Source of the DNA: Asticcacaulis solisilvae
GTDB taxonomy: Bacteria; Pseudomonadota; Alphaproteobacteria; Caulobacterales; Caulobacteraceae
NCBI RefSeq assembly: GCF_017875235.1
Contig: NZ_JAGGMI010000001.1
Span: forward strand, 1 to 64,000
Length of the DNA: 64,000 nt
Direction of reading: 5' to 3'
Shown piece after piece: positions 1-64,000 of the stretch (the first letter of the stretch is position 1; each line of letters starts with the position of its first letter). The notes under the pieces were generated by a model, which worked only from the letters and a program-made list of their open reading frames with translations, did not search any database and had not been told where the DNA came from. A program made the position numbers and the translations under genes.

Positions 1-213
1 CGTCTGACCGACTGGGGCAAGGCCATCTATAAACGAAGGCAGGAAACCGTCGAACGTTCCTTCGCCGATGCAAAGCAACTCCACGGCCATCGATACGCCA
101 GGTTCCGAAGTCTGATCCGTGTCCAGTGGCAGTGCCTAATGGCCGCTACCGCACAGAATATCAAGAAAATCGCCCTCGCTCTGAACCAAAAGCCCACCCT
201 CACGGCCGCATAA
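1..213 (+). CDS. IS1182 family transposase, C-terminal 70 residues (5' end outside window)
   Basis: Frame 1 is open from base 1 to a TAA at 211-213. The peptide contains ETVERSFADAKQLHGHRY followed by a conserved QCLMAATAQNIKKIAL stretch. This is the C-terminal signature of IS1182-type DDE transposases (DDE_Tnp_1_6), where the glutamate of ERSFAD is the third catalytic acid. Only the tail is in the window, so intactness cannot be judged. No start codon is visible. Confidence 0.8.
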   Translation, partial: RLTDWGKAIYKRRQETVERSFADAKQLHGHRYARFRSLIRVQWQCLMAATAQNIKKIALALNQKPTLTAA

Positions 214-295
214 CCCCGGCATCCAAAAATACCCAAACCCAAGTAACGGACAAAAAACAAACCCCGCCAAAAAGACGGGGTTTGTCAGCAGTCTG
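1..295 (+). mobile_element. IS1182-type insertion sequence, 3' end only
   Basis: The window opens inside a transposase reading frame (1-213) followed by about 80 bases of non-coding DNA. I place the element's end at 295, because the 15-mer TTTGTCAGCAGTCTG at 281-295 recurs as the right terminal repeat of a 150-base element at 60913-61062. An inner hairpin (CAAACCCCG 258-266 with CGGGGTTTG 276-284) precedes the end. Immediately outside lies a strong terminator hairpin at 297-318, so the element sits against a terminator, as does the copy near 61 kb. The left part of the element is outside the window. Confidence 0.7.
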
Positions 296-296
296 A

Positions 297-323
297 GCGG
301 CTGTCTTCGGACAGCCGCTTTTT
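297..323 (+). terminator. Rho-independent terminator with UUCG tetraloop
   Basis: GCGGCTGTC (297-305), loop TTCG and GACAGCCGC (310-318) form a perfect 9-bp stem followed by a T run. It begins one base outside the inferred IS end. It probably belonged to the gene that lay upstream before the IS inserted. Confidence 0.75.
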
Positions 324-840
324 CTCGTCCTTGCCGGCACAAGAAAAAACGCCCGCACAAGGCGGGCGCTGGCGCTGAAGTAAGATATAGGATTGAGAGC
401 CGGCGGCCCCGCGGAGGAGGATAGCGCCCGCAGCGCCTGCCGGATGCCATATCGGGCAATGAACCCATAGCATCCGGCCTTGCCACAGTTGCACGGCGCA
501 TTCCGGAATCTTGCAACAGATGTAACGATGACTCGCGAGGCGCCACAGATACAGTTGGCACCTCGTCGCCTGAATCTACGACATCAAAGTCCAGGACGCC
601 TGTCAGACAAGAAAAAAGCGCCCTAAGGCGCTGATCTCATTATTAAATCGCGATGGCGCACCGGGGACAGTGAAAATGAGAACTTTTGCCTCACCATAAC
701 CCTATAAGTTATAACACACCTTGCAGCCACCATCTACAAGGGCAGCTTCCCCAAAAACGCCACTCCAGAAACAGAACCGGCTTAGTTGCGGTTCGCAAAA
801 TGCCTGTCCGGAAGCCGGCCTAGACGTTGAGGAATGTTTC
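324..840. other. Gene-free stretch with two minus-strand terminators and a long hairpin
   Basis: No convincing protein gene is visible. On the minus strand there are two terminator-like hairpins: AGCGCC/GGCGCT at 617-632 and CGCCCGC/GCGGGCG at 350-368, each followed on that strand by a run of T. Between them lies a nested hairpin: GCCGGATGC (439-447) pairs with GCATCCGGC (470-478), with an inner GGG/CCC pair. This could be a small minus-strand RNA of roughly 260 bases, but no promoter or known family was recognised. Confidence 0.3.
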
Positions 841-866
841 ATCGAAATCCCAGGGTCGTGCGTAAG
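841..866 (+). promoter_or_regulatory. Candidate ECF-sigma promoter of the outer-membrane barrel gene
   Basis: ATCGAAAT (841-848), 12 bases, then CGTAAG (861-866), 36 bases before the ATG at 902. The same two blocks at the same spacing occur before the TonB receptor (2314-2339) and the DUF4331 gene (9989-10014, minus). Written as TCATCG-N18-TAAG, it resembles the RpoE/ChrR-type consensus TGATCC-N18-TAAGA, quoted from memory. Confidence 0.55.
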
Positions 867-901
867 AGAACCGGTGAACTCAATCTCGCACAGGCTGTTC
901 C

Positions 902-1738
902 ATGAAAATCCTCTTGAAAACGCTCGTACCGATGGCTGCCGTCGGTGCCCTCGCCGTCCCCTGCCTGGCCTTCGCGCAGGACTGGAGCGGCCCTTATGTC
1001 GGCGCCAGTTTCGGCAGTTCGGAATTGAGCGGAGACGATGAGACGCTCGTCTTCGACACCAATCTCGATGGCGATTTCAGCGACACGGTGAAGACGGCGG
1101 GCGGCGCCGATGCGTTTTCGCCTGGCTTCTGTGACGGAGCGGCGATTGCCCGCACGCCCAGCGACGGATGTAATGGAGATAAGGAAGACGGTGGGTTCGG
1201 CGTGCGCGTCGGCTATGACTGGCAAGCCGGTAACTTCGTCTATGGCGTCGTGCTGGACGCATCGGGCGTCGATATTCGCGACAGCGTCACAGGCTTTTCG
1301 ACGACACCGGCGGCCTATGTCTTCACGCGGCAGGTCGATACGCTGGCCGCCGTGCGCGGTCGTGTCGGCTACGTCGTCAGTGACTGGCTGATCTATGCCA
1401 CGGCAGGTTATGCATCGGCGGAAATCGACCGCACCTTTGCCACGACCAACGCCCTGAACAGCTTTACCGCCACTGATGGCGACGATGGCTCAGGCGCGCA
1501 ATATGGCCTCGGCTTTGAAAAGCACATCAATGACCGCTGGAAGGTCGGCGTCGAATATCTGCACACGTCGCTCGACGACGAAGCCCCGATCGTCCGCGCC
1601 GGCCCCAGTGCCAACACCTTTGCGTCGAACCCGTTCCTGATCGTCAATACGATGGGGACCGACATGCGCCGCAGCAGCGACACGATCGATATCGACACCA
1701 TCCATCTGACCGTCACCTACCGCTTCGGCGGTATGTAA
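902..1738 (+). CDS. Outer-membrane beta-barrel protein
   Basis: 278 residues. The N-terminus is a typical signal peptide ending near AFAQD. It is followed by WSGPYVGASFG, the first strand of the small OmpA-like or Omp25-type barrels common in alphaproteobacteria. Later stretches alternate (GVRVGYDWQAGNFVYGVVLD, RGRVGYVVSDWLIYATAGYA, KVGVEYLHTSL), and the C-terminus HLTVTYRFGGM looks like a closing strand. A loop insert of about 40 residues near 1090-1200 carries two cysteines. The gene is next to nikR (convergent) and carries the motif shared with other genes of this cluster, so it is probably induced with them. The substrate, if any, is unknown; it may be structural. Confidence 0.8.
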   Translation: MKILLKTLVPMAAVGALAVPCLAFAQDWSGPYVGASFGSSELSGDDETLVFDTNLDGDFSDTVKTAGGADAFSPGFCDGAAIARTPSDGCNGDKEDGGFGVRVGYDWQAGNFVYGVVLDASGVDIRDSVTGFSTTPAAYVFTRQVDTLAAVRGRVGYVVSDWLIYATAGYASAEIDRTFATTNALNSFTATDGDDGSGAQYGLGFEKHINDRWKVGVEYLHTSLDDEAPIVRAGPSANTFASNPFLIVNTMGTDMRRSSDTIDIDTIHLTVTYRFGGM

Positions 1739-1744
1739 CCGCGA

Positions 1745-2242
1745 TCAGCCGCGCTTCGGCGAAAAATGCCCCTCATGTCCATGGCTATGGGTATGAGGGT
1801 GGTCGTGATCGTGGCTGTGGTCATGAGCGTGTTCGCCGTTGGGCTCGACCGTGATCAGGTTATTGCTGGCGAAGCGCACACCACGTTCGGCCTGAATGCG
1901 ATCGGCCAGCGCCCGCACGTCCGCTGTCGGCCCTTTCAGGATGGCCGTCTCCAGGCACGAGTCGTGGTCGAGATGGACGTGCATGGTCGCGACCACGACG
2001 TCGTGGTGGTTGTGCTGAAGCTCAACCAGTCTTTGCGCCAGGGCGCGCGTATGATGATCATAAACATAGGACAGGCTGGCGACGCAGAAGCCACCTTCAG
2101 GCGCGTTGGCTCGCCGCGCTTCCACCGCCTGGCGCACCAGATCGCGGATCGCCTCTGACTTTGACTGGTAGCCCTGCTCGGCAATGAGCTGATCGTACTC
2201 GGCGCTCAGCTCTTCGTCGATCGATATGGTCACTCGCTGCAT
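1745..2242 (-). CDS. nikR: NikR nickel-responsive regulator with His-rich tail
   Basis: 165 residues. The N-terminal ribbon-helix-helix (QRVTISIDEELSAEYDQLI) is followed by the ACT-like metal domain. All four high-affinity nickel ligands of E. coli NikR have counterparts: His77, His88, His90 and Cys96 (QHNHHD and ATMHVHLDHDSCLE). After the normal C-terminus there is an extra tail with eleven histidines in 22 residues, alternating with D, S or T, probably a metal-storage or buffering segment. NikR normally represses nickel uptake genes. Here it lies divergent to a TonB-dependent receptor and near HupE and DUF4198 genes, so nickel or cobalt uptake is the likely target. No complete palindromic NikR box was seen, only a TTCATAC half site at 2356-2362. 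Confidence 0.92.
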   Translation of the reverse strand: MQRVTISIDEELSAEYDQLIAEQGYQSKSEAIRDLVRQAVEARRANAPEGGFCVASLSYVYDHHTRALAQRLVELQHNHHDVVVATMHVHLDHDSCLETAILKGPTADVRALADRIQAERGVRFASNNLITVEPNGEHAHDHSHDHDHPHTHSHGHEGHFSPKRG

Positions 2243-2313
2243 GGCATCTCCTTGTTGTCACTGAAGTTTAGAGCCGTCTTCCGAGCCGATGCAAATTATC
2301 TTCGTCACCCGAC

Positions 2314-2339
2314 ATCAAAATCCCCGACCTGCCCGTAAG
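2314..2339 (+). promoter_or_regulatory. Candidate ECF-sigma promoter of the TonB-dependent receptor
   Basis: ATCAAAAT (2314-2321), 12 bases, CGTAAG (2334-2339), 39 bases before the GTG start. It agrees in sequence and spacing with the motifs at 841-866 and 9989-10014 (minus). Confidence 0.6.
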
Positions 2340-2378
2340 AAGTTTTGAAGAGAAATTCATACTGAGAGCGGGGCGGAC

Positions 2379-4427
2379 GTGAACAAGCAGATATTGCTGG
2401 GAATGGCGGCGGTAGCGGCGTTGATTTCCGGCTTGGCAGGTCATGCCGTGGCTGAGGAAGCGCCGGCCGCGACCGAAGCCGAAACGCCGGAAGTCTACGT
2501 CTTCGGCAAGCGCCGTGAAGATATCGGCATCGCAACGTCGGCCAGCGAAGGCACCGTCTCCTTTGCCAGGTTCGCCGACCGGCCTTTGACCCGGCCGGGC
2601 GAACTGGTGGAGGCCATCCCCGGCATGGCGGCGACCCAGCACTCCGGCAACACCAAGGCCAACCAGTATTTTCTGCGCGGCTTCAATCTCGACCACGGCA
2701 CGGACTTTACCGTGTCGCTGGATGGCGTGCCGCTGAACATGCGCACGCACGGCCATGGTCAGGGCTATCTCGACCTCAACGGCATCATCCCCGAAGTCGT
2801 CGAGACGATCCGCTACCGCAAGGGCCCCTACTATGCCGACATGGGCGATTTCTCCAATGCCGGCGGCGCGTCGTTTGAGACCTTCCGTAACAGCACGCCG
2901 TCCTACGTCCAGACGACGCTGGGAGAAAACGGCTATGGCCGCCTGCTGGGCGTCAAGGGCTTCGGCGACCGCAGCTTCGTCGCCGTCGAGCTTGGCAGCT
3001 ATCGCGGCCCCTACGACAATGCCGACAATCAGCGCAAGATCAGCGTCATCGGCCGCTTCGGACTGGACGCCATCGGTCTTGCCAACTGGTCGCTGACAGG
3101 CATGGCCTACGACGCCCACACCAATGCCAATGACCAGATCCCGCAGCGCGCTGTCGATCAAGGCCTTATCACACGCCTGGGTGCGATCGACACCAGCGAT
3201 TACGGCGAAACCTCGCGCTACATCGCCTCATTGCAGCGCCATGGCGATGACGGCCTCGACGCCACGCTTTACATCCAGCGCTACACCATGGCGCTCTATT
3301 CCAACTTTACCTACTTCCTGCGCGATCCGGTCCATGGCGACCAGTTCGAGCAGGCGGATGAGCGTTCGGTCTATGGCGGATCGGTCATAAAGACATGGAA
3401 CGATCCGGTCTGGGGATGGAAAATCCGCACCGGCGCCGAAGCGCGTTATGACGATATCGACAAGGTTGGCCTGTACTTCACCGAGAAACGCCAAGTTCTG
3501 TCGACCGTGCGCGAGGACCGCGTGAAGGAATATTCCGCCGCCGTTTTCGCCGATGCGACGCGCGCCTTCGGTTCAGTCCGCATCACCGGCGGACTGCGGC
3601 TCGATACCATCGGCGGCGAAGTCCGCTCGGACGATCCGCGCAATGATGGCGAAGCCAGCGACACCCTGCTCAGCCCCAAGTTCACCGCCGCCTGGCGCGT
3701 GTCCGAAGCGGTCGAGTTATATGCCGATGCCGGCGGTGGCTTTCACTCCAACGACATACGCGGTGGCACCATCACGGTCATTCCGGAGACTGACGATCCG
3801 GCCGACCGCGTCGACCTGTTCGCGCCATCATCGGGCGCAGAGCTGGGCGCACGTTGGGCGCGTGGCGGGTGGAATGCCACGGCAGCACTATGGGCGCTAC
3901 ACCTCGATTCGGAGCTGGTCTATATCGGCGACGGCGGCGATACGGCCAGCACCGGCGGCACCGACCGGACGGGCGTCGAGTTCCTGATCGACTACAACCC
4001 TGCCCCCGGCTTCAACGTCAATTTTTCCGCCGCAGCCTCACACGCCCGCTATGAAGGCAGCCCTCCTGAAGGTGACCGTATCCCCAATGCGCTTGAATAC
4101 GTCCTGACCGGCGGCGTGACGGCGCGCCTGACGCCACGTCTGAGCATGACCCTGACCGGACGCGTGCTGGGGCCGGCGCCACTTAACGAAGACAATTCGG
4201 CCAGATCCGATACCACGACCTTCGTCAATGGCCTGCTCGACTACGACTTCGACCGCTTTCAGGTAAAACTCGAAGTTCTCAACCTCCTCGACAGCAAGGG
4301 AGATGAAATCCGCTACTACTATACCTCACGGCTTCCCGGTGAACCCGACGAAGGGGTGGATGACTACCACTTCCACGCCTTTGAGCCCCGCACTGTCCGC
4401 CTGTCGATCCGGGTTCCGTTGACGTAA
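2379..4427 (+). CDS. TonB-dependent outer-membrane receptor (probable metal uptake)
   Basis: 682 residues, GTG start preceded by GAGAGCGGGG. A signal peptide (to about residue 25) is followed by EVYVFGKRRED, a likely TonB box region. The plug domain follows (PLTRPGELVEAIPGM, QYFLRGFNLDHGTDF, IRYRKGPYYADMGDFSNAGG), then a 22-strand-type barrel ending in an aromatic-rich segment with the terminal pattern RTVRLSIRVPLT. A plug loop rich in His (MRTHGHGQGY) fits a metal or metal-complex ligand. Position beside nikR and in a cluster with HupE and DUF4198 suggests nickel or cobalt; that is inference. Iron-siderophore or vitamin B12 uptake are alternatives. The upstream motif suggests control by the neighbouring ECF sigma factor. 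Confidence 0.88.
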   Translation: MNKQILLGMAAVAALISGLAGHAVAEEAPAATEAETPEVYVFGKRREDIGIATSASEGTVSFARFADRPLTRPGELVEAIPGMAATQHSGNTKANQYFLRGFNLDHGTDFTVSLDGVPLNMRTHGHGQGYLDLNGIIPEVVETIRYRKGPYYADMGDFSNAGGASFETFRNSTPSYVQTTLGENGYGRLLGVKGFGDRSFVAVELGSYRGPYDNADNQRKISVIGRFGLDAIGLANWSLTGMAYDAHTNANDQIPQRAVDQGLITRLGAIDTSDYGETSRYIASLQRHGDDGLDATLYIQRYTMALYSNFTYFLRDPVHGDQFEQADERSVYGGSVIKTWNDPVWGWKIRTGAEARYDDIDKVGLYFTEKRQVLSTVREDRVKEYSAAVFADATRAFGSVRITGGLRLDTIGGEVRSDDPRNDGEASDTLLSPKFTAAWRVSEAVELYADAGGGFHSNDIRGGTITVIPETDDPADRVDLFAPSSGAELGARWARGGWNATAALWALHLDSELVYIGDGGDTASTGGTDRTGVEFLIDYNPAPGFNVNFSAAASHARYEGSPPEGDRIPNALEYVLTGGVTARLTPRLSMTLTGRVLGPAPLNEDNSARSDTTTFVNGLLDYDFDRFQVKLEVLNLLDSKGDEIRYYYTSRLPGEPDEGVDDYHFHAFEPRTVRLSIRVPLT

Positions 4428-4771
4428 ACGTCGCAGAATCTTGGCGCAAAAGTAATCCTCCGCGCCCCCGCCGGCGTATCTGTCGCACCTGACCTTCATG
4501 GCCGGGTGGACACAGGCGGCCGCACGCGATTCCCCCTATCGCTGCGGCGGGACGACATAAATGTCTTTCACGCCTGTGTCCCTACCGGCACAGGCGCAAA
4601 TCAATGCTGTTTTGCCCGCCCGTGCCCAGCGGCAGTAAAGCGTTGATAAATCGGTTGTTTTGCCGAAAACGGAAGGCAGTCCATTGTTGCAGCGCCCGAG
4701 CGATCGCCCCCGCACATTGAATCCTTACGTTCCGGCAAGGGTAATGACGCGGGACGTTCGGGAGCACGGGT
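4428..4771. other. Intergenic region with an 11-bp inverted repeat
   Basis: No gene is visible between the receptor and the sigma factor. GGACACAGGCG (4508-4518) and CGCCTGTGTCC (4571-4581) form a perfect inverted repeat with a 52-base spacer, perhaps the receptor's transcript end or a leader of the sigma gene. I compared it mentally with cobalamin and NiCo riboswitch consensus elements and found no match. The WCATCR-N18-TAAG motif is absent here, so the sigma gene shows no visible autoregulatory copy. Confidence 0.35.
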
Positions 4772-5380
4772 ATGGTTGCGGTAATGCAAAAGGCTATGGC
4801 GGTGCCGGTCAGGGCGAGATCCGTCGTGAATGAACCCGTAAACCTGAACTTCCTGATGGAGCGCATCGCCGAGGGCGACAAAAATGCGCTGAAAACGCTC
4901 TACAAACTCACCATGCCACGTCTGTCTGCCGTTCTCGTACGTATGGTAAGACGACAGGAGGTTGCCGACGAGCTGCTTCAGGACGTCTTCGTGACGGTCT
5001 GGAGCAAGGCAAGCCAGTTCGATGTCCGCCGCGGCAGCGCCGAGGTCTGGCTGTTTTCGGTCGCGCGTCGTAAGGCGATCGACCGGTTGAGGATCAGTCG
5101 CCGTGAAGTTCTGGGGCTCGAAGACGATGTCGCTATGCTGGAGCCCTACTCGGATATCCACTTTACTGGCACCGATATTGAAACGACCTTGGCGGTAAAA
5201 CGTTGCATCTCAGATTTGACACCCGAGGTCAAAAAGGCGATGCAATTGTGTTATACATTTGGATTGACGCACGAAGAACTGGCTGAAGTGATGCAGGTGC
5301 CCGTCGGCACCGCCAAGAGCTGGGTCCGCAAGGGCGTGATGCATCTGAAGGATTGCTTACAGGATTATGGACGAACCTGA
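4772..5380 (+). CDS. ECF-type RNA polymerase sigma factor (RpoE/ChrR-group-like)
   Basis: 202 residues. Region 2 is clear (EVADELLQDVFVTVWSKA, then AEVWLFSVARRKAIDRLR), as is region 4 (THEELAEVMQVPVGTAKSWV). Its 3' end overlaps the next gene, which encodes a cupin anti-sigma factor, by 14 bases. This is the typical sigma/anti-sigma arrangement implying coupled translation. The region before region 2 is about 25 residues longer than usual, so an internal ATG could be the real start. The likely targets are the genes carrying the shared motif in this cluster. Confidence 0.9.
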   Translation: MVAVMQKAMAVPVRARSVVNEPVNLNFLMERIAEGDKNALKTLYKLTMPRLSAVLVRMVRRQEVADELLQDVFVTVWSKASQFDVRRGSAEVWLFSVARRKAIDRLRISRREVLGLEDDVAMLEPYSDIHFTGTDIETTLAVKRCISDLTPEVKKAMQLCYTFGLTHEELAEVMQVPVGTAKSWVRKGVMHLKDCLQDYGRT

Positions 5381-5912
5381 CGACATTCTGGCGGCACAGT
5401 ACGCCTTGGGCGTATTGGGAATGGCCAGAAACGTCACGCTTGCAGCACGCGCCGAGGCCGATCCGGCATTCGCTGCTAAAATCGCCTATTTCGAAGGTAT
5501 ATTCCACGCTCTGCACCAGGAGCCGGAGCCGGTTGAACGCCCGGACGCCATCTGGGACCGGATTGAGCGCGCGATCGACGACCAGGAGAAATCGCCCGAC
5601 ACACGCACGGTTCGCCCTGAGGCCATGGGCTGGGAGCCGTACGCCCCGCTCATTACGCGCAAGATCGTTCATCTCGATGCCGTGGCAGGCGTGCATACCG
5701 CCTTCTACCGGCTGGAGCCGGGCGCGGAAGTCATCAGTCACACCCATCTGCTGATCGAGGAATGCCTAGTGGTCGAGGGGGAAATCGAAGCCGACGGCGT
5801 GGTGGTTCGCGCCGGCGAGGTCCACCTGGCTCCGCCGGGATCGCGGCACATCCTCCGCAGCCCAAAAGGCGCGACGGTCTATCTGCGCGGCGATCTCGAA
5901 ATCCAGCTTTAG
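5367..5912 (+). CDS. ChrR-like cupin anti-sigma factor lacking the N-terminal zinc site
   Basis: 181 residues. The N-terminal half begins DDILAAQYALGVLG, the helical pattern of anti-sigma domains that grip the sigma factor. The C-terminal half is a ChrR-type cupin with metal ligands in order: HTH and E in ISHTHLLIEECL, and H in PPGSRHILRS. In classical ChrR the anti-sigma half binds zinc through His and Cys residues. Here the first 120 or so residues contain no cysteine, so that half must fold without the usual zinc site. It should hold the sigma factor inactive until the cupin senses a signal such as metal, oxidant or singlet oxygen. Which signal cannot be told from sequence. Confidence 0.85.
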   Translation: MDEPDDILAAQYALGVLGMARNVTLAARAEADPAFAAKIAYFEGIFHALHQEPEPVERPDAIWDRIERAIDDQEKSPDTRTVRPEAMGWEPYAPLITRKIVHLDAVAGVHTAFYRLEPGAEVISHTHLLIEECLVVEGEIEADGVVVRAGEVHLAPPGSRHILRSPKGATVYLRGDLEIQL

Positions 5913-5913
5913 G

Positions 5914-5973
5914 TTTTTTGCTTTGTCGCGATATTTCGGCAAAAACCGCTGACACTTTTTGCCATATCGCTCC
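5914..5973 (-). repeat. Dispersed 3'-end stem-loop repeat, copy A
   Basis: On the minus strand this reads GAGCGATATGGCAAAAAGTG, then AGCGGTTTTTGCC, then ATATCGCGACAAAGCAAAA. The same module appears at 56739-56800 (plus) and 61190-61250 (minus). GCGATAT pairs with ATATCGC and GGCAAAAA with TTTTTGCC. It begins within ten bases of the stop codon of the membrane protein gene and fills the gap to the converging anti-sigma gene. Confidence 0.75.
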
Positions 5974-5979
5974 GGCCAA

Positions 5980-6486
5980 TCAATCCATGTGGTCCGGCGC
6001 GTAGCCGGGCGTCGGCACGGACATCAGTCCGATTTCCAGTGCCGCGATCGCGATCAGCCAACTGCACACGACCTTGATCCCGACACCCCAGCCCCGACCG
6101 ACGACATAGAGGCCGGGCAGAAACAGGCAGACCAGCGGCAGCGCCATCAGCGCTTCGCTGTTGCCGGAAACATGGGTGATGACTCCGGACCACAGGCCGG
6201 CATTGACTGCCAGGATGTAAAAGACGACAGGCCGGTGCAGCCCAGCGAAATGGACGCTGGCCGCGACGACGATGATGCTTAGCCACATCGCCGTGAATGC
6301 GACGGGTTTAGGCACGGCGCCGAAGGGCATTACGGTCACCAGCACGGCCGTGACAAGCGTTACGATCGCGGCATTCCTGGCTGTCATGCGGTCAGAAAAG
6401 CTTAAGGCCATGCCGAGTGCGGCCGCCAGCAAGGCGACGGGCAGGATTGTGTCACGCACCCGCTGCTGCCTGCGCCAGGAAGACAC
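5980..6486 (-). CDS. Small integral membrane protein downstream of hupE
   Basis: 168 residues with about five hydrophobic segments (TILPVALLAAALGMAL, NAAIVTLVTAVLVTVM, FTAMWLSIIVVAASVHF, VFYILAVNAGLW, ALMALPLVCLFLPGLYVV). I do not recognise the family. The chosen GTG start overlaps the end of hupE by 35 bases. A second GTG nearer the hupE stop (protein starting VRDTILP) is equally plausible. Overlap and shared strand make it part of the hupE operon, so a role as an accessory membrane component in metal transport is possible but unproven. Confidence 0.6.
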   Translation of the reverse strand: MSSWRRQQRVRDTILPVALLAAALGMALSFSDRMTARNAAIVTLVTAVLVTVMPFGAVPKPVAFTAMWLSIIVVAASVHFAGLHRPVVFYILAVNAGLWSGVITHVSGNSEALMALPLVCLFLPGLYVVGRGWGVGIKVVCSWLIAIAALEIGLMSVPTPGYAPDHMD

Positions 6487-7135
6487 AGCCCGCAGCCGCG
6501 ATGGCCGCGCCGATGCCGCGCACGATCCACTTACCCTTTTCCGTTCCGTTCAGCAGGCCGATGACGATGCCGCCGACATGCAGCAGGCCAGTGCTGAGGA
6601 CAAAGCCGGTGGAATAGCCGGCGGGGTCGGCCGCCGACGGCAGTTCCTTGCCGTGGGCATAGCCGTGGAACAGGGCAAAGATGGCGACGACCAAACAGGC
6701 CAGCCAGACCGGCGCCTTATAGCCGGCGGTAATAACACCGCCCAGAACCAGAACCGACAAGGCTATACCGATTTCGACAGGCGGCAGCGGCACATTGATC
6801 ATACCCAGAAATGCACCGACGACCATCAGGACCGGAAAGATGACCGGCAGGGTGATAATCAGCGGTCGACCCAGCACCGCCCCCCACAGTCCGACCGACA
6901 CCATGGCCAGCAGGTGATCCCAGCCGGTCAGCGGATGCAGGAAGCCGGAGATAAAGCCACCGACCAGACCGGTGCCGCTGTGGGCCGACGCCGGGCTGGC
7001 AAAGGCCGCCAGCGACGACAGCATGGCCAGGGCGGTCAATATATAACGCGGCTGAATATATTGCCCTGCGCTTCGCCCGAAAGCCGGGTTGCGACGTATA
7101 TGAGATAGGAAGCGGTCAAGGCGTGTTGCTGACAT
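6452..7135 (-). CDS. hupE: HupE/UreJ family nickel/cobalt transporter-like membrane protein
   Basis: About 227 residues. The start is set at the ATG preceded by AGGA (protein MSATRLDRFL); a longer version would run into the divergent gene. A signal-like segment ends at ASPASAHSG, giving the mature N-terminal histidine typical of HupE. The hallmark FLHPLTGWDHLLAMVSVGLW (the H-P-x(4)-D-H-x-L-A signature) follows, and LFHGYAHGKELP lies near the middle. HupE/UreJ proteins are secondary nickel or cobalt importers in hydrogenase and urease gene sets. No hydrogenase or urease genes are visible here. A possible ECF-type promoter lies at 7163-7188. Confidence 0.9.
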   Translation of the reverse strand: MSATRLDRFLSHIRRNPAFGRSAGQYIQPRYILTALAMLSSLAAFASPASAHSGTGLVGGFISGFLHPLTGWDHLLAMVSVGLWGAVLGRPLIITLPVIFPVLMVVGAFLGMINVPLPPVEIGIALSVLVLGGVITAGYKAPVWLACLVVAIFALFHGYAHGKELPSAADPAGYSTGFVLSTGLLHVGGIVIGLLNGTEKGKWIVRGIGAAIAAAGCVFLAQAAAGA

Positions 7136-7162
7136 CGGAGGTTCCTGTTGACGTTCACAACT

Positions 7163-7188
7163 CTTACGACGAAAGCCGCTTAAGTGAT
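7163..7188 (-). promoter_or_regulatory. Possible fourth copy of the ECF-type promoter, driving hupE
   Basis: On the minus strand: ATCACTTA, 12 bases, CGTAAG, 27 bases before the hupE ATG. Spacing and the -10 block match the other three copies. Only the TCATCA part of the -35 block is kept, so this is a weaker assignment. It overlaps the start codon region of the divergent DUF4198 gene. Confidence 0.35.
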
Positions 7189-8005
7189 GACTGCCCACAA
7201 GCTATTTTATCGCCCCCTGTGTGTTGCCATGCTTTTCATCGCGCTTCCCGCCTCGGCGCACGATTTCTGGCTGCAACCGCAGAATTACCGTGTCGCACCC
7301 GGCGGCACGACGGCGATGAGCCTTCAGGTCGGCCACGGCAAGGACAGGCAGAAATCACTCATGGAGCGCGACCGCGTCGTGCGTTTCGATTCGATCAGCC
7401 ATGCCGGCAAACTGGACCGCAAGGGTGAGTTGCGGATGGGTGACGCCAATGCCAATTCTGTGCTGACATTCAAAACACCAGGCCTGCACGTTCTGTCGTT
7501 TGAGACCAATGGCACCTATAGCGAACTGCCTGCCATCCGCTTCAACGACTATCTCAAGGCCGAGGGCCTGACGCCTGCCATTACTCAGCGCGCCAACACC
7601 AAGGCGACGGATAAGCCGGGCCGCGAGACCTATAGCCGTCGCGCCAAGGCGCTGGTCCAGGTTGGCGCCTATAAGCCCGCCGATGATGCTGTCGTGACAA
7701 AACCCGTCGGCCTGACGCTTGAGATCGTGCCTCAGGCCAATCCCTACGCCCCCGGCTTCAAGGGCAAGCTGCCGGTCCGCATCCTCTACATGGGCAAGCC
7801 GCTGGCCGGTGCGACGGTCATGCTGAACAATCTCGACTTCGACAGCCGGCCGCTCGAAAAGATCCTCAGCGACGGGCAGGGCCTGGCGGTGTTCGACCTG
7901 CCGAAGACAGGCACCTGGCAGTTCAATGTCATCTGGACGCGTCCTGTCAGCCAGGGCAAGGCCGATTTCGACACGGTCTTTTCCAGCCTGACACTCGGCT
8001 ACTGA
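7187..8005 (+). CDS. DUF4198 periplasmic protein (nickel/cobalt uptake associated)
   Basis: About 272 residues. A GTG three bases upstream is an alternative start. The signal peptide ends at LPASAHDFWLQP, so the mature protein starts with His-Asp-Phe-Trp, the diagnostic N-terminus of the DUF4198 family. The rest is beta-rich: a YRVAPGGTTAMSLQVGHGK domain, then a carboxypeptidase-regulatory-like domain (GFKGKLPVRILYMGKPLAGA). DUF4198 proteins often accompany TonB receptors and nickel/cobalt permeases and are thought to bind metal in the periplasm. Divergent to hupE with only about 50 bases between, so both probably share a control region. The mature N-terminal His can bind nickel; this is inference. 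Confidence 0.85.
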   Translation: MTAHKLFYRPLCVAMLFIALPASAHDFWLQPQNYRVAPGGTTAMSLQVGHGKDRQKSLMERDRVVRFDSISHAGKLDRKGELRMGDANANSVLTFKTPGLHVLSFETNGTYSELPAIRFNDYLKAEGLTPAITQRANTKATDKPGRETYSRRAKALVQVGAYKPADDAVVTKPVGLTLEIVPQANPYAPGFKGKLPVRILYMGKPLAGATVMLNNLDFDSRPLEKILSDGQGLAVFDLPKTGTWQFNVIWTRPVSQGKADFDTVFSSLTLGY

Positions 8006-8024
8006 ACACTCCCACAAAATGCAA

Positions 8025-8063
8025 AAAAAAGCCCGGCCGCTGGTAAAGCGACCGGGCTTTTTG
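8025..8063. terminator. Bidirectional terminator
   Basis: AAAAGCCCGG (8027-8036) pairs with CCGGGCTTTT (8052-8061), with A and T runs on both sides. It separates the converging DUF4198 and lipoprotein genes. Confidence 0.8.
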
Positions 8064-8080
8064 TACCTGCGCTCACATGC

Positions 8081-8323
8081 CTAAAGCGGCGCCGGCTCGG
8101 CGCTAGGGTCGACAGCCACGACGTCGCCAGCCGAAACCGAGGCAGGTTCGGAATTGGCGTCTGCCTTGGCGGCTGCAGCAAAGGCAGCGCCGTACTTGGC
8201 GTTGGGTTCCGGCGCGGGCGGCGTGACGACGACGGTTGAACCGCCGCCTCCACTGCCACCACCGCAGGCCGCAAGGCTAAGGGCTATTCCGCTTAACAGC
8301 GACAAGGTGATCAGCTTTTTCAT
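8081..8323 (-). CDS. Small lipoprotein downstream of DUF4331
   Basis: 80 residues. The signal sequence ends in the lipobox LAAC, and the lipidated cysteine is followed by GGGSGGGGS, a flexible linker. The rest is a short Ala/Pro/Glu-rich stretch with no recognisable fold. The gene follows the DUF4331 gene by 12 bases on the same strand, so it is probably co-expressed. Its small size and linker suggest a membrane anchor or partner for the DUF4331 protein, but the function is unknown. Confidence 0.7.
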   Translation of the reverse strand: MKKLITLSLLSGIALSLAACGGGSGGGGSTVVVTPPAPEPNAKYGAAFAAAAKADANSEPASVSAGDVVAVDPSAEPAPL

Positions 8324-8335
8324 GATCTGCGCTCC

Positions 8336-9937
8336 TTAGCGGTGCTCAGCCAGCGGAGCGCCGGCCAGCGGGGGATTGAGGTACGGGAAGGTGCCAAGCA
8401 GATCGGTCGCCTTGATCGGCGCACCGTCGGTGAAGGGCACATTGCCGACCGAAGCCTGTGCAGGCGTACAGACGCCAAGGTTGGTCGGCACGTGGTTGAT
8501 CGGGATGGGGTGGCACAGGGCGCCCATCGCAACGCGCAGTTCGATGTCGACCGTATCGTCGCCCGGACGGCGACCGTTCGGGAAGCCCGCCAGATCGTCG
8601 CCGGCAACGCCGAGATTGCTCTGCGAGGCGCGCGGCGTAACGGCAACGGCCGTATTCAGGCGGATCATTTCCGACGGCGTGACGGTCTTGAGCTGGTTCA
8701 GCGTCGGCACGCCGGTCAGGAAGGCCGCGACCAGGTCGTTGCGTGGGAAGTTGGTCGGCGCCAGGTTCGCAATGTTTGTCCCCAGCGTCGTATTGACGGC
8801 ATCATTGAACAACAGGTTCAGGATGGCCGGTAGCGTCGGGTTGGTGACGTATGCGCCGAACTGGGCGTCGTCAGCAGGCTTGGAGGCGTTGAACTTGTCC
8901 TTGTCCGGCAGGCCGATGACGATCTCGTTGACCAGCGGCATGCCGAGGCGCGACACCTGAGTATAGGCGCCGCCCGAAACGGAAGGCTTGGCGTAAGTCG
9001 CGTTGGGCGCCAGCAGACGGGCCTGCGGCAGGCTGGCCGTCTGCCAGCCACCGATGACGCCGTTGCCTGAACCGGTCACGCAGGCAATCGGCACTTCGAT
9101 GGCGATCGAGGTTACGTTCTTCTTGCCGACCAGTTCGTCGTTGGCGCGGTTCTGCTTGATGCCGCCGGGGAAGCCGCCGCCATCGCCGGCGCCAGGGGCG
9201 CTGTCGCCTTCGACTGGCACGAAGTTGACCAGGTCGAAGATCGAACCGAGATTGACGGCGAAGGCTTCGGCGCGCTGGCCGACGAACACCTTGCCGGCCG
9301 TCGAGCAGCCCGGCAGGGTGACGTTGTAGATGTACTGGTTGGCGTAGGCGTTGTAGTCGGCGAAGGTCTTTTTGCCGCTGTAGTCGAACGGCTTGGTGAA
9401 GGACGTGCCGCCACCGCTGGCATTGGTCGCCATCGCCTTGGTGCCCGAGCGGCGATCACCGCTGATGACGGTCAGGGTGTAGCTTTCAGTTTCGCCAAGG
9501 GCTGCGCTGCTGCTGGCGCTGATGGCACCGGCATGGCGCAGCGGGATGGCATTGGTCGTGCCGCCGACATTCAGCGTGACGCCCGTATTGCCGGCCAGGG
9601 CATTGCTGAACTTGAACTGGAAAGTCAGGTCTTCCTTGGCGTCGCCGGTATTGTCGATGTGGATTTCATAGACGGCGTCCGGGTCCATGGTGAAATAGTT
9701 CGGACCGCCGCCCGGATCTTGCAGCGGCATGTAGTTGGCGATGAAGGTCACGAACCCGTCGCGGCCGGTCTCATAGCTACGGAACATGTAGAAGTCGGTC
9801 GAGTCGACCTTCGGGGATTTGGTGATCCCGGGCGCTTCGCGGTGGCTGGACGCCATGACGGCGGGCGCGAAAGCCGCGAGGCTAAGGACGCTGACTGTAG
9901 TAAGAATGGCAAGACTGCCGCGCTTCAAATTCCTCAC
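8336..9937 (-). CDS. DUF4331 secreted protein
   Basis: 533 residues with a signal peptide (to about residue 29, AVMASSHREAP). The mature N-terminus SSHREAPGITKSPKVDSTDF is the signature start of DUF4331 proteins. It has repeated beta-rich segments such as VYEIHIDNTGDAKEDLTFQF and a late RRPGDDTVDIELRVAMG segment. The biochemical role of this family is not known to me. Its N-terminal Ser-His and many acidic Asp-Thr-Asp groups would suit calcium or transition-metal binding; that is inference. The upstream motif places it under the same sigma factor as the TonB receptor and outer-membrane barrel genes, making it a leading candidate effector of this stress or metal regulon. Confidence 0.85.
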   Translation of the reverse strand: MRNLKRGSLAILTTVSVLSLAAFAPAVMASSHREAPGITKSPKVDSTDFYMFRSYETGRDGFVTFIANYMPLQDPGGGPNYFTMDPDAVYEIHIDNTGDAKEDLTFQFKFSNALAGNTGVTLNVGGTTNAIPLRHAGAISASSSAALGETESYTLTVISGDRRSGTKAMATNASGGGTSFTKPFDYSGKKTFADYNAYANQYIYNVTLPGCSTAGKVFVGQRAEAFAVNLGSIFDLVNFVPVEGDSAPGAGDGGGFPGGIKQNRANDELVGKKNVTSIAIEVPIACVTGSGNGVIGGWQTASLPQARLLAPNATYAKPSVSGGAYTQVSRLGMPLVNEIVIGLPDKDKFNASKPADDAQFGAYVTNPTLPAILNLLFNDAVNTTLGTNIANLAPTNFPRNDLVAAFLTGVPTLNQLKTVTPSEMIRLNTAVAVTPRASQSNLGVAGDDLAGFPNGRRPGDDTVDIELRVAMGALCHPIPINHVPTNLGVCTPAQASVGNVPFTDGAPIKATDLLGTFPYLNPPLAGAPLAEHR

Positions 9938-9988
9938 GAAACCCTCCTGGACGTGACCCGCGATCGCTTGAACGATCGACCTGAATCA

Positions 9989-10014
9989 CTTACGGCGGGC
10001 TCCGGAATTTTGAT
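9989..10014 (-). promoter_or_regulatory. Candidate ECF-sigma promoter of the DUF4331 operon
   Basis: On the minus strand: ATCAAAAT (10014-10007), 12 bases, CGTAAG (9994-9989), 51 bases before the ATG. The 8-mer and the 6-mer are identical to those before the TonB receptor, at the same spacing. Confidence 0.6.
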
Positions 10015-10039
10015 GTTCGCTCAAAAAATAAATGAAAAC

Positions 10040-10789
10040 CTAGAACAGGCCGGCGACAACATCAGTTGGTGATGATGGCGCCAGCACGTCGGCCCAACGC
10101 CATTGCCCCGAGCCAATAGCAAGGACGACGGTCGTCTGATTGTCGGGTATCAGGAACAAGACCGGCCCCTGATTCTGAGCTTGGAGGCACTCCGGCCGCG
10201 ACGACACCACCGCCTTGACCAGCAGCGCACGCAGGACCGCCATACCACCGGCTTGGGTGCCTTCCGCCCAGTGTCCATCCCAAAGCATGACGGCATTGGC
10301 GACCGACCGGCCGTTTGCCGGAATGGCTGCAATGCCCTGACGCACCTCGGGACTGGCGCCGAAGGCTTGAGCCAGTTGCTGCGTCACGTCGCAGGCTGCG
10401 CCGGGTTCGCCCATCGCTGAAGGCTGGAACGCGCTGACAAGCTCCATTTCGGCGTCCGTCAGCGACGACTCCTGCGACAACATGGCCTCAGCCGTAACAG
10501 GCTCAAGCCCCACATCATCCACCGGATCCGTGGGCGGCGGTTGCGACGCTTTGGTTTTGATTGGCACCGGCTCGTTGTCGGCGACAGGTCCCGCCTCAGC
10601 CATTGCGGCCACCAAAGCAACCGTCACCATCTGCCCGTCGTTACCCACAGGCGGCCGCGGCGGCGGGCTTAATTGCCAACACAACGCGGCCCCGACCAAT
10701 GCATGCCCAGTGATAACAGCCGCCCACACGCCAGCGCGCTCTTTCAGGCGCGGCGGGATGGCAGAATGGCGATAAATCGAAAACGGCAT
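10040..10789 (-). CDS. Membrane-anchored protein with TonB-like N-terminus
   Basis: 249 residues. One transmembrane helix (AAVITGHALVGAALCWQL, about residues 24-41) is followed by a proline-rich stretch (SPPPRPPVG) and VTVALVAAMAEAG, the layout of TonB proteins. The C-terminal TonB fold is not recognisable. Instead the last 120 residues contain AVMLWDGHWAEG, VVSSRPECLQAQNQGPVLFL and GSGQWRWADVL, which I cannot assign. Two cysteines (CDVTQQL and ECLQ) could form a disulfide in the periplasm. It may be a divergent energy transducer or a periplasmic partner of the cluster. It lies upstream of the DUF4331 operon on the same strand. Confidence 0.6.
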   Translation of the reverse strand: MPFSIYRHSAIPPRLKERAGVWAAVITGHALVGAALCWQLSPPPRPPVGNDGQMVTVALVAAMAEAGPVADNEPVPIKTKASQPPPTDPVDDVGLEPVTAEAMLSQESSLTDAEMELVSAFQPSAMGEPGAACDVTQQLAQAFGASPEVRQGIAAIPANGRSVANAVMLWDGHWAEGTQAGGMAVLRALLVKAVVSSRPECLQAQNQGPVLFLIPDNQTTVVLAIGSGQWRWADVLAPSSPTDVVAGLF

Positions 10790-11154
10790 ATACAGGCCAA
10801 TGGTCAGCTACGTCTGCAATACGGCTGATAACGGCAATTCGATGATGCGAATCCAACGGTTGTTAGTTTTTCAATGAAACAGGCATTTTCACCGACCGGT
10901 GAAATAAACTAAATAATGAAATTGTATATCCTCCCCCCCTGCCAAAGTCAGATATGGCGCCCGTTATCGCATCCGGCACATTCAGAATTGAAGCGGATAC
11001 TATTTGCTCAACGACTATCGCCTTCTTCTAGAATATCAAATCCAGGTGAACCTGCGTCCACTCCGGCATATCTCGTCCTGAAAGTGCTATAATTATCTGC
11101 CGGTAATCGAGCACGGGCGGGCGGACGACGGAGATCCGCCATGTCGAATGAGCT
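10790..11154. other. Intergenic region, no gene recognised
   Basis: This stretch is AT-richer than its left neighbours and contains no gene I can support. It leads into the integrase remnant and probably marks the junction between the metal cluster and accessory DNA. No terminator or promoter is clear enough to call. Confidence 0.4.
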
Positions 11155-11355
11155 GTGCGTAATCCCATCTCACCGCCCTTGGAATACAGCACGCACTCGA
11201 TGCGACGAACGAAGGCGGCGCAAATTTACAAGCAGACTGGAAACCTTCGAGCCGTCCAAATCCCACTCGGTCACACGAAGCTTGAAAGTACCGTTCGGTA
11301 TTTGGGGGTTGAGGTCGATGACGCGCTTCAACTGTCTGAACTGGTCGACCTTTAG
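11155..11355 (+). pseudogene. Tyrosine integrase C-terminal remnant
   Basis: The frame reads THSMRRTKAAQIYKQTGNLR and then LGHTKLESTVRYLGVEVDDA before a stop at 11353-11355. This is the catalytic C-terminus of a widespread proteobacterial integrase family, with the R of the H-x-x-R box, the H of LGH and the nucleophilic Tyr of RYLG. Everything upstream of the H-x-x-R box is missing, so the gene is a fragment. It is followed at once by two of the AAGCGGA-type repeat remnants. Confidence 0.75.
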
Positions 11356-11639
11356 GTGGGCAAAGCGACTGGCAGGCGCCAGAAGCGGAATTGGAACAAT
11401 GTGTGTAGCGGTTGTCGCAGGTAAGCCCGAAAGCGGACGCGTCAGCCGCTAAATTATCAATCGGTGCCTGAAATCGCGAGTGCAGGAGAACGTGTGTTCC
11501 GCCGTTAAGGTAGGTAACCGAAAACCGATCCCAATCGATCCCTTACTATCTTTTTATTATTCTCGTCAGGCTGTTTACGCGGTCGCTTCGGCGACAGCGG
11601 GGTCAACTCCATTTGCGCAATGCGCGTCTCAGTTATTGA
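11356..11639. repeat. Intergenic region with AAGCGGA-type repeat remnants
   Basis: GCGCCAGAAGCGGAA ends at 11390 and GCCCGAAAGCGGACGC lies at 11425-11440. The same core recurs near 17380, 21655, 21695, 22840, 23645 and 23692, and inverted near 37390 and 37420, always between genes. No coding sequence was seen here. The stretch also holds the promoter region of the bacteriophytochrome gene, which I could not pin down. Confidence 0.5.
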
Positions 11640-13889
11640 ATGTCCTACGAATTAGTGGCTCCCGCCGATTCTCTTGATATAACGGCGTGCGAGCGAGAAC
11701 CCATCCGCATTCCTGGAAGCATACAGCCGCACGGCCTTCTGCTCGTCGCAGATGCGCGAAGCCTGCATCTTCAACAGGCCAGTATGAATGCCCAGCCGGT
11801 TTTGGCCCGCCCGATCGGAGAATGTGTAGGAAACGCTTTATCAGACGTATTGCTTCCTGACCTCGCGCGTCTCATCGGCCGGTTCGACGACCCTTCGTTT
11901 AGAGAGGGGCCAGTTGTGCTGGGAGCCGTCGCCTTAGAAGCAGGCACATATAATGTTCTGGCGCATGTGTCTGGCCCGTCTCTGATCCTCGAGTTTGAAC
12001 AATTGGGAATTGGGGACGCTGGATCGCTGGATCAGGTCTATCCGCAGGTCCGCGCCTTTCTCAACAGCTTGCAGGCAAGTTCGAGTATCGCAGAGCTCAA
12101 TGCGCGTGCTGCCCGGCACGTCCGCGACATTACCGGGTTTGATCGCGTCATGATCTATCAGTTTGATGATCAGTGGAATGGCACTGTCGTGGCCGAAAAT
12201 CGCAACGAGGCCCTCCCCTCCTATCTCGATCTGCGCTTCCCAGCGTCGGACATCCCGGCCCAGGCCCGGGAGCTTTACCGTCTCAATCGCCTGCGACTTA
12301 TACCGGACGCGACCTATGAGCCCGTCGCTATCGTCCCTGAAATGAACCCGGCGACAGGCGCCCCTGTCGATCTCAGCCTGTCCTTGCTCCGTAGCGTCTC
12401 GCCTGTTCATCTTGAATATATGCGCAACATGGGTACGCCGTCGTCGATGTCGATTTCGATTATCGACAATGGCCGGCTATGGGGGCTGATCTCCTGTCAC
12501 CACAGCCAGCCCAAGGTCGTGCCCGCGCATGTGCGCACCGCCTGCGACTTCGTCGGCCAGATGCTGGCCATGCAATTGTCGGCAAGGTTTCGCAACGAGG
12601 AGGCGGTTCAGCGCGTCGGCTATCAGGCTATCCAAAGTGACCTTCTTGCTTCCATGGCCGGCGAGCCCTTTTTTATCGATGGGCTCAAGAAAAATCGAGA
12701 CGGCCTTCTGCGCCTGACCGAGGCGTCCGGCGCTGCGATCGTCTTCGGGGGTACGGTCTCCCGTATCGGCGCCTGCCCGGATGAGAAGGACATACAGCGG
12801 ATCGTTGCATGGCTGTCATCCAAAGCAGACGATGCCGAGGTCTACGCGACGGACTGTTTGTCGGATCACATGGAAGGTGCGGAGTCGTTTGCAGAAATGG
12901 CTAGCGGCCTCCTGGCGGTTTCCATTTCGCAACTTCATGCCAGCTACATCCTCTGGTTCCGACCGGAAGTCATCCAGACCGTGACCTGGGGCGGGGACCC
13001 GTCGGAAAAAGTTCGGCACGGCAGTGATCCGCAACGTCTGCACCCGCGTAAGTCCTTCGAACAATGGAAGGAAACCGTTCGGTTACGGTCGCTGAAATGG
13101 ACCAACGTGCAGCGCGACGTCGCCAGCGCTTTTCGCAGCACGATTGTCAGCATCGTCATGCGAAAGGCAGAGGAACTGGCGGCCTTGAACCAGGAATTGA
13201 CCCGAAGCAACAAGGAGCTCGAGGCCTTCTCCTACTCGGTTAGTCATGACCTGCGTGCCCCCTTTCGCCATATCGTCGGCTATGCCGAGATGCTCAAGGA
13301 CAAGTATGGCGACCAACTGGACGCCAAGGCCACGCGTTATATCAACGTTATTGTCGAGTCTGCTGGATCAGCGGGCAAACTAGTTGACGACCTGCTGGGC
13401 TTCTCGCAGATGGGGCGGATGACGGTCGTGCCGATCCGGGTCGATATGAATCGCCTGGTCAAGGAGGTTCGTGACGTCCTCGATACGGAAACCAACGGTC
13501 GCGACATCCAATGGCACATAGGCGATCTGCATTCCGTTCATGGCGATCCTGGGATGATGCGCCAGGTCATGCAGAATCTGGTCTCGAACGCCATAAAATA
13601 TACACGCGGACGGGACACGGCGCAGATCAGCATTGACAGCGAGGAAACGCCGACGGAGACGATCATTTCCATCAAAGACAACGGCGTCGGATTCGACATG
13701 GCATATGTCGACAAGCTTTTCGGTGTGTTTCAGCGCCTGCATCGTGTCGAGGATTATGAAGGTACGGGCATAGGTCTGGCGAATGTCCGGCGCATCATGG
13801 AGCGCCACGGCGGTCGGGCCTGGGCTGAAGGTGAACTCAATAAGGGCGCGGCATTCCATATCGCCCTTCCACGCAATCAAGGGGCATGA
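11640..13889 (+). CDS. bphP: Bacteriophytochrome sensor histidine kinase
   Basis: 749 residues, domains PAS-GAF-PHY-HisKA-HATPase. The biliverdin-linking cysteine is Cys17 in ITACEREPIRIPGSIQPHG, the hallmark of bacterial phytochromes. The GAF domain keeps the DIP motif (FPASDIPAQAR) and the chromophore-pocket segment MRNMGTPSSMSISI plus LWGLISCHH. The PHY tongue has PRKSF. The phospho-accepting histidine is His536 in SYSVSHDLRAPFRH, and the ATPase has VMQNLVSNAIKYT and GTGIGLANV. It should switch kinase activity with red/far-red light. The response regulator and hybrid kinase follow with 4-base overlaps, forming one operon. No heme oxygenase for biliverdin is visible in this window. Confidence 0.95.
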   Translation: MSYELVAPADSLDITACEREPIRIPGSIQPHGLLLVADARSLHLQQASMNAQPVLARPIGECVGNALSDVLLPDLARLIGRFDDPSFREGPVVLGAVALEAGTYNVLAHVSGPSLILEFEQLGIGDAGSLDQVYPQVRAFLNSLQASSSIAELNARAARHVRDITGFDRVMIYQFDDQWNGTVVAENRNEALPSYLDLRFPASDIPAQARELYRLNRLRLIPDATYEPVAIVPEMNPATGAPVDLSLSLLRSVSPVHLEYMRNMGTPSSMSISIIDNGRLWGLISCHHSQPKVVPAHVRTACDFVGQMLAMQLSARFRNEEAVQRVGYQAIQSDLLASMAGEPFFIDGLKKNRDGLLRLTEASGAAIVFGGTVSRIGACPDEKDIQRIVAWLSSKADDAEVYATDCLSDHMEGAESFAEMASGLLAVSISQLHASYILWFRPEVIQTVTWGGDPSEKVRHGSDPQRLHPRKSFEQWKETVRLRSLKWTNVQRDVASAFRSTIVSIVMRKAEELAALNQELTRSNKELEAFSYSVSHDLRAPFRHIVGYAEMLKDKYGDQLDAKATRYINVIVESAGSAGKLVDDLLGFSQMGRMTVVPIRVDMNRLVKEVRDVLDTETNGRDIQWHIGDLHSVHGDPGMMRQVMQNLVSNAIKYTRGRDTAQISIDSEETPTETIISIKDNGVGFDMAYVDKLFGVFQRLHRVEDYEGTGIGLANVRRIMERHGGRAWAEGELNKGAAFHIALPRNQGA

Positions 13890-14365
13890 CTATGAAAGGA
13901 CTCCGGCCAATTCTGCTGGTCGAGGATAATCCCAAGGACCTTGAGCTGACGCTCGAAGCCCTGGAGAGAAGCCAGCTGGCCAACGAGGTCGTTACGGCGC
14001 GCGACGGCGTCGAGGCGCTCGACTGGCTCTTTCGCCGCAACAGCCACGAAGGCCGGGAAAGCAACGACCCGGCGGTTATCCTGCTCGACTTGAAGCTGCC
14101 GCGTGTCGACGGTCTGCAGGTTCTTGAGCAGATCAAGAACGACGAAGACATGCGGCACCTGCCGGTCGTCATGCTGACGGCATCCCGTGAAGAAAGCGAT
14201 CTGGTCAAGAGCTACCAGCTGGGTGTCAATGCCTTCGTCGTGAAGCCGGTCGGCTTTCAGGAGTTTTTCGACGCCGTGCGCGGCCTTGGCGTTTTCTGGG
14301 CTGTCGTTAACGAGCCCGTCCCGCCACGACCGCGCAATCAGCCGATGAAGGTTACCGAGGCATGA
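13886..14365 (+). CDS. Single-domain response regulator (Rcp1-like)
   Basis: 159 residues, a lone receiver domain. Acidic pocket residues follow ILLVEDN, the phospho-acceptor aspartate is in VILLDLKLPR, and the signalling Thr and Lys are in VVMLTASREE and FVVKPVGF. An insert of about 12 residues before the acceptor Asp (FRRNSHEGRESND) is typical of phytochrome-partner regulators such as cyanobacterial Rcp1. The ATG overlaps the kinase stop (ATGA). There is no output domain, so it must act through protein contact, possibly with the hybrid kinase encoded next. Confidence 0.92.
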   Translation: MTMKGLRPILLVEDNPKDLELTLEALERSQLANEVVTARDGVEALDWLFRRNSHEGRESNDPAVILLDLKLPRVDGLQVLEQIKNDEDMRHLPVVMLTASREESDLVKSYQLGVNAFVVKPVGFQEFFDAVRGLGVFWAVVNEPVPPRPRNQPMKVTEA

Positions 14366-17304
14366 CAACTGCGCCGCCCCTGCATGTGCTTATGCTTGAA
14401 GACAGTCCGCTTGATGCGGAACTGATCGAAGAGCATTTGCACCGGGGCGGCATAGCGGTAGACATCCAGCGCGTGTCCAGTCGCAATGAGTTCGTCGCTG
14501 CAATCGAGCATTCGCAGTTTCAGCTTGTTCTGGCAGACTACAATCTTCCGGGTTTTGACGGTCTTTCGGCGCTCAAGATCGCCGCAAAAAAGGCCCCAAC
14601 AACACCGTTTATTCTGGTCAGTGGAACGCTGACCGAAGAGGCCGCGATCGAGGCTATGCGCAACGGCGCCAGCGACTTTGTCGTCAAGCAGCGGCTGAAC
14701 AGACTGCCCGACGCCGTCCAGCGTGCGCTCAATGAGGTTGGTGAACGGGAAGCCCGACGGATTGCGGAAGGCCTGCTTGAGCGCAGCAATCAATCCCTCT
14801 CGCGGACAATCGAGACCCTGGAGCGGCGCGAGGAACAGCTTCGGCTCGCGACCGATGCGGCCGAGATCGGCACCTGGGATCTCGACATTGCGACAAACAC
14901 CCTGACCTGGTCGGTGCGTACCAAGGCGGCGTTCGGTATATCGCCGGATGCATCCTCCAGCATGACCGACTTTTACAATGGCCTGCACCCGGACGACCTC
15001 GAAACGACAAGCCAGGCGTTTGCCAGCGCACTCGATCCAGAGGTTCGCGCAACCTATGACGTCGAATACCGAACCGTCGGCAAGGAGGACGGGGTCGTCA
15101 GATGGGTTGCGGCGAAGGGCAAGGGGCTGTTCGATTCTGCGGGAAATTGTGTCCGCGCTATAGGCACGGCGATAGATATTACCGGCGCCAAGCGTGCTCA
15201 GGTTCGGCAAAGCCTGATGGCGGAGCTTACCGACCTGCTCCGCAGCGAGGATCCCGAAGGTGCGCTGGATGTCGCCTCCAAACTCATGGGCGAGCATTTC
15301 GGCGTCCAGCGTGTTGGGTATGGCATTTTGGACTCTGCCGCCGATGTCTTCCGTTACACGGTATGCTGGACAGATGGCTCGGTTCCCCCCTTGCTTGGCG
15401 AATATCCGGCGCAGGCTTTCGGTGACCAGATCGTTGCGCGTCTAAATGCAGGCGAGACAGTTGTGGTCGCGGACCTCTTTGCCGACGCTATCAGCAACCA
15501 GGCCAGGACGCTGGATACCGCCGCCGAGGTCGATACACGCGCCATACTGGTTGTTCCCTTCTTGCGAAGCGGCCGGCTGCGGACAATCGTCTACCTGAAC
15601 ACGCGGTTGCCACGGAACTGGACAGCCAGTGAAGTCACCTTCATGGAGACGGTTGCACAGCGCATTTGCCAGTTGATCGAACGCGCGGATGCCGACGCTG
15701 CGATCAGAAGCACGGCCGAGCGCTATCGATTGGCGGCGAAAGCGACCAACGACCCGATATGGGACTGGGACCTTCAGACCAACCATGTGCTCTGGAACGA
15801 TGCGCTTTTTGACGTCTTCGGCTTTTCGGCGGACGATGTGCTGCCGACCGGAGACTGGTGGCTGGACCATATCGCGCAAGGTGATCGGGACCGTATCTCG
15901 GAAAGCATCCATGCCGCCATTGATGGCGAAGACGACCATTGGACGGCGGAATATTGCTTCCTCAATGCTGATGGCCGTGCCGTTCCTGTCCTGGATCGTG
16001 GCTACGTTATCCGGGATGGCCAAGGGAAGGCGCTGCGGATGATCGGCGCCATGCTCGATCTGACGGAGCGTCGCCGGACGGAGGAACTTCTTCGCGAATC
16101 GAACGATCGTCTTGAAGAGCGGGTCCAGTCGGCTATTGCCGAACGTGAGGCTGTCGAGCAGACGCTCCGTCAGGCCCAGAAGATGGAAGCCGTGGGTCAA
16201 CTCACGGGCGGTATCGCTCACGATTTCAACAATATGCTGGCCGTGACCATGGGTTCTCTGGAATTGATGAAGCGCCGCATTCCTGCAGAAGACGCCCGTA
16301 CACATCGCTATATCGAATCTGCTTTGGAAGGTTGCAAACGCTCCGCCAACCTGACCCAGCGCCTCCTGGCGTTCTCACGCCAGCAGAACCTGTCACCTAA
16401 GACGCTGGATGTGAATAAACTTGTCGCCAACATGTCCGAATTGCTGCGGCATTCGATTGGCGCCGACGTTCAGCTAGAAACCGTCCTGGCTGGTGGTTTA
16501 TGGCATACCCACGTTGATCCCAACCAGTTAGAAAATGTCATCCTCAATCTGGCGGTGAACGCGCGCGACGCGATGGACACCGGGGGGCATCTCACGATCG
16601 AAACCCAGAACGCGCACCTCGATAGCGGCTACGCCAGTAGCGAACTGGGAATTACGGCTGGTCAATACGTACTTGTCGCCGTGTCGGACACGGGCACGGG
16701 CATGCCGCCTGAAATCATCGAAAAGGCTTTCGATCCATTCTTCACCACCAAGGATGTTGGCAAGGGCACCGGCCTTGGCCTCAGTCAGGTTTATGGTTTC
16801 GTCAAGCAGTCTGGCGGGCATGTGAAAATTTATTCAGAGCCAGGCCAAGGGACGACGATAAAAATCTACCTGCCTCGTGACACCAAGCCGGCGATTGAGC
16901 CAGTCAAGGAGACGCAGCGGAGTGGTATTCAGGGTGAGGCAGGAGAATTGATCATGGTCGTCGACGACGAACCCGCCGTTCGCCGTTTCACCTGCGAGGC
17001 CCTTATAGAATTGGGATATGGCGTTATCGAAGTCGCCACACCCTCGGCGGCCATCCAGATGTTGAAAGAGCGTTCGGACGTCGCCCTGTTGTTTTCGGAC
17101 ATCGTCATGCCGGAAACCAATGGTTTCGAGCTTGTCGAACAGAGCTTGAAAATCCGCCCGGAGCTGAAAATTCTTCATTCAAGCGGCTACACGCGCAATT
17201 CTATTGTCAGGGGGCGAGCACTGGATGCGCACCTAAATCTGATCACCAAGCCATTCTCAATTGATGAGTTGGCCGCTCGCGTTCGTGAAGTGCTGGACAG
17301 GTAG
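14362..17304 (+). CDS. Hybrid histidine kinase, REC-PAS-GAF-PAS-HisKA-HATPase-REC
   Basis: 980 residues. It has an N-terminal receiver (LHVLMLEDS, acceptor Asp in [13 protein letters not shown]), then PAS ([20 protein letters not shown]), a GAF-like segment (about 285-440) and a second PAS ([20 protein letters not shown]). The kinase core has His620 in [15 protein letters not shown], then the ATPase boxes ([23 protein letters not shown]), and a C-terminal receiver has its acceptor Asp in [13 protein letters not shown]. Translation is coupled to the preceding regulator by an ATGA overlap. Likely a second relay step in the light response, with its N-terminal receiver a possible target of the phytochrome kinase. 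No aromatic or flavin LOV signature (GRNCRFLQ) was seen in the PAS domains, so the second input is unknown. Confidence 0.93.
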
Positions 17305-17543
17305 CGCGCCTACAGTGCAGGCTCGCGCCAATTTGCGGAAGTGGAACAGTTTCCGTTACGACAGTAGTTTTTGACTAAAAGCGGACTCCGTGGAATTGCA
17401 TCGTATGGTAATTGGCCATCTGTGCGGATATCGTACTCACCACGATCTCCTCTATGGGAGTACTTCATTTGCGCAGGCTGCGGAAGCCAAACCGGACCAA
17501 GGATCGCCAAGTGAGATCACCGCGTTATTTTTCACTTGCGAAC
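17305..17543. other. Intergenic region with one AAGCGGA-type remnant
   Basis: No gene is visible. CTAAAAGCGGACTCCG (17375-17390) matches the dispersed remnant family. The rest holds the end of the light operon and the control region of the DUF2089 gene. Confidence 0.4.
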
Positions 17544-17586
17544 CACTTTAATTTTGTTAAAGTGAATTCAACAATATTAAAGTGAA
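17544..17586 (+). promoter_or_regulatory. Probable operator of the DUF2089 gene
   Basis: CACTTTA (17544-17550) and TAAAGTG (17558-17564) form an inverted repeat. The 10-mer TTAAAGTGAA occurs at 17557-17566 and again at 17577-17586, exactly 20 bases apart (two helical turns), ending three bases before the ATG at 17590. Two dimers bound on the same face of the DNA would cover the ribosome-binding and start region. Autoregulation by DUF2089 is the simplest reading. Confidence 0.55.
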
Positions 17587-17589
17587 GGC

Positions 17590-17901
17590 ATGGGTCGGAC
17601 ACAGCTGCCAGCATGGGTGACTAATGTCACGGCAGAGGACCTCGCTTTTCTGCGCAGTTTCTTGCTGGCATCGGGCTCTTTAAAGGCGCTCGCAGCGAAA
17701 TATGGTGTCTCTTACCCAACGATCCGTGCGCGTCTTGACCAGGTAATAGAGCGAGTCAGAACGGCAGAGACCGAGAAGATTGATCCTTTTCGCGCGAAGT
17801 TGAAGGACCTGGTTGCCGGCGGGGAAATAGAACCGCGTCTGGCGCGTGAGTTGTTGGACCTGCATCGCAGGCAAATAGAATCGGAGGGAGTGGATACATG
17901 A
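17590..17901 (+). CDS. DUF2089 family DNA-binding regulator
   Basis: 103 residues. LPAWVTNVTAEDLAFLRSFL followed by ASGSLKALAAKYGVSYPTIR is the DUF2089 helix-turn-helix signature. The usual N-terminal zinc ribbon of longer members is absent. A helical tail (KIDPFRAKLKDLVAGGEIEP) would mediate dimerisation. The stop overlaps the next gene's start by four bases (ATGA), so regulator, membrane protein and protease form an operon. The repeats just upstream of its start are a likely binding site. Confidence 0.88.
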   Translation: MGRTQLPAWVTNVTAEDLAFLRSFLLASGSLKALAAKYGVSYPTIRARLDQVIERVRTAETEKIDPFRAKLKDLVAGGEIEPRLARELLDLHRRQIESEGVDT

Positions 17902-18224
17902 TGGAAGCCTGGTTTCCGCCTGACGGAGCCTACTACTTCGCCAGCGCCAGCCTGTTGTGCCTGACTGCACTCGCCGCGCCCACAATCGCGAAAGGCCGTC
18001 GCCGGACGCTCATCGTCGGGATCTGGGGCGCAGTCATCGCCCTTGGTCTGGGGCTGCTGGGTCTCGGGGGCCTCGCCCTGATCGGCCATCAGCCCGGATA
18101 TGTCGTCACGCCGCTTTTGGCGACAGGCCTGGTTATGTCCGTGGGATACGGCGTATCTCTTCTCTTCGTGCTTCGCGCCTACCGCATGGCCGAGCGCCGC
18201 CGGGTCGCGGCTCGCGAACTTTAA
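17898..18224 (+). CDS. Small membrane protein in the DUF2089 operon
   Basis: 108 residues with three transmembrane segments (YYFASASLLCLTALAAPTIA, LIVGIWGAVIALGLGLLG, TPLLATGLVMSVGYGVSLLF) and a basic C-terminus (RAYRMAERRRVAARE). Family not recognised. A four-base overlap couples it to the DUF2089 regulator, and the protease gene follows after 31 bases. It could be a partner or substrate of the CPBP protease. Confidence 0.65.
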   Translation: MMEAWFPPDGAYYFASASLLCLTALAAPTIAKGRRRTLIVGIWGAVIALGLGLLGLGGLALIGHQPGYVVTPLLATGLVMSVGYGVSLLFVLRAYRMAERRRVAAREL

Positions 18225-18255
18225 TCAAACTAAAAAATTCCAGGGAGATAGTCTC

Positions 18256-18987
18256 ATGACAACACGCATGGGAAGCGCGGGCGCACGCCTCGTCGCAGGT
18301 GTTCAGATCATCACGGCAATCGCTGCCATGTTCACAGCCTCAGGACTGATTGGCACCTTTGTTACGCCTCTTGTGCCCGAGTACCTGCGGACTCCGGTCC
18401 TTGCGCTGGCCTTGTGGGGTGGCGTGATCGCTGGCGGCCTTATGCTTGGCCTGTCGAAGCGCGGATATAACCAGATCGGTTTCTCGGCGCCACACTGGAG
18501 CCGTTGCCTGTTATGGACGGTTCTGGCCGTCGTCATCTGTCAGGGGGGCGCGCTTTTAATTGGTGTAGCCATAAAAAGCCTGACGGATTGGCCGCCGCTG
18601 GATGTCAGCTACATTCGCACCTCGATCGCAGGCAACCCGGCGGCCTATGCGGCCTGGATCGTCCTGGTGGTCTGGGGAAGCGCGGCGTTCGGGGAGGAAT
18701 TGCTCGCCCGCGGATTCATCATGAACCGCCTGCAGTCGGTATTCGGCCAAGGACTGGCTGGGACGGCGCTGGCGATTGCCGGACAAGCGGCGATCTTCGG
18801 GGCGCTTCACGCCATACAGGGGCCGACCGGAGTAATCATCACAGCCTATGTCGGGATAGTGCTCGCGGTCGCCTATTACGCCTCTGGTCGCAATCTATGG
18901 GCGCCGATCCTCGCTCATGGCATTATGGACAGCCTATCGCTGACGGCAATGTTTCTCGGGCTGCCCCTGCCCGGCTATATCACCTGA
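18256..18987 (+). CDS. CPBP (CAAX/Abi) family intramembrane metalloprotease
   Basis: 243 residues, ATG preceded by AGGGAG. About six to seven transmembrane segments. Motif 1 is EELLARG (Glu147, Glu148, Arg152, in FGEELLARGFIMNRL), matching E-E-x(3)-R. Motif 2 is in IFGALHAIQG, and motif 3 is HGIMDS near the C-terminus. CPBP proteins cleave membrane or prenylated substrates and often serve in bacteriocin self-immunity or stress signalling. Here the operon pairs it with a regulator and a small membrane protein; the substrate is unknown. Confidence 0.88.
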   Translation: MTTRMGSAGARLVAGVQIITAIAAMFTASGLIGTFVTPLVPEYLRTPVLALALWGGVIAGGLMLGLSKRGYNQIGFSAPHWSRCLLWTVLAVVICQGGALLIGVAIKSLTDWPPLDVSYIRTSIAGNPAAYAAWIVLVVWGSAAFGEELLARGFIMNRLQSVFGQGLAGTALAIAGQAAIFGALHAIQGPTGVIITAYVGIVLAVAYYASGRNLWAPILAHGIMDSLSLTAMFLGLPLPGYIT

Positions 18988-19088
18988 GCGTGACGACACC
19001 GGGCCTGCCCCACTCATGCGATCATTACTTTGCTTCGGCGACATCGATACAGCTGCGACGACGGCCTGAAGTCTACTTAGGAACGGAT

Positions 19089-20948
19089 ATGCAAAAACTT
19101 CAGCGAACAATTCTGGTCGCATGGGCGGCATTGGCACTCGCGGGCACGGTCCGGGGCCAGACTCGCACGGAAGCCGATGCGGACCCGTTGGCTGTCATGC
19201 GTGTGGGTGATCATTTGGTCCTCTTCGCTAAAGATCAGAGCCTTTGGCGGCGCGGCCCTGAGGACGGCGCTATCTGGCAAGCCATAAGCCTGCCTGAGAG
19301 CTTGAAAACGACGAACGTGACCTGCGCCTCCGACGCTTCAGGCATGTGTATCATCCGGACGGGGACGCCGGGCACAGAGCGGACGGCCTTGCTCGATATC
19401 GGGGCAGGCGCGGTGACCGAGATCGACACCGGCACGGCTGCGATCATGGCGATGCCCGACCGCGAAACAGCCTACCTGCGACGCGTAGAAGGCGATGTGG
19501 CGCAGCTTGTTCACCGTTCGCTCAAATCTGGCGTGGAGACACCAGTCGGCCAGATCGGCATGGACGAGCAGGTTATTTTCTTTCCAATCGCAGGCAAGCT
19601 GGCACCGGCCGCCTTCACCGTCCGTGGGAATATGCGCCTCGTCGCCGACAATACCCCTGTTTCTTTTCAGCTTGCAGAGAACCTCATTTTGCTGAGTGAT
19701 GGCGTTCTGTTGCGCGAGGCCTGGTCGGCCGAGCCACCGGTGACCGCTGGTCGTCGCGCCGTCGGACACGTCCGCTTCAAGACGATCGCCCGCGATGGAA
19801 AGCGATTCGTGGATCACGAGATCGCCACGGTCGGCGCTTGGCCGGTATCGGGGCCGCTGTTCGATCAGCGTAACGGCGGCGCCGATGCCAACGACGATGT
19901 CGCCGTCGAATTGCTGGGCGGCGGCGTCAATCAAATCGCCATTCTTTGCCGAAGCGGCGGCGGATATGGTTTCAAAGCGATTGCCGACATCCCACGCGAC
20001 CAGCGGACCTCGATCATTGCGAGCCAGGCGGGTCGCGGCTTCGTCCTGCGTACGACAGGGCTGAATCATACGCCGGAGTTTGCAACCCTTGATCTGTCGC
20101 CGTCGGCCGGCGGCTGGCGTGACCGTGATTGTGGCGCAACGAAGTACCGGATATCGCCTGCGGGTATCGCGGTGGCAAAGAGGAACGATGTGGAAACGCT
20201 TCGCGGCGAGGCGGTCTCAGGTGATGGCACCAAGGTGCCCTGGGTCGCAGTTTTGCCAGCAGGCGGAAAGCCTGATCACGTCATCATGGATGTTTATGGA
20301 GCATATGGCGCGAAGCATGCCTTCGAAGCCTACCAGGACATGACGATCAACCAGATGAAAGCGCTCAACACGGCAATCGTCTTTGCCATCGTTCGCGGCG
20401 ATGGCGACCTCGGCTACGATTATGCCCTGGCGTCCCGATCGCCCAACCGCGATCGCGCCGTCGATGACACGATCGCAGTGGCTGCGGCAATCGTGAAGCA
20501 ATTTCCGAGGCTCAAAACCAAACCCACCGTTCGAGGCCAGAGCGCCGGCGGTTGGCTGGCGGTCCGTTCGGCGCTGGCGCGGCCCGATCTGTTTTCCGGC
20601 GCGATCGGATATTCAGGTGTGTATCTGCTTGAAGGTGATCCGTTGGCGAACAACGGCTATCGTTATTTCTCCGATGACGAGGATTTGGCGCCGGTCCTTG
20701 AGCGAACGAAATCTCTAGCCTGTCCGGCATTGAGGTTTCGAATAATTCACGCACGCGACGACTTCCTGGCGAGTTACGATAAGGCGGAATCCTTCGCCGA
20801 CATGCTGACCGCCGCCGGCTGCCCAACGGACATGGTAACATTCGAAGACGGGGGCCACGCGATTGAAGTACTGCCACACCAACCGGAGAAAGCGATGCGG
20901 CGGCTTGAGGCTTATTTCAGTCCATTAGGAACATCTGATATGCCATAA
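19089..20948 (+). CDS. Secreted S9-type (prolyl oligopeptidase-like) serine peptidase
   Basis: 619 residues from the ATG at 19089, which starts a signal peptide (MQKLQRTILVAWAALALAGT). The N-terminal ~380 residues are beta-rich, as expected for a propeller. The C-terminal alpha/beta hydrolase has the nucleophile Ser485 in VRGQSAGGW, an acid in IIHARDDFLAS (Asp557 or Asp558) and His590 in EDGGHAIEV. It probably degrades peptides in the periplasm or outside. It follows the CPBP operon by about 100 bases and may be independently transcribed. No Atxe2-like lasso precursor genes were found nearby. Confidence 0.82.
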   Translation: MQKLQRTILVAWAALALAGTVRGQTRTEADADPLAVMRVGDHLVLFAKDQSLWRRGPEDGAIWQAISLPESLKTTNVTCASDASGMCIIRTGTPGTERTALLDIGAGAVTEIDTGTAAIMAMPDRETAYLRRVEGDVAQLVHRSLKSGVETPVGQIGMDEQVIFFPIAGKLAPAAFTVRGNMRLVADNTPVSFQLAENLILLSDGVLLREAWSAEPPVTAGRRAVGHVRFKTIARDGKRFVDHEIATVGAWPVSGPLFDQRNGGADANDDVAVELLGGGVNQIAILCRSGGGYGFKAIADIPRDQRTSIIASQAGRGFVLRTTGLNHTPEFATLDLSPSAGGWRDRDCGATKYRISPAGIAVAKRNDVETLRGEAVSGDGTKVPWVAVLPAGGKPDHVIMDVYGAYGAKHAFEAYQDMTINQMKALNTAIVFAIVRGDGDLGYDYALASRSPNRDRAVDDTIAVAAAIVKQFPRLKTKPTVRGQSAGGWLAVRSALARPDLFSGAIGYSGVYLLEGDPLANNGYRYFSDDEDLAPVLERTKSLACPALRFRIIHARDDFLASYDKAESFADMLTAAGCPTDMVTFEDGGHAIEVLPHQPEKAMRRLEAYFSPLGTSDMP

Positions 20949-21092
20949 CGACGTCACAGGTCGCGCCATAAGGAGAACTGCTATGGCGTTTGCGTATACG
21001 ATTTGATCCCGAAATCGGACCCTGACAGGCATCGCCAGGTCAACCAGGCTATATCAGTCCCAACTATAGTGAGCAGAGCGGCAGCAACGGTG

Positions 21093-21611
21093 ATGGATCA
21101 TAAATTCGAGGCTCTTGTTGCTGAGGGACGGACATTGCGCTTCAGTAATCCAAACGGGGCGGCAACTGCTTTTTCATCCGCACTGGTCCTCGCCGATGCT
21201 GAAGGCGATCCGTCGCTCCAAGTCCGCGCGTCGATAGGACTTGGTCAGATTCTCCGGGATTCAGGCAATACTGTTGCTGCTACGGAACTGTATGCTCGGG
21301 CTGTTATCCTGCTTCGTAATTTGAAGGACGAACAAGCCCTTGCATCTGCACTTAGACACCTTGGAGAGATCTGGCTTGATGCGGGTGAGGCAGCAAAGGC
21401 GAGGCCTTTTCTTGAGGAGGCACTCCACATTTACCGGCGTCATAGAGAAACGCCACCCCTTGTGTTAGCCAATGCCCTTCGGCCAATAGCGCTTTTGGAA
21501 GAGACGACAGGGGCGAACAGTATACCGACATGGACAGAAGCCCGGGAGCTTTACCGACTGGCGGGCGTACAAGACGGCATCGACGAATGTGACAAGCATC
21601 TCGCAGCCTGA
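21093..21611 (+). CDS. Tetratricopeptide repeat protein
   Basis: 172 residues from the ATG at 21093. Helical TPR-like units are visible: ATAFSSALVLADAEGDPSLQ, QVRASIGLGQILRDSGNTVA, ALASALRHLGEIWLDAGEAA and ARPFLEEALHIYRRHRETPP. There is no catalytic domain and no signal peptide. A scaffold or adaptor role is expected. It stands alone between repeat remnants, so it is probably a mobile cargo gene. An upstream in-frame extension to 21003 begins with poor coding content and was not used. Confidence 0.6.
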   Translation: MDHKFEALVAEGRTLRFSNPNGAATAFSSALVLADAEGDPSLQVRASIGLGQILRDSGNTVAATELYARAVILLRNLKDEQALASALRHLGEIWLDAGEAAKARPFLEEALHIYRRHRETPPLVLANALRPIALLEETTGANSIPTWTEARELYRLAGVQDGIDECDKHLAA

Positions 21612-21646
21612 CTCGAGCCAAAGGCGTTGCTGATAACGGGCAAGTG

Positions 21647-21702
21647 CGCGCCAGAAGCGGTCGTCGAACGCTTACCGCCGAACAGTTCCCAGAAGCGGAA
21701 GG
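21647..21702 (+). repeat. Two AAGCGGA-type repeat remnants
   Basis: GCGCCAGAAGCGGTCGTC (from 21647) and CCCAGAAGCGGAAGG (21688-21702) match the remnants after the integrase fragment at 11.4 kb. Confidence 0.5.
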
Positions 21703-21843
21703 TGGGCTCGACTGTCTTTGAATAGGTGATGTGTGCGCAGCGCCATTTTCTGCTAGTTGAGTGCGAAGGATTGGTCGACGGTCGAATTTGAAATGACTAG
21801 TTTTTGTCTTAGCCGCTCAGGACCCGGAGGGGGGACTAAATTT

Positions 21844-22698
21844 GTGAAGTGCTTTGTTTCGATCCTTGCCGTTATTGGCCTTGCTTTGCCAACGGCGACG
21901 TTGGCGGCATCGCTTCGGCCGTACATGAGCTACGATATTGCCGAAGTTACCTTGACTCCCTCGGACAGCCGCGAAACCAGGATCGATATTTTCATGGACG
22001 GTTCTGGATGGGTGGGCTTCGACTATCGGGAGACCGTCAAAGGCGCCGTGACCCCCGTCGTCCGGCAGATAGATTATTCGAACCGGTACCAGGTTTCAGC
22101 CAGTGAGGTTGAACAGGATGACCTTGTTCGCGCACTTTCCGAAGCCGGCGTTTTCGAATTAACGGATGAACCAATGAACGAGGCCGCCGGTTACAGCGCC
22201 TGGCTGGATGTCCGTGCCGGCGAAAAGGATAAACGCTTCCATTTTTATACCCGGCCCACTTCCGGAGCGCGGCAAGCGGTGCATCAGGTCATTATGGAGT
22301 TCGCTCGCAAAATGAAGGTCGCGCCTCCGGACGACCTGACCTCTGTGACCATAACCTCTGAGGGCGACCGGCAGCCAGCCGTCACGGTCACCCTTACCGA
22401 GCTGATACGCGCACCTGAGTCGTATAACGGCAAGCGAATCTCAGTTTCCGGTTATTTTACGAATGAATTCGAAGGCCGGAGTCTGTGCCACGATAGATCG
22501 AAAAAATCCGATCTCTGTATCTGGTTCGGCAGTTTTTCGACCTTCGCCAATCCGGCTGACCTCGAGCGCAAGGACACCGGGTGGTTAAACGCGGAAGGGG
22601 TGTTCTTCAAAGGACCTGCGGGTCACCTTGGCATGTATTCGGGCGTAATAACGCGAATAACCAAAAGCGTGCCTGCTAAAGCCAAGGGACAATTCTGA
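21844..22698 (+). CDS. Secreted protein of unknown function
   Basis: 284 residues from a GTG preceded by a strong GGAGGGGGG Shine-Dalgarno. The signal peptide VKCFVSILAVIGLALPTATL ends at AASLRP. The first domain (about 25-180) contains TRIDIFMDGSGWVGFDYRET and a segment on declining activity (LVRALSEAGVFELTDEP). The second domain has ELIRAPESYNGKRISVSGYF, a pattern seen in OB-fold-like periplasmic domains, and one Cys pair (SLCHDRSKKSDLCIWFG). I do not recognise the family. It is an orphan between repeat remnants. Confidence 0.6.
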   Translation: MKCFVSILAVIGLALPTATLAASLRPYMSYDIAEVTLTPSDSRETRIDIFMDGSGWVGFDYRETVKGAVTPVVRQIDYSNRYQVSASEVEQDDLVRALSEAGVFELTDEPMNEAAGYSAWLDVRAGEKDKRFHFYTRPTSGARQAVHQVIMEFARKMKVAPPDDLTSVTITSEGDRQPAVTVTLTELIRAPESYNGKRISVSGYFTNEFEGRSLCHDRSKKSDLCIWFGSFSTFANPADLERKDTGWLNAEGVFFKGPAGHLGMYSGVITRITKSVPAKAKGQF

Positions 22699-22882
22699 TC
22701 TCAGACAATGCGCCTAACGTGCTAAGTGCAAACCGAATATCATCTTAGCGCCGGCAAGATGCTCGTATTTTTGAAAGCGAACTTGCGCCAGAACCGGATA
22801 TTGACTGAGACCACGTGGCTTGGCCAAAACTTGCCTAAAGCGGACACTCGGGTACTGCCGATTGCTTGGGGAGCCTACTGAA

Positions 22883-23617
22883 ATGACCAAGGATGGCCGG
22901 CCGTCACGTATCAACGATATTCGCCTTTTCGCCGGTTCTGCGGCAAACGACTTAAAAGGCTTTGAAGAACAGGTCGCTTTTGGGAGACGGCTCGCTTGGT
23001 GGCTCAACGGCGAAGGCGTAAGCATCGGCGCCCATACCGCCCTATACGTCTGGTTTGCAGACGACATATCTGTCGGCCGTGTCGACCCGACCGACAGGTG
23101 GTGCGATTGGTGGTTTAGATATGCGAAGATCGGCGTCAACGCGAGCTTTCCTGGCATTGATGCTGGAACTCAAATTGAAGAAGGTATCGTCGCCGGGTTG
23201 AAGGCGGCCGCGCCAGCGCTGGCAGAGACTTTCGACAGGGGCGCCAGGACAGTGAAAGCGCATGGCGACAAACTTCGCTTCCTGCTCAAGGAGCGCGAGA
23301 CCAAACGATATAAGATGGAAGTGTCTTGCACCTTGGCAGCTGGGCCCACGAATTCGCTATTGTATGTTTCGCTGCAAGACAAGGCATCTGGCTTATATTA
23401 CGAGGCCCCGCCCGCCGAGGCGGAGACAATTTACTTCGATACGAGTTATTTTGCAGGATTGGTGAAGGTCAGAGATCTGTCCGCTTCGATCGCCGCAAAA
23501 GCATCTCCAGCCTCTCAACCGGTCGATGTCCGTCAGGTCGGCGATCTGGTCTGGTCGTTGTCGGACTTCAAAGAAGCCCAACGACCCGAAACGTCAGGCC
23601 TGATAAACTTTCGATGA
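22883..23617 (+). CDS. Hypothetical protein
   Basis: 244 residues from ATG at 22883 (protein MTKDGRPSRIND). There is no signal peptide or transmembrane segment. It has aromatic-rich central motifs (TALYVWFADDISVGRVDPTD, RWCDWWFRYAKIGVNASFPG) and an Ala-rich C-terminal half. No family recognised. AAGCGGA-type remnants lie on both sides (22833-22847 and 23637-23701), as for the two genes before it, suggesting piecemeal insertion. Confidence 0.5.
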   Translation: MTKDGRPSRINDIRLFAGSAANDLKGFEEQVAFGRRLAWWLNGEGVSIGAHTALYVWFADDISVGRVDPTDRWCDWWFRYAKIGVNASFPGIDAGTQIEEGIVAGLKAAAPALAETFDRGARTVKAHGDKLRFLLKERETKRYKMEVSCTLAAGPTNSLLYVSLQDKASGLYYEAPPAEAETIYFDTSYFAGLVKVRDLSASIAAKASPASQPVDVRQVGDLVWSLSDFKEAQRPETSGLINFR

Positions 23618-24078
23618 GATGATAGGGCGGAGCCGCGCCACAAGCGGAAATAGAACTGCCATCGTAGCGGTTTGCATAACTGTTCCCGAAAGCGGAAATT
23701 GACATACGCCGCCGGTCACGAGCCATAATCATTTCCGGCTTATTGTACATCTAGAAAGAAGGTCGGCGTCCGCTGAGATTATTTGTTCTGCTGAGGGGCA
23801 GTTTTGAAGCGACGAGCTTCACGCTATGAGCCAAACCCCTGACACTTGAGACTATTGTATTCAATTTGAAAATCAGAACCTTGGAATATGTGGTGGAAGT
23901 TATGCTAAGCATGCTGAGTTGTTGGGGGCGGCAGGTTACTAGACGGCCGCCTAAAAGCTAGCCGCATCGCGCACGACGGCGCGAGTGAAGTAGTTCAACT
24001 TTCAAAAAGACAGCCTTGCAAGGAAATCGTCCCTAGGTTTAATAAACCTGCCACTAAGGCTTCGGGGAACGCGAAAAC
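23618..24078. other. Intergenic region with two repeat remnants; start of AT-richer island DNA
   Basis: CACAAGCGGAAATAG (from 23639) and CCCGAAAGCGGAAATTG (23685-23701) belong to the dispersed family. After that, base composition shifts toward A+T up to the STAND gene. No gene, terminator or att-like repeat was recognised. Confidence 0.45.
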
Positions 24079-26730
24079 ATGATCGGCGATAAGGTGAGTG
24101 GGGATAGTGTGCTGGGCCGGCGACGCAGTCTGGCCACCTTGATAAAGTTGGGCTGTGTTGATGAAAGGGTAACGGAAGAGTTACTTCCCAATGGCGTACC
24201 TGTTGCTGATGAAGATGTACTGTGGGACTACAAAGAAACTTTACCTGTCCAAAAAGCAAATCCGACCCAAGAAGAAAAGTTGGATTATGCATATAAGATG
24301 GGAGAAATTGCGAAAGATGTAGTTGCGTTTTACAACAGTTACGGCGGATATTTAGTAGTTGGAATTCGCGACAACGACTATTCAATTTGTGGGTTCAACG
24401 ATGAATTCGATGTAAATGATCTCTGCAAGAAAATTCAAGGGGCAACTCGCGAAACAATTGATGCAAAGTTTCGAATAGTGGATGGCTCTGGCCAAGCCTA
24501 CGGAAGGCGTATCGGCATACTGTATATACCGGAGAGGCCTAGGGACAGAGATCCAGTCCAGTTTCTCAAAGATGCTCCCGCTAATGCTCATAGTCGACGC
24601 GCTTACTTCGCAAACGACATTTATATGCGATCTCGGGAGGAGTGTCGCTCGGCCACTACGTCCGCAGACTTCGCGTTCCTTTTCAATCGGGACCGCTTTG
24701 GCCTCGCATCTGTTGCGATTGAAAGCAGTTATATCGAGAACAATTTACCAGCAAAAGATCCTAATCTTATCGAATTTGTTGGCAGAGATCGCCAATTAGA
24801 CGATCTTTGGCGATGGTTTACAGATCGTTACACGGCGGTCAAGCTTCTATCTGGATCAGGGGGAGTCGGCAAGACGTCTATTGCTTGGACTTTCTGCGAC
24901 GCAGTTTCGCGCAACCCTCCCAGTGGTTTAGAAAAGGTAGTTTGGCTAACAGCCAAGAAAAAGACTTATGCCGCGTTACTTGGACAATACATTGATATAG
25001 GCCACACCCATTTCTCAGATCTTACCAGTCTGTTAAAAGTTTTTCTTGGCGAGCTTGGCGTACCGGATGAACAAATTCAAGAAGATGCTTCAAGAGAAGA
25101 ATTAATAGAAGAATGCATCGATACGGTCAAAATGTTGCCTTGCCTATTAGTAGTTGACGACGTTGACTCCCTGCCAACAGAGGAACAGTACGACGTATTT
25201 CGTACGATCTCGATGATTTTTGACCGAGTGATTGCTGGAGGCGTCACGCGCGCCCGTGCGTTGCTCACTGCGCGTCTAAACCTTGGAGCTGCGCCAGGTC
25301 AGTTGATGCAAATAAATGGTTTGCCGCTCGAGGACTTCAGCGAGTACGCACTAAGGTCTGCTGATGCGATTAATGCACCTTTGCCGTCTGGAGCGGCGAA
25401 GCAGAGAGAAATTAAGCGTTTGCACGAGGCTAGTAACGGCTCGCCACTCTTTGCCGCAGCAATTCTTCGCCTCGTCGCCCGGGGAGAATCGCTGTCGCGC
25501 GCCATCAATCAGTATAGAGGCGCGGAAGGCGAAGAAGTCCGTAGGTTCGCGTTTGAACGCGAGCTAGACAGCTTAACTGACAATCAGCTTCGGTTACTGT
25601 TTGCGTCTACGCAATTGCGGCATTGCTCTATCGCACAACTCGTCGAAGCCACACACGGCAACAGAACGCTGGTTCGCGACGATATCGCCGTGCTGCGAAA
25701 CTACCATCTAATGTCACTAGGTGCTCCGACAGAAGGGTTCGTTCGGGATGAGCCTAGCATCTCGGTTCCAGCTGAAATAGCGTCAATGACCGATATTATT
25801 CGGAAGAAGATTTCCGATCCTAATAGGATCGAAACCAATTGCGCCAAGATGAATCGTGCCGCCGAGAATGGAGACCATGATACCTCGAAGATGTTTCAAA
25901 GGGTGGTACAATATTGGGCGGACGAGGATTTCGCACTAGCTGTTGAAGCAGCTGAGTATGCGTCAAAGAAAGTTCCTACAAACCCAGACGTATGGTGCCT
26001 GCTCGGTCGCGCATTGCTGATGGGCCCCAGTCCGTCGGCACGTAAGGCTGACGCGGCGCTCCGTAAGGCGCAGGAGTTAGGATCAGAGCGTCCCGAACTG
26101 ATCCCACTACGGTTGCAAGCAAAGGAATTGATCGGCGATTGGATGGGGGTGGTGCACCTTCTAGAAGGCGAAACCAAGCTAGATGCCCGTAATACGTTGG
26201 CCTTGGGCCGTGCCTATCAAGCACTTGGCGATGATCAGGCAAAATCTAGAAGTTGGGCTGATGCTGAGAGCTACTATCTTCGCGGAGCAACCCTAATTCA
26301 GGACGCCTTCGTAAATCACCGAGCTCACGGCGCTGTTGAATTATTGAAGGCGTTAAAAATTGATCTCACCGTTGCGTTCGTTGAGGCCGCATCGCACAAA
26401 ATTCAACGCGATGACGATAAAATAGAAATTTGGGATGCATCAGAGAAAGCCTGGCAATTTGAAGTCCATCACCGCAGCACTGTGATGTTGGGTGTGCAGG
26501 CCGCATTGGACTGGTCTTCAGCGCTTTTTCGGCGGCAACAATTTGATCGGTCCACATTAAACAAGCTTAGTCAGCTCGCGCGATCAATGGGGTCCTTTTC
26601 TCGAAACATAGACGTAAGGCATCCGAGCTGGCAAATTGTATCAGACCGCGTCACGCAGGCAGCCATACAACTATCAAAGAGGAGCCGCGAATATGAATTA
26701 CAATTGGGGCGCTCGCTACATAAAGGCTAG
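24079..26730 (+). CDS. AlbA_2 (Schlafen-like)-STAND NTPase with TPR-like C-terminus, putative defence protein
   Basis: 883 residues. Residues about 45-190 form an AlbA_2/Schlafen-type domain (WDYKETLP, IAKDVVAFYNSYGGYLVVGI). The middle is a STAND/NB-ARC-like NTPase with Walker A GSGGVGKT (259-266), Walker B LLVVDDVDS (356-364), an arginine-rich ARALLTAR sensor and GSPLFAAAIL in the winged-helix region. The C-terminal ~280 residues are helical repeats (LGRALLMGPSPSARKADAAL, LALGRAYQALGDDQAKSRSW). This is the sensor-switch-effector layout of bacterial NLR-like antiphage proteins: repeats recognise a trigger, the NTPase oligomerises, and the AlbA_2 domain (a nuclease or nucleic-acid binder in some Schlafens) acts. 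Codon use is clearly AT-richer than the core genes. Acts alone; no partner gene on its strand. Confidence 0.75.
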   Translation: MIGDKVSGDSVLGRRRSLATLIKLGCVDERVTEELLPNGVPVADEDVLWDYKETLPVQKANPTQEEKLDYAYKMGEIAKDVVAFYNSYGGYLVVGIRDNDYSICGFNDEFDVNDLCKKIQGATRETIDAKFRIVDGSGQAYGRRIGILYIPERPRDRDPVQFLKDAPANAHSRRAYFANDIYMRSREECRSATTSADFAFLFNRDRFGLASVAIESSYIENNLPAKDPNLIEFVGRDRQLDDLWRWFTDRYTAVKLLSGSGGVGKTSIAWTFCDAVSRNPPSGLEKVVWLTAKKKTYAALLGQYIDIGHTHFSDLTSLLKVFLGELGVPDEQIQEDASREELIEECIDTVKMLPCLLVVDDVDSLPTEEQYDVFRTISMIFDRVIAGGVTRARALLTARLNLGAAPGQLMQINGLPLEDFSEYALRSADAINAPLPSGAAKQREIKRLHEASNGSPLFAAAILRLVARGESLSRAINQYRGAEGEEVRRFAFERELDSLTDNQLRLLFASTQLRHCSIAQLVEATHGNRTLVRDDIAVLRNYHLMSLGAPTEGFVRDEPSISVPAEIASMTDIIRKKISDPNRIETNCAKMNRAAENGDHDTSKMFQRVVQYWADEDFALAVEAAEYASKKVPTNPDVWCLLGRALLMGPSPSARKADAALRKAQELGSERPELIPLRLQAKELIGDWMGVVHLLEGETKLDARNTLALGRAYQALGDDQAKSRSWADAESYYLRGATLIQDAFVNHRAHGAVELLKALKIDLTVAFVEAASHKIQRDDDKIEIWDASEKAWQFEVHHRSTVMLGVQAALDWSSALFRRQQFDRSTLNKLSQLARSMGSFSRNIDVRHPSWQIVSDRVTQAAIQLSKRSREYELQLGRSLHKG

Positions 26731-26889
26731 GACTGATTTATTCCATTGGCAGAGTTTCTGTTGCGAGCAAAAATGGATCACGCTAATCGGACTTGAGGAA
26801 CTCAACCTGCTGCTTAACCTATCAAGTTTAAAATTATTAACCCTTGGAGCCCATTATTTCGCCTCAGATGCGGTAGGCTCAGCTTGCGC

Positions 26890-27726
26890 TCACGTCGGCG
26901 GCAACTCTGTTACAGTCGCCATCGCCGCAATGTAACCTATTGCTACTTCATTACTATGAATACCCCTGTATAGTGCCGTCCGCCAGCCATTACAACCTTC
27001 GGTATCCTCACAAAAAGTCAGAAGTGTGCCGAGCCAGGCGCTCGCCATCTCGGATGTTACTGCTGTCACCGCAGGGTTCGCCTTTCGGATAAGACGAGGC
27101 AGCGCTTTCCATTGAGTTCGCATTTCGATGTGAAACGGCTCTTTCAGAGTATTGGCAAGATGAAACGTAACTATCGACAACACGTCATCTGCCAAAGCCG
27201 CAGCTGGCACGGCGCGAAAAGTCGCTGCTGCAAAAGGTGGCTGAACTTCGACCTGCCACAATACGTCGTTAGCAAATTCGTCGTAGTAAGGGTGTATAAA
27301 GCGCTCACCTTCTGTGACGCCCTTCACCACACTCCCCTTCGCGCCCGTGTTGCAGTGCGAGCAAGCTGGCACGAGGTTTGCGATCATTATGCAGAACTCA
27401 CCGTAGGCGTCCTTGGGCAGGTAGTGATCGACAGTACTAGTCGTTTTTGACCCGCATACGGGACAGCATGGTAAATCCTCCATGCGGCGGATATTCGCAA
27501 TTGGTTCCCGCTGAGCGCGGGCCTTGTAAAGTTTGGCCTGATCGTCCGTGATCGCCGGATCGAACACTGCAGGTGCGATTTTCCAAGGGTCGCCGTTGTT
27601 GTAGCGATATGCCTTGTAGGCGGTGACCCAAACATCTTTGTGCGGCGACCATTTTGGGTGGCTAGTCAGAACGTCAAGCCTATGATCATCCCCGTCGGCT
27701 TCAGGTGGCAAACCAATGAAAATCAT
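26890..27726 (-). CDS. HNH endonuclease, PtuB-like
   Basis: 278 residues. The HNH/zinc core is CCPVCGSKTTSTVDHYLPK, then NLVPACSHCNTGAKG: zinc Cys88/Cys91 and Cys122/Cys125, catalytic Asp100-His101, Asn126 and Lys130. Helical N- and C-terminal parts flank it. The gene overlaps the upstream ATPase gene by four bases on the minus strand. An ABC-type ATPase plus HNH nuclease pair is the Septu (PtuA-PtuB) arrangement. It could also be a related ATPase-HNH system, since no reference comparison was possible. Expected to cleave nucleic acid when the ATPase partner is released or activated. Confidence 0.78.
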   Translation of the reverse strand: MIFIGLPPEADGDDHRLDVLTSHPKWSPHKDVWVTAYKAYRYNNGDPWKIAPAVFDPAITDDQAKLYKARAQREPIANIRRMEDLPCCPVCGSKTTSTVDHYLPKDAYGEFCIMIANLVPACSHCNTGAKGSVVKGVTEGERFIHPYYDEFANDVLWQVEVQPPFAAATFRAVPAAALADDVLSIVTFHLANTLKEPFHIEMRTQWKALPRLIRKANPAVTAVTSEMASAWLGTLLTFCEDTEGCNGWRTALYRGIHSNEVAIGYIAAMATVTELPPT

Positions 27727-29417
27727 TGGGCAGAGCCCTCGCCGGCCGCGAGCAAAGCCGCGATGAAGGAGAGGGTTTCAGGATTTAGCTCGTTGGCAAA
27801 TTCTTCAAGAACATTTTCGATCGTTGTGCCCACCGGCAATGCCCTTACCCATGCAGCAATAGCATGTTCGTACCGATGTGTTCTCATGCTATCACCGAAC
27901 ACGAACTGAGATATTGAATCGACGCTGGCGCCGAACGTCTGCATACGCGGTCTGTCAACAACGGCCTCCCTTTCCACCAATGTCAGGTGTCGGACCCGTT
28001 CCCGCGATGCCTCTCGGACGACGTAACTCGAATGGGTGGCGATTATAGCAACAGACGAAGTCAGCGTCAGTAGCTCCTGAAGTTGCGTCATAAAATCCGA
28101 TATAAAGTTGGGATGCAGATGCGTTTCAGGCTCGTCGAACAACAGCAGGCTGTTGAGCTCAATCGCCGAGCACGCCTGAACGGCAAACCGAAGCATAGTC
28201 ACTTCACCGCTGCTCAACTGGCGAGAGCTAAGATCTGGATTCAAGAAAATTACATCTTGTTCCCAATCCAACTCACGTATTACGGCCAGGTTTCGCTGCT
28301 CGTTTGACCGACGGGCAAACTGGAAATAGCGGTGGCCATTGATGTTCACTGATCTGTGCAATAGCTCGGGTTTGCCCTGCTCGGGTGGCTTTAGCGGAAG
28401 ATAAATAGCTCCCCAAAGCCCTAGCGGCTCCAAAACGGCTTCCAAGATATGAAAACGATGGCCGACATCGTTCACGTAAAGGTCGCCGCCTCGGTAACAT
28501 GCGGCTAGTGCCATAAGCAAAGAGTTCCCACTTTCCAGTTGTGCGGCAGTTAAGCCGAAAAACTGGTAATCGATCCCTTCCCATGGAGGTATCGATTGGG
28601 GGTAAGCATCGGACGCAACTGATGAGAAAACCATCACACGGCTTACCGGCGGGTATGGATTGAGGACGACATTATCGCCATCGTCTCTGCCCTTCTCGGT
28701 GATTGCATGAACGATTGAGGCCAGAAGTTTCGTCTTGCCGGCGCCGTTCCTGCCGATCAGGACTGCAGCCCTGTCCTTAAAAAGCTGACCTGAGGTGAAG
28801 TCAAAATCGACCTCATACGGGTTGTCGGCGCATGGCAGTTTGGCCGACACTGTAAAATTGCTAATGGTCTGGTCTGCGGGAGGGAAGGGCTCTGGCCTAA
28901 TGTACCGGGCGCCTCTACGGAAAGACATGTAGGCCTCATCCTGTCGCAAAACCCCTTCATGGAATGCCTCAGAATGGAGAAGAGAAAGTCGGAGCTCGTC
29001 TGTTTTCTCGATATCAAGAAGGGCAGCGTCGCCTAGACGGCGAAGTGCGAACAAAGCTTGGGCGTAGCCGAGGACGTCAACAAAATCCCGATAGCTGAAG
29101 ACATCAGGGAACAACGACACAAAATTAGCCTCCACTTGGGCGGCTTCGACTACATTCCCACGCACATCGAACAAAGCGGTTAGAATATTTTCTGTTCTTG
29201 GCGCCTCCTGGAACATGACTCGAGTATGTTCTTCGAAAATAGTTTCGTTTCCGACGATTACGAGCAATTTGGCAAGCGTATGGTTCCCGAAGTCATTATG
29301 GGTGCTATGCACCGGCACGATATAAACAGCAGGCGCTATGTTGGCTTGTTGACGCGCTACAACGACAGTGCGTGCAAAAAACACGTCTATAGGTTCAGCA
29401 CCCGGAGCGTGCGGCAT
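27723..29417 (-). CDS. ABC/SMC-like AAA ATPase, PtuA-like
   Basis: 564 residues. Walker A is GRNGAGKT (222-229), the ABC signature LSSGE (401-405), Walker B LLLFDEPETHLHP (424-436), and the switch histidine is in VAIIATHSSYVV. The ~200 residues before the Walker A are helical and unassigned, longer than in a minimal ATPase. The C-terminal ~100 residues after the H-loop contain no TOPRIM motif, so this is not an OLD nuclease. Together with the downstream HNH gene (four-base overlap) it resembles Septu PtuAB. The pair is convergent with the STAND gene and divergent from the sigma module. Confidence 0.78.
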   Translation of the reverse strand: MPHAPGAEPIDVFFARTVVVARQQANIAPAVYIVPVHSTHNDFGNHTLAKLLVIVGNETIFEEHTRVMFQEAPRTENILTALFDVRGNVVEAAQVEANFVSLFPDVFSYRDFVDVLGYAQALFALRRLGDAALLDIEKTDELRLSLLHSEAFHEGVLRQDEAYMSFRRGARYIRPEPFPPADQTISNFTVSAKLPCADNPYEVDFDFTSGQLFKDRAAVLIGRNGAGKTKLLASIVHAITEKGRDDGDNVVLNPYPPVSRVMVFSSVASDAYPQSIPPWEGIDYQFFGLTAAQLESGNSLLMALAACYRGGDLYVNDVGHRFHILEAVLEPLGLWGAIYLPLKPPEQGKPELLHRSVNINGHRYFQFARRSNEQRNLAVIRELDWEQDVIFLNPDLSSRQLSSGEVTMLRFAVQACSAIELNSLLLFDEPETHLHPNFISDFMTQLQELLTLTSSVAIIATHSSYVVREASRERVRHLTLVEREAVVDRPRMQTFGASVDSISQFVFGDSMRTHRYEHAIAAWVRALPVGTTIENVLEEFANELNPETLSFIAALLAAGEGSAQ

Positions 29418-29812
29418 TGTTATATCCCTGCTTGTTGATGAAACTTATTTTACAAATGATTGATCTGTCAAAATAATTTGCTCAATCTATGCACGCTATT
29501 TGGTAACCGCAATGGTTGCCGTACTGATGAACTAAGTTGATCCCGTAATTGAATAATCGCGGCTACCTGGAGATGGATAGGCGCTGGGGTATAGGGCATG
29601 AGCAGAGGTTTCCCGTCCAAGTGCCTCTTCCATCGTTCAGGGAAATCATCAACTGCTCGCGATAACCGAATATTTCCAACGCGCCCTATGATTGTGAAAA
29701 TATAGCCTATGGTAGACCGGACAAATCATGCAAAAAAAATTTCAACGAGCTTCCGGTTTTTTAAGGCCGGTTTCGCTGCACATTTGAACCGCGTTAGTTT
29801 GGGCGTTGAGGA
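29418..29812. other. Divergent control region, no gene seen
   Basis: 395 bases between the divergent ATPase and sigma-like genes. AT-rich, with an A-run near 29734-29741. It should hold promoters for both operons. I see no repeat, terminator or small gene that I can support. Confidence 0.4.
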
Positions 29813-29818
29813 ATGACT

Positions 29819-30472
29819 ATGGGCAAAAAGGAAGATGGGCCGGACCCTGGCGATGTTAGTGGCTGGCTACGGGTCATCGAAAGCAAAATGCTTTCGAGGA
29901 TTCAAGGCCGCCACCTCGTGGCAGCCGCCCAAAAAATAGGGCCGTCCGGGGATCGACTTATCATCAACTCGCTTATGAACGAGATATCCGACAGAATGAT
30001 GCGCATTCTGCGCAAGTACATTGGCCGCAACCATCGCAATGAAGGTCGTGACATGATCGAGGACACGCATGGAAAGCTGATCGAAGCGGTACTCCGGTCT
30101 GATTCCGCCGACGGGATGGCAATGCGGACTGCGTTCGTGGCAACAGTGAAGTTTCGCGCTGCCGATGCCATCAGATCCGAAAGTCTTCACACAGATCGGT
30201 ATCAGTCTTCAGAAGAAGAAATGCCGGTGGCCGGCAGCCCTGGTAAACTTTCGGTCCTTGAAGAGGAGCGCGCTCACGTGGAAAGCGTGCTGAACCGGAT
30301 CGCTGACCCACGAAAACGTCTCGCCTTCCGTCTTCATATGGATGGTGTCCCGCGCAATTCTAAGAAAGTTGAGTCTATTGCTTCGGCACTAGGTGTGAGC
30401 GCGAAAACCGCAGAGACCTGGATCAAAGAGACAGAACAAGAAATCAAAATAATCCTTGGAGTTAACCCATGA
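29819..30472 (+). CDS. Sigma-70-like factor heading an ImmA/IrrE-UvrD module
   Basis: 217 residues from the second ATG, which sits six bases after GAGGA; the first ATG at 29813 is too close to it. Region 2-like: GRDMIEDTHGKLIEAVLRSD, then FVATVKFRAADAIRSESLHT. Region 4-like helix-turn-helix: KKVESIASALGVSAKTAETW. Spacing between regions fits a small ECF-like factor, with a longer linker. The stop overlaps the next start (ATGA). It may direct transcription of this module or act as a plain regulator; the target promoters were not identified. Confidence 0.65.
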   Translation: MGKKEDGPDPGDVSGWLRVIESKMLSRIQGRHLVAAAQKIGPSGDRLIINSLMNEISDRMMRILRKYIGRNHRNEGRDMIEDTHGKLIEAVLRSDSADGMAMRTAFVATVKFRAADAIRSESLHTDRYQSSEEEMPVAGSPGKLSVLEEERAHVESVLNRIADPRKRLAFRLHMDGVPRNSKKVESIASALGVSAKTAETWIKETEQEIKIILGVNP

Positions 30473-31086
30473 CGGACCAATCGAATGTCTCCAAGAGGGA
30501 CGAGGTCCTGTTCGCATTCCACCGGGACTGCGATACCCCGACCATCGACCAGATCATCGAGTGGACTCAGCGCTATCCCGAGTTTGCCGACGATATCCGT
30601 GCACACGCCGCGATCATGCATGATTGGGCGGCGAATGATGAAGCGGAGGAGGAAACAGTCGATGAACTCTTGATGACCCGCGCGCGCAGCCGAGCGCTCA
30701 ACGCGATTTACAGTGCCCAAGCGGCTGAAAAAACCGACGGCCAAAGCGTGGGCGAAACAACATTCGATCAACTGCTATCGGCCGTGGGTTTGGACACTCG
30801 GCAACTGGCCCGCGCCATTGATATCGGCCGTGATGTGCTTTCTGACCTTTTTCGCGGTCGTACCCGGGGGCCTATTGGACCGCGATTGGTCACGGCTCTG
30901 CTCGACAAGCTTCAGGCGACTCAAGATCAGTTCGAAAAAGCCCTCGCCTACGCTCTAAATCATCCTTCAATGGGACACGCCAGCTCTTCACGGCAGCCCA
31001 CTGTCATTCAATCTACTTTTGAGGAAAGTGTTCGGCGAAGTAACATGCCCCCGGAGCGCAAATCCTATTGGCTTGAAGAGGATTAA
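30469..31086 (+). CDS. Regulator/antitoxin-like protein paired with an ImmA/IrrE protease
   Basis: 205 residues. The N-terminal part (TIDQIIEWTQRYPEFADDIR, AHAAIMHDW) resembles the leader of regulators that accompany ImmA proteases. The middle (LDTRQLARAIDIGRDVLSDL) looks like an XRE-type helix-turn-helix. The tail FEESVRRSNMPPERKSYWLE is a short conserved-looking helix that could be the protease-recognised part. It sits between the sigma-like gene (ATGA overlap) and the protease-helicase gene (two bases apart). In the ImmA-ImmR paradigm such a repressor is cleaved upon DNA damage; here that is inference. Confidence 0.55.
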   Translation: MTDQSNVSKRDEVLFAFHRDCDTPTIDQIIEWTQRYPEFADDIRAHAAIMHDWAANDEAEEETVDELLMTRARSRALNAIYSAQAAEKTDGQSVGETTFDQLLSAVGLDTRQLARAIDIGRDVLSDLFRGRTRGPIGPRLVTALLDKLQATQDQFEKALAYALNHPSMGHASSSRQPTVIQSTFEESVRRSNMPPERKSYWLEED

Positions 31087-31088
31087 GC

Positions 31089-34000
31089 ATGGACGCCTGG
31101 CGCAATATCCGTTTGAAAGCCCGGGATTGCCATCTGAAAGCCCTTGCGACCGCCGAAGGTGATCGCCGAGGTCGCGCACTCGTCAGTGCCGCTTTGACGA
31201 ATGGTGATTGGGAGCTGCGTTATTGCCAACAGGGCGAGGTCTTTGGCCCCGGTGTCCGCGGCTCCTTCGAGCGGGCGGACGGCCTCGTATACATCGTAGC
31301 GGGTCAGGACCCTAAAGACGAAGTGGTAGTGCTTGCGCACGAAATTGGGCACTCAGAACTCCATCACGATCCGAGTAATGAAGTCCAGAACATTCAAGCC
31401 CAACTCGGCGGTGACACCATCGACAGCGGGGCTGGCGTTGTCGAGGGTTATTCACCTCGCGAACGCAAGGAAGTTCAGGCTGACATCTTCGCGGGTGAGT
31501 TTCTATGCCCAGCGGACTGGTTGCGTGCCGAGATAGTTGAAAACAGGCGGCGACCGTCGGAGATTGCAGAAGAGTTGGGCCTCCCTTTCGGTTTGGTTCT
31601 CAACCAAGCCGTCCGCGCTCTTTTGTTGCCGCCGCTTCGCGCGCCAGATGCTCAAGCGCTCGGGCCGGTAGTGGAACTTGACGAGAGCCAGCACCAAGCA
31701 GCGACTTGGAGCGGCGGCCCGCTGTTAGTGGATGCGGGACCTGGAACGGGCAAAACGCGTACACTGGTTCACCGCATCGGCTATGTGCTCAGTCAGGGAG
31801 CGTTATCAGGGTCAATCTTAGCGTTGACCTTTTCGAACAAAGCCGCAGAAGAAATGCGGGAACGCCTGTCGCATTCACACGAGGATGCGGCGATCGAGAT
31901 GTGGGTCGGGACTTTCCATGCTTTCGGCCTGGAAATGGTGACGAAATGGCCTGGTCGACTGGGGCGCACAACTGACGTAAAAATTTTGGATCAGACTGGC
32001 CAGCTTGCGCTCTTGGAAGCCAATCTCGCCCGGCTACCTCTGCATTACTACCAGAACCTCTTCGAGCCCGCGTACGAGCTTGTCTACGTCCTTCAGGCGA
32101 TTTCTCGTTGTAAGGATGAGGCGATCACGCCCGAAGAATATTTGGCGGAAGCGAGAGCTGCGCTTGCTCGGGCCGGATCATCTGAGGACGTCGAGGCCGC
32201 TGAAAGGGCCATCGAGGTTGGCGAGATTTACCAAGTCTACCAAGACCTATTGCTCCAAGCTGACGCTGTAGATTTTGGCGATTTGGTTATGATGCCGATG
32301 CAGTTGATGGCGGAGCACGAGGACATCCGAACGGAGTATCAGGAACGCTTCCAGCATATATTGGTTGATGAATATCAGGACGTGAACTTCGCCAGTGCCC
32401 GCCTCCTGCAACTGCTGGCCGGCGGGTGTCAGGACGTGTGGGTGGTGGGGGATCAACGCCAGTCCATCTATCGTTTTCGAGGAGCATCACCTGCAAATGT
32501 TGAGCGCTTCCAGACCGATTTCAGTGGCTCGAAGCTATCCCTAACCAGCAATTATCGTTCTGGCGGGCCCGTTGTACGGGCGTTTTCGCAATTCTCGCGG
32601 CATATGGCTGCGGACCCCGCCGCCGCCGCAAACTGGGCCGCTTATCGAGGTGAAGTTGGAGAGGTGACTTTAACCGTGGCGGGCACCGTCGCGGAAGAGG
32701 CTGCCGCGATTCGCGATAAGATTGAGGCCCTGCGCGCGAGCGGGATCAGCTATCGTGATCAGGTTATACTAGCCCGTAGTCACCTAACGCTTTCACGCAT
32801 TACCGATGTGCTGGAGCAGTTGGGAGTGCCGCTGCTTTACCTCGGAGACCTGTTCGAACGCGATGATGTTCGCGATCTTCTCTCCGTTGTCGCCATCGAT
32901 GCGGAATTTGGCGGCATCGGACTTGTGCGGGTCGCACAGCTTCCCGAATACGGCGCCACGAAAGGCGATGCGCTCGTCGTAATTCGCTGGTCGCAAGAGC
33001 AAAACATCACCATCTTCGATGCTCTTGGCCGCCTAAGTCAAATTGACGGGCTGAGCGATCAGGGAAAAATTGGGCTCGGAAAGCTGGCAGAACACTTTGC
33101 AGGTATGGGACCAGCAACGTCACCATGGGCATTGCTCACGACCTGGCTATTCGAACGTAGCAACTATCTTCGCCCACTGCTCGAAGCCAATGACGCACAG
33201 TCACAACAGAAGCTGATTGCGATCTATCAGTTACTCAAAGTTTGCAGCGAACATTACGACCTTGGGGGGCACGCCGATCTGCGAGACCCTGGCCGCAAAG
33301 CTTTCCTTGAGCGTATCCGCCGGATCGAAGCACTGAACCAGGACAGTCGCTATCGGGCGGTCGTCTCCGAGGCCGCGGATTTCGACGCCGTCCGGGTGAT
33401 GACGATCCATGGCAGCAAGGGCTTGGAATTCCGAGGCGTGCACCTTCCGGCGATTGCGACTCGCTATATGCCTTCCAACCGGCAATGGGTACGATGCCCT
33501 CCGCCGGCAACGCTCGGAAAGCTCATGATGCAAAAGGGCGATCATGATGCGGAGGAGGAATGCTTATTCTTCGTCGGCCTTTCGCGCGCTCGGGACCACC
33601 TTTGTCTTACCAGGGCGGAGCGTTATACCCAGACCAATGCCAGCGCATCGAAATTTCTCGAAACCGTGTCTCGGCATGTGCAGGTGAAGCGCTTTAACGG
33701 TCAATCGCCAATGCTCAAGGCGGCGCCCACGTGGACCGCACTGCCCCCCAGGGAGGTCTACGAAGAGCGTGAACTCGATGTCTATCTGAGGTGCCCCGCC
33801 CGATATCGCTATGAAGTGTTGGACGGGTTGCGCGGCGGCCGCGATTCATCTGCATATTTGCGGTTCCATCGATGCGTCCATCGCACCATGGGATGGCTCG
33901 AACAACAGGCACAGGATGGAAAAGTGGTTTCTGCAGATAGGGCAAAGCAGGAACTTGCCGAGCAATGGGAGAAACATGGCCCTAAGGGCCATGGGTTCGA

Positions 34001-34454
34001 AGCCTATTACCGGTCAGCGGCTGAGGCGATGGTCGTGTCAATCGCACGTCTAATAGCTTCAGATATCGGGACTTACGATAGAGAGCCCTGGTCGGTGCCG
34101 GTCGGTAGTAGAACCATCTCCTACACACCAGATCGGGTAGTTATCGCGCCTGACGGGCGTGTACGCATCCAGCGGGTTCGCACAGGCCGCAAAACGAAAT
34201 CCGAGCCTGAGAACCGGGTATACGCGCTGATCAGGCGGGGCGCTTTGTTGCGCTATCCGGGCCGTTCGATTTCCGTTGAAGCCTATTACCCCGCTACGGA
34301 CGAATCGGTCCAGATGGTTCCCAAGAACGACGAAAAGGCGCTCAAGGAATATGCCGAGGCCATAAGTGCTATCGAGCGCGGCGAATTTCCGGTCGAACGG
34401 TCCGATGCGCGCCAATGCCCCAACTGCCAGTGCTATTTCATCTGCGGGGCATAG
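31089..34454 (+). CDS. ImmA/IrrE metalloprotease-UvrD helicase fusion with AddB/Cas4-like C-terminus
   Basis: 1121 residues. Residues 1-200: an ImmA/IrrE protease with zinc motif VVLAHEIGHSELHHD (HEIGH 84-88) and a later acidic ligand in ERKEVQADIFAGEFLCPADW. Residues about 200-870: an SF1 UvrD/Rep helicase with Walker A GPGTGKT (217-223), motif II VDEYQD (426-431), motif III GDQRQSIYRFRGA, motif V TIHGSKGLEF and motif VI LSRARDHL. The C-terminal 220 residues have the four-cysteine Fe-S layout of AddB/Cas4 nucleases (Cys902 in YLRCPARY; Cys1110, Cys1113 and Cys1119 at the end). The D-x-K catalytic stretch, however, reads RIQRVRTGRK instead of a VDYKTG-like motif. The nuclease may therefore be inactive. 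A natural fusion of damage-sensing protease and helicase. Confidence 0.85.
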   Translation: MDAWRNIRLKARDCHLKALATAEGDRRGRALVSAALTNGDWELRYCQQGEVFGPGVRGSFERADGLVYIVAGQDPKDEVVVLAHEIGHSELHHDPSNEVQNIQAQLGGDTIDSGAGVVEGYSPRERKEVQADIFAGEFLCPADWLRAEIVENRRRPSEIAEELGLPFGLVLNQAVRALLLPPLRAPDAQALGPVVELDESQHQAATWSGGPLLVDAGPGTGKTRTLVHRIGYVLSQGALSGSILALTFSNKAAEEMRERLSHSHEDAAIEMWVGTFHAFGLEMVTKWPGRLGRTTDVKILDQTGQLALLEANLARLPLHYYQNLFEPAYELVYVLQAISRCKDEAITPEEYLAEARAALARAGSSEDVEAAERAIEVGEIYQVYQDLLLQADAVDFGDLVMMPMQLMAEHEDIRTEYQERFQHILVDEYQDVNFASARLLQLLAGGCQDVWVVGDQRQSIYRFRGASPANVERFQTDFSGSKLSLTSNYRSGGPVVRAFSQFSRHMAADPAAAANWAAYRGEVGEVTLTVAGTVAEEAAAIRDKIEALRASGISYRDQVILARSHLTLSRITDVLEQLGVPLLYLGDLFERDDVRDLLSVVAIDAEFGGIGLVRVAQLPEYGATKGDALVVIRWSQEQNITIFDALGRLSQIDGLSDQGKIGLGKLAEHFAGMGPATSPWALLTTWLFERSNYLRPLLEANDAQSQQKLIAIYQLLKVCSEHYDLGGHADLRDPGRKAFLERIRRIEALNQDSRYRAVVSEAADFDAVRVMTIHGSKGLEFRGVHLPAIATRYMPSNRQWVRCPPPATLGKLMMQKGDHDAEEECLFFVGLSRARDHLCLTRAERYTQTNASASKFLETVSRHVQVKRFNGQSPMLKAAPTWTALPPREVYEERELDVYLRCPARYRYEVLDGLRGGRDSSAYLRFHRCVHRTMGWLEQQAQDGKVVSADRAKQELAEQWEKHGPKGHGFEAYYRSAAEAMVVSIARLIASDIGTYDREPWSVPVGSRTISYTPDRVVIAPDGRVRIQRVRTGRKTKSEPENRVYALIRRGALLRYPGRSISVEAYYPATDESVQMVPKNDEKALKEYAEAISAIERGEFPVERSDARQCPNCQCYFICGA

Positions 34455-34540
34455 CCTTTCCAATCTCACTGCTTCCGGTTTTTCCCCGCTGACTTCGCTC
34501 CTTTCTCAGAACGCCATTTGGGCGTCAGAAAGGTTCGATC

Positions 34541-35029
34541 ATGACCACCATCGTTTTCATCCAGGTCCACGAACGCGAAAACCTCATCGAGGCGGAGCTG
34601 CCAAAGGACCCGACCCACGCGCACTTGCACAGCCTGATCACCGCCCTAGGCATCGAGGTCGACCAGCACACCTTCATCTTCATCGATGAGGAGGAAGAGC
34701 CCCTGGTGCATAAGCACCACGAGCCGCTGCCTCCCGTCAAGCGCGGCTGCCGCATCCACGTCAGCAAGTGCCGCAAGATCAAGGCCGTCGTGCACTTCCT
34801 CGACCAGACCGAAGACCGCACTTTCGCCCCCGGCACGCGGGTCAAGAAGGTCAAGGCTTGGGCGGTGAAGCAGTTCAAGCTGACGCACCACGACGCTGCC
34901 GAACATGTCCTGCAATTGTGCGGCTCGACCGACCGGCCGGCGACGGACACACCGCTGCACGAGTTGACCAAGGCTCCTGTCTGCTCGGTCTGCTTCGACT
35001 TCGTCCCTGAGAAGCGTGTAGAGGGCTAA
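34541..35029 (+). CDS. bilA: Tandem ubiquitin-like modifier, BilA-like (ISG15-like)
   Basis: 162 residues. Two ubiquitin-like beta-grasp units follow each other. Unit 1 (about 1-80) runs from TTIVFIQVHERENLIEAEL to RIHVSKCRK. Unit 2 (about 81-160) runs from KAVVHFLDQTEDRTFAPGTR to VCFDFVPEK. The chain ends KRVEG with a C-terminal glycine exposed directly, so no processing would be needed before activation. Such two-domain modifiers beside E1, E2 and JAB genes define the Bil antiphage systems. The Shine-Dalgarno AGAAAGG lies nine bases before the ATG. The E2 gene starts immediately after the stop (TAAATG). Confidence 0.85.
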   Translation: MTTIVFIQVHERENLIEAELPKDPTHAHLHSLITALGIEVDQHTFIFIDEEEEPLVHKHHEPLPPVKRGCRIHVSKCRKIKAVVHFLDQTEDRTFAPGTRVKKVKAWAVKQFKLTHHDAAEHVLQLCGSTDRPATDTPLHELTKAPVCSVCFDFVPEKRVEG

Positions 35030-35515
35030 ATGAACATCGCGGTTTCCCCCGACCGACTGATCCTCGAACAAGATCTCGCCGCACCGGATTTCCGGTGCGG
35101 CGAGATCGAAGGCCGCTGGAGGCATGTCTCGACCACCTGGCCGCACACAATTATCGCCGTTGGCGCAGATGCACGCTCAGGTGCACCCGACGAGTACGGC
35201 TTCCGCTTTGAATGTTGCGGCTATCGTCAGAACCCGGTGACGGCGCAGCCCTGGGACATCCCGGGCAACAGGCCTCTTCCGTTCGCCCAATGGCCGACCG
35301 GCAAAACTATCCTTCCGTCGATTTTTCGGCCGGACTGGAAGGGCGGCCAATGCCTGTACCTGCCTTGCGATCGCTTCTCGATCGAAGGCCATGACGACTG
35401 GCGCAATCAACACCCTAGTCGGCTCTGGCAGCCGCGCCGCGGTATCATTTGTTATTTGGAGCAACTCTATGACCTTTTCCATCAAGGCGACTATAAGGGC
35501 GTTCGTGGCGCCTAA
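35030..35515 (+). CDS. bilB: E2-like ubiquitin-conjugating enzyme, BilB-like
   Basis: 161 residues. Shared features with prokaryotic E2 proteins are a beta-sheet core ([20 protein letters not shown]), then [20 protein letters not shown], and [19 protein letters not shown]. The candidate catalytic cysteines are Cys108 and Cys113, the latter in LPCDR; I cannot decide between them. A C-terminal helix ([18 protein letters not shown]) follows. It lies directly between the ubiquitin-like gene and the JAB gene, whose start overlaps its end by 11 bases. It should carry the modifier as a thioester and pass it to targets without a visible E3. Confidence 0.78.
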
Positions 35516-35990
35516 TCATCGCTTGAGCTGCCCTCGGCGGCTTTGGGACACGGTGACCGACGAGCTGGATCGCCGAGGGGAGCGCACCCACGAGGCGGGC
35601 GCGTTTCTTCTTGGTCATGTCCAAGGCGTACGGCGCCAAATCACCGACGCGGTCTTCTATGACGACCTCGACTCGCAGGCCTATTCGACAGGCGTCTGCG
35701 TCTTGCACGCACCGGCCTTCGCCAAGCTCTGGACGTTATGCCGGGAACGTAAGCTGACAGTTGTAGCTGATGTGCATACGCACGGTGGCAGGGCCATCCA
35801 GAGCGAGGCTGATCGCACCAACCCAATGGTGGCACGTGCCGGCCATGTCGGCTTGATCCTGCCGGATTTTGCAGTTGCGCCCATCAATTGGGACAAGGTC
35901 GGCATCTATGAGTACCGAGGCGACCACGAATGGTACGAACGCTCGCAACGCATTCACCACGGCTATTTTTACACCGGCTTTTGGAGCTGA
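35505..35990 (+). CDS. bilD: JAB/MPN deubiquitinase-like metalloprotease, BilD-like
   Basis: 161 residues from the GTG at 35505, chosen because TAAGGG lies six bases upstream and the overlap with the E2 gene is only 11 bases. An ATG at 35469 is an alternative. The JAMM zinc site is complete: Glu in [10 protein letters not shown], His-x-His in [10 protein letters not shown] and Ser/Asp in [10 protein letters not shown]. It should remove or mature the ubiquitin-like protein. As that protein already ends in glycine, removal from targets is the likelier job. It ends one base before the E1 gene. Confidence 0.85.
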
Positions 35991-35991
35991 C

Positions 35992-37368
35992 ATGACAGAA
36001 CCGCTACACACTTCGTTGCACCGCACCGCTAAATATTTCATGGACAGCGGCCGTGTGCGTACAACTGAAGAAGCCATGGATCTTCTGAAATCCTTTGGCC
36101 TCACCATCGTTTGCGGCCCGGAAATCAGGGCGAGCCCAGCCGCCCAGATCGCCTTGCTCACCTTGGTGAACCTCGCACGCCGGACCTTCTTGGCGGGTGT
36201 GGAAATCGTCGGATTGGAAGACGTACCCGTCCTAACGCAGCTTTCCTTGGAATTGGATCTCGTTGCGGCAGTCTCCAAGCTAGGGGGACGTGCGGTACAG
36301 AAGGCCCGCCCCGCTTGGCCTTTCGCGATTATCGGTTCAGCCGACATGCAGCCGACAGAATTACCTGCTTGGCGCATGACTTGGCAGGGCTGGCGAGCCG
36401 GCGTGGTGCCAATCCGCGATGCGTGGGCTATGACCGACGACGAATCGATGCCACTGGCGCCAGCCCTTGCCGCGTCGATCTGTGCCGCCGAGGTATTCTC
36501 CTTCCATGCCGGTGATCGGTCCCTTTCCGGCCGGCGGGCTTCTGGCTTGTCAATTTGGCGACCAGGCTCCGACTGGATGGCGCCGGACGATACGGAGGCT
36601 ACCCTTTCGTTCTTGCCTTCGCGACTTTGGCTGATCGGCCTTGGAAATCTGGGCCAGGCGTATTCCTGGCTGCTGGCCTGCCTTCCCTATCAAAATGGCG
36701 GGCTCGAACTTGTACTTCAAGACTTTGACCGGCTTGCGCTTTCTAATGACAGTACGTCTGTCCTGACGAACGTTGATGTGCTGGGTCAGATGAAAACCCG
36801 TTGGGCCGCAGAATGGTTGGAAGCGCGCGGCATCAGAACTTATCTTGAGGAGCGTCGGTTTACCTCTTCCACGAAGCGGCAAACCGACGAGCCGGCTGTG
36901 GCGCTATGCGGGGTAGATAATGCGCTTGCGCGTTCCGTCCTGGAAGATGCCGGGTTCGACCTCATCATAGAGTCTGGGCTGGGCGCCGGACCGCAGAGTT
37001 TCCGCAATTTCGCGATGCATACGTTTCCCGGTCCGCGACGTGCGACGGAGCTTTGGCCTACAACCATCTCTGCAGAAGCGCCGGAGGTGTCACACATGCC
37101 AGCATACACAGATCTGAAGGACAAGGGTGTTGACGCCTGCGGACTTGCACAACTTGCGTCGAGAACTGTAGGGGTTCCGTTCGTAGGGCTGATCGCGGGT
37201 GCATTTGTTATATCGGAACTTCTCCGGCGCTTAAACGGTGGAACGGCATATGATGTAATCGCAGGCTCGATTACCTGCCTCGATGATCTCGATGTTTGCG
37301 CTGGAGCGTCACAAATCTACGACTTCGGATTCAGCCCTGTTTCACCAGCAAGCCTGGAGTGTGCCTAG
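35992..37368 (+). CDS. bilC: E1-like ThiF-family activating enzyme, BilC-like
   Basis: 458 residues. The nucleotide-binding motif is LWLIGLGNLGQAYSWLL, followed by the metal/adenylation motif LQDFDRLALSNDSTSV and VALCGVDNALARSVLEDAGF. A conserved segment DACGLAQLASRTVGVPFVG contains the likely thioester cysteine. The ~200 residues before the ThiF fold (RTAKYFMDSGRVRTTEEAMD and onwards) form an N-terminal extension, probably for E2 or modifier binding. It adenylates the modifier's C-terminal glycine. It is the last gene of the operon. Function-based letters are used here; the gene order is modifier, E2, protease, E1. Confidence 0.85.
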   Translation: MTEPLHTSLHRTAKYFMDSGRVRTTEEAMDLLKSFGLTIVCGPEIRASPAAQIALLTLVNLARRTFLAGVEIVGLEDVPVLTQLSLELDLVAAVSKLGGRAVQKARPAWPFAIIGSADMQPTELPAWRMTWQGWRAGVVPIRDAWAMTDDESMPLAPALAASICAAEVFSFHAGDRSLSGRRASGLSIWRPGSDWMAPDDTEATLSFLPSRLWLIGLGNLGQAYSWLLACLPYQNGGLELVLQDFDRLALSNDSTSVLTNVDVLGQMKTRWAAEWLEARGIRTYLEERRFTSSTKRQTDEPAVALCGVDNALARSVLEDAGFDLIIESGLGAGPQSFRNFAMHTFPGPRRATELWPTTISAEAPEVSHMPAYTDLKDKGVDACGLAQLASRTVGVPFVGLIAGAFVISELLRRLNGGTAYDVIAGSITCLDDLDVCAGASQIYDFGFSPVSPASLECA

Positions 37369-37508
37369 GGATAAGGTCGTCGCCAACGTCCGCTTTCGCT
37401 TTTTTTCGCCAGTTTCAAAGTCCGCTTAGGGCCAAAAGCCGCCACTGAACTCAGCATAAAACTCAAAAACCGGCAGATGCAATTAATTGCACGCGGTCTT
37501 TGCCGAAA
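37369..37508 (-). repeat. Intergenic region with inverted AAGCGGA-type remnants
   Basis: GTCCGCTTTCGC (from 37388) and AAGTCCGCTTAGGGCC (37417-37432) are reverse-strand copies of the dispersed remnant. They mark the right edge of the conjugation operon. Confidence 0.45.
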
Positions 37509-37712
37509 TCAGTCCAGCAAGTCACCTAACGTCACACCCAATGCCCTGGAGAGCTTCTCGACAATAGTGACAGTCGGGTTCCTGGCGCCGCGCTCCAGAT
37601 CGCTAACATATGTGCGGTGAATCTCTGCCCGAAAAGCAAACTCCTCCTGCGACCAGCCTTTTTGCTGGCGCAACCGGCGAAGATTTTGAGCAAGGCGATC
37701 AATGACATCCAC
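37509..37712 (-). CDS. XRE-family helix-turn-helix regulator
   Basis: 67 residues, a single Cro/CI domain: DRLAQNLRRLRQQKGWSQEE, then FRAEIHRTYVSDLERGARNP and VEKLSRALGVTLGDLLD. It belongs to the solitary short XRE regulators common on genomic islands and in restriction-modification control. It converges on the conjugation operon and is divergent to the lipoprotein gene. It may regulate island genes; no operator is recognised. Confidence 0.85.
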   Translation of the reverse strand: MDVIDRLAQNLRRLRQQKGWSQEEFAFRAEIHRTYVSDLERGARNPTVTIVEKLSRALGVTLGDLLD

Positions 37713-37838
37713 CGGTGTATGGTGGAACGTTTGTCGACGATCATTCTACAGACGATGAGTGACATTCACACTTGACTTAGTAGCCCATCCAACTCCTAAA
37801 TGTCACCTATCGTCTACATTTTGCCATACAGAGCCCAG

Positions 37839-38375
37839 ATGAAAAATCGAACGTCTCATTTAGGATACAGCGATAAGCAACAGCCTAGACTTCAAAATTC
37901 TGGAAGGACCAAGCATAGTAATCGGCCGATTATTTCGCTGGCGCTGCCCGTATTATTTCTCACCACAATCTCTTTAAGTGCGTGCACAGATCAACCAACA
38001 ACGCACCACGCCGAAGAAACAGACGCTCAAATAGGTCCAGCGCAAGCTGACCCGGCGTCAAATTCGGATTTTGCGCAAGTCGAGCACGAAAAAGCCGTAA
38101 CCGCTCCTATCGAGCAATTGCACTATGACGTTCAATTTTCTGCAACCGTTCCAGCGTGCCTCTACCCGTCAGATGTAGATAAAGCCATCAACCTAATGAA
38201 TAGCGGCAATATTGACTTAGTCGCGCCCGAAACTTCCTGCGTTTTCATGGCGGAAGGCACTAAGGCCGTCGGAATTGACTACCTCGGCTCTCATTTAAGG
38301 GAGGTGCTAATTCAAGATGAAAAAGGGAGGCGCCAGAAGTTGTGGACGGTGGCGCTCGCGGTCGATCCGATTTGA
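37839..38375 (+). CDS. Hypothetical lipoprotein
   Basis: 178 residues from the ATG at 37839 (a start at 37800 is possible). A long charged leader precedes a hydrophobic segment ISLALPVLFLTTISLSAC with a lipobox ending at Cys49. The unusually long leader leaves the true start uncertain. The mature part has an acidic linker, then QLHYDVQFSATVPACLYPSD and VAPETSCVFMAEGTKAVG with two cysteines. No family recognised. AT-richer than core genes. Confidence 0.5.
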   Translation: MKNRTSHLGYSDKQQPRLQNSGRTKHSNRPIISLALPVLFLTTISLSACTDQPTTHHAEETDAQIGPAQADPASNSDFAQVEHEKAVTAPIEQLHYDVQFSATVPACLYPSDVDKAINLMNSGNIDLVAPETSCVFMAEGTKAVGIDYLGSHLREVLIQDEKGRRQKLWTVALAVDPI

Positions 38376-38506
38376 TTACCTCCGTGACCATTTCTAAATC
38401 GCAATTAGCTGAAATTTCCCGCTACTTGCACAGAGCAAAGTAATACTGAGAACTTCAAAAACATGAAGAAAATCAATTGATTAAAAACTGAAAATATAAA
38501 AGAATA

Positions 38507-38525
38507 AACCTCCAAACAGGAGGTT
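38507..38525 (+). promoter_or_regulatory. Hairpin burying the Shine-Dalgarno of the next gene
   Basis: AACCTCC (38507-38513), loop AAACA, GGAGGTT (38519-38525). The GGAGG is the ribosome-binding site of the gene starting at TTG 38529, so a perfect 7-bp stem hides it. This suggests translational control or translation only after unfolding. Confidence 0.5.
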
Positions 38526-38528
38526 AAT

Positions 38529-39044
38529 TTGAGTAAATCCACCACATCTGCGACCGAACTGATCAGCAACTTAAAGAATTTCAAGAAAGAAAACTTCCTT
38601 GAACTCGCACGCGGACTCAGGAAGGTAAAAGAAAACACTCCGGAGCTGTTTGATGAGGTTATCAAAGGGCTACGTCTGCATTCCAGGAAAGCCTATTACA
38701 TCCTAAACGTCGAGGCGGAATTACAAGCCTTTGGCATTTCGGATGAACGTTTGTTGGAGATCGGCTGGACCAAACTGTCCCTGATCGCGCCAAAGCTCAC
38801 CCAGGAAAATCATCAGAAGCTTCTTAAGTTGGCAGAAACTCACACGGCTCGCGAAGTCGGCCTGCTCCTCAACGGTGAGTTCCCCGCCCCAGACTCCAAG
38901 GTGCTTCAGATTTATCTGCCGGTAAAAGACTACGACATCGTTGCAAAGGCCCTGACGCTATTTGGGGCCGGGCTGGTCGATGGTAGCTTGATCTATAAGG
39001 AAGACGCCTTGGTCGGGATGGCGAAGCACGTGCTCGCCGACTGA
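38529..39044 (+). CDS. Hypothetical helical protein of the island
   Basis: 171 residues, TTG start five bases after GGAGG. Helical and Lys/Glu-rich (LISNLKNFKKENFLELARGL, RKVKENTPELFDEVIKGLRL), with LEIGWTKLSLIAPKLTQENH and a Leu-rich centre. The C-terminal region (KVLQIYLPVKDYDIVAKALT) could be a small alpha/beta fold. Family not recognised; similar-looking proteins sit near island integrases. Its SD is inside a hairpin. Confidence 0.6.
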   Translation: MSKSTTSATELISNLKNFKKENFLELARGLRKVKENTPELFDEVIKGLRLHSRKAYYILNVEAELQAFGISDERLLEIGWTKLSLIAPKLTQENHQKLLKLAETHTAREVGLLLNGEFPAPDSKVLQIYLPVKDYDIVAKALTLFGAGLVDGSLIYKEDALVGMAKHVLAD

Positions 39045-39214
39045 ACCTGGAAAGTTCGCCTGGATGCTAGTTTGAACCGCGAACACACAGGGTGCTTGAT
39101 TTCTCCGGCGGGAGGCCTCAGCCTCGCTCCCTAATCCCCTTCAGCAGAGCCGATGGCCACGCGCGATTGACGTGCGTGGTCTTCGCGCATCCGCGCCCTC
39201 TGAAGGAGATAGCT

Positions 39215-39421
39215 ATGAAGAAACAAGCCGCCACCAAGGCCCAGAACTGCGACGCGTACTTCACCGTCGCCGAAGTCGCCGATCGGCACAAGGTCAGTCC
39301 TCGCCAGATCCGCAGGCTTATCGATCGTGGCGACCTCCCCACCACTCGCTTCGGCCGCTCGGTGCGCATCAGCCTGGGCGACCTGCTGGCCTTCGAGCAC
39401 AGCGCACGTGCCGGCCGCTAG
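39215..39421 (+). CDS. Excisionase-like helix-turn-helix protein
   Basis: 68 residues, ATG preceded by AAGGAGAT. YFTVAEVADRHKVSPRQIRR, then LIDRGDLPTTRFGRSVRISL is the winged MerR-like fold of HTH_17/AlpA-type excisionases. It lies before the tyrosine recombinase pair on the same strand, so a recombination directionality factor is likely. An 8-bp inverted repeat sits between it and the first recombinase gene. Confidence 0.8.
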   Translation: MKKQAATKAQNCDAYFTVAEVADRHKVSPRQIRRLIDRGDLPTTRFGRSVRISLGDLLAFEHSARAGR

Positions 39422-39474
39422 AGTCCTCACAAGTCATTTAAATTCAGTGACTTTCCGCGCCTCATGAAACCCTA

Positions 39475-39503
39475 GGGCTCTATTTTTAACAAAACTAGAG
39501 CCC
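39475..39503 (+). repeat. Inverted repeat before the recombinase genes
   Basis: GGGCTCTA (39475-39482) and TAGAGCCC (39496-39503) with a 13-base AT-rich loop. It could be a terminator of the excisionase gene, an operator, or part of the recombination site. Confidence 0.4.
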
Positions 39504-39579
39504 CACCCTTTCATCAAAAAGTCGCCCCGTCATCACCAGTCATCACCATTCCATTCAAGCCCTCACGAAAGGCTTCATA

Positions 39580-41325
39580 ATGCCTGCTCCCAACAATCCC
39601 ACCTTGACGCTCGCACAGGTTCGGGACGCCCTCTCAACCCGTAACGACTTGAAAAGCTCCGACCGCACGACGATGGTGTCGGCCATCAATCGCTTTGCCG
39701 AAATCGCCAGCCTGTCGCCCTCGCAGATCCTGGCAGACCCCGGCGTTATCCGTGATCTGAAAGAAACCGCGAACTGGCAGCTGGCCGGACGGAAGAAGCA
39801 TGACGGCGTCCCTAACGAAGTCGGCATCACCAAAGCGAGCTGGGCAAACATCACCTCTCTGGTTACCAAGGCAATGAAGCTATCCGGGATCGCGGTCGAC
39901 CGTCGCCGGCGGAACTTCAAGCCGGCAGATGCGTGGCAGCCACTTCTCGATAAGACCTCGAAGAATGATCGCCACGCCCTCAATCGCTTCGCAGGGTGGT
40001 GCACCGCATTCCAAATCTCGCCGGATCAGGTGTCGCAGGAAACCTTCGTCAACTACCTCGATTTCCTGCTGGGCCAGACCACGCAGAAAAACCCGAAAGA
40101 GCGCTGGCACTGCGCACGCCGCGCCTGGAACCGGCTCGCCGACAGGGCCCCGTCCAATCTCCCGATGATTGAGGACGTTACTGAAAAGCCCTGGACGGGC
40201 ATGCCCTGGAGCGACTTCCCCGAGAGCCTCCAAGAGGAAATCAAGCAGTACAGCGACTTCGTTCTCGGCAACGGCATCGTTGATGATGACCCAGATAACT
40301 TCGATGAACTGTTCTGGCGCAAGACCATCAAGCCTGTAACGCTCAAGGGCTATCTCAACAATTTGCGTTGGTATGCCTCCCGCCGTGTGGAGACGGGCGT
40401 GCCGATAGAGTCCTTCTGCTCCTTGGCGGTCCTGATCGATCCCATCCCCCTTGCGGACTACATCAAGCCGCAGCTCGATAACGCGAATGGTGACGAGAAG
40501 GTTCTGCTCAAATTGCAGACATTGATGATCCCCGTCCTGAATGTCGCCAGGTACCTCAAAGTTCCCGAGGGAGTGTCCAAACGGCTCAAAATGATCTTCA
40601 AGAGGGTGCGTCACCGGCCCGACAGGCCGGGGGAGCGAACGCGTAAGCGACTGACGCAGTTCAAATCCGACATCGCCTGCGCCGCTCTGATCAATCTCCC
40701 GTTCCAGGTGGCTGCTCGGCTGCCCCGCGGCGACACTCCGACAGTCAGCGAAGCTAGGGAAATGCAATTGGCTTGCGCCACGACCGTGCTGCTTTACCTC
40801 AACTTCCGCATCAAGAACGTGGCCGAGCTCAGCTTGGAGAAGCATATCCAGCGCCCCATTGGGGGGCAGGCTGGACCGTGGCGCATCGAGGTCGAACGTA
40901 AGGACGTGAAGAATAAGCAGATCATTGGCGGCTATCTGCCGGCAGAAGCCAGTGCCTTGTTAGACCGCTATGTCAAAGAATTCCGCCCGTTGCTCATCAA
41001 GGCCTCAACGGATGCCCTGTTCGTTTCCCAGAACGGCGCGAGCAAAGGTGCATCAGCTTTGTCCAAGCAAGTCCGGCGCTTCATCAAGCGTGAGACGGGT
41101 TTGGCCGTCAACTCGCACCTCTTCCGGTCGTTGGCGGGTGAGCTGTATCTGAGAGAAAACCCCGGCGACTATGAAACGGTTCGCCAGATGCTGTTCCATG
41201 CGAGCGTCGAGACGACGCGCCGGCACTATTCCGGACACGATGCCGAACGCAACCTGATGCGCTATGCCGACGTCATCGAAGGCATCCGCAAGCCTGGCCT
41301 CATGCCTCAGGAGGATATCCTGTGA
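39580..41325 (+). CDS. Large tyrosine recombinase (island integrase 1)
   Basis: 581 residues. A long N-terminal region (about 1-380) is of DNA-binding type. The catalytic domain has an Arg in LNFRIKNVAELSL, the Lys hairpin in WRIEVERKDVKNKQIIGGYL, then HLFRSLAGELYL (H-x-x-R), MLFHASVETTRRHYSGH (second His and Tyr nucleophile). This size and the adjoining second recombinase fit the paired-integrase islands where two or three recombinases act together. The stop overlaps the next gene by four bases (GTGA). No accessory gene lies between. Confidence 0.85.
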   Translation: MPAPNNPTLTLAQVRDALSTRNDLKSSDRTTMVSAINRFAEIASLSPSQILADPGVIRDLKETANWQLAGRKKHDGVPNEVGITKASWANITSLVTKAMKLSGIAVDRRRRNFKPADAWQPLLDKTSKNDRHALNRFAGWCTAFQISPDQVSQETFVNYLDFLLGQTTQKNPKERWHCARRAWNRLADRAPSNLPMIEDVTEKPWTGMPWSDFPESLQEEIKQYSDFVLGNGIVDDDPDNFDELFWRKTIKPVTLKGYLNNLRWYASRRVETGVPIESFCSLAVLIDPIPLADYIKPQLDNANGDEKVLLKLQTLMIPVLNVARYLKVPEGVSKRLKMIFKRVRHRPDRPGERTRKRLTQFKSDIACAALINLPFQVAARLPRGDTPTVSEAREMQLACATTVLLYLNFRIKNVAELSLEKHIQRPIGGQAGPWRIEVERKDVKNKQIIGGYLPAEASALLDRYVKEFRPLLIKASTDALFVSQNGASKGASALSKQVRRFIKRETGLAVNSHLFRSLAGELYLRENPGDYETVRQMLFHASVETTRRHYSGHDAERNLMRYADVIEGIRKPGLMPQEDIL

Positions 41326-42383
41326 GCAAGATCGAGTTTAAGCGGCTGCGACTTGACGAATGGCCGGCCCAAGATCGGAAGCTTTGGCTTAAGTCCCGGG
41401 AACGTCACGACATGTTCGATGAACAGGGATTTGCGGCCGACTGGCGCCCGGCCACCGTGACGGGCGTGGAAAAGGGGTACGGCACCTACGTGGCTTGGCT
41501 TGCACAGGCCAACGCTCTTTTACCCGATGAGACGCCGATGTCGCGGGCAACCAAGCCCCGCATTGACGCCTTTCTCAATGCGTATAGCCCTGGCCGGGCC
41601 GAGGCGACGATTGCCAGCACCATCCGCCATGTCGCTTACATGGTTCGAGCCTGCCACCCTCCGCATGGGCACGAATGGCTGACCCAAATGGCCCACCGCA
41701 TGACCAACTTAGCTACGCCTTCACGCCCCAAGGCGCCCCGAATGGCGACGCTTACCGAACTATTGGACTTGGGAAACAGGCTCATGGACGAGGGTAAGAA
41801 ACTGCTCACGAAAGGTCAGAGTCAAGGCGCTTGGCTGTTCCGCGACGGCCTACTCATCTCGATGCTGATCGCACACCCTCTGCGTCGCAGGAATATCGCG
41901 GCCATGAAGCTGGAGAAAACAGTCTTGATCGATGAAGGGGGCGTCCACGTCCATTTCGCTGGCCATGAGACGAAAACCCGCAACTCCATCAGCTTTTCTT
42001 ATCCAGCCTGGCTCACAGAGCCGTTCGTATTTTATCTGGAGCATGTCCGCCCGCGTCTGCTGGAGAAATCCAGCGGCGATGACAATGGTCATATCTGGAT
42101 CGGCCGCAGGGGGCGCCCTATGCCTGAAAATGACATCACTCAGGCTACCGGGCGACGGACGGTCGAATACCTGGGACGGAGGGTCTCGCCCCATCTCTTC
42201 CGGGACTGCGTGGCGACCGGGATCGCGACCCTAGACCCCAAGCATGTGGGCATTACGTCAACGGTGCTCGACCACGCGAACCTCGCCAGCAGCCAGAAAT
42301 ATTACAACCAAGCGACGGGTTTCGGAGCGCTGAACCGCTACCAGTCCGTTCTGGGAAAAATAAGGCAGAAGGGACATCCGTGA
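41322..42383 (+). CDS. Tyrosine recombinase (island integrase 2)
   Basis: 353 residues, GTG start overlapping the previous stop. The catalytic set is LRRRNIAAMKL (first Arg), HFAGHETKTRNSISF (Lys), SPHLFRDCVATGIA (H-x-x-R) and VLDHANLASSQKYYNQA (His and Tyr). The N-terminal ~150 residues form a core-binding domain. Strictly coupled to the first recombinase, so the two probably work as a unit, as in Tn554-like elements where two tyrosine recombinases are needed. Confidence 0.85.
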   Translation: MSKIEFKRLRLDEWPAQDRKLWLKSRERHDMFDEQGFAADWRPATVTGVEKGYGTYVAWLAQANALLPDETPMSRATKPRIDAFLNAYSPGRAEATIASTIRHVAYMVRACHPPHGHEWLTQMAHRMTNLATPSRPKAPRMATLTELLDLGNRLMDEGKKLLTKGQSQGAWLFRDGLLISMLIAHPLRRRNIAAMKLEKTVLIDEGGVHVHFAGHETKTRNSISFSYPAWLTEPFVFYLEHVRPRLLEKSSGDDNGHIWIGRRGRPMPENDITQATGRRTVEYLGRRVSPHLFRDCVATGIATLDPKHVGITSTVLDHANLASSQKYYNQATGFGALNRYQSVLGKIRQKGHP

Positions 42384-42528
42384 AATTAATTGCACGCGAT
42401 TTGCGTCAGGCGGCCTGGCTCGCCCCTGTGCTTCGTGAAACGTCCGCTCCCCTGACTGGCTCAACCGGTGTACCGGGGAGACACCGCCCCTCTGGTTGTC
42501 TCGCTCGCCCGGTTCTATACAATCGGGG

Positions 42529-42750
42529 ATGGGACAACCGCTCAGAAAGCCAGTTCAGAAAGCGCAGGGACACGAAGCATCCGCTTCCGTTGCTCCGCCT
42601 CAGGCTGTCTCAGAGCATGGTCAATCCGGCACCCAACAGGCAATCATTAGTGACCTGCCAGCCCTTCTTCCGATTACGGCAGAAGAGGTTGCCCTCCTAC
42701 GCGCCTTCCTGCGTAATGAAATCCAACACATCCTGGATAGTGAGTCCTAA
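42529..42750 (+). CDS. Small protein upstream of the serine recombinase
   Basis: 73 residues from ATG at 42529. A disordered Gln/Ser-rich first half is followed by ALLPITAEEVALLRAFLRNE and IQHILDSES, one amphipathic helix. It ends three bases before the recombinase start, implying coupled expression. Family not recognised. It may be an accessory factor, and its short length keeps confidence modest. Confidence 0.45.
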   Translation: MGQPLRKPVQKAQGHEASASVAPPQAVSEHGQSGTQQAIISDLPALLPITAEEVALLRAFLRNEIQHILDSES

Positions 42751-42753
42751 ACC

Positions 42754-44364
42754 ATGAGGCCGACAGCTGCCATTTATGTACGGGTATCAACTGCCCGCCA
42801 GGCGGAGCATGACCTGTCCCTGCCTGACCAGATCGCCCAATGCCAGAACTGGTGCGTACAGAAGGGCTGGGATGTCGCGGAGATTTTCGAAGAGCCCGGC
42901 GCCTCGGCCTTGGATGACGGTCGTCCCGTTTTCCAGGAAATGATCTTCAAGGCCTGCCGCTCCGAGCGTCCCTTCAACTTCGTGGTCGTTCATTCGTTGA
43001 GCCGCTTTAGCCGCGATGCTCTGCACTCTGAATTGTACGTACGGCAGCTACGCAAGGCGGGCGTCGAACTCGTTTCTGTCACCCAGGACATCGGCAACGA
43101 TGCCGGAGGTGAATTGATCCGCAAGGTCCTGAACGTCTTTGATGAACATCAGTCGCGGGAGAACGCGAAGCACGTCCATCGCTCAATGCTGGAAAACACG
43201 CGCCAGGGCTTCTGGAACGGTTCGACACCGCCCTACGGCTACAACACCGAAGTTGCCGAGCGCCGAGGCAACAAGGACAAGAAAATCCTGGCGATCAATG
43301 AGACCGAAGCACCTATCGTGCGTCAGGTGTTTGACTTGGCAGCGGGTGTTAGTGGACGTCCCATGGGCGTCAAAGCAATTGCTGTGCACCTCAACGACCG
43401 CGGATTGATCAGACGGGGTTACAAGTTTTCGACCAGCAGCATCTATGACATCCTGACCTCGACAACATACTACGGTGTTCATTATTTCAATCGCCGGGAC
43501 AGCCGCACTGGCATATTGCGCCCACCCTCGAAGTGGGTAGCGCTCTCAGTCCCCGCCATTATCGATGAGGACAGGTTCCACGCCGTACAAGGATTGTTGC
43601 AGAGCAGGAACCCCAAACGGCTGCCCCCGCGATTTGCCAACGGGCCGACCTTCCTGGCGGGCCTCGCCCGTTGCGGAAATTGCGGAGCGGCGCTTATTCA
43701 AAATACCGGCAAAGGTGGTAGGTATCGTTATTACTGCTGCTCGAAAAAGCTGAAGGAAGGCGGCTCGTCCTGCACAGGACTGAGAATGCCCATGGATCGC
43801 CTTGACGGGATTGTCCTCGCAGAACTTTACGACAAAATCCTGCTCCCCAGCCGCCTCCAAGAGTTGCTCAAGGCCTATCTCGATACTACCGCTACCAGGG
43901 ACACCCAGGATAGGGAAAAGCTTTCACGCCTGCGCCAGGACGTGAAGGAAGCAGAGGCTGGCCTTAATCGCTTGTTGGAGCTGGTTGAGAGGGGCATCAT
44001 GGAAGCTGACGATCCGTCCCTACGGGACAAACTGGTCGGCCTACGTTTTCGGCGCAATGAACTGAACCAAGACATTGCCGATCTCCAGAACAGCCTCAAG
44101 GCCAATACGACCGAGATTTCACCTGACAAGGTTGAGCGTCTGGCAGCACTGTTGAAGGACAAGCTGGAAAACGGGCCGCCGGAAATTCGGCAGGCCTACG
44201 CCAAACTGATTATGACGGAGGTCTCGGTAACTAAGGAAGAAATACGCATCACAGGCTCAAAAGCGATGCTGGCAAAAGGAGCGACGGTGGGTCTTGAAAA
44301 GACTCCACCACCGGTTCTCACTTTTGTTCGTGGCTGGCGCACTCGAAGAGATTCGAACTCCTGA
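42754..44364 (+). CDS. Large serine recombinase, last codons inside tRNA-Arg
   Basis: 536 residues. The resolvase domain has catalytic Ser12 in AIYVRVSTARQ, then HSLSRFSRDALHSELYVRQL. A recombinase domain follows (STPPYGYNT), then a zinc ribbon with ARCGNCGAALI and YYCCSKK, and a coiled coil (SRLRQDVKEAEAGLNRLLEL). The C-terminal residues from about WRTRRDSNS are encoded by bases 44335-44364, the 3' end of the tRNA-Arg gene on the other strand. The reading frame therefore runs into the attachment site, showing insertion next to or in this tRNA. It probably integrates the island together with, or independently of, the tyrosine pair. Confidence 0.88.
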   Translation: MRPTAAIYVRVSTARQAEHDLSLPDQIAQCQNWCVQKGWDVAEIFEEPGASALDDGRPVFQEMIFKACRSERPFNFVVVHSLSRFSRDALHSELYVRQLRKAGVELVSVTQDIGNDAGGELIRKVLNVFDEHQSRENAKHVHRSMLENTRQGFWNGSTPPYGYNTEVAERRGNKDKKILAINETEAPIVRQVFDLAAGVSGRPMGVKAIAVHLNDRGLIRRGYKFSTSSIYDILTSTTYYGVHYFNRRDSRTGILRPPSKWVALSVPAIIDEDRFHAVQGLLQSRNPKRLPPRFANGPTFLAGLARCGNCGAALIQNTGKGGRYRYYCCSKKLKEGGSSCTGLRMPMDRLDGIVLAELYDKILLPSRLQELLKAYLDTTATRDTQDREKLSRLRQDVKEAEAGLNRLLELVERGIMEADDPSLRDKLVGLRFRRNELNQDIADLQNSLKANTTEISPDKVERLAALLKDKLENGPPEIRQAYAKLIMTEVSVTKEEIRITGSKAMLAKGATVGLEKTPPPVLTFVRGWRTRRDSNS

Positions 44365-44411
44365 CCCTCAGATTCGTAGTCTGATGCTCTATCCAGCTGA
44401 GCTACGAGTGC
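44335..44411 (-). tRNA. tRNA-Arg (anticodon ACG)
   Basis: 77 bases on the minus strand. The acceptor stem GCACTCG pairs perfectly with CGAGTGC. The anticodon stem TCAGA/TCTGA encloses the loop CTACGAA with anticodon ACG, the T arm is AGGAG-TTCGAAT-CTCTT, discriminator G, and the CCA end is encoded. Its 3' end is the island side: the serine recombinase reading frame overlaps bases 44335-44364. Confidence 0.97.
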
Positions 44412-44614
44412 TTGAAGCCATGCGGCCCACCGGAAACCCGTTCCGGCGGCAGGGGCGGACAATTAGTCGAACCCTCCCGCAAAGGCAAGTCGAATACGCA
44501 TCTAAAAAACACTTTTTTTGAAAATCCTGTTGATCTCTTAATCCGGCCCGGTTTCCATCTCGCCACCCGACAGCGGCATTCCTATATTGTCCCTGCCAAG
44601 GAGCCCTCCCCCAC

Positions 44615-46336
44615 ATGATCCGCCGCACGTTTGCTTCCGCCTTCCTTTCCGCCGCAGTCCTCCTGACGACGCCCGCCTGCGCCAAGCCGCAGCTTGGCCC
44701 GGTTACACCCGCCGTCGTCGCCGCCGAGCCCGAGGCCGCAGACGCCGGCATGAAGGTCCTGAAGCGCGGCGGCACGGCCATCGACGCCGCCATAGCCATC
44801 CAGGCGACGCTCAGCCTGGTCGAGCCGCAGAGCTCCGGCATCGGCGGTGGCGGCTTCCTGCTCTATTACGACGCGGCCACTGGCGAGACGACCGTCTATA
44901 ACGGCCGCGAGAAAGCCCCGGCTTCTGCCACGGCCGACCGCTTCCTGAAAGCCGACGGCAAGCCGATGAGCTATCCGGAAGCCGTCACCTCGGGCCGCGC
45001 CACCGGCGTGCCGGGCGCCATGTTCGCGCTGGAAAAAGCACACCACGACCACGGAAAACTGAAATGGGCGACTTTGTTCGACGATCCCGGGCATCTCGCA
45101 ATGAAGGGCTTTACCGTATCGCGGCGCCTCGGCCGCTACCTCCAGACCGGCAATTTCGCCCAGAAATCCGTGCCCGATGCCAAGGCCTATTTCGGCACCA
45201 CCGATGGCGGCTACCTGAAGACCGGCGATACGCTGAAGAACCCGGCCTATGCGGCGACACTGAAGCTCATCGCCAAGCAGGGCATGGACGCCTATCGCAA
45301 AGGGGCCCTGGCGGATCAGATCGTCGCCAAGGTCAATGCCGATCCCCTGCCTGGCGGCATGACATTGAACGACCTGGCCAGCTACCAGCCACAGGTGCTT
45401 GAACCCATCTGCCTGCCGTATCGCGTCTATATTGTCTGCGAAGCCCCGCCCCCGGCCGGCGGCGCATCGGTGCTTCAGGCGCTCAAGGTTATGGAGCGTT
45501 TTCCGCTTGGCGAATGGGGCAAGGACGATGCCCGCGCCTGGGCGGTCATGATCGAGGCCTCGCGCCTGACCTATGCCGACCGCGACCAGTATATGGCCGA
45601 TCCGGATTTCGTCACGGTGCCGGTCGGCGGACTGCTCGATCCAGCCTATATCGCGGACCGCGCCGCTTTGATCACGGTCGGCAAGGCTGGCCCAGCGCCG
45701 AAGTATGGCATCCCCCCGGGCGCGCCGAAGCTGGCGCCCGACAAAACATTGGAGCCCGCAGGCACCTCGCATTTCGTCGTGGTCGATACATTTGGCAACG
45801 CGGTATCGATGACGACGACGGTCGAATCGATCTTCGGCACTGGCCGCATGGTTGGGGGCTTCTTCCTGAATAACCAGTTGACCGATTTTTCATGGTCGCC
45901 CGTGGCGTCAAGCGGCGGCCAGGCCGCCAATGCCGTCGCAGGCGGCAAGCGCCCGCGTTCGGCCATGAGCCCGGCCATGCTGTTCGACAAGGACGGTAAG
46001 CTGATAGGCCTGATCGGCTCGCCCGGCGGCCCGTCAATCGTCGCCTATAATATCAAGACCATCATGGGCGTCGCCGACTTTGGTCTTTCGCTGCAGGATG
46101 CCATCAATCTGCCCAATGTCGTGGCGCGCGGCGACACTATCCGCGTCGAAGCCACTCGCATGCCGGACGCGATCAAGGCATCCTTGCGCGACATGGGCTA
46201 CAAGCTCACCGAAGTCCAGGGCGAAGAATCGGGCCTGAACGGGCTGCTGCGCCAGGCTGACGGTAGCTTCAAGGGCGGTGCGGACCCTCGCAGAAATGGC
46301 GCCATCCGCATCGGCGATCAGAGGATAGACCAGTAA
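44615..46336 (+). CDS. ggt: Gamma-glutamyltransferase
   Basis: 573 residues, ATG preceded by AAGGAG. A signal or lipoprotein-like N-terminus (LLTTPACAKP) is followed by the N-terminal nucleophile hydrolase fold: AADAGMKVLKRGGTAIDAAI, SSGIGGGGFLLYYD, and the autocleavage Thr at AGTSHFVVVDTFGNAVSM. The small-subunit motif IGSPGGPSIVAYN is near 45 percent of its length from the end. It cleaves glutathione and gamma-glutamyl peptides in the periplasm. First of a pair with a sirtuin gene (TAATG overlap). It lies just outside the island, behind the tRNA. Confidence 0.93.
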   Translation: MIRRTFASAFLSAAVLLTTPACAKPQLGPVTPAVVAAEPEAADAGMKVLKRGGTAIDAAIAIQATLSLVEPQSSGIGGGGFLLYYDAATGETTVYNGREKAPASATADRFLKADGKPMSYPEAVTSGRATGVPGAMFALEKAHHDHGKLKWATLFDDPGHLAMKGFTVSRRLGRYLQTGNFAQKSVPDAKAYFGTTDGGYLKTGDTLKNPAYAATLKLIAKQGMDAYRKGALADQIVAKVNADPLPGGMTLNDLASYQPQVLEPICLPYRVYIVCEAPPPAGGASVLQALKVMERFPLGEWGKDDARAWAVMIEASRLTYADRDQYMADPDFVTVPVGGLLDPAYIADRAALITVGKAGPAPKYGIPPGAPKLAPDKTLEPAGTSHFVVVDTFGNAVSMTTTVESIFGTGRMVGGFFLNNQLTDFSWSPVASSGGQAANAVAGGKRPRSAMSPAMLFDKDGKLIGLIGSPGGPSIVAYNIKTIMGVADFGLSLQDAINLPNVVARGDTIRVEATRMPDAIKASLRDMGYKLTEVQGEESGLNGLLRQADGSFKGGADPRRNGAIRIGDQRIDQ

Positions 46337-47049
46337 TGGGCAACATTGTCATCCTGACCGGCGCCGGGATTTCGGCCGAATCAGGGGTGCCGACCTTCCG
46401 CGCCTCGGATGGCTTATGGTGCGGCCATCGTGTCGAAGAGGTCGCAACGCCTGAAGGCTTTCGCGCCAATCCCGACCTGGTCCAGGACTTTTATAATCAG
46501 CGCCGCCGGCAGTTGCGGGAGGTTGAACCCAACGCCGCGCACAGGGCACTGGCCCGGTTGGCGGCGGAATGGCCGCACGACGTCCTCTTGGTGACGCAGA
46601 ATGTCGATGACCTGCACGACCGCGCCCATGCTGAGCTGCCGGGGCGTGAGGGATTTGACCTGGTCCATATGCATGGCGAACTGCTGAAGGCCCGCTGTAC
46701 GGCGACGGAACGGGTTTGTGCCTGGGGTGAAGATATTCTGCCGGACACAGTCTCGCCGTTCGACGACCAAGCCACGCTAAGACCGCATATCGTATGGTTC
46801 GGTGAAATGCCCCTGGCCATGGGCACGATCGAAAAGGCCTTGCGAAAGTGCAGCCTGTTCATCTCGATCGGTACATCGGGCAATGTCTATCCGGCGGCAG
46901 GTTTCGTCTCGGCCGCCCGTCACGCCGGCGCGCATACGGTCGAACTGAATCTCGAACCGTCCTTAGGCCAGAGCCTGTTCGCCGAAAAGCGCTATGGCCC
47001 CGCGACCGACGTCGTGACGCGCTATGTCGATGAGTTGCTGAGCCAGTAA
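46336..47049 (+). CDS. cobB: NAD-dependent protein deacylase (CobB-like sirtuin)
   Basis: 237 residues. Sirtuin motifs are TGAGISAESGVPTFR, TQNVDDLHDRA, HMHGEL with the catalytic His, RPHIVWFGEMP and GTSGNVYPAAG. It deacylates lysines using NAD. The zinc module normally has four cysteines in two pairs; here only KARCTATERVC remains and the second pair is missing before LRPHIVWFG. The zinc site therefore looks degraded, as in some short bacterial CobB proteins. Start overlaps the ggt stop. Followed by a palindromic repeat element. Confidence 0.9.
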   Translation: MGNIVILTGAGISAESGVPTFRASDGLWCGHRVEEVATPEGFRANPDLVQDFYNQRRRQLREVEPNAAHRALARLAAEWPHDVLLVTQNVDDLHDRAHAELPGREGFDLVHMHGELLKARCTATERVCAWGEDILPDTVSPFDDQATLRPHIVWFGEMPLAMGTIEKALRKCSLFISIGTSGNVYPAAGFVSAARHAGAHTVELNLEPSLGQSLFAEKRYGPATDVVTRYVDELLSQ

Positions 47050-47051
47050 GA

Positions 47052-47241
47052 GGCCCCACCACCATCTGCTCCGCAGATGGTCCCCCTCCCCAAATCTATT
47101 GGATTTGGGGAGGCAGGATGTAAGACGGCGCAGCCTTAGGTGCGTAAAATGAGTGTGCATTCTTTTGCCTCCCCAAATCCAATAGATTTGGGGAGGGGGA
47201 CCGCACGAGCGAACGCAGTGAGTGAGATGTGGTGGTGGGGT
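47052..47241. repeat. MITE-like inverted-repeat element
   Basis: A 33-base unit at 47082-47114 is exactly repeated as its reverse complement at 47167-47199; each unit is itself palindromic (CCCCAAATC/GATTTGGGG). Outer segments share CCCCACCACCA in inverted orientation, extending the element to about 190 bases. No open reading frame. It fills the space between the cobB gene and the convergent gene. Confidence 0.7.
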
Positions 47242-47244
47242 TCT

Positions 47245-47772
47245 TTAGTTCACCGTGACCTTGCGGTAGCCCAGGTCCTCGATCGTCACCAGCAGCTCGA
47301 CCAGGGCCTCCGTTGGCGCCGTGCCGAAATCGACATGGACGCCTTCGCCGTCGACCGTCAGCGAGTGGATATTGCCGGAAAAACGCGTATCGGGATCGAA
47401 GGTCGTCTCATCCGGATCGAACCACGTTTCGAACCACTCATCGAGGTCGCGGCTGTCGAGTTCGCCCTCGACCTTCAGCGTCACGTCGTTCCACTGCAGG
47501 CGCTCGACGCGCATGTCCATCTCGCCCAGCACGACGTCGACCGGATCGAAGGTCACCTCCTCGTCGGGCGCCAGTTCGATGACATTGCCACCGTCGTCGG
47601 CGCGCACGTAGTCCGCACAGTAATAGTTGCGATAAAGCGCGCTATCGCCGGACAGCTTCAGCTTGACCTCGCCGGAACCGTCGCCGTGTTCCTTGCTCAC
47701 CCGGTCGATAAAGGCGCTAAACTGCGAAATGTAGCTGTCCCGCACCAGTTCTATAAGGTCTTCGAATTCCAA
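47245..47772 (-). CDS. Conserved-looking hypothetical protein
   Basis: 175 residues, strongly acidic (VEGELDSRDLDEWFETWFDP, DETTFDPDTRFSGNIHSLTV). No signal peptide or membrane segment; soluble beta-rich protein expected. No family recognised. It is immediately downstream of the sensor kinase gene on the same strand (16 bases apart), so it may be co-transcribed. Confidence 0.6.
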   Translation of the reverse strand: MEFEDLIELVRDSYISQFSAFIDRVSKEHGDGSGEVKLKLSGDSALYRNYYCADYVRADDGGNVIELAPDEEVTFDPVDVVLGEMDMRVERLQWNDVTLKVEGELDSRDLDEWFETWFDPDETTFDPDTRFSGNIHSLTVDGEGVHVDFGTAPTEALVELLVTIEDLGYRKVTVN

Positions 47773-47788
47773 AGCTTAGCCTTACACT

Positions 47789-49393
47789 TTAGCCTTTTAG
47801 GGGCAGTCGAACCTCGAACGCAGTGCCTTCGGGCCCGGTGTTGACGAGACGGACGTCGCCGCCATGCAGTTGCGCCAGTTCGCGCGAGATGGCAAGGCCA
47901 AGTCCCGAACCGCCTGGCGTATTGGACGACGTGAAGGGTTGAAACAGCTTTTCGCGCGCCTTTTCCGGGATGCCCGGTCCGTTGTCGGCCACGATCAGGA
48001 TGACGTCGTCGGCCGTCTTGATGGCGGTCAGGGTGACACGGCCCAGAGTCCGCCGGTTGGGCTGCAATTCGATCGCCTGGCGGGCGTTGCGCATCAGGTT
48101 GACCAGCATGCGGTGCAGCTGTTCCGGGTCGGCTTCGAGGTGAAAGCCCTTGGGCGCCTTGAGGGCGAAACGGACACCGCCTTCGACCGCCTGGCCCGGC
48201 AGGCACAGGCCGGCGTCTTCGGCGGCGGCTTCGGCCAGGTCCTTGAGCCTGACGATCTGGATGGCTGGGGCGCGTTCGTCGCTCTTGCCGTAGGTCAGGA
48301 CGTTGGTCGCGAGCGACAGAGCGCGGTCAAGCGCGCGTTCCAGGCGCGGCAGGGCCTTGGCGACCGTCGGATCGGCGGAAGCGGCCGACAGGCGGTCCGA
48401 GGCCATCTGGGCCGAGGTCAGCATGTTGCGCAGGTCGTGGTTGATCTTGGACACCGCCTGGCCCAGCGCCGCCAGACGGGCGCGCGACCTGAGCGAATTG
48501 CGCACCTCTTCCTGCATCGCCACCAGTTCGTGTTCGATGTCCCCGATTTCATCGGCGCGGCCCGACAGTTCCGGCGTGGCGGCCACGTCTTCGGGGTTGG
48601 TCTTGAAACGCTGGATGGCGTCGGTCAGCTTGCGGATCGGGCGCACGATGACGAAGGACAGGGCGGCGAAGATCAGGATACCCGCGGCCAGGGCGATGAA
48701 GAAGGACATGCGCAGCATGTTGAGCAGGCTGGCCTGCAGGTGCTTCTTGAGCGGTTCGCCGCGCACGACGATTTCGATCTGGTCGCCCGGCCGCAGGCGC
48801 GGCTGGGTCTGGACGTGGATCAGCCGGTCCTCGTCGGACAGAAGCGTCTGCCACGGCGCCCAGAGATAGGCGATGTCCTCGACGGGGTTGCGCTGCCGGC
48901 GCAGGTCCATGACCTCTTCCGGCACGGTGACGTTGGAATCGAACAGGCGCAGGGTCTGGCCGTTTATCCTGACCGCCAGGTAGAGAACGCCGGCGCTCTT
49001 GCGCAGCTGTTCCGAGGTTTCGGCCGACACCGCCATGGCGTCGGCGGTATCGACGGCCTGGGAAGCGATTTCGGCCTTGCGCACGCTGTTGATCAGCCAC
49101 TCTTCCTGGTCATTGGCCAGGGACGGGATCAGGATCATGATTTCGACCAGGGTCACGAAGACCGCCGTCATGATCGCCAACTGGCCGGACAGGCTGAGGA
49201 TAAAGCGGTGGATAGTGTCGAAGACCAGTATGCCGGCGCGCAGAGCCCACGCCGCCACGCGGCGCGACACTTCGGTCAGGCGCTGAAGGTAGGCGGCCGC
49301 ACTTGCCTTGCGGCTACGCAAGGGTGCGCGACCGCCCGGACGGGCAGGAAAGGGGCTGGAAGACCGTTCACCGGGCTTGCCTGGATCGAACAC
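47789..49393 (-). CDS. Membrane sensor histidine kinase with HAMP domain
   Basis: 534 residues. A long basic cytoplasmic leader precedes the first transmembrane helix (LAIMTAVFVTLVEIMILIPS). A periplasmic domain of about 150 residues comes next, then the second helix (FFIALAAGILIFAALSFVIV), HAMP (RPIRKLTDAIQRFKT), the dimerisation helix with phospho-His in VSKINHDLRNMLTSAQMA, and the ATPase boxes (LMRNARQAIEL, DNGPGIP, GGSGLGLAISREL). The response regulator is not adjacent, so the pathway is unknown. It is divergent from rpmH, a context I recall from related genomes. Confidence 0.85.
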   Translation of the reverse strand: MFDPGKPGERSSSPFPARPGGRAPLRSRKASAAAYLQRLTEVSRRVAAWALRAGILVFDTIHRFILSLSGQLAIMTAVFVTLVEIMILIPSLANDQEEWLINSVRKAEIASQAVDTADAMAVSAETSEQLRKSAGVLYLAVRINGQTLRLFDSNVTVPEEVMDLRRQRNPVEDIAYLWAPWQTLLSDEDRLIHVQTQPRLRPGDQIEIVVRGEPLKKHLQASLLNMLRMSFFIALAAGILIFAALSFVIVRPIRKLTDAIQRFKTNPEDVAATPELSGRADEIGDIEHELVAMQEEVRNSLRSRARLAALGQAVSKINHDLRNMLTSAQMASDRLSAASADPTVAKALPRLERALDRALSLATNVLTYGKSDERAPAIQIVRLKDLAEAAAEDAGLCLPGQAVEGGVRFALKAPKGFHLEADPEQLHRMLVNLMRNARQAIELQPNRRTLGRVTLTAIKTADDVILIVADNGPGIPEKAREKLFQPFTSSNTPGGSGLGLAISRELAQLHGGDVRLVNTGPEGTAFEVRLPLKG

Positions 49394-49553
49394 CGCGACT
49401 CCGTTGGAAGGGACCGAGAGCTATTTATATATAGCAGAAATACAGCGATAACAGTGCAAATAAGATTGACAAGGCGATACGGCTTGGCTAATCACGCGCC
49501 TCTTTTGTGATTTCGCGCGCTGTGAAGCGCTGCCTGAACTATCGGAGCCCCAG

Positions 49554-49694
49554 ATGGGAACGAAACGTACCTACCAGCCGAGCCGCCTTGTGCGCAAGCG
49601 CCGCCATGGCTACCGCGCCCGCATGGCGACCAAGAACGGCCAGAAGGTCGTCGCCCGCCGCCGCGCCAAGGGCCGCAAGCGCCTGACCGCGTAA
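49554..49694 (+). CDS. rpmH: 50S ribosomal protein L34
   Basis: 46 residues, [20 protein letters not shown], then [20 protein letters not shown], the invariant L34 sequence. The start is preceded by GGAG (49544-49547). It is followed by a terminator before rnpA, so the two are probably not strictly co-transcribed in full amount. Confidence 0.97.
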
Positions 49695-49723
49695 CAGCGG
49701 CTCTCGCGACCGAAGAATTGAAA

Positions 49724-49754
49724 AGAGCCCTTAAGTCGCTTGAGGGCTCTTTTT
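49724..49754 (+). terminator. Terminator/attenuator between rpmH and rnpA
   Basis: AGAGCCCTTAAG (49724-49735), loop TCG, CTTGAGGGCTCT (49739-49750), then TTTT. A single G-U pair in a 12-bp stem. It would lower rnpA readthrough relative to rpmH. Confidence 0.8.
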
Positions 49755-49771
49755 CTGTATGTGATGCACCC

Positions 49772-50155
49772 ATGATTCCCCGTCTCAAGGTCCGCGCCGA
49801 CTTCCTGGCCGCCGCCAAGGCGCCCTACCAGGCGCGTGGCGCGGTCGTCGTCCAGGCGCGCCGGCGTCAGGACAGTGAAGAGGTACGGGTGGGCTTTACG
49901 GCTACCAAGAAGATCGGCAATGCCGTGACGCGCAATCGCGCCAAGCGCCGCCTGCGCGAAGCCGCCGAAGCCTTGCTGCCCCTTCACGCCCTGCCCGGCC
50001 ATGACTATGTATTCATCGCCCGCGCCGGCACGGTGGATCGCGACTGGCAGGGTTTGCTTGACGATGTCAAAGCGGCCCTGATAAGGCTGGCGCGCCCGAA
50101 ACCTCATTCCAAATCCGACGAGGATTTGGCAAGGCCGACTGGCCGCCCGAGCTAA
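49772..50155 (+). CDS. rnpA: Ribonuclease P protein component
   Basis: 127 residues from ATG at 49772 (MIPRLKVRADFLAAAKAPYQ). The RNase P signature VGFTATKKIGNAVTRNRAKR is complete, with RLREAAEALLP after it. Longer in-frame starts would run through the terminator hairpin and were rejected. It ends with a short hydrophilic tail. The membrane-insertion helper gene yidD, usually next, is not present between rnpA and yidC. Confidence 0.95.
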   Translation: MIPRLKVRADFLAAAKAPYQARGAVVVQARRRQDSEEVRVGFTATKKIGNAVTRNRAKRRLREAAEALLPLHALPGHDYVFIARAGTVDRDWQGLLDDVKAALIRLARPKPHSKSDEDLARPTGRPS

Positions 50156-50206
50156 ATGCGAGGAGCCATGCGGCGCCTGAGCTATAAAAGTGGAAAAGAC
50201 CGTTCG

Positions 50207-52063
50207 ATGAACAACACCGACGACAACCGCAATATGATCTACTTCCTGATCGCCAGCATGGTTCTGCTGTTCGGCTATCAGTTCTTTGTCCTCGGTCCCC
50301 AGCAGAAAAAGCAGCAGGCCGCAGCGCAAGTCGCCGCCGCCGCCGCTTCCAGTTCCTCGGCCGCCAATATTGCCGCAGGCCTTCCGGCTTCCGGTCCGGC
50401 CACGCTGACCACGGCGCAGGCCCTGGCCAGTTCGCCGCGCGTGCCGATCGACACGCCTTCGGTCCGAGGCTCGATCGCGTTGAAGGGCGCCGTGATCGAC
50501 GATCTGCACCTGGTGAAATACCTGCAGAAGCTTGGCAGCAAGGACACGGTCACGCTGCTGAAACCCGCCGGCACCAAGGATGCGCAATATGTCCGTTCGG
50601 GCTTCAACATGCAGAACGTGCCGGGCGCGCCCACGCCGGACACGGTCTGGACGGTGGGTTCGGGCTCTGTCTTGAGCGTGGGCAAGCCAGTCGTGCTGGT
50701 CCATGATGCCGGCAACGGCCTGCGCTTCGAACGCACGCTCAGCATCGACGAAAACTATATGATCACCCAGGCCGACCGCGTCATCAACCGGACCGCGGCG
50801 GCTGCGACCTTTGCGCCTTACGCCATGGTCGTCCGCAACACGGCGCCCAAGCGTTCCTCGGCAGGCGACTACGTCCACCAGGGCACGATGGCGACCTTCT
50901 GCAAGACGCAGGAGGATTGCTCGAAGGGCAAGTACCTCACCAACCAGTCGAAGTTCCACGAACTGGTCAAGGGCAAGGACTTCCGTGAAGGCTCAACGAC
51001 CGGTGGCTGGTACGCCATCACCGAAGAGTACTGGATGGCGGCCGTCATTCCGGACCAGAAGATGGGCGTCAACTACCGCACGCGTTCCGACACGGTTAAC
51101 ACGACCCAGACCTTTACCGCCGGCTATGCCGCCAGCAATTCGATTACCGTGCCGGCCGGCCAGATGTGGAACAGCACGTCGCATATCTTCGCCGGCGCCA
51201 AGCACGACGACCAGTTGAAGGCCTACGAGAAAACGCTCGGCATCCCGCGCTTCTACTGGGCGGTCGACTGGGGTTCGCTGCAGTTCATCACCTACCCCTT
51301 CTACCTGCTTTTGACCTGGCTTTATAAGGCCGTCGGCAATATGGGCCTGGCCATCCTGGCCCTGACCGTCATCGTCAAGGTCGCCTTCTACCCGCTGGCG
51401 CATCGCTCATACGAACAGATGACCAAGCTGCGTCACGTCCAGCAGCGCCTCCAGCCGAAGCTGGATGCCATCAAGAAGAAGTTCCCTGATGACATGCAGA
51501 AGCAGCAGGAAGCAACGATGAAGCTGTACCAGGAGGAGAAGGTCAATCCGATGGCCGGCCTGGGCGGTTGCCTTCCCATGTTGCTGCAGATTCCGGTTTT
51601 CATCTGTCTGTTCAAAGTCCTGCAGATGTCGATCGACATGCGTCACGCACCCTTCTTCGGCTGGATCAAGGACCTGTCGGCACCCGATCCTCTGAGCATC
51701 ATCAACCTGTTCGGCCTTCTGCCCTTCGACCCGGCAACCGTGCCGCTGATCGGCGGCATCCTTGCCGGTCCGCTGCACATCGGCCCCGTCGCCATCCTTT
51801 ACGGCATCAGCATGTGGGCCAGCCAGGAAATGACGCCGATGGCCGGCATCGACCCGATGCAAAAGCGCATCATGTCCTTCATGCCGCTGATCATGATCTT
51901 CTTCTTCTCGCAACTGGCTATCGGGCTGATGATCTACTACTTCTGGAGCAACATCCTCACGATCCTCCAGCAGTACTCGATTTACAAGCGCCTGAAGGTC
52001 GACAACCCGCTTGACGACTTCATCGCCAAGATCACCGGCAAGTCCGAAAAGAAGGCCGCGTGA
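50207..52063 (+). CDS. yidC: Membrane protein insertase YidC
   Basis: 618 residues from ATG at 50207 ([20 protein letters not shown]). The first transmembrane helix is followed by an Ala/Ser-rich linker, then the periplasmic beta domain. The C-terminal insertase core has the helices [70 protein letters not shown]-type segments and [20 protein letters not shown]. It inserts inner-membrane proteins with or without SecYEG. An upstream in-frame extension to 50156 is possible but unlikely. The stop overlaps the engB start by four bases. Confidence 0.95.
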
Positions 52064-52719
52064 GCGAGGACGCCCCAAAAGACGCGTACGATCCCGAGAC
52101 GCTGGAGCGGGCGCGCGTGCTGTTCGCGCGCCCGGCCACCTTCATCATGGGCGCCGCCAAGGTCGAGCAATTGCCCGACAGCGCCCTGCCCGAGGTCACC
52201 TTCGCTGGCCGGTCCAATGTCGGCAAGTCGAGCCTGATCAACGCCCTGGTCGGCATGAAGGCCCTGGCGCGGGCGTCGAACGAACCCGGGCGGACGCGTG
52301 AGGTCAACTTCTTTCGGGTCGATGACGCCCTGCACCTGGTCGACCTACCTGGCTATGGTTGGGCCAAGGCGTCGAAGGACACGGTCAAGAAGTTCCAGAA
52401 CCTCGGCAAGGCCTATCTGCGCGGCCGGCCGAACCTGCACCGCGCCTACCTGCTGATCGACGCCCGCCATGGATTGAAAGACGTCGACAAGGAGCCGATG
52501 GACGCTCTGGACGTCGCCGCCGTCAGCTACCAGATCGTGTTGACCAAGGCCGACAAGATCAAACCGGCGGAATTGGCCAAGGTCCAGGCCGCTGTGTCCG
52601 AAGGCATCCGCAAGCGTCCCGCCGCGCACCCGGTGGTGCTGGCGACGTCCTCGGAGACGGGCCTTGGGATTGCCGAGTTGCGGGCCGAGATCATGACGGT
52701 TTGCGGGATTTCGCTCTGA
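52060..52719 (+). CDS. engB: Ribosome biogenesis GTPase EngB/YihA
   Basis: 219 residues, GTG start in the overlap GTGA with yidC. G1 [17 protein letters not shown]2 region [13 protein letters not shown]3 [10 protein letters not shown]4 VLTKADKIK and the G5-like [10 protein letters not shown] are all present. Circularly simple TrmE-Era-EngA-YihA GTPase needed for the large ribosomal subunit. Codon use matches its neighbours. Confidence 0.95.
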
Positions 52720-52724
52720 CAATC

Positions 52725-52768
52725 CGGGGTTTGGGGGCCCAAGAAACGTTTTTGGCCCCACACCCCGA
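52725..52768 (+). terminator. Hairpin between engB and argB
   Basis: GGGG...GGGGGCC pairs imperfectly with GGCCCC...CCCCG around the loop CAAGAAACGTTTTT. There is no T run after it, so termination is uncertain. Confidence 0.4.
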
Positions 52769-52804
52769 TAGACAGGGCCGAACTTCTCCGCTAATGGCGC
52801 GCCC

Positions 52805-53737
52805 ATGAGCACATCCCCCTACACCGATGAAGAAGAAAAAGGCTGGGCGACCGCCAAGACGCTCGCCGAGGCCCTGCCCTATATCCAGATCTACGACCGT
52901 GAAATCGTCGTGATCAAATACGGCGGCCACGCCATGGGCGAAGAAGCCACCGCCAGGCTCTTCGCTTCGGACATCGTGCTCCTGAAACTGCTGGGCATCC
53001 AGCCGGTCGTCGTCCACGGCGGCGGCCCGCAGATCTCGGCCATGCTCGGCCGCGCCGGCGTCAAATCGACCTTCGTCGACGGCCTGCGCGTCACCGACAA
53101 CGCCACGATGGAAATCGCCGAAATGGTGCTGTCGGGCGCGGTCAACAAGGAAATCGCCAACTGGATCACCCGCGCCGGCGCCGAAGCCGACGTCCGCGGC
53201 GTCGGCCTGTCGGGCAAGGACGCCGGCCTCCTGACCGTCGAAAAGGCCACGCGCCTCAAGAAGGACCCGGACAGCATGATCGAACAGATCGTCGACCTGG
53301 GCTTTGTCGGCGAACCCAAGCGCATCGACGACAAGCTGATCCGCACGCTCATCAACGATGCTGAACATGACTATGTGCCGGTCATCGCCCCGATCGGTGT
53401 CTCCGACGAAGGCCAGACCTTCAACATCAATGCCGACACCGTTGCCGGCGCCGTCGCGGGCAAGCTCAACGCCAAGCGCATGCTGTTGCTGACTGACGTG
53501 GTCGGCGTGCTCGATGAGAACAAGGAACTGATCCGCCAGTTGACTCTGTCGGAAGCGCGCAACCTGATCGAAACCGGCGTCGCCGTCGGCGGCATGATCC
53601 CGAAGCTCGAAACCGCCATCGCCGCGGTCGAATCGGGGGTCGAAGCCGTGGTCATCCTCGACGGCCGCCGCCCGCACGCCATGCTGGTCGAACTCTTCAC
53701 GGAGCATGGTGCGGGAACCTTGATCAAGGCGGACTAA
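52805..53737 (+). CDS. argB: Acetylglutamate kinase
   Basis: 310 residues. Amino-acid-kinase motifs: [16 protein letters not shown] (ATP lysine), [58 protein letters not shown] and [20 protein letters not shown]. It phosphorylates N-acetylglutamate in arginine synthesis. The N-terminal extra helix ([20 protein letters not shown]) is found in arginine-inhibited members, so feedback regulation is likely. A palindromic repeat follows the stop. Confidence 0.95.
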
Positions 53738-53740
53738 AAT

Positions 53741-53890
53741 CCCCTCTCCCCGTTTACGGGGAGAGGGTTATGGTGAGGGGCAAGCCGTCGCCTATCAAAG
53801 ACTCATTTGTGGTTCTTACGTACTGGAATAACTTATGACTTTCACCGTTGCTCTGGTCGATGCCCCTCTCCCCGTAAACGGGGAGAGGGG
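53741..53890. repeat. Inverted palindromic repeat pair
   Basis: CCCCTCTCCCCGTTTACGGG at 53741-53760 and its inverse at 53863-53890 (CCCCTCTCCCCGTAAACGGG) flank about 95 bases of unique sequence. Outer TTTTACCCCC/GGGGTAAAA segments extend the inversion. Same architecture as the element at 47052. It ends nine bases before the HAD gene, so it may influence its translation. Confidence 0.6.
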
Positions 53891-53898
53891 GTAAAATC

Positions 53899-54546
53899 AT
53901 GCCCCCGTCCCTCGCCCACATCACCACCTGGCTTTTCGATCTCGACAACACCCTCTACCCGCACGAATGCGAGGTCATGGCCCTGGTCGAACGCCGCATG
54001 TCGGCCTTCGTGGCGCGGGAAACCGGCCTTAGCCACGACGAAGCCTACGCGCTTCAGAAACGTTATCTCAACGAACACGGCACGACCCTCGCCGGCCTGA
54101 TGGCGCATCACGGCGTGGAACCGCGCCGCTTCCTCGACGAAGTGCACGACGTCTCGCTCGACAGCCTTAATCCTGACTACGCACTGAACGACCTGATTGC
54201 CGCCCTGCCCGGCCGCAAGATCGTCTTCACCAATGGCGACAGCTTCCACGCCGGCCGGCTGCTGACCAAGATGGAAATGGGCGACCTGTTCGACGGCATC
54301 TTCCACCTCGAACACGCTAATTTCATCCCAAAGCCATCGCTCGCCACCTTCGAGCTGATGATGAAGGCCCACGTCGTCAATGGCGCCGACACGGTCTTTT
54401 TCGAAGACAGCCCGCGCAACCTCAAACCCGCCCACGGCCTGGGCATGAAGACCGTCCTCGTCGGCCCCAAGGCGCTCGATAACACTGACATGTTCGTCGA
54501 CTTCCGCAGCCCCTCCCTCAAAGACTTCCTCACCTCTCTCCGGTAA
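53899..54546 (+). CDS. HAD-family phosphatase (pyrimidine 5'-nucleotidase-like)
   Basis: 215 residues. HAD motif I WLFDLDNTLYPHECEVM (nucleophile Asp), motif II IVFTNGDSFHAG, motif III lysine in NFIPKPSLATFELMM and motif IV VFFEDSPRNLKPAHGLGM. The NTLYP variant and helical cap are typical of the pyrimidine 5'-nucleotidase (YjjG/SDT1-like) group. Likely a nucleotide-pool housekeeping enzyme. No Shine-Dalgarno is visible; the GGGGG run of the repeat lies just upstream. Confidence 0.88.
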   Translation: MPPSLAHITTWLFDLDNTLYPHECEVMALVERRMSAFVARETGLSHDEAYALQKRYLNEHGTTLAGLMAHHGVEPRRFLDEVHDVSLDSLNPDYALNDLIAALPGRKIVFTNGDSFHAGRLLTKMEMGDLFDGIFHLEHANFIPKPSLATFELMMKAHVVNGADTVFFEDSPRNLKPAHGLGMKTVLVGPKALDNTDMFVDFRSPSLKDFLTSLR

Positions 54547-54618
54547 TCGTTAAAATTTAACTTGACGCCCGCGTCATCTTGAACGAAGTTCATTGAACAT
54601 CGTTCAAAGGAGATGGTT

Positions 54619-54948
54619 ATGAAGCGTCTGGTTTGTTTTACGATCGTAGCTGCCATGGCTGCTACGCCCGCCTTTGCCCAGGACAGCCTCGGCAATGTGT
54701 CCAAGGCCTCGGGCGACTCCGTCGTCGCGACCGCGCAACTGGCCGAGGCCGGCGTCAAGGTCGTGGTCGGCGTCGTTGCCCTGCCCTTCGTCGCGGTCGG
54801 CACGGTCGCCGAAAGTGGCGGGGCCGCCATTCGCGACTCTGGCCAGGCCGTCTGGGACGAAGCCAACGGCCCACTGGAAATCTCGCCTGAAACCGTCACG
54901 GCACAGCCTGCGCCCAAGGTGCCCTACGACACCACGGACAGGCGATAA
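54619..54948 (+). CDS. Secreted hypothetical protein
   Basis: 109 residues from the second ATG, seven bases after AAGGAGA; the first ATG overlaps the ribosome site. The signal peptide ends at ATPAFAQD. The mature part has a hydrophobic central stretch (VKVVVGVVALPFVAVGTVAE) that could be a membrane hairpin. Family not recognised. The TAATG junction couples it to the DUF2145 gene, so the two probably work together. Confidence 0.65.
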   Translation: MKRLVCFTIVAAMAATPAFAQDSLGNVSKASGDSVVATAQLAEAGVKVVVGVVALPFVAVGTVAESGGAAIRDSGQAVWDEANGPLEISPETVTAQPAPKVPYDTTDRR

Positions 54949-55802
54949 TGCGCGCCTTTCTGCTTGCGGCGGCGGTGCTGGCATCCCAGCCCGCCCTCGC
55001 GCAGGTTGCGAACAATTGGGACGCGCCGCGCGACTCCGAAGCGCAGCCGGTGGCGGATTCGGGCGGCAAGACCAAGGACTGGCGCCCCGCCGCGCTCAAC
55101 GCTGCCTTCGCAAAGCAGATCGAACGCGACCTGGCGTCGCGTCAGGCGCGCCTGGCCATCGTCTTCCGCTCCGGCCGGCCACGCGCCAAACTGCCCGAAG
55201 GCATCCGCTATACCCACGGCGCCTTCTGGGTCTACAGCGAAGTCAAAGGCGCCGACGGCAAGGCCTATAAGGGCTACGCCGTCCACAACCTGTATCAGGG
55301 TGACGGCAAGTCCCTGCCGATCACACGCTCGTATCTCAAGCAAGACTTCCCGATCGACTTCATCTCGGGCGCCGCCGAAGACGATGTCGCCATCATCATC
55401 CCGACGCCCGAAATGCAGCGCCGGCTGATGGCGACCATCGCCTCACCGACCTATGAGACCATGCACGTGGCGGACTATTCGCTGGTGTCGAGCCCGTTCG
55501 ATCCGTCGCGTCAGAACTGCACCGAATTCGTCCTCGACGTCATCGCGGCTTCCGCCTGGCAGACGACATCCTACGCCCAGGTCAAGGCCAACCTGAAGGC
55601 GCATTTCCAGGCGACACCGGTCAGGACCGGGCTGTTCACGCGCGTCTTTGGCCCCATGGTCGATCCGCGCCTGAACCTCGACGATCAAAAGGGCGAGATC
55701 GAAACCGCGACCTATGAAAGCATCAGCGCTTTCATGACGAAAAATCGCTTGAGTGAGACCAGCTATGTCCTGACCCGCTCGGACTGGCACGGCAAAAAAT
55801 GA
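54948..55802 (+). CDS. DUF2145 family secreted protein
   Basis: 284 residues with signal peptide (FLLAAAVLASQPALAQ). Contains RLAIVFRSGRPRAKLPEGIR, THGAFWVYSEVKGADGKAYK, KSLPITRSYLKQDFPIDFIS and the conserved SPFDPSRQNCTEFVLDVIAA segment. The Cys in NCTEF, the His of THGAFW and the Asp of DFPIDF resemble a papain-like NlpC/P60-type arrangement. A cell-wall or peptide hydrolase is plausible but unproven. Its start overlaps the preceding gene's stop. Confidence 0.8.
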   Translation: MRAFLLAAAVLASQPALAQVANNWDAPRDSEAQPVADSGGKTKDWRPAALNAAFAKQIERDLASRQARLAIVFRSGRPRAKLPEGIRYTHGAFWVYSEVKGADGKAYKGYAVHNLYQGDGKSLPITRSYLKQDFPIDFISGAAEDDVAIIIPTPEMQRRLMATIASPTYETMHVADYSLVSSPFDPSRQNCTEFVLDVIAASAWQTTSYAQVKANLKAHFQATPVRTGLFTRVFGPMVDPRLNLDDQKGEIETATYESISAFMTKNRLSETSYVLTRSDWHGKK

Positions 55803-55889
55803 AGGCGTGAGGGCACTTCTGTTTGACATTCGGCGTAACCAAACTATGTCGATGCGCGACAATCAAGAATGCAATCAGGAACCGTCCGC

Positions 55890-56738
55890 ATGTCCGACCT
55901 CGCCGCCTACAAGGATGATATTGAAGCTGCCTGGGAGGCGCGCGACACACTCAATCCGCAGTATCACGGCCCCTATCGGGAGGCGGTGCAAGGCGCGCTC
56001 GACCTGCTCGATTGCGGCCGCTTCCGCGTTGCCGACAAGCTGGACGGCAAGTGGCACACCAATGAATGGCTGAAGAAGGCCGTGCTGCTCAGCTTCCGCC
56101 TGAACGGCAACCACCTGATGCACACCGGCCGCGGCCTGTTCGAACAGGCGCCGATCGGCCCTTACTGGGACAAGGTGCCCAACAAGTTCGCCAAGTGGAG
56201 CGAAAAGGACTACCAGGAATCCGGCTTCCGTTCGGTGCCCGGCGCCGTCGTGCGCGCCGGCGCCTATATCGCCAAGAACGTCGTGCTGATGCCGTCCTTC
56301 GTCAATATCGGCGCCTATGTCGATGAAGGCACCATGGTCGATACCTGGACCACCGTCGGCAGTTGCGCCCAGATCGGCAAGAACGTCCACCTGTCCGGCG
56401 GCGTCGGCATCGGCGGCGTCCTGGAGCCGCTGCAGGCGACCCCGACCATCATCGAAGACGACTGCTTTATCGGCGCGCGTTCCGAAGTCGCCGAAGGCGT
56501 CATTGTCGAACAGGGTTCGGTGCTCTCGATGGGCGTCTATCTCGGTCAGTCGACCAAGATTGTCGACCGCGCCACGGGCGAAATCTTCATGGGCCGGGTG
56601 CCGGCCTACAGCGTCGTCGTGCCGGGCTCCCTGCCCGATCCGAAGGGCGGCCCGTCGCTCTACTGCGCCGTCATCGTCAAGCGCGTCGATGCCCGCACGC
56701 GTTCGAAGACCGGCATCAACGAACTCTTGAGGGACTAA
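55890..56738 (+). CDS. dapD: 2,3,4,5-tetrahydropyridine-2,6-dicarboxylate N-succinyltransferase
   Basis: 282 residues from ATG at 55890. The N-terminal helical domain ([20 protein letters not shown]) is followed by a left-handed beta helix of hexapeptide repeats ([60 protein letters not shown]) and the C-terminal lid. The catalytic Asp is in the [11 protein letters not shown] segment. Lysine and cell-wall diaminopimelate synthesis by the succinylase route. The repeat copy B starts directly after its stop. Confidence 0.96.
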
Positions 56739-56840
56739 GAGCAATGTGCGAAAAAGTGTGCAGCGGTTTTTCGCAAGACATCGCGACCAAGCAAAAAAAC
56801 AGAGCAAGGCGCGCGATTGATTTCAATCGCGTGACGCTCT
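56739..56840 (+). repeat. Dispersed 3'-end stem-loop repeat, copy B, with AGAGC palindrome
   Basis: GAGCAATGTGCGAAAAAGTG begins right after the dapD stop; CAGCGGTTTTTCGCAAGACA and TCGCGACCAAGCAAAAAAAC follow. GCGAAAAA pairs with TTTTTCGC. A second hairpin (CGCGATTGA/CAATCGCG inside AGAGC/GCTCT, 56801-56840) completes a composite element, similar to the one at 61146-61250. Confidence 0.75.
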
Positions 56841-56841
56841 G

Positions 56842-57336
56842 ATGGACGCGGCCACACTCGAAGCCCTGGCCGCGTTTCCGGACCGGCTCGAAGCCCACTA
56901 CGCGGCGGTTCCAGACGGCTATCAGCTGTGGACGCCGCCGTCATGGGCGACCTGTCCCAGCGAGCATTTCCCAGCGCTGGAACAGCTCTGCCATATCCGC
57001 GATATCGAAATCGACGGCTATCACGTACGGCTGGTGCGAACGCTGAAGGAAGATACGCCTTACCTGGCCGGTGTCGATGGTGATCGCCTGCGCATCGAAC
57101 GCGCCTATGCCGAGGCCCACGCGCCGAATGTGCTCAGGGCTATCCGCACCGCGCGTGAGGAAACGCTGGAGGTTCTGGGTACGGTATCGCAGGCGCAATG
57201 GGCGCGGCCGGCGGTCTTCGAGGACTATGGCACCACGACTCTGCGCGGCCTGGTGCATTACCTGTGCAGCCACGATTTGCAGCACCTGGCCGGGCTGCAA
57301 TGGCTGTGTGGTCAGATCGCCAGCCATCCCGCCTAA
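56842..57336 (+). CDS. DinB-like four-helix protein
   Basis: 164 residues. FPALEQLCHIRDIEIDGYHV places the first His and Asp as in the DinB/DUF664 superfamily, and LVHYLCSHDLQHLAGLQWLC supplies the last His residues; these are the usual metal ligands. Members are stress-induced thiol transferases or of unknown function. It begins one base after the repeat and converges on the SDR gene (four-base overlap). Confidence 0.75.
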   Translation: MDAATLEALAAFPDRLEAHYAAVPDGYQLWTPPSWATCPSEHFPALEQLCHIRDIEIDGYHVRLVRTLKEDTPYLAGVDGDRLRIERAYAEAHAPNVLRAIRTAREETLEVLGTVSQAQWARPAVFEDYGTTTLRGLVHYLCSHDLQHLAGLQWLCGQIASHPA

Positions 57337-58055
57337 AGCTTGGCGAGCCGTCCGCCGTCTACGCGCAAGGTTTCGCCGGTGATGAAGCGGGCCTCGTCGC
57401 TGAGCAGGAAGGCAGCCGCCGCCGCGACATCTTCGGGCAGACCAACATCGGCCGGCGCCAGAACCTCCAGACCGGCCTTGATGTTCGGACTTTCGCGCAA
57501 CATCGGCGTATCGATGGCGCCCGGTGCAATGCCATTGACGCGCAATCCCTTGGCCTGGCCCTCGATCGACGCCGTGCGCGCCAGGGAATTCAGCGCGGCC
57601 TTGGCGGCGGCGTAGGGCCCGACCCTCGCCGAGGTCTGCCAGGCATGGATGCTCGACACGTAGACCAGGGAACCGCCGGCCGGCATGCGCCCGAAGGCCA
57701 GGCTGGTAAGATAAGCCACCGACAGGAAGTTGACGCCCACCAATGCCGACCAGTCGGAAGGCGATATCTCTTCCAGGTTCTTGTAGATCATCTGGCCGGC
57801 GACCGAGACAACGTGATGGATCGGTCCCATCCGGCCTTCGGCCATCTCGTAGACCGCCGCAACCGCTTCGGCGTCCGCGACATCGACGCCGAAGCCCTGG
57901 GCGCCCGGCAGCTTTTCCGCCGCCGCCATCGCCCGGTCCTCATAGCGGTCGAGCAGGACCACGCGCGCGCCCTCTGCTGTAAGACGTTCAGCGATGGCGA
58001 AGCCGATGGCGCCGGCGCCACCCGTGATCAGCGCTGTTCTACCGTCAAAACGCAT
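57333..58055 (-). CDS. Short-chain dehydrogenase/reductase (SDR)
   Basis: 240 residues from the ATG that overlaps the preceding stop (TAATG); a longer start at 58061 is also possible. NAD(P)-binding TGGAGAIGFAIAERL, the DVADAEAV acid segment, the catalytic Ser/Tyr/Lys in YVSSIHAWQTSARVGPYAAA and AKAALNS, and the C-terminal TGETLRVDGGR are typical classical SDR. With galactonate dehydratase next to it, it may oxidise a sugar or sugar acid of the same pathway (for example galactose or its lactone). The substrate is inferred from context only. Confidence 0.82.
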   Translation of the reverse strand: MRFDGRTALITGGAGAIGFAIAERLTAEGARVVLLDRYEDRAMAAAEKLPGAQGFGVDVADAEAVAAVYEMAEGRMGPIHHVVSVAGQMIYKNLEEISPSDWSALVGVNFLSVAYLTSLAFGRMPAGGSLVYVSSIHAWQTSARVGPYAAAKAALNSLARTASIEGQAKGLRVNGIAPGAIDTPMLRESPNIKAGLEVLAPADVGLPEDVAAAAAFLLSDEARFITGETLRVDGGRLAKL

Positions 58056-59203
58056 TACCATTCCCGCAAACCTCCGTCCGCGCCGCGCCAGGCCGGATTG
58101 CGCCACCTGTGGCCGTCGCGCGCCGCTTGGCGGACCTTGTCTTCATCGATGATGATGCCCAAGCCTGCGCCCATCGGCACGGCGACGTGGCCGTCCGTCA
58201 CGTCGAACACCGAAGCATCCGTCACATAGGTCAGCAGGTCGTGTTCGCGGTCATTGTAGTGAATGCCCAGCGACATTTCCTGGATGACGAAGTTGGGCGT
58301 CGCCGCCGCGACCTGAAGGCATGCCGCCAGGGCAATCGGTCCCAGCGGGCAGTGCGGCGCCAGTGCCACATCATAGGCTTCGGCCAGGCTTGCGATGCGC
58401 CGCACCTCGGAAATGCCGCCGGCGTGCGACAGGTCGGGTTGGAGGATATCGACGGAAGCGGCCTCCAGGAACGGCTTGCAGTCCCAGCGGCTGTAGAGCC
58501 GTTCGCCCAGGGCGATCGGCAGTGAGGTCAGGCGCGACAGTTGTGCGATGGCTTCGGGGTGCTCGCTCAACAGCGGTTCCTCGATGAATAGCGGCCCGAG
58601 CGGCTCCAGTTTGACGGCCAGTTGCTTGGCCATCGCCTTGTGCACGCGGCCGTGGAAGTCGATGCCGGTATCCATGCCGAGCGCGCGCACGGCCTGAACG
58701 CGTTCGACGGTGGCATCGAGGGCGCGCGGCGAATCGAGCCAGTTCAGGTCTTCCGTGCCGTTCATCTTGACGGCCTTGAAGCCCTGGGACTTGCGGAGCT
58801 TTGCCGCATCTTCGACGTCCGAAGGCCGGTCGCCGCCGATCCAGGCATAGACGGCGATGCGATCGCGCACCTGTCCGCCCAGCAGTTGCCACACCGGCAC
58901 CCCCAGCTTTTGGCCCTTCAAATCCCACAGGGCCTGGTCCAGTCCCGACAGGGCCGACATCAGCACCGGCCCGCCACGATAGAAACCCAGGCGGTAGGCG
59001 GTCTGCCAGACGTCCTCGATGCGTTCGGGATCGGTGTTGAGGAAGCGGTCACGCAGGGATTCAAACGCGCCCTCGACCGCCTCGGCGTGGCCTTCCAGCG
59101 ACGCCTCGCCCCACCCGATACGCCCTTCGGCCGTCTCGACGCGCACGAACAGCCAGCGCGGCGGCACCAGAAAGGTTTCAATTTGGGTGATGACGTCGGT
59201 CAT
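58055..59203 (-). CDS. dgoD: D-galactonate dehydratase (enolase superfamily)
   Basis: 382 residues, the same length as E. coli DgoD and collinear with it from memory: LVPPRWLFVRVETAEGRIGW, YRLGFYRGGPVLMSALSGLD, AVYAWIGGDRPSDVEDA. Metal ligands and bases: GIDFHGRVHKAM (Asp and His), LFIEEPLL (Glu), ALGERLYSRWD (Glu), SHAGGISEVRRI and LAPHCPLGPIALAACL (His). It converts D-galactonate to 2-keto-3-deoxygalactonate. First gene of a two-gene operon with the SDR, divergent from a sugar porter gene. Related acid-sugar dehydratases cannot be excluded. Confidence 0.85.
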   Translation of the reverse strand: MTDVITQIETFLVPPRWLFVRVETAEGRIGWGEASLEGHAEAVEGAFESLRDRFLNTDPERIEDVWQTAYRLGFYRGGPVLMSALSGLDQALWDLKGQKLGVPVWQLLGGQVRDRIAVYAWIGGDRPSDVEDAAKLRKSQGFKAVKMNGTEDLNWLDSPRALDATVERVQAVRALGMDTGIDFHGRVHKAMAKQLAVKLEPLGPLFIEEPLLSEHPEAIAQLSRLTSLPIALGERLYSRWDCKPFLEAASVDILQPDLSHAGGISEVRRIASLAEAYDVALAPHCPLGPIALAACLQVAAATPNFVIQEMSLGIHYNDREHDLLTYVTDASVFDVTDGHVAVPMGAGLGIIIDEDKVRQAARDGHRWRNPAWRGADGGLREW

Positions 59204-59325
59204 GTGGCGATGTCCCTGTCTGTGTGTTCTCAGTATGTAAGACGCGTAGCCATTGCTTTTCCGCTTGGGAAAAACAGGCTATCAAATGTGAAATACGAAA
59301 AAATCATACAAAAGGAAATGCCCCC

Positions 59326-60738
59326 ATGTCCATGCCTCCGCCATCCACGGACGGTCCTGCCCTAAACGGCCAGTGGCGCCTCGGCTTCGTCCTGGCCATC
59401 ACGCTCAGCGCGGCCATGGGCGGCCTTTTGTTCGGCTGGGACTGGGTGGTCATCGGCGGCGCCAAGCCCTTTTTCGAAAGCTATTTCGGCATTACCGACC
59501 CAGCGGTTTCGGGCTGGGCCAACAGTTGCGCCCTGATCGGCTGTTTCTTTGGCGCCGTCCTCGGCGGGGCTTCGGCCGACCGGTTCGGGCGCAAGGGGCC
59601 GCTGATCGCTTCGGCATTGCTGTTCGGCGCGACGTCGATCGGCATCGCCCTGGCGAACAATTTCGATGTATTCGTGGCCTGGCGCATCGCCGGCGGTGTG
59701 GCCATCGGCCTGGCGTCATCGCTGTCGCCCCTTTACATCGCCGAAATCGCCCCGGCGCGAATTCGCGGCGCATTGGTGGCGGTTAATCAGCTAACCATCG
59801 TCATCGGCGTCTTGGGGGCGCAATTGACCAATTGGTGGATCGTGCGCGATCTGCCGGCCGGGATGGAAACAGCGGCGTTGGCGGCTTCGTGGTATGGCAC
59901 GGAGGCCTGGCGATGGATGTTCGCCATCTGCGCCGTGCCATCGGTCGTCTTTCTGCTGGGCATGCTGTTCGCGCCGGAAAGCCCGCGCTGGCTGCTGACG
60001 CGCGGCCGCCGCGACGATGCGCGCAAAGTTCTGAGCCGGATCGGCGGCGACAGCCACGCCGACGCGGCCTTGGTACAGGTGGAAGCGACGTTGGACCAGC
60101 CGGGCGAAAAAGTGCGTTTAAGCGACCTGCTGTCGCCCAAGGTGCGCGGCGCGCTGCTGATAGGGATCGTCCTGGCCGTCTTCCAGCAATGGTGCGGCAT
60201 CAATGTCATCTTCAATTACGCCGAAGAGGTGTTCAAGGCGGCGGGTTACGATCTGTCGAGCGTCATCGCCAATATTGCCTGGACGGGTTCGGTCAACCTC
60301 GCCTTCACGGTGCTGGCGCTCAACCTGGTCGACCGCGCCGGGCGCAGACCGCTGATGCTGTTTGGCGCGGCCGGGCTGGCGGTGATCTACACGGCGATGG
60401 CGGTGTGTTTCGCACTGGGGATCGGCGGTTTGCCGACCCTGCTTTTGGTGCTGGCGGCAATTGCCTGCTACGCCATGTCGCTGGCGCCAGTGACCTGGGT
60501 GGTGATCGCGGAGATTTTCCCGAACCGCATCCGGGGTGCCGCGATCGCGGTGGCGGTGGGGGCGCTTTGGCTGGCGTCTTTCGTGCTGACCTACAGCTTC
60601 CCGCTCTTGAACAGCACGCTCAAGGCGCACGGCACCTTCGGGCTCTATGCTGTGATCTGCGTGCTCGGCTTCATGTTTATCTGGTTCAGGATGCCGGAAA
60701 CCAAGGGCCGGTCGCTCGAGGACATCGAGAATGACTAA
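59326..60738 (+). CDS. Sugar porter, major facilitator superfamily
   Basis: 470 residues from ATG preceded by AAAGGA (protein MSMPPPSTDG). About 12 transmembrane segments. Sugar porter signatures: DRFGRKGPLIASA after helix 2, SLSPLYIAEIAPARIRGALV, PESPRWLLTRGRRD after helix 6, NLVDRAGRRPLML and the C-terminal PETKGRSLEDIE. Divergent from the galactonate dehydratase operon, so it probably imports galactose or a related sugar, likely with protons. An extension toward 59224 is AT-rich and was not used. Confidence 0.9.
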   Translation: MSMPPPSTDGPALNGQWRLGFVLAITLSAAMGGLLFGWDWVVIGGAKPFFESYFGITDPAVSGWANSCALIGCFFGAVLGGASADRFGRKGPLIASALLFGATSIGIALANNFDVFVAWRIAGGVAIGLASSLSPLYIAEIAPARIRGALVAVNQLTIVIGVLGAQLTNWWIVRDLPAGMETAALAASWYGTEAWRWMFAICAVPSVVFLLGMLFAPESPRWLLTRGRRDDARKVLSRIGGDSHADAALVQVEATLDQPGEKVRLSDLLSPKVRGALLIGIVLAVFQQWCGINVIFNYAEEVFKAAGYDLSSVIANIAWTGSVNLAFTVLALNLVDRAGRRPLMLFGAAGLAVIYTAMAVCFALGIGGLPTLLLVLAAIACYAMSLAPVTWVVIAEIFPNRIRGAAIAVAVGALWLASFVLTYSFPLLNSTLKAHGTFGLYAVICVLGFMFIWFRMPETKGRSLEDIEND

Positions 60739-60864
60739 TGGGGCGTGGGGGTGAGGAGCGCCGATTTGCTCAAGAGCAAATCGGATGAAATCAGTATTAA
60801 ATGTACTGATTTCCGCGACGAACGCCCGGAGCCATGCGAAGGGCGACCCCACAAAATCTTCTGA
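60739..60864. repeat. Palindromic intergenic repeats after the sugar porter
   Basis: CCGATTTGCT/AGCAAATCGG near 60761-60784 and GAAATCAGTA/TACTGATTTC (60787-60813) are two successive hairpins, followed by a stretch like the REP-type repeats of this genome. Confidence 0.5.
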
Positions 60865-60912
60865 TATCAAAAGAAAAGCCTGGCCTTTTGGGGCCAGGCT
60901 TTTCTTTTGATT
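60865..60912. repeat. 48-base terminator duplication, left copy
   Basis: Identical to 61063-61110. ATCAAAAGAAAAGCCTGGCC pairs with GGCCAGGCTTTTCTTTTGAT, a 20-bp stem with loop TTTTGG. It functions as a bidirectional terminator between the sugar porter and clpB genes and abuts the left end of the 150-base element. Confidence 0.85.
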
Positions 60913-61062
60913 CAGGCTACTGACAAACCCCCTATCTTTTTTGAGAAGGGCCAATTGCCACAATTTGATTCCGATATGTTCACCGCTTGATTCCGAGACG
61001 TTCCGTGAATCAGGTGGCAATATACCGCATGAAAATTGTCCACAGACTTTGTCAGCAGTCTG
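60913..61062. mobile_element. 150-base IS-derived element (MITE) inserted in a terminator
   Basis: Left end CAGGCTACTGACAAA (60913-60927) and right end TTTGTCAGCAGTCTG (61048-61062) are imperfect inverted repeats (13 of 15). The right end is identical to the IS1182-type end at 281-295. No coding sequence remains. Inside are an inner inverted pair ATTGCCAC (60954-60961)/GTGGCAAT (61014-61021) and two related TTGATTCCGA units. The element is flanked by perfect 48-base direct repeats, read here as a target duplication. Confidence 0.75.
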
Positions 61063-61110
61063 TATCAAAAGAAAAGCCTGGCCTTTTGGGGCCAGGCTTT
61101 TCTTTTGATT
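61063..61110. repeat. 48-base terminator duplication, right copy
   Basis: Identical to 60865-60912 base for base and directly adjoining the right end of the inserted element. Confidence 0.85.
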
Positions 61111-61119
61111 TTAAAGGCC

Positions 61120-61188
61120 TTGGGGCCTCAGGCCCCAAAACCCCATTAGAGCATGATGACATTAGATAGAAATGTCATCATGCTCTAA
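61120..61188. repeat. Two hairpins downstream of clpB
   Basis: TTGGGGCC/GGCCCCAA (61120-61138) and an 18-bp perfect stem, TTAGAGCATGATGACATT (61146-61163) with its complement at 61171-61188. The second corresponds to the AGAGC palindrome attached to repeat copy B. Confidence 0.65.
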
Positions 61189-61189
61189 G

Positions 61190-61250
61190 TTTTTGTTTTG
61201 TCGCGATATTTAAGGCGAAAGCCGCTTACACTTTTCGCCATATCGCTCTA
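61190..61250 (-). repeat. Dispersed 3'-end stem-loop repeat, copy C
   Basis: On the minus strand AGAGCGATATGGCGAAAAGT starts with the last two bases of the clpB stop codon, followed by AAGCGGCTTTCGCC and ATATCGCGACAAAACAAAAA. Matches copies A and B, with covarying inner stem GGCGAAA/TTTCGCC. Confidence 0.75.
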
Positions 61251-63824
61251 GTTCATGGTCGGTTTCCCGATCGTCAGATGCTCGCCATCGAAGCCGACCT
61301 GGATGACATCGCCATCCGACACCTGGCCGGACAGGATCTGCTTGGCGATCCCATCGACCAGCAGCTTCTGCACCACGCGCTTCAGCGGCCGCGCGCCATA
61401 GGCCGGGTCAAAGCCCTTGTCCGCCAGGAAGTTCAGCGCCGCATCGTCGATGCTCAGCGTCATTTCCCGGTCGGCCATCAGCTTCTCCAGGCCTTTCAAC
61501 TGGATACGAACGATATCGTGCATGTGCACGCGGTCCAGGCGGTGGAACAGGATCATTTCATCGATCCGGTTGAGGAATTCCGGCCGGAAATGCCGGCGCA
61601 CCACATCCAGGACCAGCGGCCGCACGGTTTCAACCGACGCGTGCTCATCCATATTGACCAGGACTTCGGAACCGAGGTTCGACGTCATGACGATCAGGGT
61701 GTTGCGGAAATCGACCACACGCCCCTGACCGTCCGTCAGCCGCCCGTCGTCCAGCACCTGCAGCAGGATGTTGAACACGTCCGGGTGCGCCTTTTCGACC
61801 TCGTCGAACAGTACCACCTGATACGGACGCCGGCGCACCGCTTCGGTCAACGCCCCGCCTTCGTCATAACCGACATAGCCCGGAGGCGCGCCGATCATGC
61901 GCGATACGGAATGCTTCTCCATATATTCCGACATGTCGAGCCGCGTAATCGCGGTATCATCATCGAACAGGAACTCGGCCAGGGCCTTGTTCAGCTCGGT
62001 CTTGCCGACACCCGTCGGCCCCAGGAACAGGAACGAACCGATCGGCCGGTTCGGGTCCTTCAGGCCGGCACGCGCCCGGCGCACGGCATCGGACACAGCC
62101 GTTAGCGCTTCATCCTGGCCAACGACGCGCTTACGCAGGTCATCTTCCATACGCAGCAACTTTTCGCGCTCGCCTTCCAGCATCTTGTCGACCGGCACAC
62201 CTGTCCAGCGCGACACAACCGCCGCAATCTGCTGGGCATCGACGACTTCCGGCGTCAACGGTGCATCCTGCGGCGCGTTTTCAGCCTCCTGAAGCTGCTT
62301 TTCCAGTTGCGGGATGCGGCCATAGAGGATTTCAGACGCCTTTTGCAGATCACCGGCGCGCTGGCTGTTGGCCAGTTCGACGCGGGCGCGGTCCAGGGCT
62401 TCGCGGGCGCGGGCGGCGGCGCCGACCTTGTCCTTTTCGGCCTTCCAGCGTTGGGTCAGCCCCAATGAGCGGCCTTCCAGGTCTTCCAGTTCGCTCGCCA
62501 GTCTTTCCAGCCGCGCCTTGGAGCCCGGATCGGTTTCCTTGTTCAGCGCCTCGCGCTCGATCTTGAGCTGGACGATGCGGCGGTCAAGTTCATCGAGCTC
62601 TTCCGGCTTGGAATCGACGGCCATGCGGACGCGCGACGCCGCTTCATCAATAAGATCAATGGCCTTGTCGGGCAGGAAACGGTCCTGGATATAGCGGTTT
62701 GACAGGGTCGCCGCCGACACAATGGCCGAGTCGGAGATACGCACGCCGTGGTGAACCTCGTACTTTTCCTTCAGGCCACGCAGGATCGAGATGGTGTCCT
62801 CGACCGTCGGCTCGGTGACGAAGACCGGCTGGAAACGTCTCGCCAGGGCCGCGTCCTTTTCGACGTGTTTGCGGTATTCATCCAAGGTAGTCGCGCCAAC
62901 GCAGTGCAGTTCGCCGCGCGCCAAAGCAGGCTTCAGCAGGTTCGACGCATCCATGGCGCCGTCGGCCTTGCCAGCGCCGACAAGCGTGTGCATCTCGTCG
63001 ATGAACAAGACGATCTCGCCCTCGGCCGCTGTGACTTCATTGAGCACGGCCTTCAGGCGTTCTTCGAACTCGCCGCGGTACTTGGCGCCGGCGATCAGCG
63101 CACCCATGTCGAGCGACAACAGCTTCTTGTCCTTGAGGCTTTCCGGCACATCGCCATTGACGATGCGCTGGGCCAGGCCTTCGACGATGGCGGTCTTGCC
63201 GACGCCGGGCTCACCGATCAGGACAGGATTGTTCTTGGTGCGGCGCGCCAGGACCTGGATGGTGCGGCGGATTTCCTCGTCGCGGCCGATGACCGGGTCG
63301 ATCTTGCCGTCGAGCGCGGCCTGGGTCAGGTCGCGCGCGTATTTCTTGAGCGCATCGAAGCCGTTTTCGGCGGTGGCGCTGTCGGCGGTCTTGCCCTTGC
63401 GGAAATTGGTCACGGCGTCCTTCAAAGCTTTCAGCGAAATGCCCGTGGCCTTCAGCAACGGTTCGGATTCCTTGCCGCCAAGGGCTGCCAGCATGAGGCG
63501 GTCGGCGGTGACGAAGCTGTCGCCGGCCTTCTGGGCCTCGGTCTCGGCTTCGTTGAACAGGCGCGCCGTGTCGTTGTGCATGTAAAGCTGGGCATTGCCA
63601 CTGACCGAAGGTAGCTTCGACAGCGACACATCGACCGCACCGGTAAAGGCGTCGGCATTGCCGCCGGCAAGCGTTATCAGGCGTGGCGCAAGGGCATCCT
63701 TGTCTTCGACCAGCGCCTTGAGGACGTGCTGCGGCATAAAATACTGATGGCTGTTGGCTTGCGCGATACCCTGTGCGCTCTGGATAACCTTTTGGGTTTT
63801 CTCGGAATATTTTTCGATGTTCAT
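61248..63824 (-). CDS. clpB: ATP-dependent chaperone ClpB
   Basis: 858 residues from ATG at 63824 ([20 protein letters not shown]); an extension upstream runs into non-coding sequence and was rejected. The N-domain repeats are followed by NBD1 Walker [16 protein letters not shown], with [14 protein letters not shown]. The long coiled-coil M-domain (about 400-530) is rich in [20 protein letters not shown]-type heptads. NBD2 Walker A is [20 protein letters not shown] with [16 protein letters not shown]. It disaggregates proteins with DnaK. Stands alone, with a possible heat-shock promoter upstream. Confidence 0.97.
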
Positions 63825-63899
63825 AGTGGCTCCCCTGAAAGGCGGATAAGCCCCTTCGGTCCTCAAAGCAAGCAACCGGCGGGACAATGGATAGCCGGG

Positions 63900-63927
63900 A
63901 TATAGTGTGGCATTTGGGTTACACAAG
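63900..63927 (-). promoter_or_regulatory. Possible heat-shock (sigma-32) promoter of clpB
   Basis: On the minus strand CTTG (63927-63924), 17 bases, ACTATAT (63906-63900), about 76 bases before the clpB start. This fits the alphaproteobacterial RpoH pattern CTTG-N17-CYTATNT except for one base. A second candidate, CTTG-N18-CTTAT (63872-63846), lies closer to the gene. Confidence 0.35.
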
Positions 63928-64000
63928 AGGAACCGGGACGAAATTGTGGCCTGCCACCTTAACCACAATCCTCTGGCCAAAACCTCTGGCCAAAACCTCT

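Follow-up and report, generated by a model that had tools for sequence, protein, structure and literature searches.

Organization of the locus

The window, i.e., the whole stretch of 64,000 nucleotides of Asticcacaulis solisilvae DNA that was analysed, contains three closely spaced open reading frames, which, like all features described below, are located on the forward strand. The first gene (29,813-30,472 in the list of open reading frames) encodes an ECF-like sigma factor of 219 amino acids; an in-frame ATG, which served as the start in the initial annotation, is also present at position 29,819. It overlaps by 4 nt with the gene of an XRE-type regulator of 205 amino acids (30,469-31,086). 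After a gap of 2 nt follows a gene for a protein of 1121 amino acids (31,089-34,454), in which an ImmA/IrrE (M78) metalloprotease is fused to a UvrD helicase and a degenerate PD-(D/E)XK end with four cysteines. The trio of the initial annotation was thereby confirmed. The bilA-D genes directly downstream had been overlooked: the stop codon of the fusion gene is separated by 86 nt from a complete bilABCD ubiquitin-like operon (34,541-37,368). Also present in the window are an integrase, a tRNA gene and further defence-like genes. A search of the same genome for a second copy of the fusion yielded two weaker UvrD-type matches only, and in viral contigs, which were searched with the fusion as a single-protein query that finds close relatives only, none of three pattern matches was confirmed.

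The sigma-like protein and the XRE-type regulator

The sigma-like protein matches the NCBIfam model TIGR02937 over residues 53 to 212 (E 8e-9) with a score of 35.3 bits, which is below the cut-off of 42.9 bits. Of the 31 sigma family members chosen for alignment, 24 gave a match at E<=0.01, and none of the Pfam sigma models matched the window protein itself at E<=0.1. Its structure was predicted with a pLDDT of 89.3, and the best Foldseek match of this model was E. coli sigmaE (1or7; probability 1.00, E 2e-3), with no match at E<=0.001. The model could be aligned to sigma region 2 (5or5; Z 9.2, 3.1 Å over 94 residues) as well as to sigma region 4 (3vfz; Z 9.6, 1.3 Å over 61 residues). As judged from the predicted structure, both sigma DNA-binding regions are present.

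Based on a structure model and a family alignment, the regulator consists of an N-terminal helical domain (residues 1-91), an XRE helix-turn-helix (HTH) domain (residues 96-165) and a conserved C-terminal tail. Its match to Pfam HTH_31 (E 6e-5, 23.7 bits) lies below the cut-off of 27 bits; however, the model has an XRE fold at residues 96-165, which resembles CapH, DdrO and ImmR and can be superimposed on the N-terminal domain of CapH (7t5u; Z 6.2, 2.2 Å over 62 residues). Matches in the PDB were confined to these residues, and this comparison, with structure matches at residues 96-165 only, yielded no anti-sigma fold for the N-terminal domain.

The ImmA/IrrE-UvrD fusion protein

The M78 metalloprotease domain of the fusion (31,278-31,601; residues 64-171; Pfam Peptidase_M78, E 1e-9) contains the HEIGH motif at residues 84-88 and E128, and among 54 aligned fusions the HExxH motif and the third ligand E128 are kept in all 52 readable rows. 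It is followed by a UvrD/PcrA-type helicase core (31,677-33,668), which is matched by UvrD-helicase (E 3.5e-69, residues 197-478), UvrD_C and the PcrA model TIGR01073 (E 1e-95); the Walker Lys/Thr and the DE residues are kept in 54/54 sequences. The C-terminal end (33,774-34,445; residues 896-1119) has a PD-(D/E)XK fold (PDDEXK_1) and shows a weak profile alignment with solved UvrD/REP-type helicase-nuclease chains. Four cysteines at the positions of an iron-sulphur cluster are kept in 53 of 53 readable rows of the 54 fusions. The D-x-K motif is replaced: the two residues aligned, in this weakly scoring comparison, with VDLKTG of the solved chains are Arg in 33/54 (position 1029) and 36/54 fusions (position 1031). 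Position 1029 is not acidic in any of the 49 rows shown for it, and position 1031 is Lys in eight. The end is thus AddB/Cas4-like in fold and cysteines, as proposed in the initial annotation, while catalysis is probably lost, since the D-x-K positions are mostly Arg.

The downstream operon and conservation of the neighborhood

All four Bil proteins are present in the window (PADLOC, E 3e-50 to 2e-167). bilA (34,541-35,029; BilA E 3e-50) encodes what we take to be the ubiquitin-like protein, and bilB (35,030-35,515; BilB E 5e-63, DUF7665 E 5e-65) presumably has the E2-like role. The JAB-type gene bilC (35,391-35,990; BilC E 1e-65; Prok-JAB E 8e-5, below cut-off), the presumed deconjugase gene, overlaps with bilB as an open reading frame, and its true start is probably located further in. 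The ThiF/E1-like gene bilD (35,869-37,368; BilD E 2e-167) matches its model from residue 42 onwards.

In total, 57 fusion loci were collected. Thirty of 80 listed loci were carried on (L023-L048, L053, L056, L058, L064), and the remaining 50 were excluded, as their listed match lacked the protease part. Upstream sequence was available for 56 loci (all except L034), in which the fusion is preceded by a sigma gene in 55 and by an HTH gene in 56 cases. The three-gene neighborhood is therefore strongly conserved elsewhere, so that the first refuting condition of the initial annotation does not apply, and it co-occurs with defence genes, as the initial annotation had suggested checking: a Bil (23) or Bub (25) operon follows the fusion in 48 of 53 usable loci, and in 45/50 once three loci found through BilD are removed. 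The Bub loci contain multiubiquitin, E1 and DUF6527. Switching between Bil and Bub partners amounts to 5 label changes, compared to 21.2 after shuffling. Five divergent trios (L026, L032, L046, L047, L064) have neither a Bil/Bub operon nor a supported promoter-like element.

A two-box promoter-like element

The same promoter-like element, CTTCCGGTTTTT-N10-TTCGCT, is located upstream of the sigma gene (29,750-29,777) and upstream of bilA (34,472-34,499), and in its exact form it occurs only at these two places of the 5.0-Mb genome. The 30-mer upstream of the sigma gene matches the second copy at 22 of 30 positions (p_ctl 0.017). The sigma-like protein would be expected to direct RNA polymerase to this element.

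For the comparison across loci, 47 gaps between fusion and ubiquitin-like gene were reduced to 44 by removal of near-duplicates. The promoter set does not include L016 (an IS element is inserted downstream of the fusion), L043, L045 and L058 (contig ends), L026, L032, L046, L047 and L064 (no Bil/Bub) and L121, which was set aside although Bub follows. After the stop codon of the fusion gene, the element was found with at least 12 bits, a threshold chosen by the analyst, in 41 of the 44 non-redundant gaps. Its mean score was 18.7, compared to 9.1 (maximum 9.8) in 15 shuffled runs with the same starting consensus; position weight matrix (PWM) scores of the gap set include the contribution of each site itself, which is left out in the scan upstream of the sigma genes.

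The presence of the upstream copy differs between the two types of operons. When the region upstream of the sigma gene was matched to the gap of the same locus without a PWM, 18/23 Bil loci were significant at p_ctl<0.05 (about one expected), and no significant copy was present in any of 23 Bub loci. The PWM scan (p<0.05) detected a copy before the sigma gene in 15/23 Bil and 5/24 Bub loci. L008 and L024 carry the element of the window clade with a differing -35, which was missed by the PWM alone and recovered by the PWM-free test; L009, L017 and L027 were significant by PWM and not by the PWM-free test. Autoregulation of the sigma operon is thus not universal, since Bub loci mostly lack the upstream copy. 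Of the five trios without Bil/Bub, four were run against controls, none of which showed a significant match between the sigma upstream region and the gap (p 0.34 to 1.0); the comparison for L032 had no control.

Most Bil operons in which no sigma gene was recognised lack the element: six of seven testable ones have at most 8.5 bits, and the seventh (L135, 14.8 bits), which has no sigma gene in its stretch, adjoins an apparent remnant of a fusion end. The element is present (21.9 bits) in the Cupriavidus locus L129, which encodes sigma and HTH proteins and no fusion, and, counter to this pattern, the Bil-like locus L134, which lacks sigma, has a 16.3-bit match 323 nt before an annotated gene. 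Taken alone, the general PWM lacks specificity, as ten sites of at least 13 bits are found on both strands of the 64-kb window, at least one of which outscores the bilA site (13.6).

Adjacent to the bilA copy, a putative leader hairpin is located at 34,500-34,533, the 3' arm of which overlaps with the Shine-Dalgarno region of bilA. Its arms covary across 42 leaders, although the z-score of the window leader itself is only -1.0; 42 of the 44 leaders were used (the start of L126 is unclear and L117 has no match to a Ubl model). Judged from the sequences, the hairpin may add a translational brake on the ubiquitin-like gene.

Alternative explanations

As the trio is located directly before the Bil operon and a matching element precedes both sets of genes, it is probably the on-switch of this immune system. 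In an unlikely alternative, the XRE-type protein would act as a conventional repressor of the CapH kind that binds to the element, with the fusion as an elaborate form of CapP and the sigma-like protein in an accessory or adaptor role. The XRE fold with its match to CapH and the M78 protease in the partner protein would fit such an arrangement, and CapH+CapP-like pairs, annotated as HTH plus ImmA/IrrE, occupy the same slot before the Bil operons of L130, L131 and L133. In addition, box 1 has a self-complementary core, CCGG, which reads ACCGGT in some of the Bub loci, and could therefore hold a binding site of the XRE-type protein. However, box 2 is not a mirror image of box 1, and the two unlike boxes have a sigma-like spacing, which is not typical of XRE operators; apart from the CCGG core, a symmetric XRE operator over the whole element is therefore unlikely. 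Furthermore, the sigma-like gene is found in 55 of 56 loci with upstream sequence, and its product has both sigma DNA-binding regions in the predicted structure.

It is quite improbable that the trio is a defence system of its own, i.e., a Gabija-like helicase-protease acting on phage DNA or proteins, which is merely co-located with Bil/Bub. The UvrD core does match GajB models, the window contains the further defence-like genes, integrase and tRNA gene mentioned above, and five trios lack Bil/Bub; however, the same order, orientation and short gap with the element recur in 41/44 non-redundant loci. The neighboring ATPase is best matched by PDC-M01A (E 6e-177), and GajA is absent among the best 25 of 125 families. 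Given the lack of GajA among these 25 families and the replaced nuclease residues, a Gabija-like stand-alone defence was set aside. The damage- or phage-response module of the initial annotation is thus a conserved and defence-linked gene set, but most likely a controller of the adjacent Bil/Bub operon and not a stand-alone module.

There is very little probability that the sigma-like protein serves as a decoy or as an anti-anti-sigma factor, which, like PhyR, frees another sigma factor, so that the element is read by a housekeeping or stress sigma factor. The sigma-like domain of PhyR is among the weak profile matches; however, the form of the element varies with the local genes (the window clade has TTCGCT, whereas L127/L128 have CGACT), its copies within one locus match each other, and a general sigma factor is ill-suited as its reader because the exact form is confined to this locus in the host genome. 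Least probable of all, the trio could be a target or partner of conjugation (e.g., a sigma factor or helicase modified by BilA), for which only the tight linkage speaks, whereas the trio precedes the element and occupies a controller slot in which it is replaced by CapH/CapP-like pairs in some loci.

Comparison with known control systems

ECF sigma factors that are released by regulated proteolysis are a known class. The sigma-like protein resembles them in having regions 2 and 4 and a promoter-like element before its own gene and the target operon; it differs in the soluble XRE-like partner, which would take the place of the typical membrane anti-sigma factor, and in the immune target operon. 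CapH+CapP, found upstream of CBASS and further immune operons, pairs an HTH repressor with a peptidase activated by ssDNA; CapK+CapS, a DNA-damage-responsive pair of a kinase and a STAS repressor, precedes Bub operons and a small number of Bil operons; and the immune controllers CapW, CapH+CapP and CapK+CapS act via repressors (PMC13373217). Like CapH+CapP, the trio combines an HTH protein of XRE fold with an ImmA/IrrE-type protease, the M78 active site of which is intact, upstream of an immune operon. In contrast to this two-gene module, the trio has three genes, a larger HTH protein and an additional sigma factor and promoter element, and the protease is not a small stand-alone protein but comprises residues 64-171 of a helicase fusion of 1121 amino acids. 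The trio shares the position upstream of Bub/Bil operons with CapK+CapS; however, no homologous parts were recognised, and control would be based on proteolysis and a sigma factor rather than on phosphorylation.

In Deinococcus, the ssDNA-activated PprI/IrrE cleaves DdrO (PMC10904395). This pair likewise consists of a metallopeptidase and an XRE protein, with DNA damage as the signal in Deinococcus. To our knowledge, PprI/IrrE-DdrO involves neither a helicase fusion nor a sigma factor and has no link to a conjugation operon. The UvrD core, PD-(D/E)XK fold and four-cysteine cluster of the fusion are reminiscent of AddAB/AdnAB, Cas4 and GajB, from which it is distinguished by the N-terminal protease, the replaced nuclease residues and the lack of an identified second nuclease subunit at the locus. 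The Bil/Bub systems are presumably what the controller switches on and are not part of the trio itself. No description of a sigma/HTH/fusion controller of this kind was found in the literature searched, the coverage of which does not extend to key works.

Proposed mechanism and significance

We consider it likely that the trio serves as a portable controller dedicated to transcription of the adjacent Bil/Bub operon. Its helicase-protease would inactivate the HTH protein upon sensing DNA and thereby free the sigma factor. At rest, the system would be kept off by the XRE-type protein, which could be an anti-sigma-like partner or a repressor. The UvrD/four-cysteine part might engage damaged, single-stranded or incoming phage DNA and trigger the linked ImmA/IrrE protease, which, by analogy with CapP-CapH and PprI-DdrO, would cleave the XRE-type protein. 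The freed ECF-like sigma factor would then act at the conserved two-box promoter, which was recognised by sequence. In most Bil loci, the copy before the sigma factor's own operon would result in positive feedback, while the copy before the ubiquitin-like gene would lead to production of the conjugation machinery. The leader hairpin is a possible second, translational brake, for which covariation across loci speaks, weakly so for the window alone. The initial annotation had proposed a direct circuit from DNA damage or phage DNA to a new transcription programme, the sigma-based part of which is backed independently by the conserved promoter-like element.

More tentatively, and with somewhat less than even confidence, this could be an unprecedented form of immune control: an XRE-held sigma factor that is released by a DNA-reading helicase with its own protease, a promoter private to the locus, a hairpin lock over the ribosome-binding site and a cassette that is passed among Bil, Bub and perhaps PARP-type outputs. 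These findings touch on the question of how bacteria hold self-modifying immune systems silent until they are needed. If the proposal is correct, a sigma switch with a helicase-linked protease would follow a different logic from repressors, with positive feedback and a private promoter. It would also point to the signal that activates bacterial ubiquitin-like immunity and provide a portable circuit open to direct tests, and the clade-specific forms of the promoter would offer a route to further operons under the same control.

The three-gene cassette and its products

The three genes of the trio are all located on the + strand and are tightly packed: the gene encoding the 219-aa sigma-like protein (29813-30472) overlaps the XRE-type HTH gene (30469-31086) by 4 nt, and a 2-nt gap separates the latter from the gene encoding the 1121-aa fusion protein (31089-34454). 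The description of the first product as a sigma-70-like factor is borne out by its predicted fold. E. coli sigmaE is the top Foldseek hit of the AlphaFold2 model (pLDDT 89.3), with probability 1.00 and E 2e-3, and the model matches sigma region 2 (5or5; Z 9.2, 3.1 A, 94 residues) and sigma region 4 (3vfz; Z 9.6, 1.3 A, 61 residues). The window protein scores 35.3 bits against NCBIfam TIGR02937, which is under the curated cut-off of 42.9 bits, and 24 of the 31 family members aligned match this model at E<=0.01. The second protein is likewise an XRE-like regulator, as the initial annotation had it: its XRE domain comprises residues 96-165, and the N-terminal domain of CapH, DdrO and ImmR are among its structural matches. 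PMC13373217 and PMC10904395 describe cleavage by a partner peptidase for CapH and DdrO, respectively.

The fusion protein consists of a Peptidase_M78 domain, a UvrD helicase and a PD-(D/E)XK fold with four cysteines. Across an alignment of 54 fusions, all readable rows keep the residues of the protease, the Walker A and DE motifs and the cysteines. The proposed architecture of a HEIGH protease, UvrD and an AddB/Cas4-like four-cysteine end therefore stands with respect to domains, motifs and cysteines, but the D-x-K of the nuclease is lost: its two positions are mostly Arg (33/54 and 36/54 fusions). In a weak profile alignment (E 0.04-0.1), the VDLKTG motif (VALKTG in one chain) of solved helicase-nuclease chains, which we take to be AdnA, is aligned with RRVRTG; PDDEXK_1 is matched by all 14 fusion members scanned. 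Since the fold is kept while the D-x-K positions are mostly Arg and RRVRTG stands opposite VDLKTG, this end is probably a DNA-binding remnant rather than a nuclease.

Association with ubiquitin-like conjugation operons

Downstream of the trio, BilA, BilB, BilC and BilD are encoded at 34541-37368 (+; PADLOC E 3e-50, 5e-63, 1e-65 and 2e-167), which by sequence is a bacterial ISG15-like conjugation operon. In all, 57 fusion loci were collected: the window, 15 plasmid loci picked among the 30 matches listed (out of 1686 matching records, 87 of which matched across 80% or more of the query), 30 of 80 genome-scan loci, 8 further genome loci and 3 found via BilD. Using HMMs built from these same loci, the HTH gene was called upstream of the fusion in 56/56 and the sigma gene in 55/56 loci with upstream sequence; in L032 a sigma-like ORF was recognized by eye, and an IS element intervenes in L126. 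The fusion is followed by Bil in 23 and by Bub-type genes in 25 of the 57 loci, by neither in 5, by an IS insertion in 1 and by a contig edge in 3, so that Bil or Bub follows in 48/53 usable loci (45/50 without the three loci found through BilD). The neighbourhood is thus conserved, and hosts of the trio with Bil or Bub include Alpha-, Beta- and Gammaproteobacteria, Cyanobacteriota, Acidobacteriota, Chloroflexota and Verrucomicrobiota. Within the class of the window, the fusion is present in 5 and BilD in 7 of 385 genomes, and within the family the fusion is present in 5 of 149, the window's genome being counted each time. On a fusion tree built by a quick method, the Bil/Bub/none label changes 5 times, versus 21.2 for shuffled labels; the cassette thus tends to keep one output, yet has swapped its partner. 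In an Armatimonadaceae locus (L064:12341-13654), neither Bil nor Bub comes after the trio; the gene in that place encodes a WGR-PARP_reg-PARP protein (PARP E 9e-35), which may be an alternative output of this controller, and the element gave no significant match at this locus.

Several other genes surround the trio. A divergent, PtuA-like ATPase/HNH pair lies directly upstream (26890-29417) and matches the PADLOC candidate PDC-M01 (A E 6e-177, B E 9e-87), and a Schlafen AlbA_2 and AAA_16 domain protein (24079-26730) adjoins the defence genes. A small stand-alone HTH_3 (XRE) gene follows bilD on the opposite strand (37509-37712, -). Because a phage-type integrase (39580-41325) and further + strand ORFs run up to a tRNA-Arg gene (44335-44411, -), the region 39580-44411 appears to be a tRNA-linked mobile island. 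In plasmids L009, L011, L012, L014, L021 and L126, genes annotated as SbcD or 'DNA repair exonuclease' and an ATPase are found near the trio and the ubiquitin operon.

A shared promoter-like element

The gap between the fusion stop codon and the ubiquitin-like gene contains a two-box element with the consensus CTTTCCGGTT-N13-GCGATTAA, which mostly starts 0-39 nt past the stop codon and corresponds to a spacing of about 16 bp if the boxes are read as -35 and -10. It reaches at least 12 bits in 41/44 non-redundant gaps, and its mean score is 18.7 versus 9.1 (maximum 9.8) in 15 sets of dinucleotide-shuffled gaps, for which discovery was rerun from the same eye-read consensus. Box 2 is not a mirror of box 1, and the core CCGG is self-complementary. 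The -10 box varies by clade and agrees within loci (TTCGCT, CGACT, CGATTA); the ACCGG form of the -35, otherwise Bub-only among the 44 sites, is also carried by L014, a Bil locus that falls within a group of Bub trios.

In part of the loci, the element also occurs before the sigma gene. A leave-one-out PWM scan gave hits at p<0.05 in 21/55 loci (p<0.01 in 10), distributed over 15/23 Bil, 5/24 Bub and 1/8 other loci. In a PWM-free comparison, the sigma upstream region was matched to the locus's own gap by the best ungapped 30-mer, with around 55 random stretches of the same locus as control; 18/23 Bil loci and 0/23 Bub loci reached p<0.05. The two copies in the window (29750..29777 before the sigma gene, 34472..34499 before bilA) have both boxes in common and identical spacing. 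The 5.0-Mb genome contains exactly two occurrences of the pattern CTTCCGGTTTTTN{8,12}TTCGCT and none of its reversed control; as the pattern was derived from these two sites, what is informative is that no further ones turn up. Specificity is far lower for the general PWM, with 10 sites of at least 13 bits in the 64-kb window.

For seven Bil operons whose fetched stretch gave no sigma hit, the region before bilA could be tested, and in six of them (L122, L123, L130-L133) no element was found there (at most 8.5 bits). The seventh, L135, has an element before bilA (14.8 bits, p 0.008) adjoining sequence that reads like the fusion end of its near relative L010. In this Sinorhizobium medicae ml20 plasmid, bilABCD and the element are kept, and no gene is listed in the expected fusion region (L135:5976-7027). 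L129, with sigma and HTH genes and no fusion, has an element of 21.9 bits and a similar sequence visible before the sigma gene. In the Burkholderia plasmid L134, which has Bil-like genes and lacks both a sigma gene and a recognized bilA, the general element is matched with 16.3 bits (L134:6530), 323 nt before an annotated gene.

A second lock may be provided by a hairpin in the leader of the ubiquitin-like gene, as predicted from folding. In 42 leaders (-10 box to ATG) the median folding z is -1.9, with 28/42 below -1.5, compared with a median of -0.15 for control sequence preceding the fusion gene; for the leader in the window itself the signal is weak (z -1.0). Many leaders have an outer 3' arm that overlaps with the Shine-Dalgarno region (at least 4/6 nt paired in 22/42). 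Own arms pair better than arms from foreign loci (mean -12.5 versus -9.0 kcal/mol), beating the median foreign partner in 33/42 leaders, and none of 20,000 permutations was as good (z -8.6). Shuffling the 5' arm gave a mean of -8.2, and 18/42 leaders lay below the 5th percentile.

Proposed mechanism and alternative controllers

In the proposed model, the helicase part of the fusion would sense DNA, and its protease would cleave the XRE-type protein, which would otherwise restrain the sigma factor; the latter would then read the element. The gene set, the motifs, the element and the covariation of the leader arms are what was directly observed. Peptidases of the same kind that are activated by ssDNA are described for PprI (PMC10904395) and, as retold in PMC13373217, for CapP.

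A text search of the literature, whose coverage did not extend to the primary CapH/CapP, Bub and Bil papers, returned no recognizable description of the trio. According to a passage of a 2026 paper (PMC13373217), CapW or CapH+CapP accompany 219 of 544 Bub operons and CapK+CapS 59 of 544, and for the remainder no controller is named in that passage; among the operons scored there as CapH+CapP, some might be trios. Among 19 examined plasmid records (of 35 bearing BilD), the full trio is present in 12 (in one of them the sigma region contains an IS), an annotated HTH + ImmA/IrrE pair in 3, sigma and HTH genes without the fusion in 1, the element with fusion-remnant-like sequence in 1 (L135), a single XRE/M78-like gene in 1 and none of these in 1. 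Of the seven BilD genomes of the window's class, the trio is found in 3 and M78- or HTH-like neighbours in 2 (L122, L123), with no clear call for L124 and L125. Because this slot next to Bil is elsewhere occupied by HTH + ImmA/IrrE pairs or M78/HTH-like genes, the trio represents one option among several controllers that can fill the same position.
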